From Halioglobus sp. (GTDB lineage Bacteria; Pseudomonadota; Gammaproteobacteria; Pseudomonadales; Halieaceae), in contig PABK01000060.1 in NCBI GenBank assembly GCA_002699145.1, forward strand, positions 186,001 through 250,000: a DNA stretch of 64,000 bases, given 5' to 3'. The position numbers and the translations under genes were made by a program. Shown here piece after piece: positions 1-64,000 of the stretch (position 1 is its first letter; each line of letters opens with the position of its first letter). A model generated the notes under the pieces. That model saw only the letters and a program-made list of their open reading frames with translations, made no database searches and was not told the DNA's origin.

Positions 1-2137
<2,137 letters not shown>

Positions 2138-2141
<4 letters not shown>

Positions 2142-2614
2142 ACAAGTATCCAATGACCGTCGCCGGGGAAGCGTCCCTGCGCCAGGAACTGGATCACCTC
2201 AAGCGCGTGGAACGCCCGCGCATCTCCCAGGCGATCGCCGAGGCGCGTGAGCACGGCGACCTGAAGGAGAACGCCGAGTACCACGCGGCCAGGGAGCAGC
2301 AGAGCTTCACCGAGGGCCGCATCATGGAGATCGAGGGCAAGCTCGGCAACGCGCAGGTGATCGACGTCACCACCATCAAGCCCACCGGCAAGGTGATCTT
2401 CGGCACCACGGTGGACCTGATCAATGTGGAGACGGACGCGACCGTCACCTACCGCATCGTCGGCGAGGACGAGGCCGATGTGAAGAGCAATCTCATCTCG
2501 GTGGGTTCACCGATCGCCCGCGCGCTGATCGGCAAGGAAGAAGGTGACGTGGTCCTGGTCAGGGCGCCCGGCGGCGATATCGAGTACGAGATCGACGCGG
2601 TGCGCCACGTCTAG
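2138..2614 (+). CDS. greA: Transcription elongation factor GreA
   Basis: 158 residues, the usual GreA length. GreA binds the RNA polymerase secondary channel and stimulates cleavage of the 3' end of backtracked transcripts. The N-terminal coiled coil (about residues 1-75) has the conserved segment ending in [15 protein letters not shown], which carries the acidic tip residues. The C-terminal FKBP-like domain includes [15 protein letters not shown]. The ATG lies inside the carB stop (ATGA overlap), consistent with a carAB-greA operon as in other gammaproteobacteria. Its TAG stop overlaps the stop of the convergent ABC ATPase gene by four bases, so there is no intergenic terminator. Confidence 0.98.
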
Positions 2615-3648
2615 CCCGGCGCGCCGGCGCTGCCGTTGGCATAGGCCGCCAGCGGATGGGTGCTGGTGAGCTGTAGCGTCACCCGGCTGCCACTGTCGAT
2701 CCGACTTTCGTGACTGGTGCGCACCTGGATGGCGGCGCCGTCGTCCAGCGCCACCGTGTACAGCCAGCTGCCGCCCTCGTAGCTCAGGGAGCGCACCTCG
2801 CCATTGCCCGCCCCCGCGTTTCCGGCTGTCGTCATCGAGCAGTCGTCCGGCCGCACCAGCAATTCCACCTCGCCGCTGGCGTCATCGACCGCGCTGGCCG
2901 GCACCTCTCCCAGGGCCGTCACCGCGCGGCCGGCGCGCAAACGTGCCGGCAGGAAGCTGGCCTCGCCGAGGAAACCGGCGACGAAACGGTTGTGCGGCAG
3001 GGTATAGCAGCGCTGCGGCGTGTCCAGTTGTTGCAGGCGCCCGTCGCGCAGGATGCCGAGCCGATCGCCGACGGACAGCGCCTCCTGCTGGTCGTGGGTC
3101 ACCCAGATGGCGGGCACCCCGGCGGCCTTGAGGGCGTTGCGGATCTCCCAGCGCAGGCTGTCCTTGAGCGCCGCGTCGAGGTTGGACAGCGGTTCGTCGA
3201 GCAGCATCAGGGCGGGCCCGTGGGCCAGCGCGCGCGCCAGCGCCACCCGCTGTTTCTGGCCCCCGGACAGCCGCTCCGGCCTGGCCCGGCGCAGGGCCGC
3301 CAGGCCAAGCCGTTCCAGCCAGTGCTGCGCCGGCGCGGGGTCGTCCAGGCGAAAGGCCACGTTCTGCTCCACGCTCAGGTGCGGAAACAGTGCGAAGTCC
3401 TGGAACACCATCCCCACGTTGCGCTTTTCCGTGGGCACCGGCCGCGCGGGCGAGGCCGACCAGTCGTTCAGGGCAACCGACCCCGTGGCGATGGGCACCA
3501 GCCCGGCGATCGCCTGCAGGATGGTGGTCTTGCCGCAGCCGGTGGGCCCGACGAGCATGACGATCTCGTCGGCCGCCAATTGCAGGCTGAAGTCGTCCAC
3601 CACGCGGGTAGCGCCGTAATCCACTGAAATGTTGCTGACCCTGAGCAT
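2611..3648 (-). CDS. fbpC: Ferric-iron ABC transporter ATP-binding protein (FbpC/PotA family)
   Basis: Cytoplasmic ATPase of an iron(III) ABC importer, 345 residues. Visible motifs are Walker [10 protein letters not shown] (about residues 33-41), Q-loop [10 protein letters not shown], signature [15 protein letters not shown], Walker [13 protein letters not shown] and the H-loop histidine in [11 protein letters not shown]-terminal TOBE-like regulatory domain occupies roughly residues 235-340. It is the third gene of fbpA-fbpB-fbpC, 32 bases after the permease. The family also serves polyamines, sulfate and other substrates; the neighbouring FbpA-like binding protein, fused two-domain permease and Fur box favour ferric iron. 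Confidence 0.88.
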
Positions 3649-3680
3649 GCTGGGTGTCGCCGTCCTGCGTCGTGAAAACG

Positions 3681-5201
3681 TCAGGCGGTATTATCCTTGA
3701 AAAAGTCCGGTCGCGCGCGCCCTTCTCCGGACAGCATCAGGGCCAGGCCGAGGGCGGACATCAGTATCAACAGCAGCCCGGGGACCGCGGCCCGTCCGAA
3801 ATAGCCCGCCTCGTAAACCCGCCACAGGTAGGTCGCCAGGGTCTCGAAGCCGGTGGGGGCCAGCAGCAGTGTTGCGGGCAGTTCGCGCATGGCCTCGAGG
3901 AACACCAGGGCGGCGCCGGCGATGACGCCGCGTCGCGTCAGCGGCAGGGTAACGCGGCGGAAAACCTCGCCACGGCCCGCGCCGAGCACGCGTGCCGCCT
4001 TGACCAGGCTGGCGTCCATGGACTCGGCCGTGGCGCGGATGGAGCCCACCGCCAGGGGCAGGAAGCGCATGACATAGGCGACGACCAGCAGCGCCAGGGT
4101 CTGGTAGAGGAAGGATAGTTGCAGGCCGATATAGACCAGCGCCGTGCCCATGACGATGCCGGGTATGCCGAAGCCGAGGTAGGTGGTGCGCTCGAGGATG
4201 CGGCCGAAGCGGCCCGCCATGGCGGCGTAGGCCACCGGCAGCGCCACCAGTGCGGCGACCAGGGCGGCCAGCAGCGAGGCCTGCAGGGAATTCCAGGCGA
4301 GGGCGAAATCGAAGTATCCACCGCCGTCGCGCAGCAGCCACAGGCTGAACAACGCCAGCGGCAGGGCCAGGGCGAGCAGGCAGATGGGGGCGACCGCGAA
4401 GCCGATGGCGCCGACCTGCCACGGCCGCGGCCACAGGACCAGGCTGCGACCCGGGCGTTCACGGGTCACCTGTACGCGTGATTCCAGGAACAGCACCAGC
4501 CCGACGACAACCAGCAGTTGCAGCGACAACAGCGCCGCCTGGCCGAGCCCGAAGGCGTTGTACTCCACGTAGATCGCGCGGGTAAAGGTATCCAGCCCCA
4601 TGATCGCCGGCGTGGCGAAATCCGACAGGGCGTAGAGCGCTGCCAGCAGCGCGCCGGCGGCGATGCCGTTGCGCGCCCGCGGCAAGACCACGCGCCACAG
4701 GCACGCCGGCAGGCTCAGGCCCAGGGTGCGTGCCGCATTGACCAGGCTGGCGTCCTGGTTCAACAGCGCCGAGCGGGTGGTCATCAGTACGAAGGGGTAG
4801 GTGTACAGCGCCATCACCACGCTGGCGCCGACCAGGCCCTGGGCGGAGGGTGTGGCGAAGCCGAACACGTTGTTGATCTCACCGCCGGGGCCGAAGGCCG
4901 CGTAGAACGTAAACGCGCCGATGTAGCTGGGCAGCGCCAGCGGCGCCGCCAGCAGCACCAGCCACACGCCGCCCAGCGGCAGGCGCACGAAGGCGGTCAA
5001 CAGGGCCAGGGGCACGCCGATGAGCACCGCGCCGGCGACGGTGCACAGGGTGAGCAGCGCGGTATTCCACAACAGCCCCAGGTTGCGTTGGCCGAGCAGG
5101 TCTTGCGGGGCGTCGGACAGCGCGAACAGCACTGCCACCGGCAGCACCGCGACGACGGCGATCAGCAGCGCCGCCGGGTAGGACAGGGGCAGGCGGGTCA
5201 T
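3681..5201 (-). CDS. fbpB: Ferric-iron ABC transporter permease, two-domain FbpB type
   Basis: Inner-membrane permease of 506 residues with two homologous halves, each with about six membrane helices. This is the fused arrangement of FbpB/SfuB proteins that forms the whole translocation pore in one chain. Each half has a BPD_transp_1 coupling segment: first half near AARTLGLSLPACLWRVVLPRARNG, cut here to its core ARTLGLSLPACLWRVVLP; second half KAARVLGAGRGEVFRRVTLP. Both carry the EAA-like loop that docks on the ATPase. The ATG overlaps the fbpA stop (ATGA), so translation is coupled. It should move iron from the periplasmic carrier FbpA to the cytoplasm using FbpC. Confidence 0.9.
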   Translation of the reverse strand: MTRLPLSYPAALLIAVVAVLPVAVLFALSDAPQDLLGQRNLGLLWNTALLTLCTVAGAVLIGVPLALLTAFVRLPLGGVWLVLLAAPLALPSYIGAFTFYAAFGPGGEINNVFGFATPSAQGLVGASVVMALYTYPFVLMTTRSALLNQDASLVNAARTLGLSLPACLWRVVLPRARNGIAAGALLAALYALSDFATPAIMGLDTFTRAIYVEYNAFGLGQAALLSLQLLVVVGLVLFLESRVQVTRERPGRSLVLWPRPWQVGAIGFAVAPICLLALALPLALFSLWLLRDGGGYFDFALAWNSLQASLLAALVAALVALPVAYAAMAGRFGRILERTTYLGFGIPGIVMGTALVYIGLQLSFLYQTLALLVVAYVMRFLPLAVGSIRATAESMDASLVKAARVLGAGRGEVFRRVTLPLTRRGVIAGAALVFLEAMRELPATLLLAPTGFETLATYLWRVYEAGYFGRAAVPGLLLILMSALGLALMLSGEGRARPDFFKDNTA

Positions 5202-6214
5202 AACACGCCGCTGTCGCGCATCAGGTCCAGGGTTGGCTTGAGGTCGGCGAGCCGGGTCAGGTCGACCTGCGGCGGCGCCAGGGACGCCAGCGGCGGCAGC
5301 CCGGCCGGGCCGGCGACGCCGCTGACCAGGGGGAGCTCATAGGCTTCGCGCGCGAGGTAGGACTGCACCTCGCGGCTGAACAGGTAGCGAATGAAATTGA
5401 CCGGCAGCTCGCCGGGCGCCAGCGCCAGTATGCCCGAGGCGTTGACCAGGCAGCCGGCGTCATCGCGCGTGAATGCCAGCGCCACCGACGCGTCCGGCTT
5501 GCCCGACTTGAGCCGCAGGGTGTAGTAGTGGTTGGCGAAGCCGATGTCGACCTCGCCGCGTTCCACGCCCATGACCACACCCAGTTCCCCGGCGTAGGAC
5601 CTGGCGTTGGCGCGGGTGCGCCTGAGCCAGTCGGCTGTCGCCGCGTCACCCTCGAGGATGCGCATCGCGGTGATGAAGGACTGGAAGGAGGCGTAGGCCG
5701 GCGCCCAGCCGATCTTCAGGCCTGTGTCGGGCAGGGCCATGATATCCGTGGGAATATCCGTAGCCGCCAGGCGCCCGGTGAAGAAGGGCAGGGTGCGGAT
5801 GCGGCCGCTGACCGGCGCCCAGTTGGGGTAGCGGAACTGCGCCTGCAGCTGTCCGGTGAGGTCTGTCGGCAGCTCGCGCGCCAGGCCCGCGTTGTCGACC
5901 AGGCCGATGGCGCCGGCGTCCACCGCCCAGAAGACGTCGGCCCGGCGGACGCCGGCCCCGGCCTCGGCGACGATGGCGTTGGCCAGCGCCGCGGTCGGCC
6001 CGCGCCGCACCTTGAGCGTGAACTTCGGGTTGCGCTCCTCGATGGCCGCGAGGACATTTTCGTAAAGCCCGCCCTCGCCGCGGCCCAGGTACAGCGTCAA
6101 CTCGCCCTCCAGGGCTGGCAGCGACGCCACGGACGGCGCCTGCGCACGGCTGGCCAGCCAGGGCCAGGCGCCCAGCGCGCCGGCCGCGGCGGCGACAAAA
6201 ACACGGCGTCTCAT
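5198..6214 (-). CDS. fbpA: Ferric-iron periplasmic binding protein (FbpA/SfuA-like)
   Basis: Extracellular solute-binding protein, 338 residues. The N-terminus MRRRVFVAAAAGALGAWPWL has a basic n-region, hydrophobic core and likely cleavage near SRAQA; the arginine cluster is Tat-like but the full Tat motif is not clear. The mature protein has the type 1 periplasmic-binding fold of iron(III) carriers (ELTLYLGRGEGGLYENVLAAIEE at the N-lobe start, given in part; a paired-tyrosine-type segment ANHYYTLRL late in the chain). Its ATG directly abuts the TAG of the preceding unknown periplasmic gene, and its stop overlaps the fbpB start, so all four genes form one operon. Substrate iron is inferred from family and operon. 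Confidence 0.85.
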   Translation of the reverse strand: MRRRVFVAAAAGALGAWPWLASRAQAPSVASLPALEGELTLYLGRGEGGLYENVLAAIEERNPKFTLKVRRGPTAALANAIVAEAGAGVRRADVFWAVDAGAIGLVDNAGLARELPTDLTGQLQAQFRYPNWAPVSGRIRTLPFFTGRLAATDIPTDIMALPDTGLKIGWAPAYASFQSFITAMRILEGDAATADWLRRTRANARSYAGELGVVMGVERGEVDIGFANHYYTLRLKSGKPDASVALAFTRDDAGCLVNASGILALAPGELPVNFIRYLFSREVQSYLAREAYELPLVSGVAGPAGLPPLASLAPPQVDLTRLADLKPTLDLMRDSGVL

Positions 6215-7021
6215 CTAAAAGACTTTGCCGCGGCTTTGTTCCGCTGCAGTCAGCAGTGCCTTGCAGGTGTCCAGCTTGTCCTGCATGGCCTGAATGACCG
6301 CGCGCACATCGTTGACCGGCTTGCCGTCCTGTATCGCCGTGGGCAGCGTGACGTTGAAGTCCAGTTCCAGTTCCTCCACCAGTTCGGCATCCTGTTCAAT
6401 CAGCGCGCCCTCGATGCCTTCGAACAGGTTCAGGTAGGTCTCCTGCACGATGCCGATGGCCTCCTTTGGCAATTGCTCGGCGTACTTGGCCAGCACGCGA
6501 TCCAGGCGCTGCTTGATCACGTCGACCGATTCCCTGGGCGTGTCCGCGGAGGTTGTCTCCACGCGCGGCAGCAGCCCGCGCGCCTGGTACTGGGCGGCCA
6601 TTTTCACCGCACCCAGGGATTGCCACAGCACGCGTTCCAGCCTGGCCTGCTCCTCGCGCACCTGGGCGACGGGCACACCCTGCTCGATGGCGGTGCGCAC
6701 CCCGAACAGGCCCTGCCAGATGCTCGCGTACAGGGGGATGTAATGGGTCTCGATGGCGGAGTGGAAATCCACCGCCTCCCAGTAGTCGACCAGCGCCGCA
6801 GGCGCGGCGGCCTCTGCGCCGTCCTTCGCGTAGGTGTCGACCATGCTGTCGACCTTGCCGATCAACCAGGCCACCTCGCCGGAGTACTGCTCGATATGAT
6901 CGGCCATCGCATTGACATGGTCGCCGATGGCGCCGCTGGCCCAGGTCTGGCTGGCGACCAGCAGGGCCGCCAGGGCGAATGCCATTCTCAGCCGGGTCGG
7001 GGCGGGGATGCTGAAGCTCAA
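6215..7021 (-). CDS. Unknown helical periplasmic protein, first gene of the iron ABC operon
   Basis: 268 residues with a signal peptide (hydrophobic RMAFALAALLVASQTWASG, cleavage near ASG). I do not recognise a named family. The mature part looks all-helical, acidic and rich in Asp/Glu, with a His/Glu/Tyr-rich stretch AVDFHSAIETHYIPLY (about residues 91-106) that could bind metal. A distant relation to the helical periplasmic domains of EfeO/FTR1-type iron proteins is a guess. It is the first gene of the fbpABC operon, directly abutting fbpA, and a Fur-like palindrome lies 22 bases upstream of its ATG, so a role in periplasmic iron handling is likely. It is divergent from the TonB receptor gene. 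Confidence 0.75.
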   Translation of the reverse strand: MSFSIPAPTRLRMAFALAALLVASQTWASGAIGDHVNAMADHIEQYSGEVAWLIGKVDSMVDTYAKDGAEAAAPAALVDYWEAVDFHSAIETHYIPLYASIWQGLFGVRTAIEQGVPVAQVREEQARLERVLWQSLGAVKMAAQYQARGLLPRVETTSADTPRESVDVIKQRLDRVLAKYAEQLPKEAIGIVQETYLNLFEGIEGALIEQDAELVEELELDFNVTLPTAIQDGKPVNDVRAVIQAMQDKLDTCKALLTAAEQSRGKVF

Positions 7022-7042
7022 TGTGTTCTCCTCGGATTTATT

Positions 7043-7057
7043 TGAGAATAGTTCTCA
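7043..7057. promoter_or_regulatory. Fur-box-like 7-1-7 palindrome upstream of the iron ABC operon
   Basis: TGAGAATAGTTCTCA, an inverted repeat of 7-1-7 form with 6 of 7 pairs matching, 22 bases upstream of the ATG of the first operon gene. It resembles the Fur consensus 7-1-7 palindrome. Fur with Fe2+ bound would repress the operon when iron is plentiful. Confidence 0.65.
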
Positions 7058-7203
7058 TTATTGCCCATTTCGCGGGTGGAATGCCAGCCGTATTTTGCCG
7101 CACAGGCCGCCCCCTGCGCCAATCCCGCTGTGCAGGTGCTGCGCCGTGCGCCACCGCCCCGCCGGGGCACGTGGGTGGAACGGCGCAGTCACCCGGCCTT
7201 AAC

Positions 7204-7254
7204 AATATCAATTCTCATTTGCATTGACACACAAATAGGAATGAGTATTATTCG
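7204..7254 (+). promoter_or_regulatory. Sigma70-type promoter with Fur-like sites upstream of TonB receptor
   Basis: TTGACA (7224-7229) and TATTAT (7246-7251) are separated by 16 bases, a good -35/-10 pair 39 bases before the receptor ATG. The AT-rich flanks contain Fur-like half-site clusters: 7204-7220, on the minus strand AAATGAGAATTGATATT, and 7240-7253 around AATGAGTATTATTC overlapping the -10. The arrangement suggests Fur repression by blocking RNA polymerase. Confidence 0.6.
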
Positions 7255-7289
7255 CGATCAACAAAAACACTGACCATCAGGGAGTTGTC

Positions 7290-9371
7290 ATGAAACACAA
7301 TGCCAGGCGGAAACTGAACGCGGCGCTGGCCCTATGCATTGCCGGTGTGGGGAGCGGGGCGCAGGCGAACGACGAGCAAATCGAGGAGGTCGTCATCTGG
7401 GGAACCCAGGTGCGCGCCTCATCGGTGAATCTCGGCGAGGAAGACATCGCCATCCGCCAGGCGGACCATATCAGCGACCTGCTGCGCACCGTGCCGGGGG
7501 TGGATGTCGGTGGCTCCCACTCCCTCAACCAGCGCGTCACCATCCGCAGCCTGGGCGACCGCAACCTGCGCGTCAGTATCGACGGCGCCAACCAGAACAA
7601 CTACATGTACCACCACATGGGCAACCTGCAGATTCACGCGGATATCCTGCAGTCGGTGAATATCGATGTCGGCACCAACTCCGTGGTCGACGGCGGTCTC
7701 GGCGGCGCGGTGCGCTTCGAGACCAAGGACGCGGCGCAACTGCTGCGCGAGGGACAGGACCTGGGTGCGCGCGTGCAGGCGTTCTACGGCGACAACGCTT
7801 CCGAGGGCTACGCCGCCAGCGGCTATGGCCGGGTCGGCGACAGCGTCGACTTCCTCGCCTACTACCATTACCTGGACCGCGACAATTACGAGGTCGGCGG
7901 CGGCGAGATCGAGGATGAAAACGGCGACGAGGTGCCGGGCACCAACGGCGAGGTGAAAGGCCAGGAGGGTGAGCTCGACAACGTGCTGGTCAAGCTCGGC
8001 TGGGACCTGCTGCCGGGCCAGCGCCTGGAATTCAGTTACGAAGGCTACGAGGACGAGGGCGATTACAGCTACCGGCCCGACATGGGTCTGGCGACGGATA
8101 TCGCCATCGCCGATTCGCTGGGCCTGCCGTTGACCTACGATACCGAGTTCAAACGCGACACCTACCTGCTCGGCTACGAACTCGACTGGGGCGAGGGCTC
8201 CACCCTGCGTGCCACCGTGTACAACAACAAGAGCACGCTGTGGCGTGACGAATCGGCGATCGCCGAGGCGTTTCCCGGCAGCCCCTCCAGGATCGAGGGC
8301 AAGGCGGAAAATACCGGCCTGAACCTGTTTGCCTATTCGGTGCTGGGCCGCCACGCGCTCACCTACGGGCTCGATGTCATAGACCACGATACCGAGTACA
8401 AGCCTGACGGGACCAAGGTGTCCGACGAGCAGTCCACGGATTCGGCGCTCTTCGTGCAGGACCGGATTACCCTGGGCGAACAGTTCGCGCTGGTCCCCGG
8501 CCTGCGATACAACTATTACGAGGTGGACTCGCATGTGGTGGACGACGACTTCGACGAGTTGAGTGCGGCGCTGGCCGGCGAGTGGCAGGTGTCGAACAGC
8601 CTGCTGTTCAAATTGTCCGGCACGCAGTTGTTCCAGGGGCCGGAAATTGCCGAGGTGTTCATCGGCGCCGGCGTCGACGACGCACCCAACCCCGATATCA
8701 AGGCGCAAACCGGCCTGAATACCGAGCTTTCGGCCGCCTACGAGGACGGGGTGCTCGGTGCGGACCGTTTTTCCGCCGGCGTCACCCTGTTCCGCACGGA
8801 TATCGACGACTACATCTACGAGTATGCGCCGCCGCCTGCTGGCGTCGATGCGCGCTACTGGAAAGACAATGTCGGCGACATGGAGATCGAGGGCGTGGAG
8901 GCCTACCTCGGTTACGATATCGGCGGGCTGAGCACGCTGCTCACCTACTCCATCGCCGACAGCGATCTCTCGGCCTCTGCCGCCTACGACGCCCTGGACG
9001 GCGCGCGCATCGACCGCGAACAGGGCGACACCGTGAGCTTCATGGTCGACTACGCGCTGCCGGCCTGGGACCTGGCCCTGCACTGGGACCTGTTGTGGGT
9101 CGACGATCTGGACGCCGGCTCGGACCTGGACGGCGCCTCCCTGGACAACGCCAAGGACGGGTATACGGTGCATAACGTGTCGGCGCGCTGGACGCCGCAG
9201 TTTGTCCAGGGACTGGAGCTGACTGTCGGCGTGGACAACCTGTTCGACGAGTACTACTCCTCCCAGTCCTCGCGCACGGGGGTGTCCGCCCACCCGCGTT
9301 TCGGCGAGCTGTACCTGACGGACTACGAGCCGGGACGGAACATCAAGGGCACGATCGCCTATAACTTCTGA
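7290..9371 (+). CDS. TonB-dependent outer-membrane receptor, iron/heme-type
   Basis: 693 residues. Signal peptide at residues 1-26 (ALALCIAGVGSGAQA), a TonB-box-like segment EEVVIWG just after it, a plug domain (about residues 45-160, with DLLRTVPGVDV and VTIRSLGDRNLRVSIDG), then a 22-strand beta-barrel ending in an aromatic C-terminal residue (GTIAYNF), the outer-membrane assembly signal. The plug sequence GGLGGAVRFETKDA resembles the hemoglobin/heme/transferrin receptor group, so heme or a ferric chelate is the likely substrate; this is not proven. The gene is divergent from the FbpABC-type operon and has its own Fur-like promoter. ATG is preceded by AGGGAG at good spacing. Confidence 0.85.
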   Translation: MKHNARRKLNAALALCIAGVGSGAQANDEQIEEVVIWGTQVRASSVNLGEEDIAIRQADHISDLLRTVPGVDVGGSHSLNQRVTIRSLGDRNLRVSIDGANQNNYMYHHMGNLQIHADILQSVNIDVGTNSVVDGGLGGAVRFETKDAAQLLREGQDLGARVQAFYGDNASEGYAASGYGRVGDSVDFLAYYHYLDRDNYEVGGGEIEDENGDEVPGTNGEVKGQEGELDNVLVKLGWDLLPGQRLEFSYEGYEDEGDYSYRPDMGLATDIAIADSLGLPLTYDTEFKRDTYLLGYELDWGEGSTLRATVYNNKSTLWRDESAIAEAFPGSPSRIEGKAENTGLNLFAYSVLGRHALTYGLDVIDHDTEYKPDGTKVSDEQSTDSALFVQDRITLGEQFALVPGLRYNYYEVDSHVVDDDFDELSAALAGEWQVSNSLLFKLSGTQLFQGPEIAEVFIGAGVDDAPNPDIKAQTGLNTELSAAYEDGVLGADRFSAGVTLFRTDIDDYIYEYAPPPAGVDARYWKDNVGDMEIEGVEAYLGYDIGGLSTLLTYSIADSDLSASAAYDALDGARIDREQGDTVSFMVDYALPAWDLALHWDLLWVDDLDAGSDLDGASLDNAKDGYTVHNVSARWTPQFVQGLELTVGVDNLFDEYYSSQSSRTGVSAHPRFGELYLTDYEPGRNIKGTIAYNF

Positions 9372-9387
9372 CTAGAGCGCTGCACTC

Positions 9388-9420
9388 GCCGGTGGCGCCC
9401 GTGGAACGGGCGCCGCCGGC
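9388..9420. terminator. Strong hairpin between convergent genes, possible bidirectional terminator
   Basis: A 14-base GC-rich arm (9388-9401) pairs with 9407-9420 with one mismatch and a 5-base loop. It lies just after the TonB receptor stop and before the end of the convergent 113-aa gene. There is no T-run, so terminator function is uncertain. Confidence 0.45.
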
Positions 9421-9460
9421 AACTGCCGTCTCGCCGCCCTGTTGTTGCGAGGTGTCGCCC

Positions 9461-9802
9461 TCAGCCGCGCTCGTGCTGGAACAGCCGCACCTGGGCCAGC
9501 AGCAACTCCGCCACCAGCTCCAGCGTCAGGCCGTGGTTTTCCTTGCGAATGCCTTCCAGCCCGGCGTTGATCTGCGCCTGCAGTGCATCGCGTTCGCGTC
9601 CGCTGACCCCCTCGGGCAGGCGGATGCTGAACTGGTACTGCTCGGATTCGCAGATGCGTTTGTAGATGCGCGCCAGTTCGCCGGTGGCGAAGTCGATGAG
9701 CGGTTCATCGGCTCCCCGCGCGGCGAGCATGTCGCGAAGTTCCCGTTCCAGGTACGCCAGGCCCTGCGTCTGTTGCGAGGGGAATTCGAGGATATCGCCC
9801 AT
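9461..9802 (-). CDS. Conserved-looking small cytoplasmic protein, unknown function
   Basis: 113 residues starting MGDILEFPSQ, with ATG at 9802 preceded by GAGGG. The frame stays open far upstream, but that part is the shadow of the PepSY gene in another frame. The composition is hydrophilic and helical (YLERELRDMLAARG; ARIYKRICESEQYQF; LEGIRKENHGLTLELVAELLLAQVRLFQHERG, given partly). No signal peptide or membrane segment. I do not recognise the family. It follows the siderophore-receptor/PepSY operon by 62 bases and may be its last gene or independent. Confidence 0.65.
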   Translation of the reverse strand: MGDILEFPSQQTQGLAYLERELRDMLAARGADEPLIDFATGELARIYKRICESEQYQFSIRLPEGVSGRERDALQAQINAGLEGIRKENHGLTLELVAELLLAQVRLFQHERG

Positions 9803-9864
9803 GTTGCCCTCTGGCTCTCGTTCCTGCGCATCATAGCGAAGGTGTTCGCGGCGGGGCAACGCGT

Positions 9865-11325
9865 TCAGGCGGTGGCGCCGGCCCGCCGCAGCTGCGGCTG
9901 CGCCGCACGGCGGTGGTTGTTGCGCGCCAGCGCCAGCAGGGTCAGCGCGCCCAGGCACAAGGCGCCGTTGACCAGGTGGGAAAGCGCGTCGATGTGGGCG
10001 CTGTCGTGGACCAGCCAGTGGCAGGCGGACAGCAATAACAGGCCCAGGCCGCACAGGCTTTGCAGCTCGGCGGCACTGCGCAGCGGGTCGCGGCGCAGCA
10101 GCGCCAGGCCGACGGCGGCCGCCAGCACCGCGCAGAAGGTGGTCAGCGCGGGCAGGGCGGGCAGCACTGCGGCGAAGGCCGACAGGCACAGGGCCAGCGG
10201 CGCGCCCCAGACCAGCCCGGCCCAGGCGTCGTCCACCCGGTCGCGGCCGCCGCGCCGGCTCAGCCAGATGTTCACCCCGCTGACGCTGACCACTGTCAGT
10301 GCCAGGCCGAGCAGGGCCCAGGCGATACGCGTGGCGTAGGGCCCGAATGTGCCGAAGTGGATGCGGTACAGGGAGTACAGGAACTGGCGTCCGGTGGGGC
10401 CGGCAGTCAGCCCCTGGTTGCCCAGGTAGGTGCCGCCGGCGTCGAAGCGAAAAATCTCCGACCACGCCAGCCGGCCGGGCATCCGCGCCGCAACTTCCAT
10501 GAACTGCTGACGGCTGTCCATGTGGTGTATGACCAGGTACAGCGGTTCGGCCTGCGGCGCCTGCCGGCGCAACTCGCGCATGGCGCGCGCCGGGTCGGCC
10601 GTCACCGGCGCGGCGTCCAGCACCGGGTCGGCGCCATACACCGCATCGAACAGCGCGTCGCGGTCGCCGTCGAAGAAGGCCGCCGCGGCCGCCACCGCGA
10701 GCACCCCGACCAGGCCGTAGAACGCGCCGGTGACCGCGATCATCAGGTGGAAGGGCAGTCCCCACACCGACAGGCGGTTGTGCAGGTCGGCCTGTTCCAG
10801 GCGCCGCGAACCGCCCAGGCGCAGCGTAAAGGCGTCGCGGAAAATGCGCGGGTGGGCGAGCACGCCGGAGAGAATCAGGGCGATGAGCATGACGCCCAGG
10901 GCGCTGACCACGATGAAGCCAAAGGCGGCGGGCAGGTGCAGGCGCGCGTGCAGCTCGCGCAGCATGTGCGTCCAGCCTTCCACGGGCGCCGCCTGGAGAT
11001 TGCCCTGCGCGTCGGTGAACCATTCCTGCTCGTCGTCCGCGACGTGCATGCGCGGGATTTCACGGGTGGGCAGGACGACCCACAGCGATTCCGGCTTGCC
11101 GTCAACGCGTGCCCGGTACTGCGTCACCGCATTGGCGATGGCCGTGTCGTCGACCTGGTGAAACTCGCTCACCCCGGGCTGCTCCCAGCGCTCGAAGCTC
11201 TCCGCCAGGGCCGCCAGCGCGCCGGTGAGGCAGATCAGGTACATGAGGGCGCCGACAACCAGGCCGATGGCCGAGTGCGCGTCCAGCGAGCGGCGCACCT
11301 GGTCTGGGGACAGGGGGAATTTCAC
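9865..11325 (-). CDS. PepSY-associated membrane protein (iron-uptake operon)
   Basis: 486 residues from a GTG start at 11325 that overlaps the upstream gene stop as GTGA; the frame extends further to 11364 but coupling favours GTG. It has the PepSY_TM layout: N-terminal helix (AIGLVVGALMYLICLTGALAAL), a periplasmic PepSY-type region with RVDGKPESLWVVLP, and several further membrane helices (FGFIVVSALGVMLIALILSG; IAWALLGLALTVVSVSGVNIW). The family commonly lies beside siderophore receptors and is thought to act in inner-membrane reduction or release of iron from ferric siderophores. It is the third gene after the receptor and the 189-aa membrane protein, under the same Fur box. Confidence 0.8.
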   Translation of the reverse strand: MKFPLSPDQVRRSLDAHSAIGLVVGALMYLICLTGALAALAESFERWEQPGVSEFHQVDDTAIANAVTQYRARVDGKPESLWVVLPTREIPRMHVADDEQEWFTDAQGNLQAAPVEGWTHMLRELHARLHLPAAFGFIVVSALGVMLIALILSGVLAHPRIFRDAFTLRLGGSRRLEQADLHNRLSVWGLPFHLMIAVTGAFYGLVGVLAVAAAAAFFDGDRDALFDAVYGADPVLDAAPVTADPARAMRELRRQAPQAEPLYLVIHHMDSRQQFMEVAARMPGRLAWSEIFRFDAGGTYLGNQGLTAGPTGRQFLYSLYRIHFGTFGPYATRIAWALLGLALTVVSVSGVNIWLSRRGGRDRVDDAWAGLVWGAPLALCLSAFAAVLPALPALTTFCAVLAAAVGLALLRRDPLRSAAELQSLCGLGLLLLSACHWLVHDSAHIDALSHLVNGALCLGALTLLALARNNHRRAAQPQLRRAGATA

Positions 11326-11891
11326 AGCGGACTCCAGGGAATGAGAAACAGCAGGGCGCCGCACAGGCCGGTCGCGGCGCTGAACGCCAGCGCGTTGCGC
11401 GCCGGGCGCACGCTGTAGACGCTACAGAAAGACAGGCCGGCCCACAACAGCGGGAACAGCACCACGGCCACCGCCACCCGGTCGGCGGTGACCAGCGGCA
11501 GCAGCTGGGTCAGCAGCAGGGTGAGCAGGCAGGCGGCGGCGCCGGCGAGTGGTCCGGCGGCGACAAAGGTCAGCCATTTGTGCCAGCCGCTGGAGGCCGG
11601 GCCGCTACCGGGCGCTGCATCCGTGCGTGCCGGCGCGCGCCGGCGCGCGCCGGCGGCGACCGCGGCACAGCCGCACAGTGTGAACCAGGCCAGCGCGTAA
11701 CTGGCGCCGAACTCGGCGCCGTAGCCGAGAATCCAGCTGGCCAGGGAGACACCGAGCAGGCTCCAGGCGGCGAGCCGCGTCGCCCGGTGGCCGGCACCGG
11801 CTCGGCGCCAGCAGCGGCGCAGCAAGGCCACACCGGCGGCGCCGGTCAGCAGTGAAGCCCACAGGACGACGGGCCAGCTTTCAGGGGGCAT
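11322..11891 (-). CDS. Small integral membrane protein of siderophore-receptor operon
   Basis: 189 residues, hydrophobic, with five or six predicted membrane helices (for example VVLWASLLTGAAGVALL, AGPLAGAAACLLTLLLTQL, ALAFSAATGLCGALLFLIPW). A proline/alanine/arginine-rich cytoplasmic loop lies near residues 82-105. Operons of the form TonB receptor - small membrane protein(s) - PepSY protein are common in proteobacteria, the small ones often annotated as iron-uptake proteins of unknown role. The 3' end overlaps the PepSY gene as GTGA, and the start lies 21 bases after the receptor stop. Specific function unknown. Confidence 0.75.
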   Translation of the reverse strand: MPPESWPVVLWASLLTGAAGVALLRRCWRRAGAGHRATRLAAWSLLGVSLASWILGYGAEFGASYALAWFTLCGCAAVAAGARRRAPARTDAAPGSGPASSGWHKWLTFVAAGPLAGAAACLLTLLLTQLLPLVTADRVAVAVVLFPLLWAGLSFCSVYSVRPARNALAFSAATGLCGALLFLIPWSPL

Positions 11892-11912
11892 GGTTTGTTT
11901 TCCTCGGATTGT

Positions 11913-14021
11913 TCAGAACAGGTAGCGCAGGCGGCCGACCACGGTGCGTTCGTCCCCGGCGAAGCAGTCGCCGCGCGCCAGGCAGGTGGCATAGTAGTCC
12001 TTGTCCGCCAGGTTGCGCACGTTCAGCGCCAGGTCCCAGTGCTCGTTGCCCCAGCCGAGCATCAGGTCGCCGAGGGTGTAGGAGGGTGTCTTCAGGCCGT
12101 CCGCGCCGTCCCAGCTGTCACCCACGTAGCGAATCCCCGCGCCGGCGCGGAAGCCGGCGAGGGCGCCGCCCGGGCGCCAGGTCGTCCAGGCCGAGGCCTG
12201 TTCCTCGGGCACGCTGGCCAGGCGCCAGCCATCGGGGCTTTGCGTGTCCAGCTTGCTCATGTTCAGCTCCACGGTGAAGTCGCCGAGCTGGGCCATGGCC
12301 TCCAGTTCGATACCGTCGATGTCGGCCTTTCCCGACTGTTGTTCGAAATCGCCCGGGGTGCTCAGGGGGTCGGGCAGGTTGCTCTGCTCCAGGTCGAACC
12401 ACGCCAGGGTGACCAGGGCGGGAAACCCGGCGGGCTGGTACTTGATGCCCACTTCCCACTGCTCGCCTTCCTGCGGGTCCAGCGGCTCGCCGGCGCCGTT
12501 GTCGCCGATCACCGGGTCGAAGGACTCGGCGTAACTGGCGTAGGGCGCCAGCCCGTTGTCGAACTGGTAGAGCACCCCGTAGCCGCTGCTGAAGGCGTCG
12601 TCTTCCTGGTCTCCCCCGGCGGTGGACGACTCCGAGCGGTCGTAGCGCAGGCCGAGGGTGAAGCGCCAGTTGCCCAGGCTGACCTGGTCGCTGGCGTAGA
12701 ACCCGCTGTCCTCGTTGTCCGTGTCCGGGTCCCTGGCGTAGGCCGCGTCCAGGACTTCAGCCGGGGGTACGTTGCCGTAGACCGGGTCGAACAGGTTGAT
12801 CCAGTAGGTGTCGCCGAACCGCGCGTCGGCGGGGTCGCCGGGTTCGCCGTCGTAGCCCAGGGCGAACAGGTAGTAGCCGGCGTCACCGGTGGACACGTCC
12901 TGGTACTGCGTGCCGAGCAGCACGTTGTGCGCCAGCGCGCCGGTGTCGAAATCGGCGCGCAGGCGAATATCCGCGGCAAACTGTTCCGAGGTGGCGTCGC
13001 TGCGGTAGAACGTGCGCGGCACGGTGCCGTCCTTGTACAGGCTGCCGTCCTCGTTGTAGACGTAGCGGTCGCCGCCGATGAACGCGGGCCACGCCTGCTG
13101 GTAGTCCGCCGACGCGTCGGTGTAACGCGAGGTGAATTCCATGCTCCAGGTGTCGTTGAAGCGGTGGCTGGCCAGCAGGGTGACGGCGGTGGTGTCGGCG
13201 TCGAACTGGTTGAATGACGGTTCGCCGTAATAGCTGTCGCTGTCAAAGCGGCGCCCGTCGGGCGCCGGCAGTTCGGAGCCGGCGATGGGCAGGAACTGCG
13301 CCGCCGTGTCGCTCTCGGTATTGCGGTAGTTCAGCAGCAGGGAGATGTCGGTGTCCGCGTCCGGGCGCCAGGTCACCGATGGTGCCAAGACCAGCGCGTC
13401 GTCGTCGACGTGGTCCACCTGGGTGCCGCTGTCGCGGTACAGGGCGACCACCCGGTACAGCCAGCGGCCGTCGTCGCTGAGGGCGCCGGTGGAGTCCAGG
13501 GCGAGCTGCTGGCGGTCGAAGTTGCCGGCCTCAAACACCAGCTCGCTGCTGGCCTCCTCGCGCGGCCGCTTGCTGATGACGTTGACCAGGCCTCCCGGCG
13601 AACCCTTGCCGAACAGCACCGAGGCCGGGCCCTTGAGGATTTCCACCTGCTCGAGGGTATAGATGTCCGGCCGCGTGTTGTTGTAGTTGCCGAACAGCGA
13701 CTGCAGGCTGTCCTGGTACTGGGGGACGTCGAGGCCGCGCACCTTGACCCAGTCGCCGCGCGTGGCGAAACCGTAGGTCTCGCCGATCACCCCCGCCGAG
13801 TAGGTGTAGCTGTCATCGAGGCTCAGGGCGCCCTTGTCCAGGATATCCTGCAGGGTCTCGATGCTCACCGAGCGCGCCGTTTCCATGATCGGGATATCCG
13901 ACTTGAGCGCCGAGAAACGCGACAGCTGGCCATAGACGTGGACTTCCTCCAGGGCCGGGTCCGCGAGCAGGGAAGGGCTGGCGAGAGCGCCCGCCAGCAA
14001 CAGGGTGGTTTTGCGCAGCAT
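11913..14021 (-). CDS. TonB-dependent siderophore receptor
   Basis: 702 residues starting MLRKTTLLLAGALASPSLLA, a clear signal peptide; this start is preferred because the longer frame (start at 14069) would place its first codons inside the Fur palindrome. The plug domain (about residues 25-150) has IPIMETARSVSIETLQDILDKG cut to its core ARSVSIETLQD, plus GFATRGDWVKVRGLDVPQY and EILKGPASVLFGKGSPGGLVNV in part, typical of ferrichrome/hydroxamate-type siderophore receptors (FhuA/FoxA/FiuA group). The barrel ends in VVGRLRYLF with terminal Phe. It is the first gene of a three-gene operon. Ferric siderophore import is well supported; the exact siderophore is not. Confidence 0.9.
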   Translation of the reverse strand: MLRKTTLLLAGALASPSLLADPALEEVHVYGQLSRFSALKSDIPIMETARSVSIETLQDILDKGALSLDDSYTYSAGVIGETYGFATRGDWVKVRGLDVPQYQDSLQSLFGNYNNTRPDIYTLEQVEILKGPASVLFGKGSPGGLVNVISKRPREEASSELVFEAGNFDRQQLALDSTGALSDDGRWLYRVVALYRDSGTQVDHVDDDALVLAPSVTWRPDADTDISLLLNYRNTESDTAAQFLPIAGSELPAPDGRRFDSDSYYGEPSFNQFDADTTAVTLLASHRFNDTWSMEFTSRYTDASADYQQAWPAFIGGDRYVYNEDGSLYKDGTVPRTFYRSDATSEQFAADIRLRADFDTGALAHNVLLGTQYQDVSTGDAGYYLFALGYDGEPGDPADARFGDTYWINLFDPVYGNVPPAEVLDAAYARDPDTDNEDSGFYASDQVSLGNWRFTLGLRYDRSESSTAGGDQEDDAFSSGYGVLYQFDNGLAPYASYAESFDPVIGDNGAGEPLDPQEGEQWEVGIKYQPAGFPALVTLAWFDLEQSNLPDPLSTPGDFEQQSGKADIDGIELEAMAQLGDFTVELNMSKLDTQSPDGWRLASVPEEQASAWTTWRPGGALAGFRAGAGIRYVGDSWDGADGLKTPSYTLGDLMLGWGNEHWDLALNVRNLADKDYYATCLARGDCFAGDERTVVGRLRYLF

Positions 14022-14050
14022 TGCGATGGTTCCGAGAATGGATGGAAAGC

Positions 14051-14071
14051 GAATGATAATAATTATCATTC
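14051..14071. promoter_or_regulatory. Perfect Fur-box palindrome
   Basis: A 10-1-10 perfect palindrome centred on 14061 (GAATGATAAT, A, then its exact complement). It contains the classic Fur core GATAATNATTATC and lies 30 bases upstream of the siderophore receptor ATG. This is the strongest regulatory site in the iron region and implies iron-dependent repression of the receptor operon. Confidence 0.9.
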
Positions 14072-14138
14072 AATTTCGCAACGCAGGCGGCTGCGCCCGG
14101 GCAGGTCACCGTACCGGGGTGGCCGGTGGCGCCGGGGG

Positions 14139-14450
14139 TTACAGGGGGCGTATCAGGTTGGACAGTCTGGGGTCGGGTGTTTCCGCGCGGCGCAGGATGA
14201 GCAGCATGTTGCCGATGCTCTGGATCGCCTCGGCGCCGGTGCGTGCGCACAGTTCCCCGGCGACGGCGGCCTTCAGTGCGCGGTCGCCCACCGCCAGCTT
14301 GACCTTGATCAGTTCGTGACGCGACAGGGCCGCGTCGATCTCCGCCAGCACGCTGTCGGACAGGCCGTTGCCGGCGACGGTCACCACGGGCTTCAATTTG
14401 TGGCCGATGGCGCGCAGTTGCCGCGTGTCGGTGCTGGTTTTATTGCTCAT
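14139..14450 (-). CDS. yhbY: YhbY-family CRM-domain RNA-binding protein
   Basis: 103 residues from ATG at 14450 (MSNKTST...). The CRM fold is recognised from [20 protein letters not shown], the segment HELIKVKL and the conserved GNMLLILRR near the C-terminus. YhbY associates with pre-50S ribosomal particles. It is divergent from rlmE, the usual arrangement in gammaproteobacteria, and the 128-base gap between them should hold both promoters. Confidence 0.93.
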
Positions 14451-14578
14451 GCTGCTTCCGCGGTACAATGGGCGCCTGCCGGGGGGCGGCTATTCTACAC
14501 AAGCGTACCCCGCGCACAAGCGGCACTCTCCAGCCAGTCGGCAGCGCCGGTGCAAAGGCGACAAACGATAGACGGAAC

Positions 14579-15205
14579 ATGGCGAAAAAACGCTCCTCCA
14601 GCAAGGCCTGGTTGAAAGAACACCGGGACGACCCCTACGTGCAGCAGGCGCAGCGCGAGGGCTACCGCTCGCGCGCCTGTTACAAGCTGCTGGAACTGCA
14701 GGCGCGCGACCGCCTGCTGCGCCCGGGCATGACCGTGCTGGACCTGGGCAGCGCCCCGGGGGGCTGGTCCCAGGTCGCCGCGCAGCAGGTCGGCGACCAC
14801 GGCCGGGTGGTGGCTACCGATATCCTGCCCATGGACGGCCTGGCGGGGGTCGAGTTCGTGCAGGGTGATTTCACCGAGGACGCGGTGTTCGAGCGCATCC
14901 TGGCGACCCTGGATGGAACCCCGGTGGACCTGGTGTTGTCAGACATGGCGCCGAATCTCAGCGGCATGAAGGCGGTGGACCAGCCGCGCGCCATGTACCT
15001 GGTCGAGCTGGCCCTGGACATGGCGCGGCGGGTGCTGGGCGCGGACGGCAGCTTCGTCGCCAAGGTCTTCCAGGGCGAGGGCTTCGACCCGCTGCTGCGC
15101 GACATCCGCCAGGCCTTCGCGCGCGTACATACCCGCAAGCCGGACGCGTCGCGCCCGCGCTCGCGTGAGGTCTACCTGGTGGCCACGCGGTTCCGCGGTG
15201 AGTGA
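14579..15205 (+). CDS. rlmE: 23S rRNA (uridine-2'-O)-methyltransferase
   Basis: RlmE (FtsJ/RrmJ) methylates U2552 of 23S rRNA, late in 50S assembly, using S-adenosylmethionine. 208 residues, matching the family. SAM motif [18 protein letters not shown] (about residues 51-68) and the catalytic region [10 protein letters not shown] (Asp near residue 122) and [11 protein letters not shown] (Lys near residue 162) are present. Starts at ATG 14579 ([12 protein letters not shown]). It precedes ftsH as in Escherichia coli, but a 230-base gap with its own heat-shock-like promoter separates the two. Confidence 0.96.
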
Positions 15206-15217
15206 GGCCGGCCACGG

Positions 15218-15244
15218 CTTGAAAGTTGGCGCAGCCGGCCCCAT
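15218..15244 (+). promoter_or_regulatory. Sigma32 (heat-shock) type promoter upstream of ftsH
   Basis: CTTGAA (15218-15223), a 15-base spacer and CCCCAT (15239-15244) match the sigma32 consensus boxes. The site is just downstream of rlmE and about 190 bases before ftsH, so ftsH should be heat-inducible independently of rlmE. Confidence 0.65.
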
Positions 15245-15435
15245 CTGTAGTACATTGGAGGCAACGCGTCCGAGCCGACGGCCCTGTTGGCCCCAAGTTA
15301 CGGTTTCTACACATTTTTTCGCCGGAAATGCCTTGTTCCGGCTACAATCCAGGGAGATGAAGGCTGTCATGCGCGCCCCCGTCGGGGAGCAGCGCCGGTC
15401 GGGAGTCCCCGGGCGTCTCGCGCGAGGTAACGGCA

Positions 15436-17370
<1,935 letters not shown>

Positions 17371-17392
17371 GCCGCCGGCCTCCCTGCCTGAC

Positions 17393-18262
17393 ATGCCATC
17401 CCCGCCCGGCCCGGTGCTGCGCTGTGCCGGGCGCACCCTGGACCTGGCGCGCCCCCTGGTCATGGGGGTGATCAACACCACCCCCGACTCCTTTTCCGAC
17501 GGCGGCAGCCTCTACCGCGATAGCAAACTGGACACGGACCTCGCCCTGTGTCGCGCACAGGACATGGTGGCCGCGGGCGCGATGATCCTCGATGTGGGCG
17601 GCGAATCCACCCGTCCCGGGGCGGCGCCGGTATCGGCGGCGCAGGAGATGGACCGGGTCCTGCCGGTGGTGGAGCGCATCGCCGCGGAGCTGGACGTGGT
17701 GATCTCGGTGGACACCAGTTCGCCGGCATTGATGACCGCGGCGGCCGCCGCCGGCGCCGGCATGCTCAACGACGTGCGCGCCCTGGGCCGCGACGGCGCC
17801 CTGGCCGCCGCGGCGCGCAGCGGCCTGCCGGTGTGCCTGATGCACATGCAGGGCGAGCCCGGCACCATGCAGGCCGACCCCAGCTACGCGGATGTGGTGG
17901 CCGAGGTGCGCGAATACCTGCGCCGGCGCGTAAGCGAGTGCGAGGCGGGCGGCATCGCCCGCGAGCGCCTGCTGCTCGATCCTGGATTTGGCTTTGGCAA
18001 GTCCGTGGCGCACAATATGCAGCTGCTCGGTGGCCTGGGACAGTTGGCGCAACTGGGCCTGCCGCTGCTGGTGGGCCTGTCGCGTAAATCCCTGATCGGC
18101 CGGTTGCTGGGCAGGGAAGTACACGAGCGACTGCCCGCCAGCCTGGCCCTGGCGGTGATGGCGGCGGAACGCGGCGCCAGGATTATAAGAACCCACGACG
18201 TCCGGGCGACGCACGATGCCCTGGCCATGTGGTCGGCATTGCAGGAACAGGACAACACATGA
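17393..18262 (+). CDS. folP: Dihydropteroate synthase
   Basis: Condenses 4-aminobenzoate with the hydroxymethyl-dihydropterin diphosphate in folate synthesis; target of sulfonamides. 289 residues, TIM barrel. Signature [15 protein letters not shown] near residues 23-37, [11 protein letters not shown], and C-terminal [14 protein letters not shown] and RTHDV are all present. ATG at 17393 begins MPSPPGPV, 22 bases after ftsH; the frame is open further upstream only as an ftsH shadow. ATGA overlap with glmM. Confidence 0.96.
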
Positions 18263-19608
18263 CCCAGCGATACTTCGGCACCGACGGCATCCGTGGCACG
18301 GTCGGCGAGTTTCCCATCACGCCCGATTTCATGCTCAAGCTGGGCTGGGCCAGCGGGCGGGTATTCGCGCGCCTGGCCGAGGGCGCGGGCCGTTGCAGCG
18401 TGATCATCGGCAAGGACACGCGGGTGTCGGGCTACATGTTCGAGTCCGCGCTGGAGGCGGGCCTGGTCGCCGCGGGCGTGAACGTCAAGCTGCTGGGCCC
18501 GATGCCCACACCCGCGGTGGCGCTGATGACGCGCAAGCAGAACGCCGACGCCGGTATCGTGATCAGCGCCTCGCACAATCCGTTTTATGACAACGGCATC
18601 AAGTTTTTTGGCGCCGACGGCTCCAAGCTGCCGGACGAGGTCGAACTCGCCATCGAGGCGGAACTGGCGCTGGACCTGGTCACGGTGCAGTCCCGGGATA
18701 TCGGCAAGGTGGTGCGGGTGGAAGACGCCGCCGGCCGCTACACGGAATTCTGCAAGTCCACCGTGCCCGAGGGCTTCAGCCTGCGCGGCCTGCGCATCGC
18801 ACTGGACTGCGCCCACGGGGCGACCTACCACATCGCGCCCAGCGTGCTGGGTGAACTGGGCGCGGAGGTCATTACCATCGGCGCCGAGCCGGACGGTTTC
18901 AATATCAACAAGGGCGTGGGCTCCACCGATATCGACGCGCTGTCGGCCGTGGTGCGTGAACAGGGCGTAGACCTGGGTATCGCCTACGACGGCGATGGCG
19001 ACCGGGTGCTCATGGTGGACGCCGACGGCTCGCTGGTCGATGGCGACGAGTTGCTCTACATCATCGCCATGCACCGCCTGGCCACGGGCAAGTCGGACGC
19101 CGGCGTGGTCGGTACCCAGATGTCCAACCTCGGCCTGGAGCTGGCCCTGCGCGAACAGGGCCTGCAGTTTGCGCGCGCCCAGGTGGGAGACCGCCACGTC
19201 AAGGCCATGATGGAGGCGAACGGCTGGCTGCTGGGGGGTGAATCCTCGGGCCACATCATTTGCTCCGACGTCACCACCACCGGCGACGGCATCGTCGCCT
19301 CGCTGCAAGTGCTGATGGCCCTGCAGGCCGCCGGTGGCGACCTGCGGGCGCTGCGCGCCGGCATCAACATGCTGCCGCAAACCATGATCAACGTCGCCGT
19401 GCAGGGCAAGGTGGACCTGGCGGCCTACCCCGAGATTGGCAGCGCGGTCTCCGCCGTGGAAGCGCAACTGGGCGAGCGCGGCCGGGTGCTGTTACGTCCC
19501 TCCGGTACCGAACCCAAGGTGCGGGTCATGGTGGAGGGCGAAGACGAGCGCGAGGTGGCGGGATTATGTCGCGGCCTGGCGGACGACGTACAGCAGGTGC
19601 TCGGATGA
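18259..19608 (+). CDS. glmM: Phosphoglucosamine mutase
   Basis: Interconverts glucosamine-6-phosphate and glucosamine-1-phosphate for peptidoglycan and LPS precursors. 449 residues starting [17 protein letters not shown]. Active-site serine in [19 protein letters not shown] (Ser near residue 101), metal loop [12 protein letters not shown], sugar-binding GGESSGH and phosphate-binding [12 protein letters not shown] are all intact. Translationally coupled to folP by the ATGA overlap. Confidence 0.97.
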
Positions 19609-19690
19609 TGGCCGCCAGCGCCGTCCGTCGCCTTGTCAGCGCCGGTCTTCTCGGCTACCATTGCCGCCGCTTTTTTACCGGGAGGCAGGC

Positions 19691-20434
19691 ATGCGCCGGT
19701 CGCTTGTCGTAGCTAACTGGAAAATGCATGGCTCCCGTGCCAGCGTCGAGTCGCTGCTCGGGGAATTGCTGGCTGCCGCCCCGACCGCTGCGGACGTCGC
19801 TGTCTGTCCCAGCTTTGTGCACCTGTCCCAGGCCGTCGCGGCCTGCGCGGGCAGCGCCATCGGCGTCGGCGCGCAGGACTGCAGTCATGCCGCGTCCGGC
19901 GCCTACACCGGTGAGGTCGCGGCCGCCATGCTGGCGGACCTGGGCTGTGAGCGGGTGATCGTCGGGCACTCGGAGCGTCGCCAGTACCACGGCGAGTCCG
20001 ACGCACTGGTCGCCGCCAAGCTGAATGCGGCGGTCGCCGCGGGCCTGGCGCCCATCCTCTGTGTCGGGGAGACGCGCGAACAGCGCGAGGCGGGCGAGGC
20101 GCAGGCGGTGGTTGCCGCCCAGTTGCGCGGCGCCCTGGAGGGCGCGGCGAGCCTGGATGGCCTGGTCGTCGCCTACGAGCCGGTGTGGGCCATCGGCACG
20201 GGGCTGACGGCCACACCCGGGCAGGCCCAGGAGATGCACGCCTGGCTGCGCGAGGTGCTGGCGGAGATACCGGGCGTGGATGCCGGGCAGATGCCGTTGC
20301 TTTACGGCGGCAGCGTCAAGCCGGACAACGCGGCGAGCCTGTTCGAGGCGCCGGATATCGACGGCGCACTGGTCGGCGGCGCGTCGCTGGTGGCCGGGGA
20401 ATTCCTGTCGATCGTCGGCGCCGCGGGCGCCTGA
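19691..20434 (+). CDS. tpiA: Triosephosphate isomerase
   Basis: 247 residues from ATG 19691 (MRRSLVVANWKMHG), preceded by GGGAGG. Interconverts dihydroxyacetone phosphate and glyceraldehyde-3-phosphate. Catalytic Lys (NWKMH), His (VIVGHSERR) and Glu (AYEPVWAIGTG) are present, as are the phosphate-binding YGGSVKPDN and GGASL loops. The glmM-tpiA-secG order is standard in pseudomonad-like gammaproteobacteria. The frame reads open upstream over glmM but that is a shadow. Confidence 0.97.
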   Translation: MRRSLVVANWKMHGSRASVESLLGELLAAAPTAADVAVCPSFVHLSQAVAACAGSAIGVGAQDCSHAASGAYTGEVAAAMLADLGCERVIVGHSERRQYHGESDALVAAKLNAAVAAGLAPILCVGETREQREAGEAQAVVAAQLRGALEGAASLDGLVVAYEPVWAIGTGLTATPGQAQEMHAWLREVLAEIPGVDAGQMPLLYGGSVKPDNAASLFEAPDIDGALVGGASLVAGEFLSIVGAAGA

Positions 20435-20473
20435 CCTCGGCAATGTAAACGGTCCCCTGGAGGGACGAGGGTT

Positions 20474-20851
20474 ATGGAACAGATTATCCTGGTAGTGCAC
20501 CTGCTGACGGCGCTGGCCATCATCGGCCTGATCATGCTGCAGCAGGGCAAGGGCGCAGACATGGGCGCCTCCTTCGGCGCCGGTGCGTCGCAGACCCTGT
20601 TCGGTTCCGATGGCAGCGGCAACGCCCTGACCCGGGGTACGACCTGGCTGGTGGTAGTGTTTTTCAGCACCAGTTTCGGGCTTGCTATACTGGCCAACCA
20701 GAACTCCGCGGCGATCGACGAACTGGACCTGGCGATTCCCGACGCCCCGGCCGCCGAAGTGCGGGCGGTGGAAGAGGAACTGCCGGTGATCGAGCAGGAT
20801 GCGCCGGCGGTGATCGAGTCGGCCGGCGACGACCTGCCCAGCCTGGACTGA
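20474..20851 (+). CDS. secG: Preprotein translocase subunit SecG
   Basis: 125 residues, an auxiliary membrane subunit of SecYEG. Two membrane helices (IILVVHLLTALAIIGLIMLQQGKG in part, and TTWLVVVFFSTSFGLAILA) flank the conserved GADMGASFGAGASQTLFGSDGSGN loop, cited here in part as GASFGAGASQTLFGS. The C-terminus is acidic and Pro/Ala-rich, longer than in some relatives. Preceded by GGAGGG. tRNA-Leu follows 11 bases after the stop, as in the secG-leuU arrangement. Confidence 0.96.
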   Translation: MEQIILVVHLLTALAIIGLIMLQQGKGADMGASFGAGASQTLFGSDGSGNALTRGTTWLVVVFFSTSFGLAILANQNSAAIDELDLAIPDAPAAEVRAVEEELPVIEQDAPAVIESAGDDLPSLD

Positions 20852-20862
20852 ACAATTTATTT

Positions 20863-20948
20863 GCCGAAGTGGTGGAATTGGTAGACACGCTATCTTGAGG
20901 GGGTAGTGAGCTATGCTCGTGCGGGTTCAAGTCCCGCCTTCGGCACCA
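20863..20948 (+). tRNA. leuU: tRNA-Leu(GAG)
   Basis: 86 bases including encoded CCA. Acceptor GCCGAAG pairs with CTTCGGC; the anticodon loop CTTGAGG gives anticodon GAG; a long variable arm (GAGC-TAT-GCTC) marks class II; T-arm GGGTTCAAGTCCC. It is the equivalent of E. coli leuU, which also follows secG. Its 3' end is the attachment site of the downstream element. Confidence 0.97.
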
Positions 20949-20949
20949 T
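20926..20949 (+). repeat. attL: 3' end of tRNA-Leu
   Basis: This 24-base segment (TTCAAGTCCCGCCTTCGGC plus ACCAT) recurs at 36755-36777 in direct orientation with one G missing. Integration here reconstitutes a complete tRNA gene on the left. Confidence 0.88.
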
Positions 20950-20996
20950 TTGAACGATCCGAGGATGTCCTATGAGGTCCGAGGATTTACACTAAC

Positions 20997-21021
20997 GCCC
21001 TGTTATTGCAGGGCTTTTTTA
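20997..21021 (+). terminator. Rho-independent terminator after tRNA-Leu
   Basis: GCCCTG (20997-21002), loop TTATTG, CAGGGC (21009-21014) followed by TTTTTT. It ends the secG-tRNA-Leu transcript inside the left end of the island, so the element does not extend host transcription. Confidence 0.85.
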
Positions 21022-21074
21022 TGAAATAGTGGTCTGATTTGATCTGAGGCTGTCCATTGGCAGCCGACGAAAAG

Positions 21075-21093
21075 TGGTGCTATATTTGGTGCT
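21075..21093 (+). repeat. Arm-type repeat, left end
   Basis: TGGTGCTATATTTGGTGCT, itself two copies of TGGTGCT. The same 19 bases with one change occur near the right end at 36680-36698 in direct orientation. Likely binding sites for the arm-binding domain of the adjacent integrase. Confidence 0.7.
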
Positions 21094-21125
21094 CTCTCGG
21101 TTCAATTTTCATTTGTAGCACCACT

Positions 21126-22370
21126 ATGGCACTAGTAGACGCTCAGATCAGGCAGGCCAAACCGCAGGGCAAGGACGTCTGGCTCACCGATGAAAAGGGG
21201 CTGAGGCTTTTGATCAAGCCCAATGGTTCCAAATACTGGCGGTTGAAGTACCGCTTTCTCGGCAAGCAGAAAACCCTGGCGCTGGGAGTCTATCCCACTA
21301 TAACGCTCAAGGAGGCCCGCGAAGCTGCCGGGGATGCCAGGCGAAAGTTGGCTGGCGGAGTAGATCCGGGACAACTAAAAAAACGGGAGAAGCAGCAGCG
21401 GCTGCTGGACTCGGACAATACCTTCGCCGTATTGGCCTGGGAGTGGCATCAGCAGCAGCGCGGCACCTGGACCGCTGACCACGCGGCGCGGGTGTGGGGG
21501 CGGTTGAAGGATGATGTCCTGCCTGCCCTGGGTGAGAACCCCATCATCACCATCCAACCCCAGGACATCATCGCTGTAGTGCGCAAGATCGAGCAGCGGG
21601 GCGCTCTGGATGTAGCTTCCCGGGTGTTGCAGGACATTCGCCGCGTATGCCGCTACGCGGTCCAAACCGGTCGATTGACCTACAACCCGGCAATGGACCT
21701 CACCGGCGTTCTGAAAGCCCGCCCATCCAGTCACCGGGATTCCTTGCCCAAGGAGGAATTGCCCGACTTCCTCCGAGCCCTCACGGTTTATCACCAGCGC
21801 GGGCGCTTGCTGACCCAGTTGGCCATCCAGTTGCTGGTGCTGACCTTCGTCCGGTCCGGTGAGCTGCGCGGCGCCCGGTGGGAGGAGTTTGATCTGGACG
21901 AACGGCTGTGGCGAATCCCCGGCGCGCGCATGAAAATGAAAACGGAGCATCTTGTTCCCCTCTCGCTCCAGTCCGTCGCGGTGATCGCACAGCTCCAGCC
22001 CATCACTGGCCAGTATGACCTGGTGTTCCCCTCTGAACGAAACCGGCAGGAGCCCATGAGCGACAACACCATGCGCCGCGCCGTGTTCAAGATGGGTTAC
22101 GACGGCAACACCCTGGGCAAGAGCAAGGCCGTGCCGCATGGGTTCCGGGCAACGGCCTCCTCCATCCTCAATGAGACGGGATTCAACCCCGACGCCATCG
22201 AGCGCCAACTTGCCCATATGGAGCGAAGTGGTGTCCGGGCGGCATACACCCACCACGCCCGCTACCTGGACGAGCGCCGGGAGATGATGCAGTGGTGGGG
22301 TAACTATCTGGATCAGTTGCGGGAGGGCAGATCTAACGTGATACCCGGGAAATTCGGCATCCGAGGATAG
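21126..22370 (+). CDS. int: Site-specific tyrosine recombinase (tRNA-Leu island integrase)
   Basis: 414 residues from ATG 21126 (MALVDAQIRQAKP), the usual start of P4-type integrases. N-terminal DUF4102-like arm-binding domain (LTDEKGLRLLIKPNGSKYW in part), core-binding domain (about residues 100-190) and catalytic domain. Catalytic residues seen: Arg near 243 (FVRSGELRGARW), HGFR near 338, His in AHMERSG and Tyr near 374 in RAAYTHHARYLDERR. It lies just inside attL and reads inward, as expected for the enzyme that inserted this island. Nothing suggests it is inactive. Confidence 0.93.
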   Translation: MALVDAQIRQAKPQGKDVWLTDEKGLRLLIKPNGSKYWRLKYRFLGKQKTLALGVYPTITLKEAREAAGDARRKLAGGVDPGQLKKREKQQRLLDSDNTFAVLAWEWHQQQRGTWTADHAARVWGRLKDDVLPALGENPIITIQPQDIIAVVRKIEQRGALDVASRVLQDIRRVCRYAVQTGRLTYNPAMDLTGVLKARPSSHRDSLPKEELPDFLRALTVYHQRGRLLTQLAIQLLVLTFVRSGELRGARWEEFDLDERLWRIPGARMKMKTEHLVPLSLQSVAVIAQLQPITGQYDLVFPSERNRQEPMSDNTMRRAVFKMGYDGNTLGKSKAVPHGFRATASSILNETGFNPDAIERQLAHMERSGVRAAYTHHARYLDERREMMQWWGNYLDQLREGRSNVIPGKFGIRG

Positions 22371-23201
22371 CCTCGACCAACGTCACTAGTACGCGCAGCG
22401 GGTAGTGACGTTGGCGCCCATGCTTGTTCGTAGAACAACTACCAAATTCCGGACAGCGAACAGACACCCTCGATTGGAGCGTGTTTCCACTGGAACCACC
22501 ACCAGATGAGGGCTTCATAGATCATTTTTTGACCAAAATCGCCTGATTTTGGAAGCCGGAGTAGAGGTCTTTCCCGGGAAAGCCTATCCACACCTAACCC
22601 CAGTGCGATTAAACCGCGCCGTATACGGCCCGGATTTTGTGTGGAGCGCGCATTACGGGTTGTTGTAGTCTACCCACTCTTAGCGCGGCCACTGCGATAA
22701 AGTGGTAAAGGTTCACCCGACCTTTTAGCTTCGGCAAACCGGGTAGATAGTCTCGCGGTATTGGGGATTATCGAACGCGTCGCCGGGCCTATCGACGCAG
22801 CGGTTAATGACCGTGGCCCATCTTCAACCTTTGCAGCGCCGCCTTCGGGCAAAGCTGTATTCATAATCCAGCCCTGCAATACGCGGGCTCCTTCAATCCT
22901 CGTTGAGCAACCCTGGTGCCATTGGCCTGGTGTGCTCTGCGGTATCTTCCGTTTCGCGAGACACACTGGCGGTCAGAGTGTTTCGCATCTTCTACCCAAG
23001 GAGGTAATTCCTACCCGGCCCAGCGCCGGATAACCGTTGGTCTGCACGGGCCAGTTCTCCTGCGAGAACACACCGTGTTGTCTATGGCCAGACACATTCA
23101 GGTCAGCAGGGATTGGTGTCCCGTGATCAATACCGCTCGGGCGGTCCTGTGCAGCTGCGGCTGTCGGGTGATCAGAACCACTAACCGAAAGGAAGAGCAC
23201 C
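22371..23201. other. 831-base non-coding stretch between two recombinase genes, rich in palindromes
   Basis: No convincing gene on either strand; a 98-codon minus frame (22670-22966) has no recognisable features or good ribosome site. Palindromes seen: a perfect 12-base inverted repeat 22377-22388/22403-22414 just after the integrase stop (14-base loop, possible terminator), an 8-base stem 22533-22540/22545-22552 with a 4-base loop, the 12-base palindrome GCCGTATACGGC (22618-22629) and TTCCCGGGAA (22571-22580). It may hold an origin of transfer, excision control sites or a structured RNA; none is proven. Confidence 0.5.
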
Positions 23202-24068
23202 GTGAATGACCTGAACTACCAACTGAAAATATTGTGCAGACACAGCCGGGAGGGAAGCTACCGGACCCGGGTGGGGCGGGAGCGCCAGTTGACCGCGATC
23301 GCCAACCAACTCAAGCAGTTGGGCTACCGGAAAATGGGCGCGCGATCCCTGAAACCCAAACATATCCAGGCCTTGGTGGACTTATGGGTAGCCCAGGGGC
23401 GAAGCCCGGGTACCATCAAGAACAGAATGAGTTGTTTACGCTGGTGGGCCGAGAAGGTGAACAAACAGAATGTGATCGCCCGGGCCAATGACCACTACGG
23501 CATCCCCGACCGCAAGTTTATTGGCGAGCAGAGCAAGGCCCAGCAATTGGACATAGCGAAGCTGGAACAGATCAGGGACCCACATGTGCGAATGAGCCTG
23601 CGCCTACAGGCAGCCTTCGGGCTGCGTCGGGAGGAGGCGCTGAAGATCCAGCCCCGGTGGAGCGACCAGGGTGACTGCCTGCAGCTTAAGGCCAGCTGGA
23701 CTAAGGGTGGACGTCCCCGGACGGTGCCAATCCGTACCGACGCCCAGCGGGCGGTATTGGAAGACGCGAAGTCTCTGGCGGGATTGGGATCCCTGATCCC
23801 CGGCGACCGGCAGTATATACAGCAGTTGCGTATCTATGAGCGCCAGACCGCCAACGCGGGGCTGTCGAAAATGCATGGCCTGCGCCATGCCTATGCCCAG
23901 CGTCGGTATGAAGAACTGACCGGTTGGGCCTGTCCCCATGCCGGTGGTCCCTCACAAAGAGGTCTGACACCTGTTCAGCGCGAATGGGACGGGCAGGCCC
24001 GGCTGATTATCAGTGAGGAGCTCGGCCATGTGCGGGCACAGATTGTGGCTGTTTATTGCGGAGTCTAG
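23202..24068 (+). CDS. Second tyrosine recombinase (integrase-domain protein of Phage_integr_N/Integrase_1 type)
   Basis: 288 residues, GTG start at 23202 with GGAAG upstream. N-terminal helical core-binding region includes SLKPKHIQALVDLWVAQGRS and SPGTIKNRMSCLRWWAEKV in part; the catalytic domain has Arg in FGLRREEALK, HGLRHAYAQRRYEEL and a C-terminal ELGHVRAQIVAVYCG with the candidate catalytic Tyr. All key residues seem present. Proteins of this type are common in proteobacterial integrative elements next to AlpA regulators, and their exact role beside the main integrase is unclear; excision, resolution or a nested element are options. Confidence 0.85.
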   Translation: MNDLNYQLKILCRHSREGSYRTRVGRERQLTAIANQLKQLGYRKMGARSLKPKHIQALVDLWVAQGRSPGTIKNRMSCLRWWAEKVNKQNVIARANDHYGIPDRKFIGEQSKAQQLDIAKLEQIRDPHVRMSLRLQAAFGLRREEALKIQPRWSDQGDCLQLKASWTKGGRPRTVPIRTDAQRAVLEDAKSLAGLGSLIPGDRQYIQQLRIYERQTANAGLSKMHGLRHAYAQRRYEELTGWACPHAGGPSQRGLTPVQREWDGQARLIISEELGHVRAQIVAVYCGV

Positions 24069-24104
24069 ACCGCAATGCCGGTTAACTAAGCAAGGAATAG
24101 AACT

Positions 24105-24290
24105 ATGACCTCAAGAATTCTCAGATTAAAAGACGTGAAGGCAATGACCGGACTATCGCGCTCGACGATCTACGCCGAAATCGCTAAGGGTAAATTCCCA
24201 CGGCAAATCAGCCTGACGGGAGCCCGGTCGGTAGGTTGGCATGAGAGCGCGATTATCCAGTGGGTGGAATCACGGCAGCGGGTTGGATGA
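24105..24290 (+). CDS. alpA: AlpA-family DNA-binding regulator
   Basis: 61 residues: MTSRILRLKDVKAMTGLSRS followed by TIYAEIAKGKFPRQISL, the MerR-like winged-helix of AlpA/phage excisionase regulators; C-terminal WHESAIIQWVESR is typical. AlpA controls integrase expression or excision in P4-like elements. It lies 36 bases after the second recombinase and is probably co-transcribed. Confidence 0.92.
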   Translation: MTSRILRLKDVKAMTGLSRSTIYAEIAKGKFPRQISLTGARSVGWHESAIIQWVESRQRVG

Positions 24291-24484
24291 GTTTCAACAT
24301 TGGCGGCAGGGGGGAATAAACACGAACCAGGCAGTGGCCCAGGCCAAATCAGGCCTCCTTTTGCTTGCCGCTAGAAAAGAAAGGAGGACTGCTGCGGTAA
24401 TCCGGTTTGAAAGGTAAGATAAGGAAAATAGTGTAAGCTCCCCGCTCCGAAGTTGATCGGACGGGGCCAGACCGCAAAATATGA

Positions 24485-25006
24485 ATGTGCATGGATGAAT
24501 TCACTGCAAGACTTAAAAAAGCAGATGACCTGGCTGAGCTGCATCAGAGGGTTGGTTTTACATTATGGCAACTCCAAACATTAGAGGAAGTTGCCGCCCA
24601 GTACTTCGTTTTGAGTACCCAGGCGACCAACGGGATGGGTAAAATGGCGGGGAACGCGCTTCTCAGCAAAGCTCGCAAGAGTACCTTCGGTGGCACCATT
24701 GCGAAGATGGCAAAATCTGGGGTGCTCGATGAAAAACTTCATTCAAAGCTTTTAGAAATTCTGGATCAAAGGAACTGGCTAGTGCACAGATCCTTGAACG
24801 ATAGCTACTACGCCCTACAAGACTATGGAGCATTGCTCAAACTGGTTACGAGAATCGAAAATATAGCCCGAGAGGCAATGGTGCTCATGAAGAATATCGC
24901 AAGTCTGGCTGAAGTTTTTGTTAAGGATCGGGGGATTTCCTCTATGGAAATCGACAGGATGACTAAAGAGTTGCTTGACGAGTGGGCGACTTCTGATGCG
25001 TATTAG
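24485..25006 (+). CDS. HEPN-like protein with RX4H motif, candidate defence RNase
   Basis: 173 residues, helical and soluble, no known name. The segment LDQRNWLVHRS contains R96-N-W-L-V-H101, an RX4H motif typical of HEPN ribonucleases, placed between helices as in that fold. N-terminal start is ATG 24485 or the in-frame ATG 24491. It lies 84 bases before the three overlapping genes of the pentapeptide/NTase operon and shares their low GC. HEPN proteins often act with nucleotidyltransferases as toxin/antitoxin partners or abortive-infection effectors, and an NTase lies two genes downstream. Function is inferred from motif and context only. Confidence 0.6.
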   Translation: MCMDEFTARLKKADDLAELHQRVGFTLWQLQTLEEVAAQYFVLSTQATNGMGKMAGNALLSKARKSTFGGTIAKMAKSGVLDEKLHSKLLEILDQRNWLVHRSLNDSYYALQDYGALLKLVTRIENIAREAMVLMKNIASLAEVFVKDRGISSMEIDRMTKELLDEWATSDAY

Positions 25007-25090
25007 CTCCATCCATTCGATGAGTCGACACCGCACTTTATACGGGCGCTGAGGTGATGTCTTACTTTTACTCGGTCATCAAGGATTAGA

Positions 25091-25891
25091 ATGGAACTAG
25101 TCGATCACACGAAGCCGCTCATTGAAGACAAGGAATTTGTCGCTGATGTCATTGAAGAGGATTTCTCCCAGAAATCATTCAATAGAGTATTTGCTCTAAA
25201 AAAAGTTTTCACAGATGTTAGCTTCAAACAGTCTGAGATTTCCAACTGCTACTTCAGAAACTGTAGGTTTATTCGTTGCGACTTTACCGGTGCAAATATT
25301 GCTAGATCAAATTTCAGAGGCGCACAGTACGAAGAATGCAAGTTTCATTATTCAACTTGGGAACATACGATACTAGACGAGGAATTTCTGGATAACTGCC
25401 TACCAAGTGAAGACAGCTTGGCACGTGATTTGGCGCGTAGCTTACGGACCAATTTCAGCCAGATAGGCAACTATCAGGCAGTCAACAAAGCAGCCTCCAT
25501 CGAAGTTGCTATGACAGGATTACACTTTTTTAATGCGGCTTTTTCCAAGCAATCCTATTATCGCTCGAAATATAAAGGATGGCGCAGAATCCTGCATGTT
25601 CTTCGTTATACAAAATGGAAGGCTCTTGATCTACTCTGGGGAAATGGCGAAAGTCTATTACGTATAATTGCTTCCGGCATATTTGCTGTTCTAGTCTGCT
25701 CGTTAGTTTTAGCTTGGCGAGAGCCTATTTTCCCGTGGTCTGACGTATTTGGGCTTGTTGCAACGGCATTTTGGGGCGTTGAGACCACACCGCCGTTACC
25801 AGGTCATTTCCTTGCGATGCTGACTGCCATTAGATTCGTCCTGTTTGGCCTTTTTATGGCAATCTTAGTGAAGCGACTATCAAGGCGATGA
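25091..25891 (+). CDS. Pentapeptide-repeat protein with C-terminal two-helix channel-like domain
   Basis: 266 residues. Residues about 41-90 are pentapeptide repeats (FTDVSF, ISNCYF, NCRFIRCDF, GANIARSNFRGAQYEECKF), forming a right-handed beta-helix. After a charged linker come membrane helix 1 (189-208, LLRIIASGIFAVLVCSLVLAW), a re-entrant-like segment (218-236, VFGLVATAFWGVETTPPLP) and helix 2 (240-261), followed by basic KRLSRR. This is the topology of a two-helix potassium-channel pore, but no GYG-type filter is present. Predicted inner-membrane protein, possibly a pore-forming effector. Its stop overlaps the NTase start by ATGA. Low-GC cargo gene. Confidence 0.7.
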   Translation: MELVDHTKPLIEDKEFVADVIEEDFSQKSFNRVFALKKVFTDVSFKQSEISNCYFRNCRFIRCDFTGANIARSNFRGAQYEECKFHYSTWEHTILDEEFLDNCLPSEDSLARDLARSLRTNFSQIGNYQAVNKAASIEVAMTGLHFFNAAFSKQSYYRSKYKGWRRILHVLRYTKWKALDLLWGNGESLLRIIASGIFAVLVCSLVLAWREPIFPWSDVFGLVATAFWGVETTPPLPGHFLAMLTAIRFVLFGLFMAILVKRLSRR

Positions 25892-26505
25892 GTCACGAAA
25901 TTTATGTTTTCGGCTCAGTTACAAGAGGTGAGGTCAGTCCTACCTCCGATGTGGACATGCTCGTCATACCCATGAGCGGAGATCGTGACCAGTATCCTCC
26001 CGGGTGGAGCATATACTCCCCGTCACTTATCGAAGAATACTTTCTCAATGGGCGGCTATTTGCTTGGCACCTTCATTTAGAAGCCCGCTGCATTTACACC
26101 CCGTTTGACATACCATTTTTGGAATCCCTGGGGGCGCCGCAGCCTTACATTACGATGTTCCAAGATATTGATGATCTCGAAACGCTCTTGGCCGAAGCGC
26201 TTGAGCAGATATCATTGGGGACAAATAGCCTCGTTTACGAACTTGGTATTGCGTATACAGCCATTAGAGATATAGCCATGTCGGCATCCTGGTCATTACT
26301 TGGAAGGCCATGCTTTTCCCGACGCGCTCCATATCTGCTCCCTGTGCCATTCCCTTTGGCTACGGAGGCTTACAGTGGCGCTATGTTGGCCAGGCATAGT
26401 TCTGTACGCGGAATAGATATCGATTTTCATTTGGAAAAGATAGCTAAAGAAGTGACACATGCGCCATTGAGACAATGGGTGAACAGTTTGAAAAATTTCA
26501 GATGA
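25888..26505 (+). CDS. Nucleotidyltransferase-fold protein (MNT-like) with C-terminal helical region
   Basis: 205 residues. N-terminal FGSVTRGEVSPTSDVDMLV contains G9-S10 and the metal-binding pair D21/D23 of the polymerase-beta nucleotidyltransferase superfamily; E65 in HLHLEAR is a candidate third acidic residue. The C-terminal half is helical (LAEALEQISLGTNSLVYELG; AYTAIRDIAMSASW). The chain begins almost at the first catalytic strand, so it is compact. It is too short for a typical CD-NTase and longer than a minimal MNT antitoxin. It could AMPylate a partner (as MntA does to HEPN toxins) or make a nucleotide signal. ATGA overlaps at both ends give tight coupling to its neighbours. Confidence 0.72.
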   Translation: MSHEIYVFGSVTRGEVSPTSDVDMLVIPMSGDRDQYPPGWSIYSPSLIEEYFLNGRLFAWHLHLEARCIYTPFDIPFLESLGAPQPYITMFQDIDDLETLLAEALEQISLGTNSLVYELGIAYTAIRDIAMSASWSLLGRPCFSRRAPYLLPVPFPLATEAYSGAMLARHSSVRGIDIDFHLEKIAKEVTHAPLRQWVNSLKNFR

Positions 26506-26822
26506 AAAATACGTTTCTAAACAGAGTGTCGGCCGAGCGCAAGGTACTGCGTGTGGTTAATAAGTCGGTACCTAGAGCGCTTCAATTAACTGGGCTGTCC
26601 AGCGCGGCGATCGGGCTCTGGCGCGGAAAGATCGGATTTGACAGAACCCATTCCATATATCCGGTCCTTGTGAATCTTGCTGAGGGTTGTCAGAGATTGT
26701 CCGATCGCAGCAATGAAACATTTCTACCTTTAGAAAATCAAGATGCCGAGGCGATAGAGCGTGAACTCAAAAACTTGGAATGCGAAATAGGTAAGTTATC
26801 GGGAAGGCTTGCTGGTGCATAG
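26502..26822 (+). CDS. Small protein of the NTase operon, unknown function
   Basis: 106 residues starting MKNTFLNRVSAERK. The ATG at 26502 overlaps the NTase stop as ATGA; a longer frame from 26475 is possible but less likely. It is basic in the first half (KVLRVVNKSVPRALQLTG) and ends in a heptad-like charged helix (DAEAIERELKNLECEIGKLS), suggestive of a short coiled coil. No membrane segment. I do not recognise it. As the third gene of a tightly overlapping operon it is probably a partner or regulator of the NTase. Confidence 0.6.
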   Translation: MKNTFLNRVSAERKVLRVVNKSVPRALQLTGLSSAAIGLWRGKIGFDRTHSIYPVLVNLAEGCQRLSDRSNETFLPLENQDAEAIERELKNLECEIGKLSGRLAGA

Positions 26823-26930
26823 TTGGTCCCATGCAGGTCATCGCGTGATTTATATAATAACCAATGCACCCCTCCAGCAAGTGTATTTGAATTTTAGTAC
26901 GGAGACTCTCGGAAAAATGGCGACTTAGCG

Positions 26931-29693
26931 ATGGTTAATCAAACCCCTGAACAGCGCGCCCGCGACCAGATCGACCGTCAGCTTGGTTTGGCCGGCTGGG
27001 TCGTGCAGGATAGCAAGGCCATCAATTTTAATGCCGGCCCCGGGATTGCCGTGCGTGAATACCAGACCGACGTCGGCCCGGCGGACTATGTGTTGTTCGT
27101 GGAAAAAAAGGCTGTGGGCGTGATAGAAGCCAAACCCGAGGCCTGGGGTCACAAGATTACCACCGTTGAAGAGCAATCCACTGGTTACGCTAACGCTACC
27201 TTGAAGTGGGTCAACAACCAGGCCCCACTGCGCTTTGTTTACGAGAGCACCGGTGTTATTACCCGTTTCACCGACGGGCAGGACCCCAAGCCTCGCGCAC
27301 GCGAGTTGTTCAACTTTCACCGCCCGGAGACCCTCGTAGGTTGGCTCAGCCAGCCTGGAACCCTGCGACATCGCTTGCAAAACCTTCCATCACTAAACAC
27401 CGAAGGCCTGCGCGCCTGCCAGATTACCGCCATTAACAATCTGGAAGCCTCCTTCAAGCAGGACAAGCCCCGCGCCCTGATACAAATGGCAACCGGTTCC
27501 GGCAAGACCTTTACCGCCATCTCCAGCGTCTACCGGCTGATCAAGCATGCCGAGGCGAAGCGCATCCTGTTTCTCGTGGACACAAAAAACCTTGGTGAAC
27601 AGGCCGAGCAGGAATTCATGGCTTTTTTGCCCAACGACGACAACCGCAAGTTTACCGAGCTTTATACCGTGCAACGCCTGAAATCGTCTTTCGTGGCCAC
27701 AGACGCACAGGTCTGTATCAGCACCATCCAGCGCATGTATTCCCTGCTCAAGGGCGAAGAACTGGACGAGGCGGCAGAAATTAACAACCCGGCGGAGCTA
27801 AAAATCACCGCCAAGCAACCGCTCCCGGTGGTTTACAACAACAAGATTCCCCCCGAGTTCTTCGATGTCATCATCATCGACGAGTGCCACCGCTCTATCT
27901 ATAATCTGTGGCGCCAGGTAATCGAGTATTTTGACGCTTACCTTGTCGGTCTCACCGCCACGCCTGATAACCGCACCTACGGTTTCTTCCGAAAAAACGT
28001 GGTGAGTGAATACGACCACGAAAAGGCCGTGGCAGACGGGGTCAACGTCGGCAACGAGATCTATCTGATAGAAACCGAGAAAACCCAAAAGGGTGGCACT
28101 CTTACTGCCAGGCAGCAGATCGAGAAGCGCGAACGCCTGACCCGCAAAAAGCGCTGGGAGACCCAGGACGAGGACGAGGTATACAGCGCCAAACAGCTTG
28201 ATCGCGATATCGTCAACCCGGACCAGATTCGCACGGTGGTCCGCACGTTCCGTGAGAGGCTGCCGCAGATCTTTCCTGGTCGCATTGAGGTGCCCAAAAC
28301 CTTGATCTTCGCCAAAACTGATAGCCATGCCGATGACATTATCCACATCGTTCGCGAGGAGTTCGGCGAAGGCAACCAGTTTTGTAAGAAGCTCACCTAC
28401 AAGATCGAGGAAGACCCGAAATCCGTTCTCGCACAGTTCCGTAATGACTACTACCCTCGCATCGCCGTGACAGTGGACATGATCGCCACCGGTACCGACG
28501 TGAAACCCCTTGAGTGCTTGTTGTTTATGCGGGATGTGAAAAGTCGCAACTACTTCGAGCAGATGAAAGGCCGAGGCACGCGTACCCTGGATGCCGATAG
28601 CCTGAAAAAGGTCACGCCGTCCGCCACCAGCGCCAAAACCCACTACGTGATTGTAGATGCCATCGGCGTTACGAAGTCATTGAAAACTGCCAGTCAGCCA
28701 CTGATTACCAAGCCCAGTGTGTCTCTGAAAGACCTGGCCATGGGGGTAATGATGGGCGTGCGCGACGAGGATACAGTCTCTTCGTTGGCCGGGCGCCTGG
28801 CGCGACTGGAAAAACAGCTTGACCCGCCTGAGCAACACCGGATTGCGGACGCGGCTGATGGCACGCCGCTGCCAGTCATTATTGGGGATTTGCTAAATGC
28901 CATTAATCCCGACACGGTGGAAAAGAGGGCCTGTGAGATCGCCCAGCTGCCCGAGGGATCAGATCCCGGTGGGGATGCCCGCAATCAGGCCCGCGATGAA
29001 CTTGTTGGCCTGGCCGCCAACGTTTTTACCGGTGAACTCATTGAGCTGATTGATAGTATCCGCCGCGACAAGGAACAGACCATTGTCCACGATGACCTGG
29101 ACACGTTGACCGCGGCTGGCTGGGCCGGCGACACTACCGAGAACGCCAAGTTGCTAACCCAGGAGTTTGCCGAGTATCTCAATGAGCACCGGGACGATAT
29201 TGACGCTTTGAATATCTACTTTCAGACACCGGCCCGTCGAAGCGAAGTCAGCTACGCCATGATCAAAGCCCTACTGGAGCGCCTGCGGCAGGATCGCCCG
29301 AAACTCGCTCCACTGCGTGTCTGGCACGCCTACGCCCACCTGGAAAAGTACCAGGGAGAAAACCCAGTCAGTGACTTGGCCGCACTGGTAGCGTTAGTCC
29401 GACGTGTGTGTGGACTGGACGCAACGCTATCGACTTACGCAGCCACCGTGCGCAAAAACTTCCAACGTTGGATTATGCAACATCACAGCGGCGCCGGTGA
29501 GAAATTCAATGAGGAGCAAATGGCGTGGTTGCATATGATCCGCGACCACGTCATCAGTTCGTTCCACGTTGAGCGTGACGATCTGGATATGGCGCCATTT
29601 GACGCTAGAGGCGGGTTGGGGCGAATGTATCAGTTGTTTGGGGATGGGATGGATCGGGTGATCGAGGAGTTAAATCGGGAGTTGGTAGCTTGA
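26931..29693 (+). CDS. hsdR: Type I restriction endonuclease subunit R
   Basis: 920 residues. Motor/nuclease subunit of a type I R-M complex: translocates DNA and cleaves unmethylated DNA far from the site. N-terminal nuclease domain (PD-(D/E)xK type, around ADYVLFVEKKAVGVIEAKPE in part, with D, and E-A-K), helicase Walker A ATGSGKT near residue 186, DECH box near residue 317 (IIIDECHRSIYNLW) and helicase C-terminal motifs including DMIATGTDVKPLECLLFMR cut here and QMKGRGTR. Complete and apparently intact. Overlaps hsdS as TTGA. Confidence 0.95.
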   Translation: MVNQTPEQRARDQIDRQLGLAGWVVQDSKAINFNAGPGIAVREYQTDVGPADYVLFVEKKAVGVIEAKPEAWGHKITTVEEQSTGYANATLKWVNNQAPLRFVYESTGVITRFTDGQDPKPRARELFNFHRPETLVGWLSQPGTLRHRLQNLPSLNTEGLRACQITAINNLEASFKQDKPRALIQMATGSGKTFTAISSVYRLIKHAEAKRILFLVDTKNLGEQAEQEFMAFLPNDDNRKFTELYTVQRLKSSFVATDAQVCISTIQRMYSLLKGEELDEAAEINNPAELKITAKQPLPVVYNNKIPPEFFDVIIIDECHRSIYNLWRQVIEYFDAYLVGLTATPDNRTYGFFRKNVVSEYDHEKAVADGVNVGNEIYLIETEKTQKGGTLTARQQIEKRERLTRKKRWETQDEDEVYSAKQLDRDIVNPDQIRTVVRTFRERLPQIFPGRIEVPKTLIFAKTDSHADDIIHIVREEFGEGNQFCKKLTYKIEEDPKSVLAQFRNDYYPRIAVTVDMIATGTDVKPLECLLFMRDVKSRNYFEQMKGRGTRTLDADSLKKVTPSATSAKTHYVIVDAIGVTKSLKTASQPLITKPSVSLKDLAMGVMMGVRDEDTVSSLAGRLARLEKQLDPPEQHRIADAADGTPLPVIIGDLLNAINPDTVEKRACEIAQLPEGSDPGGDARNQARDELVGLAANVFTGELIELIDSIRRDKEQTIVHDDLDTLTAAGWAGDTTENAKLLTQEFAEYLNEHRDDIDALNIYFQTPARRSEVSYAMIKALLERLRQDRPKLAPLRVWHAYAHLEKYQGENPVSDLAALVALVRRVCGLDATLSTYAATVRKNFQRWIMQHHSGAGEKFNEEQMAWLHMIRDHVISSFHVERDDLDMAPFDARGGLGRMYQLFGDGMDRVIEELNRELVA

Positions 29694-31036
29694 CAGTCAG
29701 TAATTCTTTGCCGCTAGGATGGTCTAGGCAATGCCTCGGCGACCTTTTTGAGTTCAAAGGTGGAGGAACTCCCAATAAGAAAAACCCCGATTACTGGGGA
29801 GGCGATATCCCCTGGGCTTCGGTAAAGGACATAAAATCTCAGTACTTGACGAATACTATCGATAGCATCACGGAAAAGGGATTAAGCGAAAGTGCCTCCA
29901 ATCTAGCCTTGCCCGGGAATTTGGTGCTTCTGACTCGTATCTTGCCCGGCAAGGTCGCCATCGTTAAAAACATGGTAGCGGTGAATCAAGACTGCAAAAT
30001 CGTCATGCCAGCCGATTATGTCAATATAGATTGGGCATACTACCTATTCCGCGCTATTGAGAGAGAATTCATTAATCGTGCCAGTGGGACAACTGTTCTC
30101 GGGATACGGTTGAATGATGTCAACGATATTCCGGTCGCGCTACCACCTCTCGAAGAACAACACCGCATAGTCGCCAAAATTGAAACTTTGTTCTCCGAGC
30201 TCGACAAAGGCATCGAAGCCCTCAAAACCGCCCGTGAGCAACTCAAAGTCTACCGCCAGGCTGTGCTAAAACATGCCTTCGAGGGCAAACTAACTGCTCA
30301 CTGGCGCGAGGAAAATCGAGTGGGTGAGTGGAAAACTGCCAAGCTCGGAGAGCAGCTCTCATTCCTTACGTCCGGGTCGCGGGGTTGGGCAGCATTCTAC
30401 GCTAATGAAGGAGATATATTTATTAGAGCGCAAAATCTAAAACGTGATCGACTTGATCTCGATGATGTTGCTTATGTCAAACTTCCGGTGAAATCTGAAG
30501 GTAAGCGAACCCGAGTCCGAACTGGCGACCTGCTTATTACCATTACTGGCGCAAATGTCACCAAGACTGGCTATGTTACCAACGATCTCGGCACTGCTTA
30601 TGTCAGTCAACATGTTGCACTTTGTCGGCCAGTTGAAGCGATGGATACTGAGTTTCTTTATTGGTATCTGATTGCAGAGGTGGCGGGTAGGCGGCAGTTA
30701 AACGATTTTGCATACGGCGCAGGCAAGCCTGGATTGAATCTCGATAACATCCGCTCGGTTGATGTATTGTTCCCTGAAATCGATGAGCAGAGGCAGGTAG
30801 TTCAAAAGATCAAAGAACTACTTTCAGTTGAGGAGAATGTGACATTTTCGATTGATGCTGAGCTGATACGAATCGAAACCCTCCGCCAATCTATCCTAAA
30901 AAAGGCCTTCTCAGGACAGCTCGTCCCGCAAGACCCCAACGACGAACCCGCCGCCGTTCTGCTAGAGCGCATCCGTGCGGAAAGTGGAGCACAGAATACA
31001 GCTCGCAAAATGCCTAAGCGGAAGCTCTCGGCATAA
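29690..31036 (+). CDS. hsdS: Type I restriction-modification specificity subunit S
   Basis: 448 residues. Two target-recognition domains, each followed by a conserved helical spacer: first unit LPLGWSRQCLGDLFEFKGGG to PLEEQHRIVAKIETLFSELD, second unit ENRVGEWKTAKLGEQLSFLTSG in part to PEIDEQRQVVQKIKELLSV. The two spacers fix the distance between half-sites of a bipartite recognition sequence. TTG start at 29690 overlaps the hsdR stop. hsdM is not next to it, but 3.3 kb downstream. Confidence 0.94.
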   Translation: MTVSNSLPLGWSRQCLGDLFEFKGGGTPNKKNPDYWGGDIPWASVKDIKSQYLTNTIDSITEKGLSESASNLALPGNLVLLTRILPGKVAIVKNMVAVNQDCKIVMPADYVNIDWAYYLFRAIEREFINRASGTTVLGIRLNDVNDIPVALPPLEEQHRIVAKIETLFSELDKGIEALKTAREQLKVYRQAVLKHAFEGKLTAHWREENRVGEWKTAKLGEQLSFLTSGSRGWAAFYANEGDIFIRAQNLKRDRLDLDDVAYVKLPVKSEGKRTRVRTGDLLITITGANVTKTGYVTNDLGTAYVSQHVALCRPVEAMDTEFLYWYLIAEVAGRRQLNDFAYGAGKPGLNLDNIRSVDVLFPEIDEQRQVVQKIKELLSVEENVTFSIDAELIRIETLRQSILKKAFSGQLVPQDPNDEPAAVLLERIRAESGAQNTARKMPKRKLSA

Positions 31037-31041
31037 GTGCG

Positions 31042-31171
31042 ATTACCTCTGGGCAGATTGTGGCATGGAGGAAATATAGCGCCTGATTTTTACCGGGAAG
31101 TCGCGCCCGGTAATCTTCGAGCCGACACCAACATCGATACAAGGCACTTGGAAACGCCGGAATTGCAGCAA
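31042..31171 (-). pseudogene. Remnant of a TIR-like gene, paralogous to the gene at 31413
   Basis: On the minus strand a short open stretch reads VGSKITGRDFPVKIRR, matching 11 of 16 residues of AGSKVTGRDFLLKIWR in the adjacent TIR-like protein, and the bases are also similar. The frame has stops on both sides and no start. It suggests decay of a tandem copy or a recombination scar. The rest of the 31037-31412 gap has no convincing gene; an 89-codon plus frame there is not supported. Confidence 0.35.
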
Positions 31172-31412
31172 TCACTTAAGGTATATTTCCAGATGTTCAT
31201 GTTGCGCCCCGTTTATAACCAAAAAGCGTTCCCGCGGAGACGCGAGGCATTAATTTCGTCCAGTGTGTCGAGCATTTACCCCCGCAAGCAAGATGGACTG
31301 CCTTGAAGTCGCATTGCCCGGTGCAGGCTATTAGCGGCGAGCCCGGCTGCGCCCGAGTCACCAGGCCGCGAAGCAGACTCTCATGAGCCTCGGAGTGCTT
31401 GTTAACCAGTCG

Positions 31413-32054
31413 CTAAAAAGTAGCCGCAAGAAGTTCCACGCTGTTTTTCGCCCGATTTTCCAGACCGGCAGCGTGAGCTATTTCTTGTGCTTTCTTTCTG
31501 AGTCTCTTGTCCCCGGATATGAGAAAGGCGCGCTTAAGGTAGTCAATAGCCAGGATCGGATTTCTATCCAGTTGGTCTGCAACCGTCTCGTAGTGATCGG
31601 CTTGCTCCGAGAGTGATTTAAGGAAAGAGGCGAAATTAGAGCTGAAATTTTTGTCGAACTCCACATACTCGGTACGTATGAAATCACTGGGCACTTTTGC
31701 CGCTGGCGATTTGATGAGCAGCGTCTCCTTCCCCAGCGCCTGTGCAACACCGATCTCGTAATAGATATTTGCCTGGGTGGTGGAGGGGATATCCTCGTGG
31801 CAAACTCCGATGGATAGCGGGGTAGCGGCTATCAACCTCCAGATTTTCAGTAAGAAGTCGCGTCCGGTTACTTTTGAGCCGGCGTCAATTACCCGGTAAT
31901 CCTGCTTTTTACACAATTCAGTTACACGATCTCGTATTCCCGCTACCGACGGCGGAACCGGGTGACCCAGCCTCGTCATCAGAAAGCAGTGCCTGGGTTT
32001 ACTCTTTACAGAACTGGTATAGGCATCCCCGTCGAGAGGGTTGTAGATGATCAC
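31413..32054 (-). CDS. TIR / nucleoside-deoxyribosyltransferase-like protein, candidate nucleotide-cleaving effector
   Basis: 213 residues, GTG start sharing one base with the upstream stop (TAGTG). The N-terminal Rossmann-like domain has the pattern of TIR-like and deoxyribosyltransferase-like enzymes: CFLMTRLG strand, IWRLIAATPLSIGV, then ANIYYEIGVAQALGKETLLI, where E100 would be the catalytic Glu that attacks N-glycosidic bonds. The C-terminal 80 residues are helical (AIDYLKRAFLISGDKRLRKK) and may sense or oligomerise. Such folds are common NAD- or nucleotide-depleting effectors in anti-phage systems. It is embedded between hsdS and AbiE, facing the opposite way. Enzyme activity is inferred. 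Confidence 0.65.
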   Translation of the reverse strand: MIIYNPLDGDAYTSSVKSKPRHCFLMTRLGHPVPPSVAGIRDRVTELCKKQDYRVIDAGSKVTGRDFLLKIWRLIAATPLSIGVCHEDIPSTTQANIYYEIGVAQALGKETLLIKSPAAKVPSDFIRTEYVEFDKNFSSNFASFLKSLSEQADHYETVADQLDRNPILAIDYLKRAFLISGDKRLRKKAQEIAHAAGLENRAKNSVELLAATF

Positions 32055-32221
32055 TACTTGCGCTTCCTTGCAACGGGCACTCCCTTGTAGGGGCCTTCGG
32101 ATTTTTTGTGAGCCACGATTTTTCCCGCCGAGCGGTCAATTTTGACATAGTGCCCGGTTTTTGGGTTTTTGACCTGGACGACGTCCCGTTTTCCGTCTCC
32201 GGAAGATTTCTTTGTAGTCAT
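32054..32221 (-). CDS. Small basic protein paired with the TIR-like gene
   Basis: 55 residues (MTTKKSSGDGKRDVVQVKNP then KTGHYVKIDRSAGKIVAHKK to RKRK), ATG at 32221, stop overlapping the GTG of the TIR-like gene by one base. It is highly lysine-rich with a beta-rich core, like small conserved proteins seen beside defence genes. No membrane segment. The tight overlap implies co-translation, so it may be a regulator, DNA/RNA-binding sensor or inhibitor of the enzyme. Confidence 0.6.
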   Translation of the reverse strand: MTTKKSSGDGKRDVVQVKNPKTGHYVKIDRSAGKIVAHKKSEGPYKGVPVARKRK

Positions 32222-32617
32222 AAGTTCACCAGGTGGGGGATGGTTAAAGTTTAACAGTGACTGCCCTTTTTGGCGCCGGCGTAGCCTAGCCTCGTATTTT
32301 AGTGCACCGGTTGACCAAGATAGTACTTTTGTCGCCGGTTGGCGATGCCCATCGAGGCAACGCCCGCATATGATAAATCTCGCTGAAGGCAGGAATGTGT
32401 TTTGCGGCTTGAGTAGTCTGTACGCGCCGCAAAACTATTTGTGTAGTCTGAATCTCATAATGGGCTACATAATAACACCCTCGTTTAATAAGGTGTGATT
32501 ATACGGCGATATGCGCCGCAAAAATAATATATAGTAAACTACCGAAATTCCTGATAGTTTAATCATTCAATTAAACGCGGTGACTAACGCCGTATATATG
32601 GATATATGTAAACCGCG
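32222..32617. promoter_or_regulatory. Divergent control region of the TIR-like pair and AbiE, with inverted repeats
   Basis: 396 bases, AT-rich, no gene. Inverted repeats: GTTTTGCGGC (32399-32408) with its perfect complement at 32426-32435; CGGCG/CGCCG at 32504-32508/32514-32518; TAAACTA/TAGTTTA at 32535-32541/32555-32561. GCGCCGCAAAA occurs twice, at 32425-32434 and 32513-32523 or close to those bases. AbiEi antitoxins repress their own promoter by binding inverted repeats, so the repeats near 32.50-32.56 kb are operator candidates. Confidence 0.5.
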
Positions 32618-33385
32618 ATGCTTTCTACAAACGAGAGTATGGAGCTTCTCCCCTTCGGCCAAATAGCCACCCGTCGCTGGCTGCTGACTCAGGGCATGAC
32701 TCGCCATATGCTCGATAATGCTTTGAAATCAAAGAAGTTTGTTGCTCTGGCCCACGGCGTGGTGGCACGTCCCGGCGTCCCCGTCACCTGGGAGGGGTTA
32801 GCATCTTCGCTAAATCGTATGTTGGCTAGCCCTGTATATGTCGGCGGCATGACGGCGCTGGAGCAAGCAGGGTTGGGGCATTACCTGCGGTCGGCATCGT
32901 CCATACACCTTTACTCTGCGGAGCCATGTCCGGCCTGGCTGGAGAGACTCGATCTGGGGGTCACGGTTGAGTGGTACAGTACTCGCCGCCTGTGGCTGGA
33001 AAACGCTCTGCAACAAGCCAACAGCCTGAAAGAGCAGTCGTGGAGTGGCCCTCTTCCATATCTAATGGCGGCGCCAGAGCGGGCCTACCTGGAAGTATTG
33101 GCCGATGTGCCCGAGAAAGTGAGTTTCGAGCATGCCGACCAGTTGATGCAAGGGTTGACTTCGCTGTCACCGCGCCGGCTGGATGTCTTGCTGAAGGGTT
33201 GCCGCCATATCAAGGTTAAACGCCTGTTTTTCTTTTTTGCCACTCGCTATGACTACGGTTGGCTCAAACATCTCGATCGCAAGGCCTACGATCTGGGCAG
33301 TGGTAAGAGGGTGGTGGCCAAGGGCGGGAGGCTCGATAGCGAGTACTTGATCACCGTGCCGGAGGCATTCCATGGACCGGAATAA
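32618..33385 (+). CDS. abiEi: AbiEi-family type IV antitoxin / transcriptional repressor
   Basis: 255 residues. N-terminal winged-helix-like domain (FGQIATRRWLLTQGMTRHML) followed by the AbiEi core (GVVARPGVPVTWEGLASSLN; YVGGMTALEQAGLGHYL) and C-terminal domain ending KGGRLDSEYLITVPEAFHG in part. In characterised AbiE systems the antitoxin blocks the nucleotidyltransferase toxin and represses the operon. ATG at 32618; the 3' end overlaps the toxin gene by 14 bases. Confidence 0.9.
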   Translation: MLSTNESMELLPFGQIATRRWLLTQGMTRHMLDNALKSKKFVALAHGVVARPGVPVTWEGLASSLNRMLASPVYVGGMTALEQAGLGHYLRSASSIHLYSAEPCPAWLERLDLGVTVEWYSTRRLWLENALQQANSLKEQSWSGPLPYLMAAPERAYLEVLADVPEKVSFEHADQLMQGLTSLSPRRLDVLLKGCRHIKVKRLFFFFATRYDYGWLKHLDRKAYDLGSGKRVVAKGGRLDSEYLITVPEAFHGPE

Positions 33386-34286
33386 CTCTTACTACCGCCA
33401 GGTGCAGTTTTTAATTCAGCTCCTGCCGTTGGTAGCTGGCGAATCGTGTTTCGCCCTGAAGGGCGGCACGGCGATCAATCTGTTTGTTCGGGATTTCCCT
33501 CGCTTGTCGGTCGATATTGATCTGGTGTATCTACCACCTGGTGGCAGGGAGGAGGCGCTAGAGGCGATCAAGGCCGCCTTGGAGCGTCTGGCCGGGAAAA
33601 TTGAAAAAACTTTCCCCGGCGTTACCGTGGTGAAAAGTTACCGGGACAAGCAAGATGCGCTGCGCCTCACAGTAGCCAATAAAGGCGCCAGTATTAAAAT
33701 TGAACTATCGCCGGTCCTACGTGGCACCGTATTTGCCCCTCAAATTCGATCCGTAGTTCCGGCAGTGGAAGATGAGTTTGGCTTTGCCGAGATGGCGGTA
33801 GTTTCGTTTGAAGATCTATTTGCTGGCAAGATCTGTGCGGCATTGGATCGCCAACACCCCAGGGACTGGTTTGATATTCATCTATTACTCGAAAATGAGG
33901 GGCTGACGGAGCCGCTGATTAAGACGTTTCTTGTTTACCTTATCAGTCACTCGCGTCCGATGGAGGAGTTGCTGGCGCCCAACTTCAAGCCCCTCAACAC
34001 TGCTTATGGCTCGGAATTCGTGGGTATGACGCAGATCGACGTCGCGGTAAAGACGCTGGAGGAAACCCGTGTCCGGCTGATTCATCAGATTGCCGGGGCA
34101 TTAAGCCGCGAGGATAAGGCGTTTTTGTGTGGCATGTACGAATTGTTGCCGAATTGGTCACTGCTGGGCCTTGAAGGGATTCAGGATCTTCCAGCAGTTC
34201 AGTGGAATCTACACAACATCAGAAGGATGACTGACGAAAAGCGCAAGGCCTCGTTGGAGAGGCTCAAGCAGGTTTTGAGTCTGTGA
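33372..34286 (+). CDS. abiEii: AbiEii nucleotidyltransferase toxin
   Basis: 304 residues. DNA polymerase-beta-type NTase of the AbiEii/Toxin_1 family: KGGTAINLFVRDFPRLSVDI followed by DLVYLP, with GG-T and D-x-D metal residues near residues 31-50. Further family segments are EDLFAGKICAALDRQHPRDW and FDIHLLLENEGL. Characterised members transfer nucleotides to tRNA acceptor stems and halt translation, causing abortive infection. Overlaps the antitoxin gene, forming the two-gene AbiE module. Confidence 0.92.
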   Translation: MDRNNSYYRQVQFLIQLLPLVAGESCFALKGGTAINLFVRDFPRLSVDIDLVYLPPGGREEALEAIKAALERLAGKIEKTFPGVTVVKSYRDKQDALRLTVANKGASIKIELSPVLRGTVFAPQIRSVVPAVEDEFGFAEMAVVSFEDLFAGKICAALDRQHPRDWFDIHLLLENEGLTEPLIKTFLVYLISHSRPMEELLAPNFKPLNTAYGSEFVGMTQIDVAVKTLEETRVRLIHQIAGALSREDKAFLCGMYELLPNWSLLGLEGIQDLPAVQWNLHNIRRMTDEKRKASLERLKQVLSL

Positions 34287-34334
34287 ACGCGTTATAACCA
34301 GTTCTCGTCCGATTAGACACTAAGGAACTATAGA

Positions 34335-35819
34335 ATGAGCAGTGCCCCCATCATCTCTAAAGTCTGGAGCTTTTGTACCACCCTGCGCGACGACGGTGTG
34401 GGTTATGGCGATTATCTGGAACAACTCACCTACCTGATCTTTCTGAAAATGGCGGACGAGTATGCCAAACCACCGTACAACCGCGACGTAGGTATTCCGA
34501 AGAAGTACAACTGGCAGAGCCTGAATAACAAGCGCGGTGCGGAGCTTGAAGTTCTGTATGTCGAGTTGCTGCGGGCTCTGGGCACCCAAAAGGGCATGCT
34601 CGGTCAGATTTTCACGAAGGCGCAGAATAAGATCCAAGACCCAGCCAAACTCTATCGCCTGATCGATATGGTGGATAGCACCCAATGGGTGGTCATGGGC
34701 GCCGATGTAAAAGGCGATATCTATGAGGGCTTGCTGGAGAAAAACGCTGAGGACACCAAATCCGGCGCCGGCCAGTATTTCACCCCGCGGGCGCTCATCC
34801 GCGCTATGGTCGAATGCGTGCGCCCGGAGCCGGGCAAGACCATTGCCGACCCGGCCTGTGGCACCGGCGGCTTCTTCCTAGCCGCCTACGACTTCATCAC
34901 CCATGCTGATAACTACAAGCTGGATAAAGCCCAGAAGGCTTTTCTGAAACACCAGACCTTCTATGGCAATGAGATTGTGGCCAATACTCGCCGAATGTGC
35001 CTGATGAATATGTTCCTGCACAACATCGGTGAGATTGATGGCGAGAGCATGGTATCGCCCAACGACGCCCTGGTGGCGGCCAGTGCCCAGAGTGTGGACT
35101 ACGTGCTGGCCAACCCGCCCTTTGGCAAGAAAAGCTCCATGAGCTTTACCAATGAAGAGGGTGAGCAGGAAACAGATGATCTGACCTACAACCGCCAGGA
35201 TTTCTGGGCCACCACTTCCAACAAGCAGCTCAATTTCGTGCAACACATCCGCACTATGCTAAAAACCACTGGCAAGGCCGCGGTGGTGGTACCGGACAAC
35301 GTGCTTTTTGAGGGCGGCGCCGGTGAAACCATACGTCGGAAACTGCTGGAGAATACGGATCTTCACACCATCCTGCGCCTGCCCACCGGAATCTTCTACG
35401 CCCACGGGGTGAAGGCAAATGTGCTGTTCTTCGACAACCGAGAAGCCAGCCCGAACCCCTGGACGAAGGAAGTCTGGTACTACGACTATCGCACCAATAT
35501 CCACCACACTTTGAAGAAGAAGCCGTTGCGCTTCGAAGATCTGGCCGAGTTTATCCAGTGTTACAACCCGCAAAACCGCAACAAGCGTAAAGCCACCTGG
35601 CACCAGGATAAGAACCCGGACGGGCGCTGGCGCAGCTTCAGCTACAAAGACCTTGTCGCCCGTGACAAAACCAGCTTGGACGTGTTCTGGTTAAAGGACA
35701 AAAGCCTGACCGACTTGGATAACCTGCCCGAGCCGGATGAGCTGGCGGAGGAGATTATTGAAAATCTGGAAGCGGGATTGGAGAGTTTCCGGGCGGTGTT
35801 GGCAGAATTAAGCCCTTAG
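34335..35819 (+). CDS. hsdM: Type I restriction-modification methyltransferase subunit M
   Basis: 494 residues. N-terminal HsdM_N helical domain (about 1-130), SAM motif I DPACGTGGFFLAAYDFI near residue 172 and catalytic motif IV NPPFGKKSS near residue 260 (N6-adenine type). C-terminal helical tail contacts HsdS. It should methylate the recognition adenines with HsdS and form the restriction complex with HsdR. It is separated from hsdR-hsdS by the TIR-like and AbiE genes, an unusual order R-S-//-M. Confidence 0.95.
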   Translation: MSSAPIISKVWSFCTTLRDDGVGYGDYLEQLTYLIFLKMADEYAKPPYNRDVGIPKKYNWQSLNNKRGAELEVLYVELLRALGTQKGMLGQIFTKAQNKIQDPAKLYRLIDMVDSTQWVVMGADVKGDIYEGLLEKNAEDTKSGAGQYFTPRALIRAMVECVRPEPGKTIADPACGTGGFFLAAYDFITHADNYKLDKAQKAFLKHQTFYGNEIVANTRRMCLMNMFLHNIGEIDGESMVSPNDALVAASAQSVDYVLANPPFGKKSSMSFTNEEGEQETDDLTYNRQDFWATTSNKQLNFVQHIRTMLKTTGKAAVVVPDNVLFEGGAGETIRRKLLENTDLHTILRLPTGIFYAHGVKANVLFFDNREASPNPWTKEVWYYDYRTNIHHTLKKKPLRFEDLAEFIQCYNPQNRNKRKATWHQDKNPDGRWRSFSYKDLVARDKTSLDVFWLKDKSLTDLDNLPEPDELAEEIIENLEAGLESFRAVLAELSP

Positions 35820-35913
35820 AAGTAATACAACTGGGCTCGTTTAACCGGTCTGTTAGCTGATTCCCGCAAATTTCAGTGAGAATCAATAAGAGTAAGTCAA
35901 ATTCGGAGCAACC

Positions 35914-36573
35914 ATGCATCTCGACCCGATTATTTTACGCCGACTTCAAGAGCTTCAACTGAAAGGGGAGGGAGTGATTGCGGCAAAGATTCTTGATTTC
36001 ACAGATTCAGAAGGCAAGTCATATTTTAAGGTTCCCACTGCCTCGTATAAGGAATGGGCTACCAATGTTCTTAATCTTCTTCAAAGGACATTTGGAGATA
36101 ACAGCATTCACTTCCAGAATTTCAAACAACATTACACAGAATTTGATGGCTGGCTTTCGGACTGTGAGGACAACTTTGCGATTTTCTCAGCCGCCAAGGA
36201 AGATTATGAAGGTGGCTATCTTTTTAGCTTTCGGGCTTTGGCGAAGGCCGAAGTATTGTCTGATGCTTTGACGCAAGCAAAAGAGTTGCTTGCGACGGGC
36301 TATAAGGATCCCGCTTGTATTCTTGCGCGGGTCGCACTTGAATCGGTACTAAAAGATTTGGCCGACCGCAACGGAGTACAACATGGCAAGCTGGATAAGA
36401 TGAACGCGGATCTTTCAAAAACTGGGGCCTACAACATGGCGAAGCAGAAGCAAATCACCGCATGGGCGGAAATAGGCAACAAGGCAGCCCATGGCGAGTG
36501 GTCTAAGTATACGGAAGGGGACGCCACTGCAATGGTTTCTGGAGTAGAAGCTCTAGTTGCCGACTTGTTGTGA
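35914..36573 (+). CDS. DUF4145/HEPN-like protein
   Basis: 219 residues. C-terminal segment (about residues 115-219) resembles DUF4145: DPACILARVALESVLKDLADR, then QITAWAEIGNKAAHGEWS. In HEPN terms the motif is NKAAH without the leading Arg at the usual place, so catalysis is doubtful. The N-terminal half has ATNVLNLLQRTFGDNS and is less distinctive. DUF4145 proteins are frequent partners of type I R-M systems. Last gene of the island, 94 bases after hsdM. Confidence 0.7.
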   Translation: MHLDPIILRRLQELQLKGEGVIAAKILDFTDSEGKSYFKVPTASYKEWATNVLNLLQRTFGDNSIHFQNFKQHYTEFDGWLSDCEDNFAIFSAAKEDYEGGYLFSFRALAKAEVLSDALTQAKELLATGYKDPACILARVALESVLKDLADRNGVQHGKLDKMNADLSKTGAYNMAKQKQITAWAEIGNKAAHGEWSKYTEGDATAMVSGVEALVADLL

Positions 36574-36679
36574 TCAGTACATACAACAAAGTGCGGCTCC
36601 ACTTAAACTTCTTCTCGCGCGGCATGGTTTGGGTTGTGCTCAGTCGGTAAGGGACGTTACCGGGGTTAAGGCTCGAATA

Positions 36680-36698
36680 TGGTGCTATATCTGGTGCT
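36680..36698 (+). repeat. Arm-type repeat, right end
   Basis: TGGTGCTATATCTGGTGCT, one mismatch to the copy at 21075-21093, same orientation. It lies 57 bases inside attR. Confidence 0.7.
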
Positions 36699-36754
36699 AT
36701 AAACATTAGTCGAATCATAAAAAATACATTGAAATCAAATCGATACCAGAATAT

Positions 36755-36777
36755 TTCAAGTCCCGCCTTCGCACCAT
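36755..36777 (+). repeat. attR: truncated copy of the tRNA-Leu 3' end
   Basis: TTCAAGTCCCGCCTTCGC plus ACCAT: identical to attL except for one missing G. It is not part of a tRNA here, which marks the right boundary of the island. Confidence 0.88.
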
Positions 36778-36847
36778 CTTTAATCCGTTGTATCCGATCT
36801 GAACGAGGCGGTACGTGCGGGCCTGGCCGGCATCGTTATTCTTAACC

Positions 36848-36924
36848 GAACCTCGCGCGTGGCAAGCTTCGCAGTCGGTCGAAAGGCAGACTCCCTCCTG
36901 AGAAGCTTGCCACGCGCGAGGTTC
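36848..36924. repeat. 23-bp perfect inverted repeat, 31-base loop
   Basis: Arms 36848-36870 and 36902-36924 are exact complements (begins GAACCTCGCGCGTGG, ends with its complement). The right arm is followed by CTCTTTTTG, so on the plus strand it could act as a terminator; the arm length is far beyond usual terminators. Confidence 0.75.
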
Positions 36925-37307
36925 TCTTTTTGTTCGACTCGGCTATCCAACATCTGCGGGGCCTCTCCGTTGCGTCGCCGGCGGGAGAGCGGTGGCCGCA
37001 CCGGGCCTCTGACCAGACTCGCCCCTCCGGGGTTCCCTCGGTCGGTCGCGAGCCCTGCGGTCTCGCTCCACTCCCTCGGCGGCTGGTTTGCGAGACCCGC
37101 TGCAGCCACCCTCCCGCCTGACAGCGAGAAGCTAAGAGATGGACCGGGCCATGCTGATAGACCGGGAAGCTAACGGAGAAGGCAGGCGAAACCAGCAGAT
37201 CGCCGGCAGACTACGTGTTCGAGGCTGCGCCGCTTTTTCCCGCCGGGCGGCCGTGACCCAGCGAACCACCCTTGCAGACTTCTCTGCGAATATGCCGGCG
37301 TCACCCA

Positions 37308-37380
37308 GGACTGGAGGGTCAACGGGTCCAGAGCGAGTATCTCAGCCTTCCGAGCCCTGGACCCGTTGACCCTCCAGTCC
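37308..37380. repeat. 24-bp perfect inverted repeat, 25-base loop
   Basis: Arms 37308-37331 and 37357-37380 are exact complements (begins GGACTGGAGGGTCAACGGG). The loop contains one copy of the 14-base direct repeat CTCAGCCTTCCGAG; the second copy follows the right arm. No T-run. Confidence 0.75.
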
Positions 37381-37511
37381 AGGGAACCCATCCGACTCAG
37401 CCTTCCGAGGCCAGAAAGCGTTTCCGCCCCGGGCCAGGGAGCCCAATCAAGCCGCCGCGCGATCCCGCCGGCCGGCGTTTTCGGTGCACGGAGATTTAAC
37501 CCGGACCACGG

Positions 37512-37540
37512 TTGACCGGGCCTGGGACCCTCCCTATAAT
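37512..37540 (+). promoter_or_regulatory. Consensus sigma70 promoter of the metY-rimP-nusA operon
   Basis: TTGACC (37512-37517), a 17-base spacer and a perfect TATAAT (37535-37540). Transcription should begin near 37547, about 73 bases before the initiator tRNA. Strong promoter expected for an initiator tRNA gene. Confidence 0.85.
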
Positions 37541-37619
37541 GCACACCCTCTTGATGGACGGGCCCCGGCTGGTCCATAGCGACCTGCCAAGGGGCTGGTT
37601 GCGCAAGAGGAAGTTTTGA

Positions 37620-37696
<77 letters not shown>

Positions 37697-37700
37697 ATTG

Positions 37701-37730
37701 GCACTGTCATGCTCCCATGACCGACAGTGC
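37701..37730 (+). repeat. Hairpin directly after tRNA-fMet
   Basis: GCACTGTC (37701-37708) pairs perfectly with GACAGTGC (37723-37730), loop 14 bases. It is the first of two tandem hairpins in the metY-rimP spacer, possibly a 3' processing signal for the tRNA precursor. Confidence 0.6.
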
Positions 37731-37737
37731 GAAGATG

Positions 37738-37763
37738 AAAAAGCCCCTTTTCAGGGGCTTTTT
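37738..37763 (+). terminator. Rho-independent terminator/attenuator between tRNA-fMet and rimP
   Basis: AAAAAGCCCC (37738-37747), loop TTTTCA, GGGGCTTTTT (37754-37763). It ends 23 bases before rimP, and no new promoter fits in between, so rimP-nusA-infB expression probably depends on read-through or antitermination. Confidence 0.85.
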
Positions 37764-37786
37764 CGTACGTGGAGAAAAAGCCGCCC

Positions 37787-38242
37787 GTGGCGAGCAAAGA
37801 CCAGCAGATCACCGAGCTGCTGCAGCCCACCGTCGAAGCAATGGGCTTCGACCTTTGGGGTGTGGAGTACCTGTCCCAGGGCAGGCACAGCCTGGCGCGG
37901 GTCTACATCGACGGTCCCGACGGGATTACCGTCGACGACTGCGCCGCGGTGAGCGAGCAGGTCAGCGGTGTGCTGGATGTCGAGGACCTGATCAGCGGTG
38001 AGTACACCCTGGAGGTGTCCTCGCCAGGGGTCGACCGGTTGCTGTTCAGGCCGGAGCAGTTCCCGGGTTACGTCGGTGAAACCGTGGAACTGCGGCTGCG
38101 CACGGCCTTCGAAGGGCGGCGCAAGTTCACCGGCATACTGAAGGGGCTTGAGGGAGAGGACGTGGTGATCCGGGTCGATGACCACGAGTACCTGCTGCCC
38201 CACGGCTCGATTGAAAAAGCGCGTGTACAACCCCGCATCTGA
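37787..38242 (+). CDS. rimP: Ribosome maturation factor RimP
   Basis: 151 residues from GTG 37787 ([20 protein letters not shown]), the start that matches the family; an in-frame GTG at 37769 would add six residues but sits against the terminator. RimP aids 30S maturation. Conserved segments: [46 protein letters not shown]. First protein gene of the nusA operon. Confidence 0.95.
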
Positions 38243-38271
38243 ATGCGGCAAGTGAATTGACGAGGCTGGAA

Positions 38272-39780
38272 ATGTCGAAGGAGATACTGGACATAGCGGA
38301 AGCCGTATCGAACGAGAAGGGTGTCTCCCAGGACATCATTTTCGAGGCGATGGAGCTCGCGCTGGCAACCGCTACCAAGAAGCGGTACGAAGAGGAAGCC
38401 GATATTCAGGTCACCATCGACCGCGAGTCCGGCGACTACACCACGGTGCGGCGCTGGCTGGTTGTTCCCGATGACGAACTGGCGCTGCTCGGCACCCAGT
38501 TCACCACCGAGGAGGCGGCTGAGCAGGACCCCGGGCTCAAGGTGGGAGACTTCCATGAGATCCAGGTCGAGAACGTGGAGTTTGGCCGTATCGCCGCGCA
38601 GACCGCCAAGCAGGTGATCGTGCAGCGCGTGCGTGACGCCGAGCGCGCCCAGGTGGTCGAGCTGTACATGGATCGGGTCGGCGAATTGATCGGCGGCAGC
38701 GTGAAGAAAGTAACCCGCGACAACGTGATCGTCGACCTGGGTAACAATGCCGAGGGCCTGTTGCCGCGCGAACAACTGGTCGGCCGCGAGACCTTCCGCG
38801 TCAACGACCGCGTGCGCGCGATACTGCGCGAGATCAGCACGGAATCTCGCGGTCCGCAACTCATTCTCAGCCGCTCCTGCCCGGAAATGCTCATCGAGCT
38901 GTTCAAGATCGAGGTGCCGGAGATCGCCGAGGAAGTCATTCAGATCAAGGCGGCCGCCCGCGACCCGGGTTCGCGCGCCAAGATCGCGGTGAAAACCAAC
39001 GACCAGCGCATCGACCCGGTCGGCGCCTGTGTCGGCATGCGCGGCTCGCGTGTGCAGGCCGTGTCCAACGAACTGGACAACGAGCGCGTGGATATCGTGC
39101 TGTGGGACGACAACCCCGCGCAGCTGGTGATCAACGCCATGGCCCCGGCCGAGGTGGAGTCCATTGTCGTCGACGAGGACTCCGGCACCATGGACGTGGC
39201 GGTGGCGGAGGAAAACCTGGCCCAGGCCATCGGGCGCTCCGGGCAGAATGTGCGCCTGGCGTCGGACCTGACCGGGTGGACCATCAACGTGATGAGCCTG
39301 GAAGAGGCCGCCGACAAGCACGAGGCGGAGGCAGGCCAGGTGATCGGCGTGTTCGTGGAAAGCCTCGACGTGGACGAGGAAGTGGCAGAGATACTGGTGG
39401 AGGAAGGCTTCACCACCCTGGAGGAGGTCGCCTACGTCCCCCTCGAGGAAATGACGGCCATTGACGGTTTCGACGACGAAATCGCCGAGGAACTGCGCGC
39501 CCGCGCCAAGGATGCCCTGCTGACCCAGGCGATCGCCTCCGAGGAGCAACTGGGCGCCAACGAGCCGGCACAGGACCTGCTGGAAATGGACGGTATGGAC
39601 CGTCACCTGGCCTATATCCTGGCCAGTCGCGAGATCATCACCATGGAAGACCTCGCAGAACAGGGTGTGGAAGACCTGATGGATATCCCGGATATGACCG
39701 AGGAGCGGGCAGGCGAGTTGATCATGACCGCCCGCGCGCCCTGGTTTGCCGAGGCCGAGGCCGCCGAAGGGGCGGAATAA
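38272..39780 (+). CDS. nusA: Transcription termination/antitermination factor NusA
   Basis: 502 residues from ATG 38272 ([20 protein letters not shown]), preceded by GAGG; a TTG at 38257 is less likely. Domains in order: N-terminal RNA-polymerase-binding domain (1-125), S1 (about 135-200, [21 protein letters not shown] in part), KH1 and KH2 (205-345, [18 protein letters not shown]), and two acidic C-terminal repeats (about 365-495) of the gammaproteobacterial form. It modulates pausing, termination and rRNA antitermination. Confidence 0.97.
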
Positions 39781-39824
39781 CCCGGTACGCGGGTAACGGG
39801 ACAGGGTAGCGAGGAGAGTATCGA

Positions 39825-42428
39825 ATGGCGCAGGTGACAGTACAACAGCTCGCGGAAGTCGTGGGGGCGTCCTCCGAACGTCTGCTGACGCAGATGAAGG
39901 AGGCGGGCCTGCCGCATTCTGCTCCGGACGAGGCTGTTTCGGACGAGGACAAGCAGACGCTGCTGAAGTACCTCAAGCGCAGCCACGGTGAAGCCACCGA
40001 GCAGCCCAAGCGCATCACCTTGAAGCGCAAGACCCTGAGCACGCTGAAAACCAGCGGGTCAACGGGGAAGAAGACGGTCGCCGTCGAGGTGCGCAAGAAG
40101 CGCACCTACGTCAAGCGCGACGCGGAACAGGCGCCGCTGGAGGAAATGCCCGAGGTGGAGCCGGAAGTCGAGGCGCCACCGGTGGAAGTAGAGGCGCCGG
40201 AGCCGCCGCCCGAGGTCGTCATCGACCCGGAACCGACGCCGGAAGAGGCGGCGGAAATGGACCCGGAAGTCCTGCGCCAGCGCGCCGCGGAGCGCCGCAA
40301 GCAGCAGGAGGCCGCCGAGGCCGCCGCGCGCAAGGCCGCCCTGGAAGCGCGCCGCGCCGCCGAGGCCCAGGCCAAGGCCGACGCCGAGGCAAAAAAGGCG
40401 GCGGACAGCAAGGATGCCGCGCGCAAGCAGCCCAAGCGCCTGCACGAGGCGCCCGCGCAACGCCCGGCAAACGAGCAGCGCGAGCGCCGTCCGCGCAGCC
40501 GCCTGGCGCGCAACGCACCGGCCGGTCGCGGCAAGCAGCGCGGGCACAACCTGTCGCTGGCCGATCTTGACGCCGAGGCCGGGCTGGGGCGCCGTCGCGG
40601 CGGCCGCAAGAAGATCAAGCCGACCCACGCGGAGCATACGCGCCACGGGGTCGAGCAGCCCACCGAGCGCATGGTGCGCGACGTGGAAATCGCGGACATG
40701 ATTTCCGTCGCCGGCCTGGCGCAGCAGATGGCGGTGAAGTCGGGCGAGGTGATCAAGGAGCTGATGAAGCTGGGCGTCATGGCCACGATCAATCAGATGA
40801 TCGACCAGGACACCGCCACGCTGGTCGTCGAGGAGTTCGGCCACCGCGTGAAACTGATCAGCGCCGATGCGCTGGAGGAAAAGCTCGAGCAAACACTGTC
40901 CGAGCACGAGGGCACCGACGAGCCGCGCGCGCCGGTGGTCACGGTGATGGGCCACGTGGACCACGGCAAGACCTCGCTGCTCGACTATATCCGCAAGAGC
41001 CAGGTCGCCGATGGCGAGGCGGGCGGCATTACGCAACACATTGGCGCCTACCATGTCGACACTGACCACGGCATGATCTCTTTCCTGGATACCCCGGGCC
41101 ACGCGGCGTTTACCGCCATGCGCGCGCGCGGCGCCAAGAGCACGGATATCGTCATCCTGGTGGTGGCCGCCGACGACGGCGTCATGCCGCAGACCGAGGA
41201 GGCTGTCGCCCACGCCAGGGCCGCGGAAGTGCCGCTGATCGTCGCGGTCAACAAGATAGACAAGGAGGGCGCCGACCCCGAACGGGTGAAGAACGAGCTG
41301 TCCGCCAAGGAAGTCATTCCCGAGGACTGGGGCGGTGATACGCAGTTCATCAATGTCTCGGCCCACACCGGTGAAGGCATCAGCGACCTGCTCGACGCGG
41401 TGTTGCTGCAGGCGGAACTGCTGGAGCTGACCGCACCGCGCGATGTGCCGGCCCAGGGCATCGTCATCGAGTCGCGCCTGGACAAGGGGCGCGGACCCGT
41501 GGCGTCGCTGCTGGTGCAGAACGGCACCCTGCGCCAGGGTGACATCGTGCTCGCCGGCCTGCAGTTCGGTCGCGTGCGCGCCATGCTCGATGAGAACGGC
41601 GAGAACATCGAACAGGCGGGGCCGAGCATCCCGGTAGAGATTCTCGGCCTGGACGGCACCCCGGCCGCCGGCGACCTGTTCGCGGTGGTGGAGAACGAGA
41701 AGCGCGCGCGCGAGGTGGCCGACTTCCGCCAGGAAAAGAGCCGCGACAACAAGCTGCAGCGTCAGCAGGCGGCCAAGCTGGACAACATGTTCGAAAGCAT
41801 GACCGCCGGCGAGCGCAAGACGCTCAATGTGGTGGTCAAGGCCGATGTGCGCGGTTCCCTGGAGGCCATCCAGTCATCGCTGCTGGAGCTGGGCAATGAC
41901 GAGGTGCAGGTCAACGTGGTCTCCGGCGGCGTTGGCGGCATCACCGAAACCGACATCAACCTCGCCATGACCTCCGAGGCGGTGGTATTCGGCTTCAACG
42001 TTCGCGCCGACGGCGCGGCGCGCCGCCTGGTGGAGTCCGAGGGTGTGGACCTGCGCTACTACAACGTTATCTACGACCTGATCGACGATGTGAAGCAGGC
42101 GCTGTCGGGCATGCTGGCGCCGGAATTGCGCGAGGAGATCCTGGGTATCGCCGAGGTGAAGGACGTGTTCCGTTCGCCGAAGTTCGGCCAGATCGCCGGT
42201 TGCATGGTGACCGAGGGAACGGTACACCGGTCCCGGCCGATTCGCGTGCTGCGCGACAACGTGGTGATCTACGAGGGCGAACTGGAGTCGCTGCGCCGGC
42301 ACAAGGACGATGTCAACGAGGTGCGCAACGGCACCGAGTGCGGTATCGGCGTGAAGAACTACACCGATGTGAAGGTCGGCGACCTGATCGAGGTGTACGA
42401 AGTCAAGGAAGTCGCGCGCTCCCTGTGA
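39825..42428 (+). CDS. infB: Translation initiation factor IF-2
   Basis: 867 residues. Places fMet-tRNA on the ribosome using GTP. IF2_N domain at the start ([20 protein letters not shown]), a long charged Ala/Lys/Arg/Glu linker (about residues 90-270), a second IF2_N-type segment, then the G domain with [32 protein letters not shown], followed by domains II-IV and the C-terminal fMet-tRNA-binding domain. RBS GAGGAGA before ATG. Internal start codons could give shorter forms as in E. coli, but this is not shown here. Confidence 0.97.
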
Positions 42429-42447
42429 GCGCGGGTTCTACGCGACG

Positions 42448-42849
42448 ATGGCCAGGGAGTATGCCAGGACGCAACGCGTGGCGGACTACCTGCAGCGTGA
42501 ACTGGCCGCACTCATACAGCACGAGGTGCGCGACCCCCGTGTCGGCATGGTCAGTATCACCGGTGTCGATGTGAGCCGCGACCTCGCCCATGCGCGGGTC
42601 TATTTCACCGTGATGGGCAGTGACTCCAGCGACGAGGCTGGCGAGTCCGCCGCGGCGCTGAACAAGGCGGCGGGATTTCTGCGCAGCCAGTTGTCGCGTG
42701 ACAGCAACATGCGCAGCGTGCCGCAGTTGAGATTTTATTTCGACAGCAGCGTGGGCCGCGGCCGCGAGCTCGAGGCGCTGATACGCCGCGCCGCCGATGC
42801 GGACCGCAAGCTGGGCCTGCGCGATGACGATTCCGGGGAGACACCCTAG
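42448..42849 (+). CDS. rbfA: 30S ribosome-binding factor RbfA
   Basis: 133 residues. KH-like fold with YARTQRVADYLQRELAALIQ, HEVRDPRVGMVSITGVDVSR and LRFYFDSSVGRGRELEALI. Assists 16S rRNA 5' end maturation and cold adaptation. Starts 19 bases after infB, and its TAG directly abuts the truB GTG. Confidence 0.96.
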   Translation: MAREYARTQRVADYLQRELAALIQHEVRDPRVGMVSITGVDVSRDLAHARVYFTVMGSDSSDEAGESAAALNKAAGFLRSQLSRDSNMRSVPQLRFYFDSSVGRGRELEALIRRAADADRKLGLRDDDSGETP

Positions 42850-43776
42850 GTGGCCAGGCGACGCCGCGGCCGCCCGGTCAACGGCATTCTCGTGCTGGAC
42901 AAGCCCACCGGGCTCAGTTCCAACCAGGCGCTGCAGAGCGCCAAGCGCCTCTACTTCGCGGCGAAGGCGGGCCACACCGGCAGCCTTGACCCCCTGGCCT
43001 CCGGCGTTCTGCCGCTGTGTTTCGGTGAGGCGACGAAGTTTTCCCAGTACCTGCTGGACGCGGACAAGGCCTACCAGAGCACGTTTCGCTTTGGCATCGC
43101 CACGACCACCGGGGACGCCGAGGGCGAGCCGCTACAGGTCGACGACGCGGGCCACCTGGCGGCGGATGACGTGGAGCGCGCGTTACAGGCGTTTCGCGGT
43201 GAAATCGAACAGGTGCCCTCCATGTACTCGGCCATCAAGCATGGCGGCCAGCCCCTGTACAAGCTGGCGCGGCAGGGGCAGGAAGTGGCGCGGGAACCGC
43301 GCCGGGTGGTCATCCAGCGGCTTGAATTGCGGGAATTTCGCGCCGGTGAGCGCGCCGAGGCGGATATCTACCTGGAGTGCAGCAAGGGCACCTACGTGCG
43401 CTCGGTCGCCGAGGACCTGGGGCGGGCGCTGGGCTGCGGCGCGCACGTGAGTGCGCTGCGCCGCACCCGGGCGGGCCCCTTCGGGATCGAGGACAGCGTC
43501 AGCCTGGCCACGCTGGAGGCCCTCAAGGGCGCCGAGCAGCTGGCCGAGATGGACGCCCTGCTGCGGCCCGCGGACGCGGCCCTGGGCGGGCTGCCGCTGG
43601 TGCGCCTGAGCGAGTCCGGCGGCTTCTACATGCGCCAGGGCCAGCCGGTACAGGTGCCAAACGCGCCCTGTAATGGTATGGTGCGCGTCGCCCTGGAGAG
43701 CGGTGAATTCCTGGGTGTTGGAGAGATATTGGACGACGGGCGCGTGGCGCCGCGTCGACTGGTAGTAAACCGGTAG
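42850..43776 (+). CDS. truB: tRNA pseudouridine(55) synthase TruB
   Basis: 308 residues, GTG start immediately after the rbfA stop. Makes pseudouridine 55 in the T-loop of tRNAs. Motif GHTGSLDPLASGVLPLCFGEATK holds the catalytic Asp (LDP, near residue 40). Other conserved parts are DKAYQSTFRFGIATTTGDAEG in part, and C-terminal PUA-like domain with GGFYMRQGQPVQVP. N-terminus RRRRGRPVNGILVLDKPTGL in part is standard. Confidence 0.96.
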   Translation: MARRRRGRPVNGILVLDKPTGLSSNQALQSAKRLYFAAKAGHTGSLDPLASGVLPLCFGEATKFSQYLLDADKAYQSTFRFGIATTTGDAEGEPLQVDDAGHLAADDVERALQAFRGEIEQVPSMYSAIKHGGQPLYKLARQGQEVAREPRRVVIQRLELREFRAGERAEADIYLECSKGTYVRSVAEDLGRALGCGAHVSALRRTRAGPFGIEDSVSLATLEALKGAEQLAEMDALLRPADAALGGLPLVRLSESGGFYMRQGQPVQVPNAPCNGMVRVALESGEFLGVGEILDDGRVAPRRLVVNR

Positions 43777-43842
43777 CGAATTACCGGTGTAGCTGGTCGC
43801 CGGGAGGCGACCCGAACCTGTCTGTAAATCTGCACGGACAGG
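43769..43842 (+). promoter_or_regulatory. Three tandem hairpins in the truB-rpsO spacer
   Basis: Stem 1: ACCGGTA (43769-43775)/TACCGGT (43782-43788), overlapping the truB stop. Stem 2: GGTCGCC (43795-43801)/GGCGACC (43806-43812) with loop GGGA. Stem 3: CCTGTC (43817-43822)/GACAGG (43837-43842), followed by CTCTTT. The series suggests processing or partial termination before rpsO. A further 150 bases without a gene lead to rpsO; S15 self-regulation by its leader is known in E. coli but no pseudoknot was identified here. Confidence 0.5.
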
Positions 43843-43989
43843 CTCTTTGGTAAATGCGGGTGACAGTGAGCGCCCGGAGCACGGTATTCGTCATTCCCGG
43901 TGGACCGCATCAGGCGCGATCCGGGAAGCCACAAATGCGCGCGCCGGTCGCCGGATCACCCCGGGCAGATTAAACGAGAGGAAACGACA

Positions 43990-44259
43990 ATGGCTTTGAA
44001 TGCCGAACGAAAGGCTGAAATTGTAAAAGAGTACCAGGTAGGCGAGGGCGACACCGGTTCCCCGGAAGTACAGGTAGCACTGCTGAGCGCGAATATCGAG
44101 CAGCTGCAGGGGCACTTCCAGTCGCACAAGCACGACCACCATTCGCGCCGCGGCCTGATCCGCATGGTAAACCAGCGCCGCAAGCTGCTGGACTACCTCA
44201 AGCACAAGGACGCCTCGCGGTACTCCACATTGATCAAGCGACTGGGACTGCGCCGCTAG
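43990..44259 (+). CDS. rpsO: 30S ribosomal protein S15
   Basis: 89 residues from ATG 43990 ([20 protein letters not shown]), preceded by GAGAGGAAA. Conserved [40 protein letters not shown] and [20 protein letters not shown]. Primary 16S rRNA binder needed for platform assembly. The rpsO-pnp pair follows as in E. coli. Confidence 0.98.
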
Positions 44260-44345
44260 GCCTGACCCGCAGTGCCGCAGTGCGGGGCATGGGGCCTCGC
44301 TCGCGGCGGGCGGGCGCGGCCCGTCCATAGACAAAGAATTGGAGA

Positions 44346-46481
44346 ATGAATGTGAACCCAGTAACCAAAACCTTCCAGTACGGCGGCCAGACCGTCACGC
44401 TGGAGACTGGCCGTATCGCCAGGCAGGCGACCGGCTCGGTCCTGGTCACCGTCGAAAACACCTCGGTCCTGTGTACCGTGGTCGCCGAAAAATTCCAGCG
44501 CCCCGGCCGGGACTTCTTCCCGCTGGCGGTGCACTACATCGAGAAGACCTACTCTGTGGGCAAGATCCCTGGCGGCTTCTTCAAGCGTGAGGGCCGGCCG
44601 AGCGAGAAGGAAACCCTGACCTCGCGCCTGATCGACCGCCCGATCCGCCCGCTGTTCCCGGACGGCTTCATGAACGAGGTGCAGGTGGTCTGTACGGTGA
44701 TGTCCGCGGACAAGCACATCGCCCCGGATATTCCCGCCATGATCGGCACCTCCGCGGCGCTGGCCATCAGCGGCTGCCCGTTCAACGGCCCCATCGGTGG
44801 CGCGCGCGTCGGCTTCAGCGAGGCGCAGGGCTACATCCTGAACCCCACCTACGAGCAGCTGGCCGAGAGCAAGCTGGACATGGTGGTTGCCGGCACCAAC
44901 GAGGCCGTGCTGATGGTGGAATCGCAGGCGAAGGAGCTTTCCGAGGACCAGATGCTGGGCGCGGTGCTGTTCGCCCACCAGGAAATGCAAACCGTGATCA
45001 AGGCGATCAACGAGCTGACCGCGGAAGCGGGCAAGCCGCGTTGGGACTGGCAGGCGCCGGCGACCAACGAGGAGCTGGTGGCCGCGGTGGAGAACCAGGT
45101 CAAGGCGGACCTCGGCGAGGCCTACCGCATCACCGAGAAAGCCGCGCGTTACGAGCGTGTCGGCGAGATTCGGGACGCCGCCGTGGCGGCGCTGGCGAGC
45201 GAGGACGGTCCCAGCGAGGACGAGGTCAAGGACGTGTTCAAGTCCATTGAGAAGAACCTCGTGCGCAAGCGCATCCTGGCCGGCGAGGCGCGGATCGACG
45301 GGCGCGACACGCGCACCGTGCGCCCCATTGCCTGCGAGGTCGACCTGCTGTCCAAGGCGCACGGCAGCGCCCTGTTCACCCGCGGTGAAACGCAGGCGAT
45401 CGGCGCGGTGACCCTCGGTTCCACCCGCGACGCGCAGATCATCGACGCTCTGGAAGGGGAGCGTCGCGACCCGTTCATGCTGCACTACAACTTCCCCCCC
45501 TACTCGGTGGGCGAGGCTGGCCGTGTGGGCTTTACCAGCCGCCGCGAAACCGGTCACGGGCGCCTGGCGCGCCGCGGCCTGGCCGCCGTGCTGCCCGGCG
45601 AGGAAGAGTTTCCCTACACCGTACGCGTTGTGTCGGAAATCACCGAGTCCAATGGTTCCAGCTCCATGGCCTCGGTCTGTGTCGGCTCGCTGGCCCTGAT
45701 GGCGGCGGGTGTGCCCCTGAAGGCGCCGGTAGCCGGTATTGCCATGGGTCTGGTCAAGGACGGCAACCAGTTCGCCGTGCTGACCGACATCCTCGGTGAC
45801 GAGGACCACCTGGGCGATATGGATTTCAAGGTCGCCGGTACCGCCGAGGGCGTCACCGCCCTGCAGATGGATATCAAGATCGAGGGTATCAACGAGCAGA
45901 TCATGGAAGTGGCGCTGGAGCAGGCGCAACAGGCGCGGCTGCATATCCTCGGCCAGATGAACGAGGTGCTGTCGGCGCCGCGTGAGGTGACTTCCGAAAA
46001 CGCGCCGAGCATGACCACGCTGAAGGTCGACTCCGACAAGATCCGCGACATCATCGGCAAGGGTGGTGCGACCATCCGCGGTATCACCGAGCAGTCGGGC
46101 GCCACCGTGGACATCGACGACGACGGCACCGTGCGCATCTTTGGCCAGGACCAGGCGTCGCGCGACGCCGCGGTGGCGATGGTCGAGGAGATCACCGCCG
46201 AGGCGGAAGTCGGCGAAATCTACACCGGCACCGTTGCGCGCATCGTCGATTTCGGCGCCTTCGTCAACATCCTGCCCGGCAAGGACGGGCTGGTGCACAT
46301 CTCCCAGATCGCCAACGAACGCGTGGAAAACGTCTCCGATCACCTCAGCGAGGGTGACGAGGTGCGCGTGAAGGTGCTGGACGTGGACCAGCGTGGCCGC
46401 ATCAAGCTGTCCATCAAGGAACTGCTCGATGACGAGGTGGTGGCCGACGAGGAAGTGGTCGTGCAGGAGGCCGCGGACTAG
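44346..46481 (+). CDS. pnp: Polyribonucleotide nucleotidyltransferase (PNPase)
   Basis: 711 residues. Phosphorolytic 3'-5' exoribonuclease of the degradosome. Two RNase PH domains (first with [20 protein letters not shown], second with [20 protein letters not shown] and [11 protein letters not shown]-like [15 protein letters not shown]), a linker helical domain, KH ([20 protein letters not shown]) and S1 ([20 protein letters not shown]). The short acidic C-terminal tail ends VVQEAAD. ATG 44346 is preceded by GGAGA. No RNase III processing hairpin was clearly identified in the 86-base spacer. Confidence 0.98.
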
Positions 46482-46504
46482 GTCTTTCTCCACCGCAACG
46501 AGAA

Positions 46505-46534
46505 GGGCGCACCGCGGTGCGCCCTTTTTTTTTT
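46505..46534 (+). terminator. Strong rho-independent terminator after pnp
   Basis: A 20-base GC palindrome (46505-46524, arms GGGCGCA/TGCGCCC around CCGCGG) followed by ten T. It ends the rimP-pnp operon. Confidence 0.95.
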
Positions 46535-46601
46535 GGCCACGCCGCGCGGGCGTGACATGGGGCCGGGGTGCGCTGTGGGCAGTGCGCGGCCCCCGCGTGT
46601 G

Positions 46602-48533
46602 CTACGTCGGCCGGTTGTCGACCAGGTTGTCCACCACCGACGGGTCGGCCAGGGTGCTGGTGTCGCCGAGGTTGTCCAGTTCGTTCTCGGCGATCTTGCG
46701 CAGGATACGGCGCATGATCTTGCCCGAGCGGGTCTTGGGCAGCCCCGGGGCCCACTGGATGACGTCCGGCTTGGCGATGGGGCCGATCTCGTCCACGCAC
46801 AATTGCACCAGGGCGGCGCGCAGTTCGTCGCTGGGTTCCACGCCCTGCATGGGCGTGACGTAGGCGTAAATGCCCTGGCCCTTGATGTCGTGCGGGAAAC
46901 CTACCACCGCCGCTTCGGCGATGTCGTCGTGCAGCACCAGGGCGCTCTCCACCTCGGCCGTGCCCATGCGGTGGCCGGAGACATTGAGCACGTCGTCCAC
47001 GCGCCCGGTAATCCAGTAGTAGCCGTCCTCGTCGCGACTGGCGCCGTCGCCGGTGAAGTAGTAGCCAGGGTAGTGGCTGAAGTAGGTGTCGATCATGCGC
47101 TGGTGATCGCCGTACACCGTGCGCATCTGGCTGGGCCAGGAGCGCTTGATGACCAGGTAGCCGGCGCCGGCGCCGTCGATTTCCTTGCCCTGTTCGTCGA
47201 GCAGGGCCAGTTCGACGCCGAAAAAGGGCCGCGTCGCGGAACCGGGCTTGAGGTCAGTGGCGCCGGGCAGCGGCGTGATCATGTGCGCGCCCGTTTCGGT
47301 CTGCCACCAGGTGTCGATCACCGGGCAGCGGCCGTCGCCAACCACGTTGTAGTACCACTCCCAGGCTTCCGGGTTGATTGGCTCACCCACGCTACCCAGT
47401 AGCTTGAGGCTGGCGCGCGAGCTGCGCCTGACCGGTTCGTCGCCCACTGCCTGCAGCGCGCGGATCGCGGTGGGCGCGGTGTAGAAGATATTGACCTGGT
47501 GCTTGTCCACTACCTGCCAGCAGCGCCCGGCGTCGGGGTAGGTCGGCACACCCTCGAACATCAGGGAAATAGCGCCATTGGCCAGCGGACCGTAGACGAT
47601 GTAGGTGTGACCGGTCACCCAGCCGACGTCGGCGGTGCACCAGTAAATATCGCCCTCGCGGTAGTCGAAGGCGTACTTGAAAGTCATGGCCGCGGCCAGC
47701 AGGTAGCCGCCGGTGGTGTGCAGCACGCCCTTGGGCTTGCCGGTGGAGCCCGAGGTGTAGAGGATGAACAGTGGGTCCTCGGCCGCCATCGGTTCCGGGG
47801 CGCAATCGGCGTCCGCCGCCGCCACCTGTTCGTGGTACCAGCAGTCGCGGCCCTCCTGCCAGCCGATGTCGCCGCCGGTGCGCCGCACCACCAGGCAGGT
47901 GTGTACGTTGGGGCAGGCCGCCAGCGCCTTGTCGGCGTTCGCCTTCAGGGGAATCGCCTTGCCGCCGCGCACGCCCTCGTCGGCGGTCACCAGCACCTGG
48001 CAGTCGGAATCGAGAATGCGGTCTTTCAGGGACTCCGGGGAAAAGCCGCCGAAGACCACCGAGTGCACCGCGCCGATACGCGTGCACGCCAGCATCGCGT
48101 AGGCCGCCTCGGGCACCATGGGCATGTAGATGCACACGCGGTCGCCCTTGCTGACGCCGCGTGCCTTCAGCGCATTGGCCAGCCGGCAGACCTGTTCCTT
48201 GAGTTCCGCGTAGCTGATGTGCAGGCTGTCAGCGGGGTCGTCGCCCTCCCAGATCAGCGCGGTCTGGTCGGCGCGCGCGGGCAGGTGCCGGTCGATACAG
48301 TTATAGCTGACATTGAGTACGCCACCGTCGAACCAGCGCGCCTCGCCGCGGTGGAAATCGTAGCTGCACACGGATTCCCAGGGGCGCTCCCAGGAGAGGA
48401 AGTTGTTCGCCATATCGGCCCAGAACCCCTCCGGGTCCTCCAGGGAACGCTGGTACATCACCTCGTATTGCTCGGCGTTGATATGGGCGTCGCGGAAGTT
48501 GGGCTGGACGGGGCGCAGGGCGAACTGTGACAT
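46602..48533 (-). CDS. acs: Acetyl-coenzyme A synthetase
   Basis: 643 residues. AMP-forming enzyme converting acetate, ATP and CoA to acetyl-CoA. ANL-superfamily motifs: [55 protein letters not shown] and the acetylatable lysine motif [14 protein letters not shown] near residue 605. N-terminal AcsA-type region [18 protein letters not shown]. In Pseudomonas, acs-type genes are under CbrAB/Crc control, which is suggestive given the neighbours, but no operator was seen. Convergent with pnp. Confidence 0.96.
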
Positions 48534-48649
48534 GCGGCAGTGCTCTCGTGGTTATTGGGTCGGCGATACGACTGAGCACTGCATGATACTGAAAAAGGCG
48601 GCGTGTTTGGACCGCTGCCCGCACGCTGGCCGGGAAATCGGGCGAGCGC

Positions 48650-49534
48650 TTATCCGCCGGCCAGCATGCCCCAGTCGGATACCGGGTTGAGCGCCAGGCG
48701 CACGTTGTCGATGAGGCGGGTCTTGCCCAGCCTGGCCGCGGCGAGGATGGCGATCTCCTCGGTGTCCTCGGTGACCGCGCGCAGGGTCACGGCGTCGCGG
48801 ATGGCGAAGTAATCCGGGTCGAAGCCCGCCTGCAGCAGTTTCATGCGCGCGTGGGATTCCAGTTGCAGGAAGTTGTCGAAGCCGCAGGCGATGGCCTCGC
48901 GACAGCTGTTCAGGGTCTGGTGTAGCACCGGCGCGATGCGGCGCTGCTCGCGCGTCAGGTAGCCGTTGCGCGAACTCAGCGCCAGGCCGTCGCGGTCGCG
49001 ACTGGTGGAGACGCCGACGATCTCCACCGGCACGCACAGGTCGCGCACCATGCGGCGTACGATGGACAGCTGCTGGAAGTCCTTCTCGCCGAACACGGCG
49101 ACATCCGGTGCGACAATGTTGAACAGCTTGCTCACCACGGTGGTCACGCCGTCGAAATGGCCGGGCCGGCTGCTGCCGCACAGGGTATCGCCCAGCTCCG
49201 GCACGTGCACGATGGTTTGCGCCTCCATGCCCTGCGGGTAGATATCCTCCACCCGGGGGGTGAACAATACCTGCACACCCTCGGCGAACAGCTTTTCCTT
49301 GTCGGCTGCCAGTGTCCGCGGGTAGGCGTCCAGGTCCTCATTGGGACCGAACTGTAGCGGGTTGACGAAGATGCTGACGACGACGATGTCGCCCAGCTGG
49401 CGCGCCTTGCGCACCAGATCCAGATGGCCCTCGTGGAGGTTGCCCATGGTGGGGACGAAGGCGATGCGCCGGCCCTCGTCGCGGTGGGCGCGCAGGGCGG
49501 ATTGCAACTGGGCGTTGGTGGTGTATGTTCGCAT
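48650..49534 (-). CDS. panC: Pantothenate synthetase (pantoate-beta-alanine ligase)
   Basis: 294 residues. Joins pantoate and beta-alanine with ATP. HIGH-like FVPTMGNLHEGHLDLV, FVNPLQFGPNEDLDAYPRT, FGEKDFQQLSIVRRMV, and KMSKS-like SSRNGYLTREQR are intact. It lies downstream of panB but a 356-base gap separates them. Start ATG 49534 (MRTYTTNAQLQSAL). Confidence 0.96.
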   Translation of the reverse strand: MRTYTTNAQLQSALRAHRDEGRRIAFVPTMGNLHEGHLDLVRKARQLGDIVVVSIFVNPLQFGPNEDLDAYPRTLAADKEKLFAEGVQVLFTPRVEDIYPQGMEAQTIVHVPELGDTLCGSSRPGHFDGVTTVVSKLFNIVAPDVAVFGEKDFQQLSIVRRMVRDLCVPVEIVGVSTSRDRDGLALSSRNGYLTREQRRIAPVLHQTLNSCREAIACGFDNFLQLESHARMKLLQAGFDPDYFAIRDAVTLRAVTEDTEEIAILAAARLGKTRLIDNVRLALNPVSDWGMLAGG

Positions 49535-49890
49535 AGCTACCTGTTCCTGCTAGTGGAATGGTGACGCCGTGGCTGTCCAGTACACTACTCTCAGTACACT
49601 ACTGGTTGTGCGCCCCGCAAGCGGTCAATGCCGCAAGGGGTGGGCAAGTATGCCCCATCCCCCCTACCCGGGCAACGCCATTTTATGAAAAATTCACAGT
49701 AGCTGTTACCAATCGAAGCATATTTGGGGTATGACGTGTGGAGATGTGATACAGGTCTAGTAGTAAGCGCTTACTTACTTCAGGCCGACTGCTGGCCGGG
49801 TGACGGCGCGCCACATCTTCCGGCACGCGGCCGCTGCGCTGTCTGCCGGCCCCGGGGCGGGTGGCGCGGCGGACCACGCGGCGGCGGGCC
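49535..49890. other. 356-base panB-panC spacer
   Basis: No gene. It contains a perfect 14-base palindrome AGTAAGCGCTTACT (49762-49775), a tandem CAGTACACTACT repeat around 49577-49605 and an AT-rich stretch (49680-49735) that may hold a minus-strand promoter for panC. No consensus terminator for panB was found. Confidence 0.4.
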
Positions 49891-50682
49891 TCAGGAATAG
49901 GTGTGCTCCTCGCGCGGGAAACTGCCGTCCTTCACCGCGTTCACGAAGGCCTGCAGCCCTGCCTTGATGGTCGGCTGGCCTTCCATGAAGTTCTGCACGA
50001 AGCGCGGCGTGTGGTCGGACAGGCCGAGCAGGTCGTGCATGACCAGCACCTGCCCGTCGGTGCCGGCGCCGGCGCCGATACCGATCACCGGGATGTCGAG
50101 CTTGCGGCTGATATCGGCGGCCAGGTGGGCGGGAATACACTCGAGCACCAGCAGGCTGGCGCCGGCGTCCTGGATCTCCACGGCGTCGGCGAGAATGGAC
50201 TTGGCTTCCTTGGGTGTGCGGCCCTGCACCTTGAAGCCGCCGAAGGTGTTCACCGATTGCGGCGTCAGGCCCAGGTGGGCGCACACGGGAATGCCGCGTT
50301 CCACCAGCATGCTGATCGACTCCGACAGCCACACCCCGCCTTCCATTTTCACCATCTGCGCACCTGCCTGCATCAGTTTGGTGGCGTTGACCATGGTGTC
50401 CTGCGGGCTGGTGTAGCTCATGAACGGCAGGTCGGCGATGACCAGGCACTGGGGGTCAGCGCGGCACACGCAGTCGGTGTGGTAGGCCATGTCGTCGATG
50501 GTGACCGGTATCGTGCTGTCGTGACCCTGCAGCACCATGCCCAGGGAGTCGCCGACCAGGATGGCCTCCGCGCCGACCTCGCTGATCAGGCGCGAGAAGG
50601 TCGCGTCGTAAGCGGTGATACAGACGAACTTGTCCCCCGCGGCCTTCATTTTGTCCAGTGTGCTGATGGTGAACTTGGCCAT
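49891..50682 (-). CDS. panB: 3-methyl-2-oxobutanoate hydroxymethyltransferase
   Basis: 263 residues. First committed step to pantothenate, adding a hydroxymethyl group from methylene-THF to ketoisovalerate. Motifs VCITAYDATFSRL, ILVGDSLGMVLQGHDSTIPV, DLPFMSY, KMEGGVWL, AHLGLTPQSVN and GIGAGAGTDGQVLVMHDLLG. Part of the pcnB-folK-dNK-panB run. Confidence 0.97.
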   Translation of the reverse strand: MAKFTISTLDKMKAAGDKFVCITAYDATFSRLISEVGAEAILVGDSLGMVLQGHDSTIPVTIDDMAYHTDCVCRADPQCLVIADLPFMSYTSPQDTMVNATKLMQAGAQMVKMEGGVWLSESISMLVERGIPVCAHLGLTPQSVNTFGGFKVQGRTPKEAKSILADAVEIQDAGASLLVLECIPAHLAADISRKLDIPVIGIGAGAGTDGQVLVMHDLLGLSDHTPRFVQNFMEGQPTIKAGLQAFVNAVKDGSFPREEHTYS

Positions 50683-50721
50683 GGCGCGTGTCCTGTCTTT
50701 CCATGAGCACCCGGGGGTGCG

Positions 50722-51405
50722 CTAGCCGAAAAACGTGGGGTTGAAGTAGTGGCGGCCGCTGCGGATATCCAGCATGTAGTCCACCAGGTGCCTGTAGTCC
50801 TCCACGCTGTTCGCCAGGTCGATTTCACTGGCGTTGACGATGAGCAGCGGCGCATCATCGTAATATAGAAAAAACTCACTGTACACTTCGTTCAGGCGTT
50901 CCAGGTAGGCGTGATCTATGCCCTGCTCGAAGGCCAGCCCGCGATTCTCGATGCGCGCCAGCAGCACATCGGTGGACGCCTGCAGGTAGATCACCAGGTC
51001 GGGCCGCGGGGCGTCGATGGTCAGTTGCTGGTAGACCTTCTCGTACAGCGCGTACTCGTCGGCGTCGAGATTGATGCGCGCGAACAACGGGTCTTTCTCG
51101 ATGAGGAAATCGGCGACGCGCACCGGCGTGAAGATGTCCGCCTGGCGCACGTCCTGGATTTTTTGCGCACGCTGGAAGAGGAAAAACAGCTGCGCCGCCA
51201 GTGCCGCCTGCTCGGGGTTGCGATAGAACTTGTCCAGGAACGGGTTCTGCTCTGCATCCTCCAGCAGGGTCGTGTAGTTGAAACTCGCGGCGAGCCTTTT
51301 TGCCAGGGTGGTTTTACCCACGCCGATGGGGCCTTCCACGGCGATGTACTGGGGCGGCCTGCGACCCTTCAGGTCGATACCCACGGGCTCGGTGGCCGGC
51401 ATCAT
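50722..51405 (-). CDS. Deoxynucleoside kinase family protein
   Basis: 227 residues. P-loop EGPIGVGKTTLAKRLA near residues 24-38, an Arg-rich lid-like region and the DR-type segment replaced by VADFLIEKDPLFA; YLQASTDVLLARIENRG and FLYYDDAPLLIVNASEIDL follow. The dNK/thymidine-kinase-like family phosphorylates deoxyadenosine, deoxyguanosine or others. A kinase at this position, between folK and panB, is known in many gammaproteobacteria. Substrate cannot be set from sequence. The start could be ATG 51405 or the adjacent in-frame ATG 51402. Confidence 0.85.
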   Translation of the reverse strand: MMPATEPVGIDLKGRRPPQYIAVEGPIGVGKTTLAKRLAASFNYTTLLEDAEQNPFLDKFYRNPEQAALAAQLFFLFQRAQKIQDVRQADIFTPVRVADFLIEKDPLFARINLDADEYALYEKVYQQLTIDAPRPDLVIYLQASTDVLLARIENRGLAFEQGIDHAYLERLNEVYSEFFLYYDDAPLLIVNASEIDLANSVEDYRHLVDYMLDIRSGRHYFNPTFFG

Positions 51406-51442
51406 GTCGCCGTCCCGTGCCCGCGCGCGGCCACTGCTGCTG

Positions 51443-51943
51443 TCAATCGGTATTCAACCGGCATCCGGTGTTGACCAGGCTGTTGCCAGGGCAGGCCCTG
51501 GCCAGTGATTCGATATCCCTCCCGTCCGGGAGCACCAGGTTAGTGTCGCTGATTTCGCGCAGCGGATACAGTACGAAATCCCTTTCGGCCAGGCGCGGGT
51601 GTGGCAGGCTCAGTCGCTCGTCCTGTAGTACCTGCTCCGCGTACAGCAGCAGGTCCAGGTCCAGCGTGCGCGGTCCCCAGCGCTCGCCGCGCTCGCGTCC
51701 CTGGCGGCGCTCGATGGCCTGCAATGCGTCGAGCAGTTGGTGCGGGGGCAGTGCGGTGTGCAGCAGTGCCACCGCGTTCAGGTAGTCCGGTTGTCCCGGT
51801 GGACCCACGGCGGTGCTGCGGTAGATGCTGGAGGCGCGCTCCAGGCGCGTCTGTGGCAGGTCGCGCAGGGCCCGGATGGCGCGGCGCAGCTGCGCGGCGG
51901 GATCGTCCAGGTTGCTGCCCAGCGCGACGTAGGCCGGGTTCAC
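51443..51943 (-). CDS. folK: 2-amino-4-hydroxy-6-hydroxymethyldihydropteridine diphosphokinase
   Basis: 166 residues. Transfers pyrophosphate from ATP to the pterin before folP acts. AYVALGSNLDDPAAQLRRAI, YLNAVALLHTALPPHQLL, GERWGPRTLDLDLLLY and LPHPRLAERDFVLYPL are the standard signatures. The ATG overlaps the pcnB stop by four bases. Confidence 0.96.
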   Translation of the reverse strand: MNPAYVALGSNLDDPAAQLRRAIRALRDLPQTRLERASSIYRSTAVGPPGQPDYLNAVALLHTALPPHQLLDALQAIERRQGRERGERWGPRTLDLDLLLYAEQVLQDERLSLPHPRLAERDFVLYPLREISDTNLVLPDGRDIESLARACPGNSLVNTGCRLNTD

Positions 51944-53274
51944 CGCTCCGGACCGGCGCGCCGCCGGCGCGGCCGTTTGCGCTGGCGGCCGCCGCCCCCG
52001 GAGCCGGCCTGCTGCAGCCGCTCCTCCAGCGACAACGCCTGGAACCCGGTCCAGAACGCGCCCAGGTCACCGGTGTCCTCGCCGGCCTGCTCGCGCAGCA
52101 GCAGGAAGTCGTAGGCCGCGCGGAAGCGCCGGTGATCGACCAGTTCCGCGGCGCGGCGGCCACGGCGGTTTTGCAGGCGCAACTGGAACTCCCAGATCTC
52201 ACGCATGGGTTGGCTGAAGCGCCGCGGAATGGCGATATGCTGCACCACGTCGCCGATGGCGTCCTGTCCCGCCTCGTGCATCGCGACCATGGGTGGCTCG
52301 CCGTGCTCCTGCCGCTGCAGCGCATCCGCCTGCACCACCGGCCACAGCAGTGCAGCGAGGATGAACGCCGGTGTCACCGGCTTGTCCTGTGCGATGCGCT
52401 GGTCGGTATTGCGCATCGCGGCGCGCACCACGGCCAGGGCCACCTCCTCCTCTACCATGCGTTCGCCGGCCTCGGGGAACAGGTAGCGCAGCAGGTCGTA
52501 GGCCAGCAGTTTCTCCAGGGTCGCCTCGGCGTAGCCGGACATGAACAGCTTGAGGAACTCGTCGAACAGTCGCGCGCCGGGAATTTCTCGCAGCAGCCCG
52601 GCGCAGCCGGCGATGGCGCGTTCGGTCTCGCGTTCGACCTGGAAGTCGAGCCTGGCGGCGAAACGTATCACGCGCAGCATGCGCACCGGGTCCTCGGTGT
52701 AGCGCTGCGTCGGGTCGCCGATCACGCGAATTTTTTTCGCCTGAAGGTCTTCCAGCCCGCCCACGTGGTCGAACACCTCGAAGTTGCCGGCGTCGTAGTA
52801 CAGGGCATTGACGGTGAGGTCGCGGCGCACCGCGTCCTCCTCCAGGGTGCCGAACACGTTGTCCCGCAACAGCAGGCCGCTGGCGGACTGCCGCGAGTGT
52901 CCCGCGCCCTGTGCGGCCTCGTCGCTGTCATGATGACCGCGGAAGGTGGTGACCTCGATGATTTCGCGGCCGAAACGCACGTGTACGATGCGGAAACGGC
53001 GGCCGATGATGCGCGAGTTGCGAAACAGCTCGCGCACCGCGTCCGGCGTGGCGTCCGTGGCGACGTCGAAATCCTTCGGGTGTCCGCCCAGCAGCAGGTC
53101 GCGCACGGCGCCGCCGACCAGGTAGGCCTGAAATCCCTTGGCGCGCAGGCGCGACATGACCTTGAGTGCGCTGTCACTGATGTTTTTGCGGGAGATGCAG
53201 TGCTGGTCCCTGGGGATGACGTTCAAGCGGTTACGGCCCTGTGGCGGTGTTTCGACAGGCGCGCAGTCTAGCAT
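51940..53274 (-). CDS. pcnB: Poly(A) polymerase I
   Basis: 444 residues. Adds poly(A) tails to RNA 3' ends, promoting decay. Class II NTase signature YLVGGAVRDLLLGGHPKDFD with metal-binding DFDVATDATP, then RNA-binding RFRIVHVRFGREIIEVTTFR and RRDLTVNALYYD. The C-terminus is Gln/Arg-rich and basic (GGGGRQRKRPRRRRAG), as usual for PcnB. First protein gene after the putative CrcZ-like RNA; the cbrB-crcZ-pcnB order is as in Pseudomonas. Confidence 0.96.
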   Translation of the reverse strand: MLDCAPVETPPQGRNRLNVIPRDQHCISRKNISDSALKVMSRLRAKGFQAYLVGGAVRDLLLGGHPKDFDVATDATPDAVRELFRNSRIIGRRFRIVHVRFGREIIEVTTFRGHHDSDEAAQGAGHSRQSASGLLLRDNVFGTLEEDAVRRDLTVNALYYDAGNFEVFDHVGGLEDLQAKKIRVIGDPTQRYTEDPVRMLRVIRFAARLDFQVERETERAIAGCAGLLREIPGARLFDEFLKLFMSGYAEATLEKLLAYDLLRYLFPEAGERMVEEEVALAVVRAAMRNTDQRIAQDKPVTPAFILAALLWPVVQADALQRQEHGEPPMVAMHEAGQDAIGDVVQHIAIPRRFSQPMREIWEFQLRLQNRRGRRAAELVDHRRFRAAYDFLLLREQAGEDTGDLGAFWTGFQALSLEERLQQAGSGGGGRQRKRPRRRRAGPER

Positions 53275-53349
53275 AAGTCGGGCCGCCGCCGTGTCTGCGG
53301 CAGGGTGATGGCCCCGCTGGCTGGCCGGCCGTGGCGATTCGGGTGAGGT

Positions 53350-53636
53350 GAAAGATGGGGGAAAACAGTGTTTTCCCCATCCAGGTCTCTCATCGGGAGT
53401 TATTCTTATTTCTGGGCGTTGTTATCGTTATAACAACTATGCAGCCATAGTTATCGCAAGCTGCCCCTGGTACTCAGGACGTAAACAAGTACGTTCCGGG
53501 GCATCGCTAGGTTTCCGGGGGTCCACGCCAGGCGCAAACGACCGCGGAAATTGAGGGGAAGTAAACTTCCCCATCCAGGTCCATAGCAAGCGTGTTATTT
53601 TTATTACGGTAGGATGTTATTTTTATTCTTGCACCG
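53350..53636 (-). ncRNA. crcZ: Candidate CrcZ-type sRNA (Hfq/Crc-sequestering)
   Basis: The 513 bases between cbrB and pcnB hold no protein gene. On the minus strand, a sigma54 promoter (see next entry) predicts a start near 53636. The RNA would contain A-rich CA motifs of the AANAANAA type: AAGAATAAAAATAAC and AATAAAAATAAC near 53593-53627, and AAATAAGAATAAC near 53401-53413. Two hairpins share GACCTGGATGGGGAA (plus-strand copies of TTCCCCATCCAGGTC at 53373-53387 and 53567-53581); the distal one (GGGGAAAAC/GTTTTCCCC, 53358-53378) may end the RNA, giving about 290 nt. Position cbrB-RNA-pcnB equals crcZ of Pseudomonas, which titrates Hfq/Crc to relieve catabolite repression. The role is inferred. 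Confidence 0.62.
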
Positions 53637-53646
53637 CCCCATACAT

Positions 53647-53662
53647 AGCAGGTCCCGTGCCA
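53647..53662 (-). promoter_or_regulatory. Sigma54 promoter of the CrcZ-like RNA
   Basis: On the minus strand TGGCACGGGACCTGCT: GG and GC dinucleotides with correct 10-base spacing and near-consensus -24 (TGGCACG) and -12 (TGCT) boxes. It should need an activator such as CbrB. Confidence 0.75.
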
Positions 53663-53738
53663 GAAGAAAAATAATCTAACAAAAACAGTAAGATAGAAAT
53701 ATTCGGCTTTGTTGCGTGGCACCTACAGGACGAGGTTT

Positions 53739-53785
53739 GTTACCAAACTACTCCCTAATCGGGAATAGTTACTAGCTTTGGTAAC
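53739..53785 (-). promoter_or_regulatory. GTTAC/GTAAC elements and hairpin behind cbrB, possible CbrB sites
   Basis: GTTAC at 53739-53743 and 53768-53772 and GTAAC at 53781-53785 lie about 77-125 bases upstream of the sigma54 promoter, a usual distance for activator sites. GTTACCAAA (53739-53747) and TTTGGTAAC (53777-53785) are perfect complements with an inner TCCC/GGGA stem, so the same DNA could also end cbrB transcription. Assignment to CbrB is inference. Confidence 0.5.
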
Positions 53786-53787
53786 GC

Positions 53788-55224
53788 TTATTTTGACTGC
53801 GCGGCGCCGCTTTTGCGCCGGCTGCCGCCGCTCTTGTTGCGCGGAATACCGAAGCGCTGACGCCGCTCCCACAGGCATTTGCGGCTGACGCCGAGCTTCT
53901 GCGCCAGCTCGGTTTCGCTCATCGAGTCCTGGTGCTCCAGCACGAACCGCTGGAAATAGTCCTCCAGGGAGAGATCCTCCTGGGGCTCGGGGCCGATGCC
54001 GCTGGTGGCGGGCTTGTCCTGGGCGCTCATGCCCTGCTGTCCGCGCAGGCGGTTGATATTGACCAACTCGAGGTCTATGCCCAGCGCCTCGTTGTCGATC
54101 TCCTCGCCGGGCGAGAGGATCACCGCGCGCTCGATGGCGTGCTCCAGTTCGCGCACGTTGCCCGGCCACTGGTAGGTGGTGATGGCCTGGATGGCTCGCG
54201 GCGACAGGCGCATGGGGCCCTTGCCCAGGCGCTCGATCTGGTGCTCCAGCAACTGTTCCGCCAGGTGCAGGATATCCTTGCCGCGCGCGCGCAGGGGCGG
54301 TAGCGACAGGCGCAGCACGTTGATGCGGTAGTACAGGTCCTGGCGAAACTGGCCCTCGGCGGCGAGGCTCTGCAGGTTGCGGTGGGTGGCGCAGATCAGG
54401 CGCACATTGACCTTGCGCGAATGCACCGAGCCGATGCGGCGAATCTCGCCCTCCTGGATGAAACGCAGCAGGCGCGCCTGCGCCTCCATCGGTAATTCGC
54501 CGATCTCGTCCAGGAACAGGGTGCCGCCGTCCGCCGCCTCGATCAGGCCCATGCGGCTGGCGTTGGCGCCGGTGAAGGCGCCTTTCTCGTAGCCGAACAG
54601 TTCGGATTCGATCAGCGTGTCGGGAATCGCCGCGCAGTTCACCGACACCAGCGTCTTGTCCGCGCGCTGGCTGCGCTGGTGCACGCTGCGCGCCACCAGT
54701 TCCTTGCCGGTGCCGGTCTCGCCCAGCACCAGCACGGTAGAATCTGTCGGGGCGACTTTCTCGATGTGCTCGAACAGGACCGACATGGCCTGGCAGTTAC
54801 CGATGATGCCGGGCATGCCCTGGCCCGCGGCCGCGCGGCTGCCTTCCTCGCGGGCCTCCACGGCGCGGGCGGTGGGGTGGTCCGCGATGATGCGTTCCAC
54901 CGCGCTGATCATGTCCGCGTGGTCGAAAGGCTTGGCGATGTAGTCGACCGCGCCCATGCGCATGGAATCCACCGCCGAGCGCAGGCTGGCGTAACTGGTC
55001 ATGATCAGCACCGGCACGTCACCGGCTTTCTTGATCAGGTCCGTGCCGGGAGCGCCGGGCAATCGCAGGTCGCTGATGACCAGGTCAAAAGTGGTCAGGT
55101 CGTGGTCCTTTTCGGCGTCCTGCACGGAGCCTGCCTCGCTGACCGCGTAGCCGTTGCGTTCAAGCAGGCGGCGCAGGGCGACGCGAATGACCGATTCGTC
55201 CTCGACGACAAGAATTTGGTGCAT
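53788..55224 (-). CDS. cbrB: CbrB, sigma54-dependent response regulator
   Basis: 478 residues. NtrC-type: receiver domain (1-120, phospho-acceptor in LVISDLRLPG, Lys in AKPFDH), AAA+ domain (about 140-380; GETGTGKE, GYEKGAFTGA loop that contacts sigma54, GGTLFLDEIGELP, RQDLYYRINVLRLSLPPLR in part) and C-terminal Fis-type HTH (MSETELAQKLGVSRKCLWER). With CbrA it forms the carbon/nitrogen balance two-component system. It lies 80 bases after cbrA. Its likely target is the RNA promoter just downstream. Confidence 0.92.
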   Translation of the reverse strand: MHQILVVEDESVIRVALRRLLERNGYAVSEAGSVQDAEKDHDLTTFDLVISDLRLPGAPGTDLIKKAGDVPVLIMTSYASLRSAVDSMRMGAVDYIAKPFDHADMISAVERIIADHPTARAVEAREEGSRAAAGQGMPGIIGNCQAMSVLFEHIEKVAPTDSTVLVLGETGTGKELVARSVHQRSQRADKTLVSVNCAAIPDTLIESELFGYEKGAFTGANASRMGLIEAADGGTLFLDEIGELPMEAQARLLRFIQEGEIRRIGSVHSRKVNVRLICATHRNLQSLAAEGQFRQDLYYRINVLRLSLPPLRARGKDILHLAEQLLEHQIERLGKGPMRLSPRAIQAITTYQWPGNVRELEHAIERAVILSPGEEIDNEALGIDLELVNINRLRGQQGMSAQDKPATSGIGPEPQEDLSLEDYFQRFVLEHQDSMSETELAQKLGVSRKCLWERRQRFGIPRNKSGGSRRKSGAAQSK

Positions 55225-55304
55225 GCGGTGTTACCACTGGGTACTTATTACACAAAATACACCCCGGCCGGCGATTATGCCAGCCTCGGGGATGTGGCGA
55301 TGGG

Positions 55305-58280
55305 TTACACCTGGAACGCCGGGCCGTAACTGGTGCGCGGCAGGTGCAGGCTGACGCGGGTGCCGGGATGTGGCCCGTCGGACACCGGGCTGGTCAGCTG
55401 CACCTTGCCCTGCATGTCCTCCATGATGCTGTAGACCAGGGCCAGCCCGAGGCCGGTGCCGGCCCCCGGGTCCTTGGTCGTGAAAAACGGCTCGAACACC
55501 TGGCTTTGCAGTTCGGGCGGGATGCCACAGCCCGTGTCCTCCACGTCGATCTGAACCTCCTGGTCCCAGGCGCGGGCGTTGATCCTGACCTCGCCGTCTT
55601 CCGCGCAGGCGTCGCGCGCGTTGCCCAGCAGGTTGATGAATACCTGCAGCAGCCGCTGGGTATCCGCCAGCACCAGCAACTCGCGGTCGCACTGGTTGCT
55701 GAAGCGCACCGGCTTGGCCTCGCGGTCCAGGGTGAGCAGGTGAACGGCCTCGTCGACACAGTCCGCCACGTTCGCCGGCGCCAGTTCGACTTCCCCGGCA
55801 CCGGCCCCGGTGTGGGAGAAGTTCATCAGCGATTCCACGATGCGCGTGACGCGGGAGGTCTGGTTGAGGATGTCCTGCGCCATGTGGCGGATTTCATCCG
55901 GGTCGGTCTCGTACTCGAGGTTTTGCGCCAGGCAGGCGATGCCGGTAACGGGATTGCCGATCTCGTGGGCGACGCCCGCGGCGAGGCGGCCGATGGAGGC
56001 GAGGCGCTCGTTGTGCAGCAGCTCGGCTTCCAGCAGTTCGTAGTCCGTGGTGTCCTCGACCAGGATGATGGTGTCGCCGCCGTCGCCCTCGCCGGTCACG
56101 GTCTTGTGCAGGCTGATCCAGCGCGAGGGCCCGTTTTCCACCACCACCTCGGTTTTCAGCACGGTGTTGGCCGAGCCCTCGCCGAAGGTGTGCAGGATGT
56201 CGCCCCAGGGCATGGGGGTGGAGCTGAGCAGGGAGCCCAGTACCTGGTCCGGCGGGATGCCCGTGATGTCCTGCATGGCGCGATTCCACATCAGCAGCTC
56301 ACCGTCGGCGCCCACCGAACACACGCCGATGGGCAGGTTGTCCAGGGTCTTGCGGTGGTGGCGGCGCAGGTTGTCCAGGTCCGCGGCCAGCCCGGTAAAG
56401 CGGCGCTGCGCGCGGTCCAGGTTGCGCTCGATCAGGTGGATGTCGTCGGTCTCGCCGTGCAGGCCCTGCTGGTAGGGCAGGCAGCGCTCGATGATGCGGT
56501 AGGCGACCGCGGGGCCGAGCAGGCCGGCGAGGTTGGCCTCGATGCGCGCGCGCAGCCGGCGCAGGGCGTAGGGCCGAGCCTCGTCCGGGGAAAACTGCAG
56601 TTCCTGCAGCGCGAGGTTCACCTCGGACGTCGCGGTGCTCGCGCCCAGCGCCGGTGCCAGCCGTTCGCTGAAATGTGAGGCGCGCGGCACCGGCAGCGTC
56701 TGCCGCGTGGGGCGGGTGCGCGCGTCCATGGAGCAGATTTCCGCCGCCACCTGTTCCGCCTTGCTCACCGGGCTGAGCAGCGATCCCAGTACGAACAGCG
56801 CGACGTTGACGAAAAACGACACGGAGGTGGCCGCCGCCCAGGGGCTGTCGTGGATGCCGCTCAGGTTGGCGCACAGCGCATTGAGCTGCAGGGGGTCGTA
56901 TTCGCCGGTGAGGGGCAGCAGCAGCGTGAGCACCCAGACCAGCAGGCCGCCACCCAGGCCCGCCAGCAGCCCCGCACGATTCGCGCCGCGCCAGTAGGTG
57001 GTGGCGATGACGCCCGGCAGGAACTGCAGTGTACCGCTGAAGGCGACCAGGGCGAGCTGGGTGAGGGAATGGCCGCCGCTGAGCGAGGTGTAGAATCCGT
57101 AACCGGCCAGGATCAGTACGCCGATCAGGGTGCGCCGTCCCCACTTCAGCTGCGAGTAGAGGCTTTGTTCGGGGTCGGCCTGGGGCAGGCGAAAGGGCAG
57201 CACCAGGTGGTTCAGGCACATGTTTGCCAGCGCCAGGGTGGTCACGATGATGGTGGCGCTGGCCGCCGAGAGCCCGGCGATAAACGCGGCTGCACTGATG
57301 GTGGTCGAATGCAGCGCCATGCCGACGGCCAGGCCGCTGAACTCCATGGAGCCGCCGTGGCCCAGGCTCAGCGCGGCCCAGGTGACTGGCATAACGGGCA
57401 GGCTGATCAGCAACAGGTACAGGGGCAGGCCCCAGGTGGCCGTGTGCAGATCGCGGCTCTCGGTGTTTTCCGCGAAGGCCATGTGAAAGAGATGCGGCAT
57501 GCACACGGCGCCGGCGAAGAATACCAGCAGCAGCACGCGGGCCTCGTTGCCGCTGGTCGGTGTCTGCAACTGCGCGCTGAACTCGGGGTTGGCCAGTAGC
57601 CACTGTTCCAGCCCCGCAGGGCCGCCGAACACCTGGAATATGGCGGCCAGCATGAGGGTGAGCAGCGCGACCAGCTTGACCAGCGACTCGAAAGCAATAG
57701 CGGTAACCAGGCCCGTGTTGCGCTGCTGAGTGGTGCGGTGGCGCGTGCCGAAGAGAATGGAGAACACGGTAATGATCAGGCAGAACAGTAGCGCCAGCTG
57801 ATTGTGCCGGTGCGGCCCGTGGTTCTCCACGCCGTGCGGCCCGCCGAGGATATGTATCGCCTCGGACACTGCCTGGATCTGCAGGCCGAGTAACGGCAGC
57901 AGGGTCAGGCACATGGCCACGGTGATGGCGCCGCCAACCCAGGGGCTGCGGAAGCGGAAGGCCAGCACGTCGGCCAGCGAGGCGAGCTGGTAGACGCGGC
58001 ACAGGCGCAGCAAGGGCAGCAACAGCAGCGGGGCGAGAATGAACAGCAGCACCGCGCCCAGGTAGTACAGCATGTAGCCGTAGCCGTTGCTAAAGGCCAG
58101 GCCCATGACGCCGTTGCTGGCCATGGCGCCGGCGTAGACCCCCAGGGACAGGACGTAGACCGCCGGGTGGGAGGTGATGCGCCGCGGCAGGATACCGCGG
58201 TCGGCCAGGTGCGCCACGGCGAACAGCGCGGTGAGATAGGCGACGATGAAGAACAGTATCTGGGTAAGGCTAAAGCTCAT
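55305..58280 (-). CDS. cbrA: CbrA, transporter-fused sensor histidine kinase
   Basis: 991 residues. N-terminal SLC5/sodium-solute-symporter-like domain with about 12-13 membrane helices (1-510), a linker, PAS domain (about 640-750; IGVCSVGADGELLMWNRAMQ), HisKA with phospho-His 772 in ASIGRLAAGVAHEIGNPVTG, and HATPase with N887 (INLLGNARDAC), DTGCGIPP and GTGLGLALVYSIMED. Length and layout match CbrA of Pseudomonas. The transporter part is thought to couple substrate transport (histidine in one species) to signalling. Its start overlaps the end of cbrX by 11 bases. Confidence 0.92.
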   Translation of the reverse strand: MSFSLTQILFFIVAYLTALFAVAHLADRGILPRRITSHPAVYVLSLGVYAGAMASNGVMGLAFSNGYGYMLYYLGAVLLFILAPLLLLPLLRLCRVYQLASLADVLAFRFRSPWVGGAITVAMCLTLLPLLGLQIQAVSEAIHILGGPHGVENHGPHRHNQLALLFCLIITVFSILFGTRHRTTQQRNTGLVTAIAFESLVKLVALLTLMLAAIFQVFGGPAGLEQWLLANPEFSAQLQTPTSGNEARVLLLVFFAGAVCMPHLFHMAFAENTESRDLHTATWGLPLYLLLISLPVMPVTWAALSLGHGGSMEFSGLAVGMALHSTTISAAAFIAGLSAASATIIVTTLALANMCLNHLVLPFRLPQADPEQSLYSQLKWGRRTLIGVLILAGYGFYTSLSGGHSLTQLALVAFSGTLQFLPGVIATTYWRGANRAGLLAGLGGGLLVWVLTLLLPLTGEYDPLQLNALCANLSGIHDSPWAAATSVSFFVNVALFVLGSLLSPVSKAEQVAAEICSMDARTRPTRQTLPVPRASHFSERLAPALGASTATSEVNLALQELQFSPDEARPYALRRLRARIEANLAGLLGPAVAYRIIERCLPYQQGLHGETDDIHLIERNLDRAQRRFTGLAADLDNLRRHHRKTLDNLPIGVCSVGADGELLMWNRAMQDITGIPPDQVLGSLLSSTPMPWGDILHTFGEGSANTVLKTEVVVENGPSRWISLHKTVTGEGDGGDTIILVEDTTDYELLEAELLHNERLASIGRLAAGVAHEIGNPVTGIACLAQNLEYETDPDEIRHMAQDILNQTSRVTRIVESLMNFSHTGAGAGEVELAPANVADCVDEAVHLLTLDREAKPVRFSNQCDRELLVLADTQRLLQVFINLLGNARDACAEDGEVRINARAWDQEVQIDVEDTGCGIPPELQSQVFEPFFTTKDPGAGTGLGLALVYSIMEDMQGKVQLTSPVSDGPHPGTRVSLHLPRTSYGPAFQV

Positions 58281-58446
58281 CCGGATACCTGGAGCGCTGG
58301 TTCCACCAGGCGGCGACGACGACGACCAGCCATGCCTGGTAGGGACGGTACCAGGCCGTGGGCGATCCCGTCAGCCAGTCCGCCAGGGCCGGCAGGAAAA
58401 TGACCAGGACGCCCAGGAGCAGCAGCAACGTGCGGTTGATGTACAT
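58270..58446 (-). CDS. cbrX: CbrX-like small membrane protein
   Basis: 58 residues, too short for routine calling: MYINRTLLLLLGVLVIFLPA, then LADWLTGSPTAWYRPYQAWL, then a second hydrophobic stretch VVVVAAWWNQ and RSRYPDEL. Two membrane segments around a WYRPY motif. ATG at 58446; the stop lies 11 bases inside cbrA, so the two are coupled. Small membrane proteins at this place upstream of cbrA are known in Pseudomonas (CbrX). It may tune CbrA stability or transport. Confidence 0.75.
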   Translation of the reverse strand: MYINRTLLLLLGVLVIFLPALADWLTGSPTAWYRPYQAWLVVVVAAWWNQRSRYPDEL

Positions 58447-58514
58447 CGAGTTGCCATTCCCTGTCGCCTGCCCTGAACCCGCGATACTACTGAAGCCCCC
58501 CGGGGGGGTAAAGC

Positions 58515-59417
58515 TCAGCCGTCCAGGCCCAGTGCGTGGGCCGGGATGGCGCGCACGGCGGCGATGCGCGCCAGGTCCCAGTGTTGCACCGCACTGGCCA
58601 GCAGCTGCGACGGCTGATCAAGCCCTGCCGCGGGCTCGGGCTGGCCGAGAAAACGCAGCGCCAGCCGCAGGTTGGCAACTGCCGCCGCGTCGTCCAGCGG
58701 CGGCGCCTGGTTCTGCTTGCTGAATTTCTGCCCGTGGCGATTGGTGATCACCGGCAGGTGGCAGTAGGCGGGGGTGGGGCAGTCCAGCAGGCCCTGCAGA
58801 AACACCTGCCGCGGGGTGGAGTCGAGCAGGTCGCTGCCGCGTACCACGTGGGTGATACCCTGGGCGCAGTCGTCCACGACCACTGCCAGTTGGTAGGCGT
58901 CCAGGCCGTCCTTGCGCCGCAGCACGAAGTCCGGGAATGCCGCGCCCAGGTGGCACTGTTGCGCGCCCTGCAGGGCGTCCTGGAACTGCACATGGCACTG
59001 TGCAGGAACCTGCACCCGCACCGAGGCGGGGGCGCCCAGGCTGTGCTGGCGTTCGCGGCAGCCGCCGCGGCAGGCCCCGTCCGGGCCCAGTGCGGCGCGG
59101 CTGCAGTCGCAGCGAAACAGGTGCCCGGCCGCCTCCAGCCTGCGCAGCGCCGCGGCATAGGCCGCTGCACGGCGGCCCTGGAACAGGGGCGGCTCGTCCG
59201 CGACCAGGCCGTGGGCCTGCAGGCTGTGCAGGATGGCGGCCGCGGCGCCCGGCTCCTCGCGCGGCGGGTCCAGGTCTTCCATGCGCACCAGCCAGGCGCC
59301 GCCGTGGTGGCGCGCGTCCAGATAGCTGGCCAGGGCGGCGATCAAAGAGCCCAGGTGTAGCGGGCCGGTGGGGGAGGGAGCGAAGCGCCCGCGGTAGGTC
59401 GGTGAATCAGTGTGCAA
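58515..59417 (-). CDS. gluQ: Glutamyl-Q tRNA(Asp) synthetase
   Basis: 300 residues. Truncated GluRS paralogue lacking the anticodon-binding domain; attaches Glu to queuosine in tRNA(Asp). FAPSPTGPLHLGSLIAAL (HIGH-like), cysteines of a zinc site (RCDCSRAAL; CRGGC) and GQKFSKQNQAPPLDD (KMSKS-like). The gluQ-cbrXAB and dksA-gluQ neighbourhoods are typical of the group. Confidence 0.95.
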   Translation of the reverse strand: MHTDSPTYRGRFAPSPTGPLHLGSLIAALASYLDARHHGGAWLVRMEDLDPPREEPGAAAAILHSLQAHGLVADEPPLFQGRRAAAYAAALRRLEAAGHLFRCDCSRAALGPDGACRGGCRERQHSLGAPASVRVQVPAQCHVQFQDALQGAQQCHLGAAFPDFVLRRKDGLDAYQLAVVVDDCAQGITHVVRGSDLLDSTPRQVFLQGLLDCPTPAYCHLPVITNRHGQKFSKQNQAPPLDDAAAVANLRLALRFLGQPEPAAGLDQPSQLLASAVQHWDLARIAAVRAIPAHALGLDG

Positions 59418-59561
59418 CGCGGTGCCCCGACGGCAGTTCAGGGTCCGCGCAGGCGTCGGGTGACGCCATGCGCTTGTGGGCGCGGCCTGCGCCCGGGCGA
59501 GATGGACGGGGTGGGCGGACCATCAAAGCCGCCGTGGCAACGCGCCCCGTCGCTTCCCGGC

Positions 59562-60374
59562 TCAGCCCATTTCCTGCTTTTCCTTGATTTCCGCCAGTGT
59601 CTTGCAGTCGATGCACAGGGTGGCCGTGGGGCGGGCCTCCAGGCGCTGGATGCCGATTTCCACGCCGCAGGCCTCGCAGAAGCCGTAGTCATCCTGCTCG
59701 ATCAATTCCATCGTCGCGTCGATCTTCTTGATGAGCTTGCGCTCGCGGTCGCGGGTGCGCAGTTCCAGGCTGAACTCCTCTTCCTGGGTGGCGCGGTCGG
59801 CGGGATCGGGGAAATTGGCCGCCTCGTCCTTCATGTGCGTCACCGTGCGGTCGACCTCTTCCATCAGCTCCTTTTTCCAGTTGCGCAGGATAGCCATGAA
59901 ATGGGCGCGCTGGTCCTCGTTCATGTACTCCTCGCCGCGCTCTGGCTCGTACGGCTTGAAGTCCTGGAATTCGGGGCCGCCGGCGGACTTCACGCGCGAC
60001 TTCGCGGCGGGCCTGGCCTTGGCTTTGGCCTTGCTGCGCGCCTTGGTCGTCGGCGCGGCTTTTTTCTTCGGTGGAGCTTTCTTTTTCACTACAGCGGTCT
60101 TCTTTGATGTGGCTTTGGTTGGGGCCTTTTTCTTCGGCGCGGAGGATTTTTTCGGTGCAGCTTTTTTCTTTGCTGCGGGCCTGGCTTTTGTCTTCGGCGC
60201 CGCTTTCTTCTTCGGCGTGGCTTTTTTCTTCGTCGTGGCTTTTGTCTTCGGCGCCGCTTTCGTCTTCGGCGCGGCCTTGGCTTTGGCCGCGGTTTTCGTC
60301 TTGCTCTTCGCTTTGGCCGCCGCCTTCTTGGCCGGCGCTTTTCTGGATCCTGCTTTTTTGGCTGCTCTGGGCAT
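59562..60374 (-). CDS. dksA: RNA polymerase-binding factor DksA with long Lys/Ala-rich N-terminal tail
   Basis: 270 residues against about 150 in E. coli. The C-terminal 145 residues are standard DksA: coiled coil with tip NFPDPADRATQEEE and zinc finger CEAC...CIDC. The N-terminal 125 residues are nearly all Lys, Ala, Pro, Thr in KKKA/PKKK-type repeats (APKTKAAPKTKATTKKK), like histone H1 or AlgP C-terminal tails. The ATG is preceded by a GC-rich leader; no internal start with a good RBS before YMNEDQRAHF was checked decisively. DksA with ppGpp controls rRNA and amino-acid promoters; the tail may bind DNA. Confidence 0.93.
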   Translation of the reverse strand: MPRAAKKAGSRKAPAKKAAAKAKSKTKTAAKAKAAPKTKAAPKTKATTKKKATPKKKAAPKTKARPAAKKKAAPKKSSAPKKKAPTKATSKKTAVVKKKAPPKKKAAPTTKARSKAKAKARPAAKSRVKSAGGPEFQDFKPYEPERGEEYMNEDQRAHFMAILRNWKKELMEEVDRTVTHMKDEAANFPDPADRATQEEEFSLELRTRDRERKLIKKIDATMELIEQDDYGFCEACGVEIGIQRLEARPTATLCIDCKTLAEIKEKQEMG

Positions 60375-60601
60375 CGTTACCGTCCCGTCCTGCTAAAGAT
60401 AAGTTGGCAATACTCACAGACCGCGAACCTGGGCCCGGCTGGCCCCAAATCCAAGGGCGGAGAAACTACCAGATTCACTGTGCCCGCGCCACTGTTTACA
60501 CGCAGATTTTTACCGTGGACGCGCCGCTGGAACAAGTGCCGGCTAACACCTGCCCGCAGGTATTGCTAGAATCACGCGCCTGGCGGCAGCGGGGGACAAG
60601 C

Positions 60602-61777
60602 ATGCCATTGCAAGGAGATTCGGGGGGCTTCGCCACGCGCCTGGCCGACATAGAGCCGTTTCGCGTGGTGGAAGTGCTGGAACGCGCCACCGCGCTGGCC
60701 GCGGCCGGCGAGGATATCGTGCACATGGCGGCCGGGGAGCCGGATTTTGCCACCGCCGCGCCGATCGTCGAGGCCGGCCGCGCGGCCCTGGCCCGCGGCG
60801 CGACGCACTATTCCCAGGCAGCGGGAATCCCGCAGTTGCGCGAGGCCCTGTCGCGGCACTACGCCGACAGCTACGGGCTGGATATCGCGCCGGGTCGCAT
60901 CATGGTGACCCCGGGCGCCTCCGGGGCGCTGCTGCTGATTGCCGCCCTGCTCATGGACCCGGGCGACGGCATGCTGATGACCGACCCCGGGTACCCGTGC
61001 AACCGCCACTTCATGCGCCTGGTGGAGGGCCGCGGCCAGCTGGTGCCGGTGGGCGCCGACACTCGCTACCAGCTCAGCGGCGCGCTGGTGCGGGAGCACT
61101 GGCGTGAGCACACGGTGGGCGCGATGGTCGCCTCGCCGGCCAATCCCACCGGAACGGCGCTGTCGCGGCAGGAACTGGCGGCGCTCTCCGCCGCGGTGCG
61201 CGAGCGCCGCGGTTACCTGCTGGTGGACGAGATTTACCACGGCCTGTGTTACGACGGCGACGCGCCCTCGGTGCTCGAGGTGGACGACGAGGCCTTCGTC
61301 ATCAACAGCTTCTCCAAGTACTTTGGCATGACCGGCTGGCGGCTGGGTTGGCTGGTCGCACCGGAGGCGGCGGTGGCGGAAATGGAAAAACTCGCCCAGA
61401 ACCTGTTCATCTCCATGTCGACCATGGCCCAGCACGCGGCGCTGGCGGGCTTCGAACCCGCTACCCGGGAGATTCTCGAGGAGCGCCGCGACATATTTCG
61501 CCAGCGCCGGGACTTCCTGCTGCCGGCAGTGCAGGAACTGGGCTTCGCGGTGCCGTGTAAACCACAGGGGGCGTTTTATATCTACGCCGACGCCAGCCGC
61601 TTCACCACGGACAGCCAGGCCTTTTGCCTGCGCCTGCTGGAGGAGCACGGGGTGGCGCTGACGCCCGGCGTGGACTTCGGCCATCACCGCGCCGGCGAGC
61701 ACCTGCGCTTTTCCTACACGACCAGCATGGAACGCCTGGAGAGCGCCGTGGAGCGCCTCGGCCGGGTGCTGCGCTGA
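60602..61777 (+). CDS. Class I/II PLP-dependent aminotransferase
   Basis: 391 residues from ATG 60602 (MPLQGDSGGFATRLADIEPF). AspC/MalY-like fold: GEPDFATAAPI, HYSQAAGIPQLREALSRHYA, SPANPTGTALSRQELAAL, and PLP-Lys in INSFSKYFGMTGWRLGWL near residue 232; Arg in LRFSYTTS binds substrate carboxylate. This type sits beside sfsA/dksA in many gammaproteobacteria. Substrate specificity cannot be set. It shares one base with sfsA (TGATG). Confidence 0.88.
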   Translation: MPLQGDSGGFATRLADIEPFRVVEVLERATALAAAGEDIVHMAAGEPDFATAAPIVEAGRAALARGATHYSQAAGIPQLREALSRHYADSYGLDIAPGRIMVTPGASGALLLIAALLMDPGDGMLMTDPGYPCNRHFMRLVEGRGQLVPVGADTRYQLSGALVREHWREHTVGAMVASPANPTGTALSRQELAALSAAVRERRGYLLVDEIYHGLCYDGDAPSVLEVDDEAFVINSFSKYFGMTGWRLGWLVAPEAAVAEMEKLAQNLFISMSTMAQHAALAGFEPATREILEERRDIFRQRRDFLLPAVQELGFAVPCKPQGAFYIYADASRFTTDSQAFCLRLLEEHGVALTPGVDFGHHRAGEHLRFSYTTSMERLESAVERLGRVLR

Positions 61778-62490
61778 TGCGTTTCGACGCCCTGCAACAG
61801 GGGGTCCTGCTGCGCCGCTACAAGCGCTTCCTGGCGGACGTGGAGTTGCCCGGCGGCGAGGTGATTACCGCCCACTGTCCCAATACCGGCGCCATGACCG
61901 GTTGTGCCGAACCCGGTTCGCGGGTGTGGCTGTCGCGCAGTGAGGTCAAGACGCGCAAGTATCCGCACACCTGGGAACTGGTGGAGACCGCCGCGGGCAT
62001 GGCCTGTATTCACTCAGCGCTGGCCAACCGCGTCACTGCGGAGGCCTTCGCCGCCGGGGACGTTCCCGGTTTTGACGCCTATCCGCAGCTGTCGCGGGAA
62101 GTGAAGTACGGCCAGGGCAGCCGCTGTGACCTGCTGCTGCAGGGCGCTGGCGGTCGCGTCTTCGTCGAGGTCAAGTGTGTGACCCTGTGCCGCGACGGCG
62201 GGCTGGGCCTGTTTCCCGACGCGGTCAGTGAGCGCGGGCGCAAGCACCTGCTGGCACTGCGCGATGTCGCCGCGGAAGAGGGCACGCGCGCGCTGTTGTT
62301 CTTTTGTGTGTTTCACAGCGGTGTGCGGCGGGGTTGCGCCGCCGGCGATATCGACCCGCGCTACCGCGATACGCTGGCGCAGGTGATGGACGAGGGGGTC
62401 GAGGTGCTGGCCTGGGGTGCATCGGTCTCGACGGCGGGGTTGGCGCTGCAAGGCGAACTGCCCTTCAGTGTCGACGCCCCCGCGGCCTGA
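61777..62490 (+). CDS. sfsA: Sugar fermentation stimulation protein SfsA
   Basis: 237 residues. MRFDALQQGVLLRRYKRFLA, TAHCPNTGAMTGCAEPGSRV and VFVEVKCVTLCRDG with FPDAVSERGRKHL are the family hallmarks. DNA-binding protein with a nuclease-like core; named for effects on maltose metabolism in E. coli. Coupled to the aminotransferase by TGATG; the frame is open upstream only as its shadow. Confidence 0.95.
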   Translation: MRFDALQQGVLLRRYKRFLADVELPGGEVITAHCPNTGAMTGCAEPGSRVWLSRSEVKTRKYPHTWELVETAAGMACIHSALANRVTAEAFAAGDVPGFDAYPQLSREVKYGQGSRCDLLLQGAGGRVFVEVKCVTLCRDGGLGLFPDAVSERGRKHLLALRDVAAEEGTRALLFFCVFHSGVRRGCAAGDIDPRYRDTLAQVMDEGVEVLAWGASVSTAGLALQGELPFSVDAPAA

Positions 62491-62564
62491 GGCGGCGCCG
62501 CCGGTGTTGCCGCCGGCGGCTTCACGGTAGGATGCCCATTGGCACGAAAGGGGAGCGAAGCGGC

Positions 62565-63281
62565 ATGGCCAGTGGGCTGACGGCGCGGCAATTGACGGGG
62601 CAGGACGAGTCACACCTGGTGACGCTTGCCGACGGTCAGCGCCTGCAGGCGGACGCGGCGGTGGCCTTCGAGGCCCTGCGCGCCGACGCGCGCGCGGCGG
62701 GCTTCGAGCTGGCTATCGCCTCTGCCTACCGCTCCTACGCGCGCCAGCTGGCGATCTGGAACGGCAAGGTGGCGGGCGAGCGTCCGGTGCACGACGACGC
62801 CGGCGACCCGGTGCGGCTGGCGGGCCTGAGCGATGCGCGCAAGCTCGACGCCATCCTGCGCTTTTCCGCCATCCCCGGTACCTCGCGCCACCACTGGGGC
62901 ACCGACCTGGATGTGTACGACGCAGGCGCCGTGCCCGCGGACTACCGCCTGCAGCTGTCGCCCGTCGAGGTCGCCCCCGGCGGCGTGTTCGACGCGCTGC
63001 ACTGCTGGCTCGACGAGGTCATTGCCGCCGGGTGCGGCCACGGGTTTTTCCGCCCCTACGACCGCGACCGCGGCGGGGTGGCGCCGGAGCGCTGGCACCT
63101 GAGTTTCGCTCCCCTGTCGGCGGCCTGTGCCGCGGACTGCCGCGACGAGGTGTACCGCGCGGCCTGGGATGCCGACCCGGCGCAGCCGGCCCTGTTGCTG
63201 CGGCGGGCGATAGAAGCCGACTGGCCGGCGCTCAGGCGGCGCTATATCGAGGTGCCCGAGCGCGGGCCGGCCAGCTCCTAG
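62565..63281 (+). CDS. M15-family D-alanyl-D-alanine carboxypeptidase
   Basis: 238 residues from ATG 62565, preceded by AGGGGAG. VanY/DacB-type zinc peptidase: ASAYRSYARQLAIWNGKV, SRHHWGTDLDVYD (His and Asp zinc ligands) and ERWHLSF (third ligand His). No signal peptide at this start; an in-frame ATG at 62532 adds a short hydrophilic stretch. Cytoplasmic or unconventional location is therefore implied. Converges on ppa, stops overlapping in CTAG. Confidence 0.88.
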   Translation: MASGLTARQLTGQDESHLVTLADGQRLQADAAVAFEALRADARAAGFELAIASAYRSYARQLAIWNGKVAGERPVHDDAGDPVRLAGLSDARKLDAILRFSAIPGTSRHHWGTDLDVYDAGAVPADYRLQLSPVEVAPGGVFDALHCWLDEVIAAGCGHGFFRPYDRDRGGVAPERWHLSFAPLSAACAADCRDEVYRAAWDADPAQPALLLRRAIEADWPALRRRYIEVPERGPASS

Positions 63282-63922
63282 CTCTTGCTTTTGGACTGGG
63301 TATGCAGGTGCCCGAAGTGGTTGTCGTAGTCCTGTTGCGACGCGGCGATGACCTTCAGCGCCTCTTCGCGGCCGTAGACGAAGTCGACCTTGATATCGAT
63401 TTCCTTGCCGGGAACCATCTTGTAGGTGGAGAAGTAGTGCTGCAGGCGCTCGACCTTGATGTCGGGCAGGTCGCTGATATCGTTGACGTCGCCCCAGATG
63501 TTGTCGCCGTCGAGTACCGCGACGATCTTGTCGTCCGCCTCGCCGTCGTCGATCATCTGGATGCCGCCTACCACGCGGGCGTTGAGCACGATGTCGGCGC
63601 GCGTGATGTGGCGCTCCGAGTAAACGCAGATGTCCAGCGGGTCGCCATCCGCTTCATCGGTATCCGGGCAGCGCTTGGCCACTTCCTCGGCGCAGTAGGT
63701 GCGCGGGATGAAACCGTACAGGGCCGGCGGGCTGGAGGTGGTGCGCTGGGGCCGGTCGACCATGAGGAAGCCGGAAGCCTTGTCCAGTTCGTATTTCACC
63801 ACATCGGCCGGCGTCATCTCGACGTAGACCTGGACGATGTCGTCGGGCGCGCCGTCGCGGCGGGTATGCAGGCCGTGCCAGGGGTGCCGGCGCCAGCGGT
63901 TGAAGTTGCTGTTGCTGTACAT
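63278..63922 (-). CDS. ppa: Inorganic pyrophosphatase
   Basis: 214 residues from ATG 63922 (MYSNSNFNRWRRHPWHGLHT); the frame reaches 63994 but that part is unlikely to be translated. Family I PPase: YELDKASGFLMVDR, YGFIPRTYC and active-site EADGDPLDICVYSE with Asp residues for Mg2+. Hydrolyses PPi released by biosynthesis. The upstream 73 bases to the window edge hold its promoter. Confidence 0.93.
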   Translation of the reverse strand: MYSNSNFNRWRRHPWHGLHTRRDGAPDDIVQVYVEMTPADVVKYELDKASGFLMVDRPQRTTSSPPALYGFIPRTYCAEEVAKRCPDTDEADGDPLDICVYSERHITRADIVLNARVVGGIQMIDDGEADDKIVAVLDGDNIWGDVNDISDLPDIKVERLQHYFSTYKMVPGKEIDIKVDFVYGREEALKVIAASQQDYDNHFGHLHTQSKSKS

Positions 63923-64000
63923 TGGATACCTCAAAAGACTAGAGAAAATGCTCGCTATGGACGCATTGTTGCGCGGCGCGCATTGTACAGACATTCGCCG

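What the first reader, a model, noticed from the sequence alone, without database searches (positions are those of the whole stretch)
24485..26822. Candidate new four-gene defence module: HEPN + pentapeptide/channel protein + nucleotidyltransferase + small protein
Seen: three genes (25091-26822) joined by ATGA overlaps at both junctions, preceded 84 bases away by an RX4H HEPN-like gene. All are AT-rich compared with the host and sit in a defence island. The middle protein has pentapeptide repeats then two membrane helices around a re-entrant-like segment; the NTase has GS...DxD. Known: HEPN/MNT pairs and CBASS-like systems combine NTases with toxic or membrane effectors. Inferred: the NTase controls or activates a membrane pore and/or HEPN RNase on infection. 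I know no named system with this exact set.
Basis: partly seen in the sequence, partly recalled or inferred. Interest (0 to 1): 0.82.

Follow-up and report, generated by a model that had tools for sequence, protein, structure and literature searches.

The report
Hailong-like defence operon with third gene
Three tightly joined genes in a bacterial defence island look like a distant, three-gene version of the known Hailong anti-phage system: a membrane channel, a nucleotide-making enzyme and a small partner protein of unknown function that travels with them in other bacteria and prophages.

Summary
In detail: three AT-rich genes with ATGA overlaps (A 25091-25891, B 25888-26505, C 26502-26822) in a defence island at tRNA-Leu. 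The "no named system" reading does not. B is a distant relative of HalB (profile E 1.8e-11). The AlphaFold model of A has solved HalA (9nyi) as top Foldseek hit (E 3.4e-9). Both score far below the NCBIfam cut-offs. The HEPN gene looks like a bystander: not found in 19 of 19 related loci with at least 2 kb upstream. New is protein C: no credible family match in four libraries, yet beside A and B in 25 of 25 other loci counted, and not found around nine HalB-type NTases outside this clade. Those NTases mostly end in a Tyr (8 of 8 counted; 8 of 9 with L013), the residue on which HalB is reported (recalled) to prime its DNA; of 26 B proteins in the C clade 6 do. Best reading: a sister lineage of Hailong in which B makes an inhibitory nucleotide signal, C helps make or hold it, and channel A is released on infection. 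The bold version: C is the primer.

The parts
25091..25891 (+). Gene A: HalA-like effector, pentapeptide beta-helix + helical linker + 2-TM channel-like domain (266 aa)
   Evidence: Pfam pentapeptide; NCBIfam HalA E 9.7e-6, 25 bits against a cut-off of 250; AlphaFold pLDDT 86.7; top Foldseek hit HalA 9nyi E 3.4e-9; Priestia homologue with Pfam Ion_trans_2
25888..26505 (+). Gene B: HalB-like Pol-beta nucleotidyltransferase (205 aa), D21 and D23 invariant, acidic residue at 65
   Evidence: NTP_transf_2 4.2e-6; NCBIfam HalB 1.1e-7, 31.7 bits against a cut-off of 190; profile vs HalB 9dbj 1.8e-11; alignment
26502..26822 (+). Gene C: small, predicted all-helical protein (106 aa) of no known family, constant companion of A-B; invariant Ser70
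   Evidence: No credible match in Pfam, NCBIfam, PADLOC or PHROGs; beside A and B in 25 of 25 other loci counted; dN/dS 0.17 for L003/L005; AlphaFold pLDDT 78.6, four helices
25888..25891 (+). ATGA overlap, B start / A stop
26502..26505 (+). ATGA overlap, C start / B stop
24485..25006 (+). HEPN-like ORF (RX4H) upstream; judged a bystander, not part of the module
   Evidence: not found in 19 of 19 related loci with >=2 kb upstream; relative L049 without A, B or C
20926..20942 (+). left copy of a 17-bp att-like repeat inside tRNA-Leu (likely left island end)
   Evidence: tRNA; integrase 21057-22370
36755..36771 (+). right copy of the 17-bp repeat (likely right island end)

Best explanation
A-B-C is a three-gene sister lineage of the Hailong anti-phage system. 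Shown: A is a pentapeptide-repeat protein with a predicted two-helix channel-like domain related to HalA; B is a Pol-beta nucleotidyltransferase related to HalB; C is a third protein inherited with them. Inferred: B keeps making a (deoxy)nucleotide signal, probably a short DNA strand, which together with C holds A shut in healthy cells; a phage enzyme that destroys the signal (an exonuclease in Hailong) lets A open, and ion leakage stops growth before phage is released. B of this clade mostly lacks the C-terminal Tyr seen in HalB-type enzymes outside it, so I think C takes over that part, by priming, stabilising or presenting the signal. The HEPN gene next door is not involved.
For: B-HalB: profile E 1.8e-11 to 9dbj, aligned over 5-103; chain 9dbi differs from 9dbj at both aspartates that align with D21/D23; hhalign E 1e-20 over 169 columns against a six-row HalB-type profile, one row of which (L012) later proved to be C-clade; the 22-row B profile hits the HalB of L034 and L028 at 48 and 28 bits. 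A-HalA: Foldseek rank 1, E 3.4e-9, 312 alignment columns with gaps; profile hits the HalA pentapeptide region. Channel ancestry: a Priestia A homologue (136 bits, residues 30-294 of 295) has Pfam Ion_trans_2 above cut-off. C constant: 25 of 25 other loci counted. Distances of A, B, C correlate 0.86-0.93, 0 of 2000 permutations as high (17 loci). The B tree splits 23 rows labelled C (Priestia included) from 7 C-less rows by one branch, 100/100. Tyr in the last 5 residues: 8 of 8 C-less vs 6 of 26, Fisher p 0.00017; near-copies grouped by hand, 7 of 7 vs 4 of 22, p 0.00021. Context: lambda-type integrase, P2-type GPA, DnaB/DUF1367, OLD-like gene. Hailong mechanism: passages.
Against: Both proteins are far under the NCBIfam cut-offs (25 of 250, 31.7 of 190 bits), although those are strict (HalB of L028 and both Hal proteins of L034 miss them too). 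The A-HalA superposition is poor (TM 0.30-0.35, rmsd 12.4); sequence profiles align mainly the pentapeptide part, hhalign only 30 columns near TM1. B's profile aligns with HalB only over 5-103. A of the window shows no K+-channel filter motif. L013, a C-less HalB-like NTase read and left out of the Tyr count, ends without Tyr (8 of 9 then). A second Piscirickettsia plasmid holds a C match but no B match at 1e-5; I did not fetch it, so C without B may exist. Linked genes are expected to show correlated distances. The C/no-C split is one event on the tree, with long branches (L054, L012, L028), and the two groups were found with different queries. No product, partner or phage phenotype was tested, and the Hailong paper was not readable here.
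Confidence: 0.6

Rival explanations
1. B activates rather than restrains: infection switches B on and its product opens A (CBASS-like order of events); C is the sensor or regulator of B.
For: NTase plus membrane effector is the CBASS/Pycsar logic (established knowledge); C could be a sensor.
Against: Nearest relatives of A and B are HalA/HalB, where the signal is inhibitory; no CBASS-named model among the 9 PADLOC matches of B at E<=1 (that library is of 2023).
Confidence: 0.15
2. Toxin-antitoxin of the MntA kind: B adenylylates A (or C) directly and no free signal exists.
For: B matches MntA antitoxin weakly (E 6.3e-4) and minimal NTases; effector gene followed by NTase gene.
Against: The HalB match is better (1.1e-7) and covers residues 7-146, the MntA match only 5-28; A is not a HEPN protein.
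Confidence: 0.13
3. C is a transcription autoregulator (HTH-like) of the operon, with no part in the mechanism.
For: Very weak PDB matches to DNA-binding proteins (AlpA E 0.036, P22 C2 E 0.79 and 0.93); lone weak hit of one member to a sigma-70 ECF model (E 0.033); all-helical model.
Against: No HTH family matched more than 1 member, best HTH_Tnp_1 E 0.087; C is last and tightly overlapped; an invariant Ser lies at the end of helix 3.
Confidence: 0.25
4. The four genes including HEPN form one module.
For: Same strand, 84-base gap, no terminator-like site found in the gap.
Against: HEPN not found in 19 of 19 related loci with >=2 kb upstream; relative L049 has no A, B or C; only the own genome of 369 has it.
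Confidence: 0.04

Closest known systems
Hailong anti-phage system (HalA/HalB; Tan et al. 2025, doi 10.1038/s41586-025-09058-z, not held; known here from passages of citing papers and recall)
   Same: Pentapeptide-repeat effector with C-terminal two-helix channel, followed by an overlapping Pol-beta NTase; related by profile and fold.
   Different: A has 266 aa against 371 (9nyi); B has 205 aa and no Tyr tail; a third gene C follows; both below NCBIfam cut-offs.
HalB-type NTase + WYL protein pairs on plasmids (L027, L029-L032)
   Same: HalB-type NTase
   Different: Partner is a WYL protein, not a channel; Tyr within the last five residues; C not found
HepT/MntA (type VII toxin-antitoxin)
   Same: Minimal NTase motif; a HEPN gene lies nearby
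   Different: The HEPN gene is not conserved with B; B is closer to HalB
K+ channel pore domain (Pfam Ion_trans_2)
   Same: TM - pore helix - TM order; Priestia homologue matches Ion_trans_2
   Different: Window A matches no channel model and shows no TVGYG-like filter

Membership tests
Hailong | Effector = pentapeptide repeats + C-terminal two-helix ion-channel domain (HalA fold) | tested here: met
   low whole-chain TM-score (0.30-0.35) noted
Hailong | Partner = Pol-beta NTase related to HalB with catalytic acids | tested here: met
Hailong | Scores above the curated NCBIfam HalA and HalB cut-offs | tested here: not met
   25 against 250 and 31.7 against 190 bits; HalA of L028 scores 266.6 but its HalB 185, and L034 230.6 and 162.8
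Hailong | HalB C-terminal tyrosine that primes DNA synthesis (recalled; HalB adducts mentioned in a passage of PMC13275509) | tested here: not met
   window B ends LKNFR; 6 of 26 C-clade B have Tyr in the last 5
Hailong | Two-gene operon without a third conserved gene (recalled) | tested here: not met
   C in 25 of 25 counted relatives, not found around L028 and L034/L035
Hailong | Oligo-dA product that binds and shuts the channel; release by phage exonuclease | not testable with these tools
   needs biochemistry and plaque assays
HEPN-MNT pair | HEPN toxin and NTase conserved as a pair | tested here: not met
CBASS | CD-NTase recognised by CBASS models | tested here: not met
   no CBASS-named model among 9 PADLOC matches of B at E<=1

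The most novel reading that the evidence does not exclude
Protein C is a dedicated protein primer (a miniature terminal protein): B, lacking the self-priming C-terminal tyrosine, builds its DNA strand on C, perhaps on the invariant Ser70 beside the loop after helix 3, and the C-DNA adduct is the plug that holds channel A shut until a phage nuclease trims it.
Probability: 0.18. Interest if true: 0.8.

Novelty: new variant of a known kind. Interest (0 to 1): 0.55.

Why it matters
Hailong is one of the few defence systems in which a nucleotide signal restrains rather than triggers immunity. A sister lineage that seems to have traded the enzyme's own priming tail for a separate small protein would show how such guards evolve, and it makes a direct test possible: does C carry the DNA? 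It also predicts a defence function for genes annotated 'hypothetical' in prophages, plasmids and chromosomal islands.

Tried and rejected
HEPN as part of the module: rejected. CBASS: no model match. C as a displaced part of HalB or HalA: hhalign gave no similarity (probability 0.1). C in viral contigs by its own alignment: no confirmed relative among 14 stretches, though A and B queries found C there, so that scan is insensitive. B or HalA queries in the phage collection: no match. I first read L012 as lacking C; the profile search corrected this, but alignment A4, used for the HalB comparison, still held L012. Promoter scan: 2 found, 4.1 expected from shuffles. First paper search was swamped by other uses of the terms. 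Details of the Hailong paper are recalled. A fold search of protein C and VIA-align were not run.

Rows dropped or not looked at: of 12 class genomes matching the HalB model, 4 hold relatives of B (window, L012, L014, L015) and one (L013) a HalB-like NTase beside other genes; for the other seven I read only L016, while L017 and L019-L024 were checked only by tblastn and the C profile. L001, L018, L036, L037, L039, L050-L053 are duplicates. Of 13 plasmid records I fetched 7. The second Piscirickettsia record with a C match (H21) was not fetched. L054 (Priestia) was left out of the 25 and of the Tyr count: its third ORF matches the C profile at only 3.5 bits, but it was labelled C in the tree. 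dN/dS for L043/L044 gene C and for the window pairs was not computable.

Full report
What is there. Three genes, A (25091-25891), B (25888-26505) and C (26502-26822), are joined by ATGA overlaps. They have 43-48% GC where most flanking kilobases have 62-72%, inside an island that starts at tRNA-Leu 20863-20948 with an integrase at 21057; a 17-base stretch of the tRNA recurs at 36755, so the island is probably 20926-36771. Neighbours are type I restriction-modification genes and AbiEi/AbiEii.

What A and B are. B matches the NCBIfam model of HalB (E 1.1e-7) and A that of HalA (E 9.7e-6), both far below the curated cut-offs. Profile-profile comparison with a six-row HalB-type alignment gives E 1e-20 over 169 columns, but one of those rows (L012) later proved to belong to the C clade; independently, the 22-row B profile hits the HalB proteins of L034 and L028 at 48 and 28 bits. 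For A, AlphaFold (15 sequences, pLDDT 86.7, pTM 0.61) gives a beta-helix, a helical linker and helix - short helix - helix at the C terminus. Its best Foldseek match among solved structures is HalA in complex with oligodeoxyadenylate, E 3.4e-9, 312 alignment columns with gaps; the low TM-scores (0.35, 0.30) and rmsd 12.4 mean the domain arrangement may differ. A Priestia homologue, matched by the A profile over residues 30-294 of 295, carries Pfam Ion_trans_2 above its cut-off, with a TVGYG stretch by eye; the window protein has none.

What C is. C has no credible match in Pfam, NCBIfam, PADLOC or PHROGs: single members gave lone weak hits (best E 0.013 to 0.033 per library). It lies directly after B in 25 of 25 other loci counted: L002-L012, L014, L015, L025, L026, L038, L040-L048. 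They came from B queries (4 of 4 loci, 6 of 6 plasmid records, 2 of 2 viral loci, and L012, L014, L015, confirmed), an A query (10 of 10 viral loci, one of them L025 again), and a C query (L038; 2 of 398 genomes, own included). B goes down to 29% identity. Two caveats: the Priestia operon found with A has a third ORF with only weak similarity to C (3.5 bits), and a second Piscirickettsia plasmid has a C match without a B match at 1e-5, which I did not fetch. In L006 and L007 gene A is broken by insertion sequences while B and C stay open. Aligned C proteins keep a Phe, Arg, Trp and Ser (F5, R13, W40, S70 invariant in both alignments). dN/dS of C is 0.17 for L003/L005 and 0.18 for L040/L041; L046 and L047 differ by no amino acid. 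Distances of A, B and C correlate at 0.86-0.93, 0 of 2000 permutations as high (17 loci), as expected for genes inherited together. The C model (pLDDT 78.6) has four helices, with Ser70 at the end of the third, before a low-confidence stretch.

The C-terminal tyrosine. From memory, the Hailong paper reports that HalB starts its DNA strand on a C-terminal tyrosine; I could not open that paper, but a citing paper speaks of poly-dA adducts of HalB blocking the HalA channel (PMC13275509, passage). In one search, 8 of 8 C-less HalB-type NTases (L027-L034) have Tyr within their last five residues, against 6 of 26 C-clade NTases (Fisher p 0.00017; near-copies grouped by hand 7 of 7 vs 4 of 22, p 0.00021). 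Against this: L013, another C-less HalB-like NTase read and not in that count, ends without Tyr (8 of 9 then); it has neither A nor C. Of the six C-clade tails with Tyr, four (L040, L041, L045, L012) have a Tyr codon that overlaps C's start codon, L002's last Tyr lies inside gene C, and L048's stands just before C's start, so these may be by-products of the overlap. On the B tree 23 rows labelled C (Priestia included) and 7 C-less rows are split by one branch (100/100). So this is one evolutionary change, the Fisher test overstates independence, the program warns of long branches, and the two groups were found with different queries.

HEPN. The upstream HEPN-like gene has an RX4H motif, but tblastn (E<=0.01) finds it in none of the 19 related loci that hold at least 2 kb upstream of A. 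Its only plasmid relative at E<=1e-3 (43%, L049) has no A, B or C around it, and of 369 class genomes only the window's own has it at E<=1e-5. It is most likely a neighbour.

How it most likely works. By homology, B makes a nucleotide signal that keeps A closed, and loss of that signal on infection opens A and stops the cell. Citing papers state this for Hailong: single-stranded DNA oligomers suppress the effector and phage exonuclease activity relieves it (PMC12657230, passage); oligodeoxyadenylate negatively regulates activation (PMC12265719, passage); Hailong senses anti-defence activity with a decoy molecule (PMC12657218, passage). Applying it here is inference. C's role is open: primer, clamp, sensor or regulator. 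I give kinship with Hailong about 0.95, inhibitory signalling about 0.65, C acting in the signalling itself about 0.5, and C as primer 0.18.

Defence context. Several A-B-C loci sit in phage-like contigs: beside a lambda-type integrase (L041), a P2-type replication gene (L042), DnaB and DUF1367 (L043), and L005 lies next to an OLD-like gene. This fits superinfection defence but proves nothing.

Print. Searches for Hailong with HalA/HalB, nucleotidyltransferase, antiphage/ion channel, tyrosine/priming, and 'three-gene'/'HalC', and for pentapeptide + NTase + channel, showed in their listings no title on a third gene; one search returned no paper at all. I saw listings, passages of five papers and a reference-list entry in a sixth; a seventh had no mention. 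The primary paper was not available, so prior notice there is possible.

Noticed in passing
window 20863-20948, 20926-20942, 36755-36771: Island of about 15.8 kb bounded by a 17-bp repeat of the tRNA-Leu 3' part, with an Arm-DNA-bind_3 integrase at 21057-22370.
   Followed up: partly
window 26931-35819: Type I R-M genes are split: hsdR and hsdS (26931-31036), then AbiEi/AbiEii (32618-34286) and only then hsdM (34335-35819).
   Followed up: no
window 35914-36573: DUF4145 protein just inside the right island end; gene 24485-25006 also has a weak DUF4145 match.
   Followed up: no
L027, L029-L032 (plasmids): HalB-type NTases with Tyr tails paired with a WYL protein instead of a channel, some next to CBASS-like or other defence genes: a possible further Hailong-like pair.
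   Followed up: partly
L033 1312-3654 (small Klebsiella plasmid): HalB-like NTase with a Tyr tail after a DUF1883 gene, and a WYL gene on the other strand.
   Followed up: no
L013 430-1839: HalB-like NTase without Tyr tail beside a small protein and a putative membrane protein.
   Followed up: no
L006 2867-4561 and L007 2752-4004: Gene A interrupted by IS elements while B and C stay open, as expected if A is the costly effector.
   Followed up: partly
hit H21, NZ_CP039221.1 50393-50617: Second Piscirickettsia plasmid with a C match (40% over 75 residues) but no B match at 1e-5: possibly C without B, or a remnant.
   Followed up: no
L054 2854-4860 (Priestia megaterium plasmid): Bacillota operon: pentapeptide + Ion_trans_2 channel, HalB-like NTase, overlapping 139-aa third ORF with only weak similarity to C.
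   Followed up: partly
window 23202-24068 and 24105-24290: A second, smaller integrase-like gene and an AlpA regulator directly upstream of the HEPN gene.
   Followed up: no
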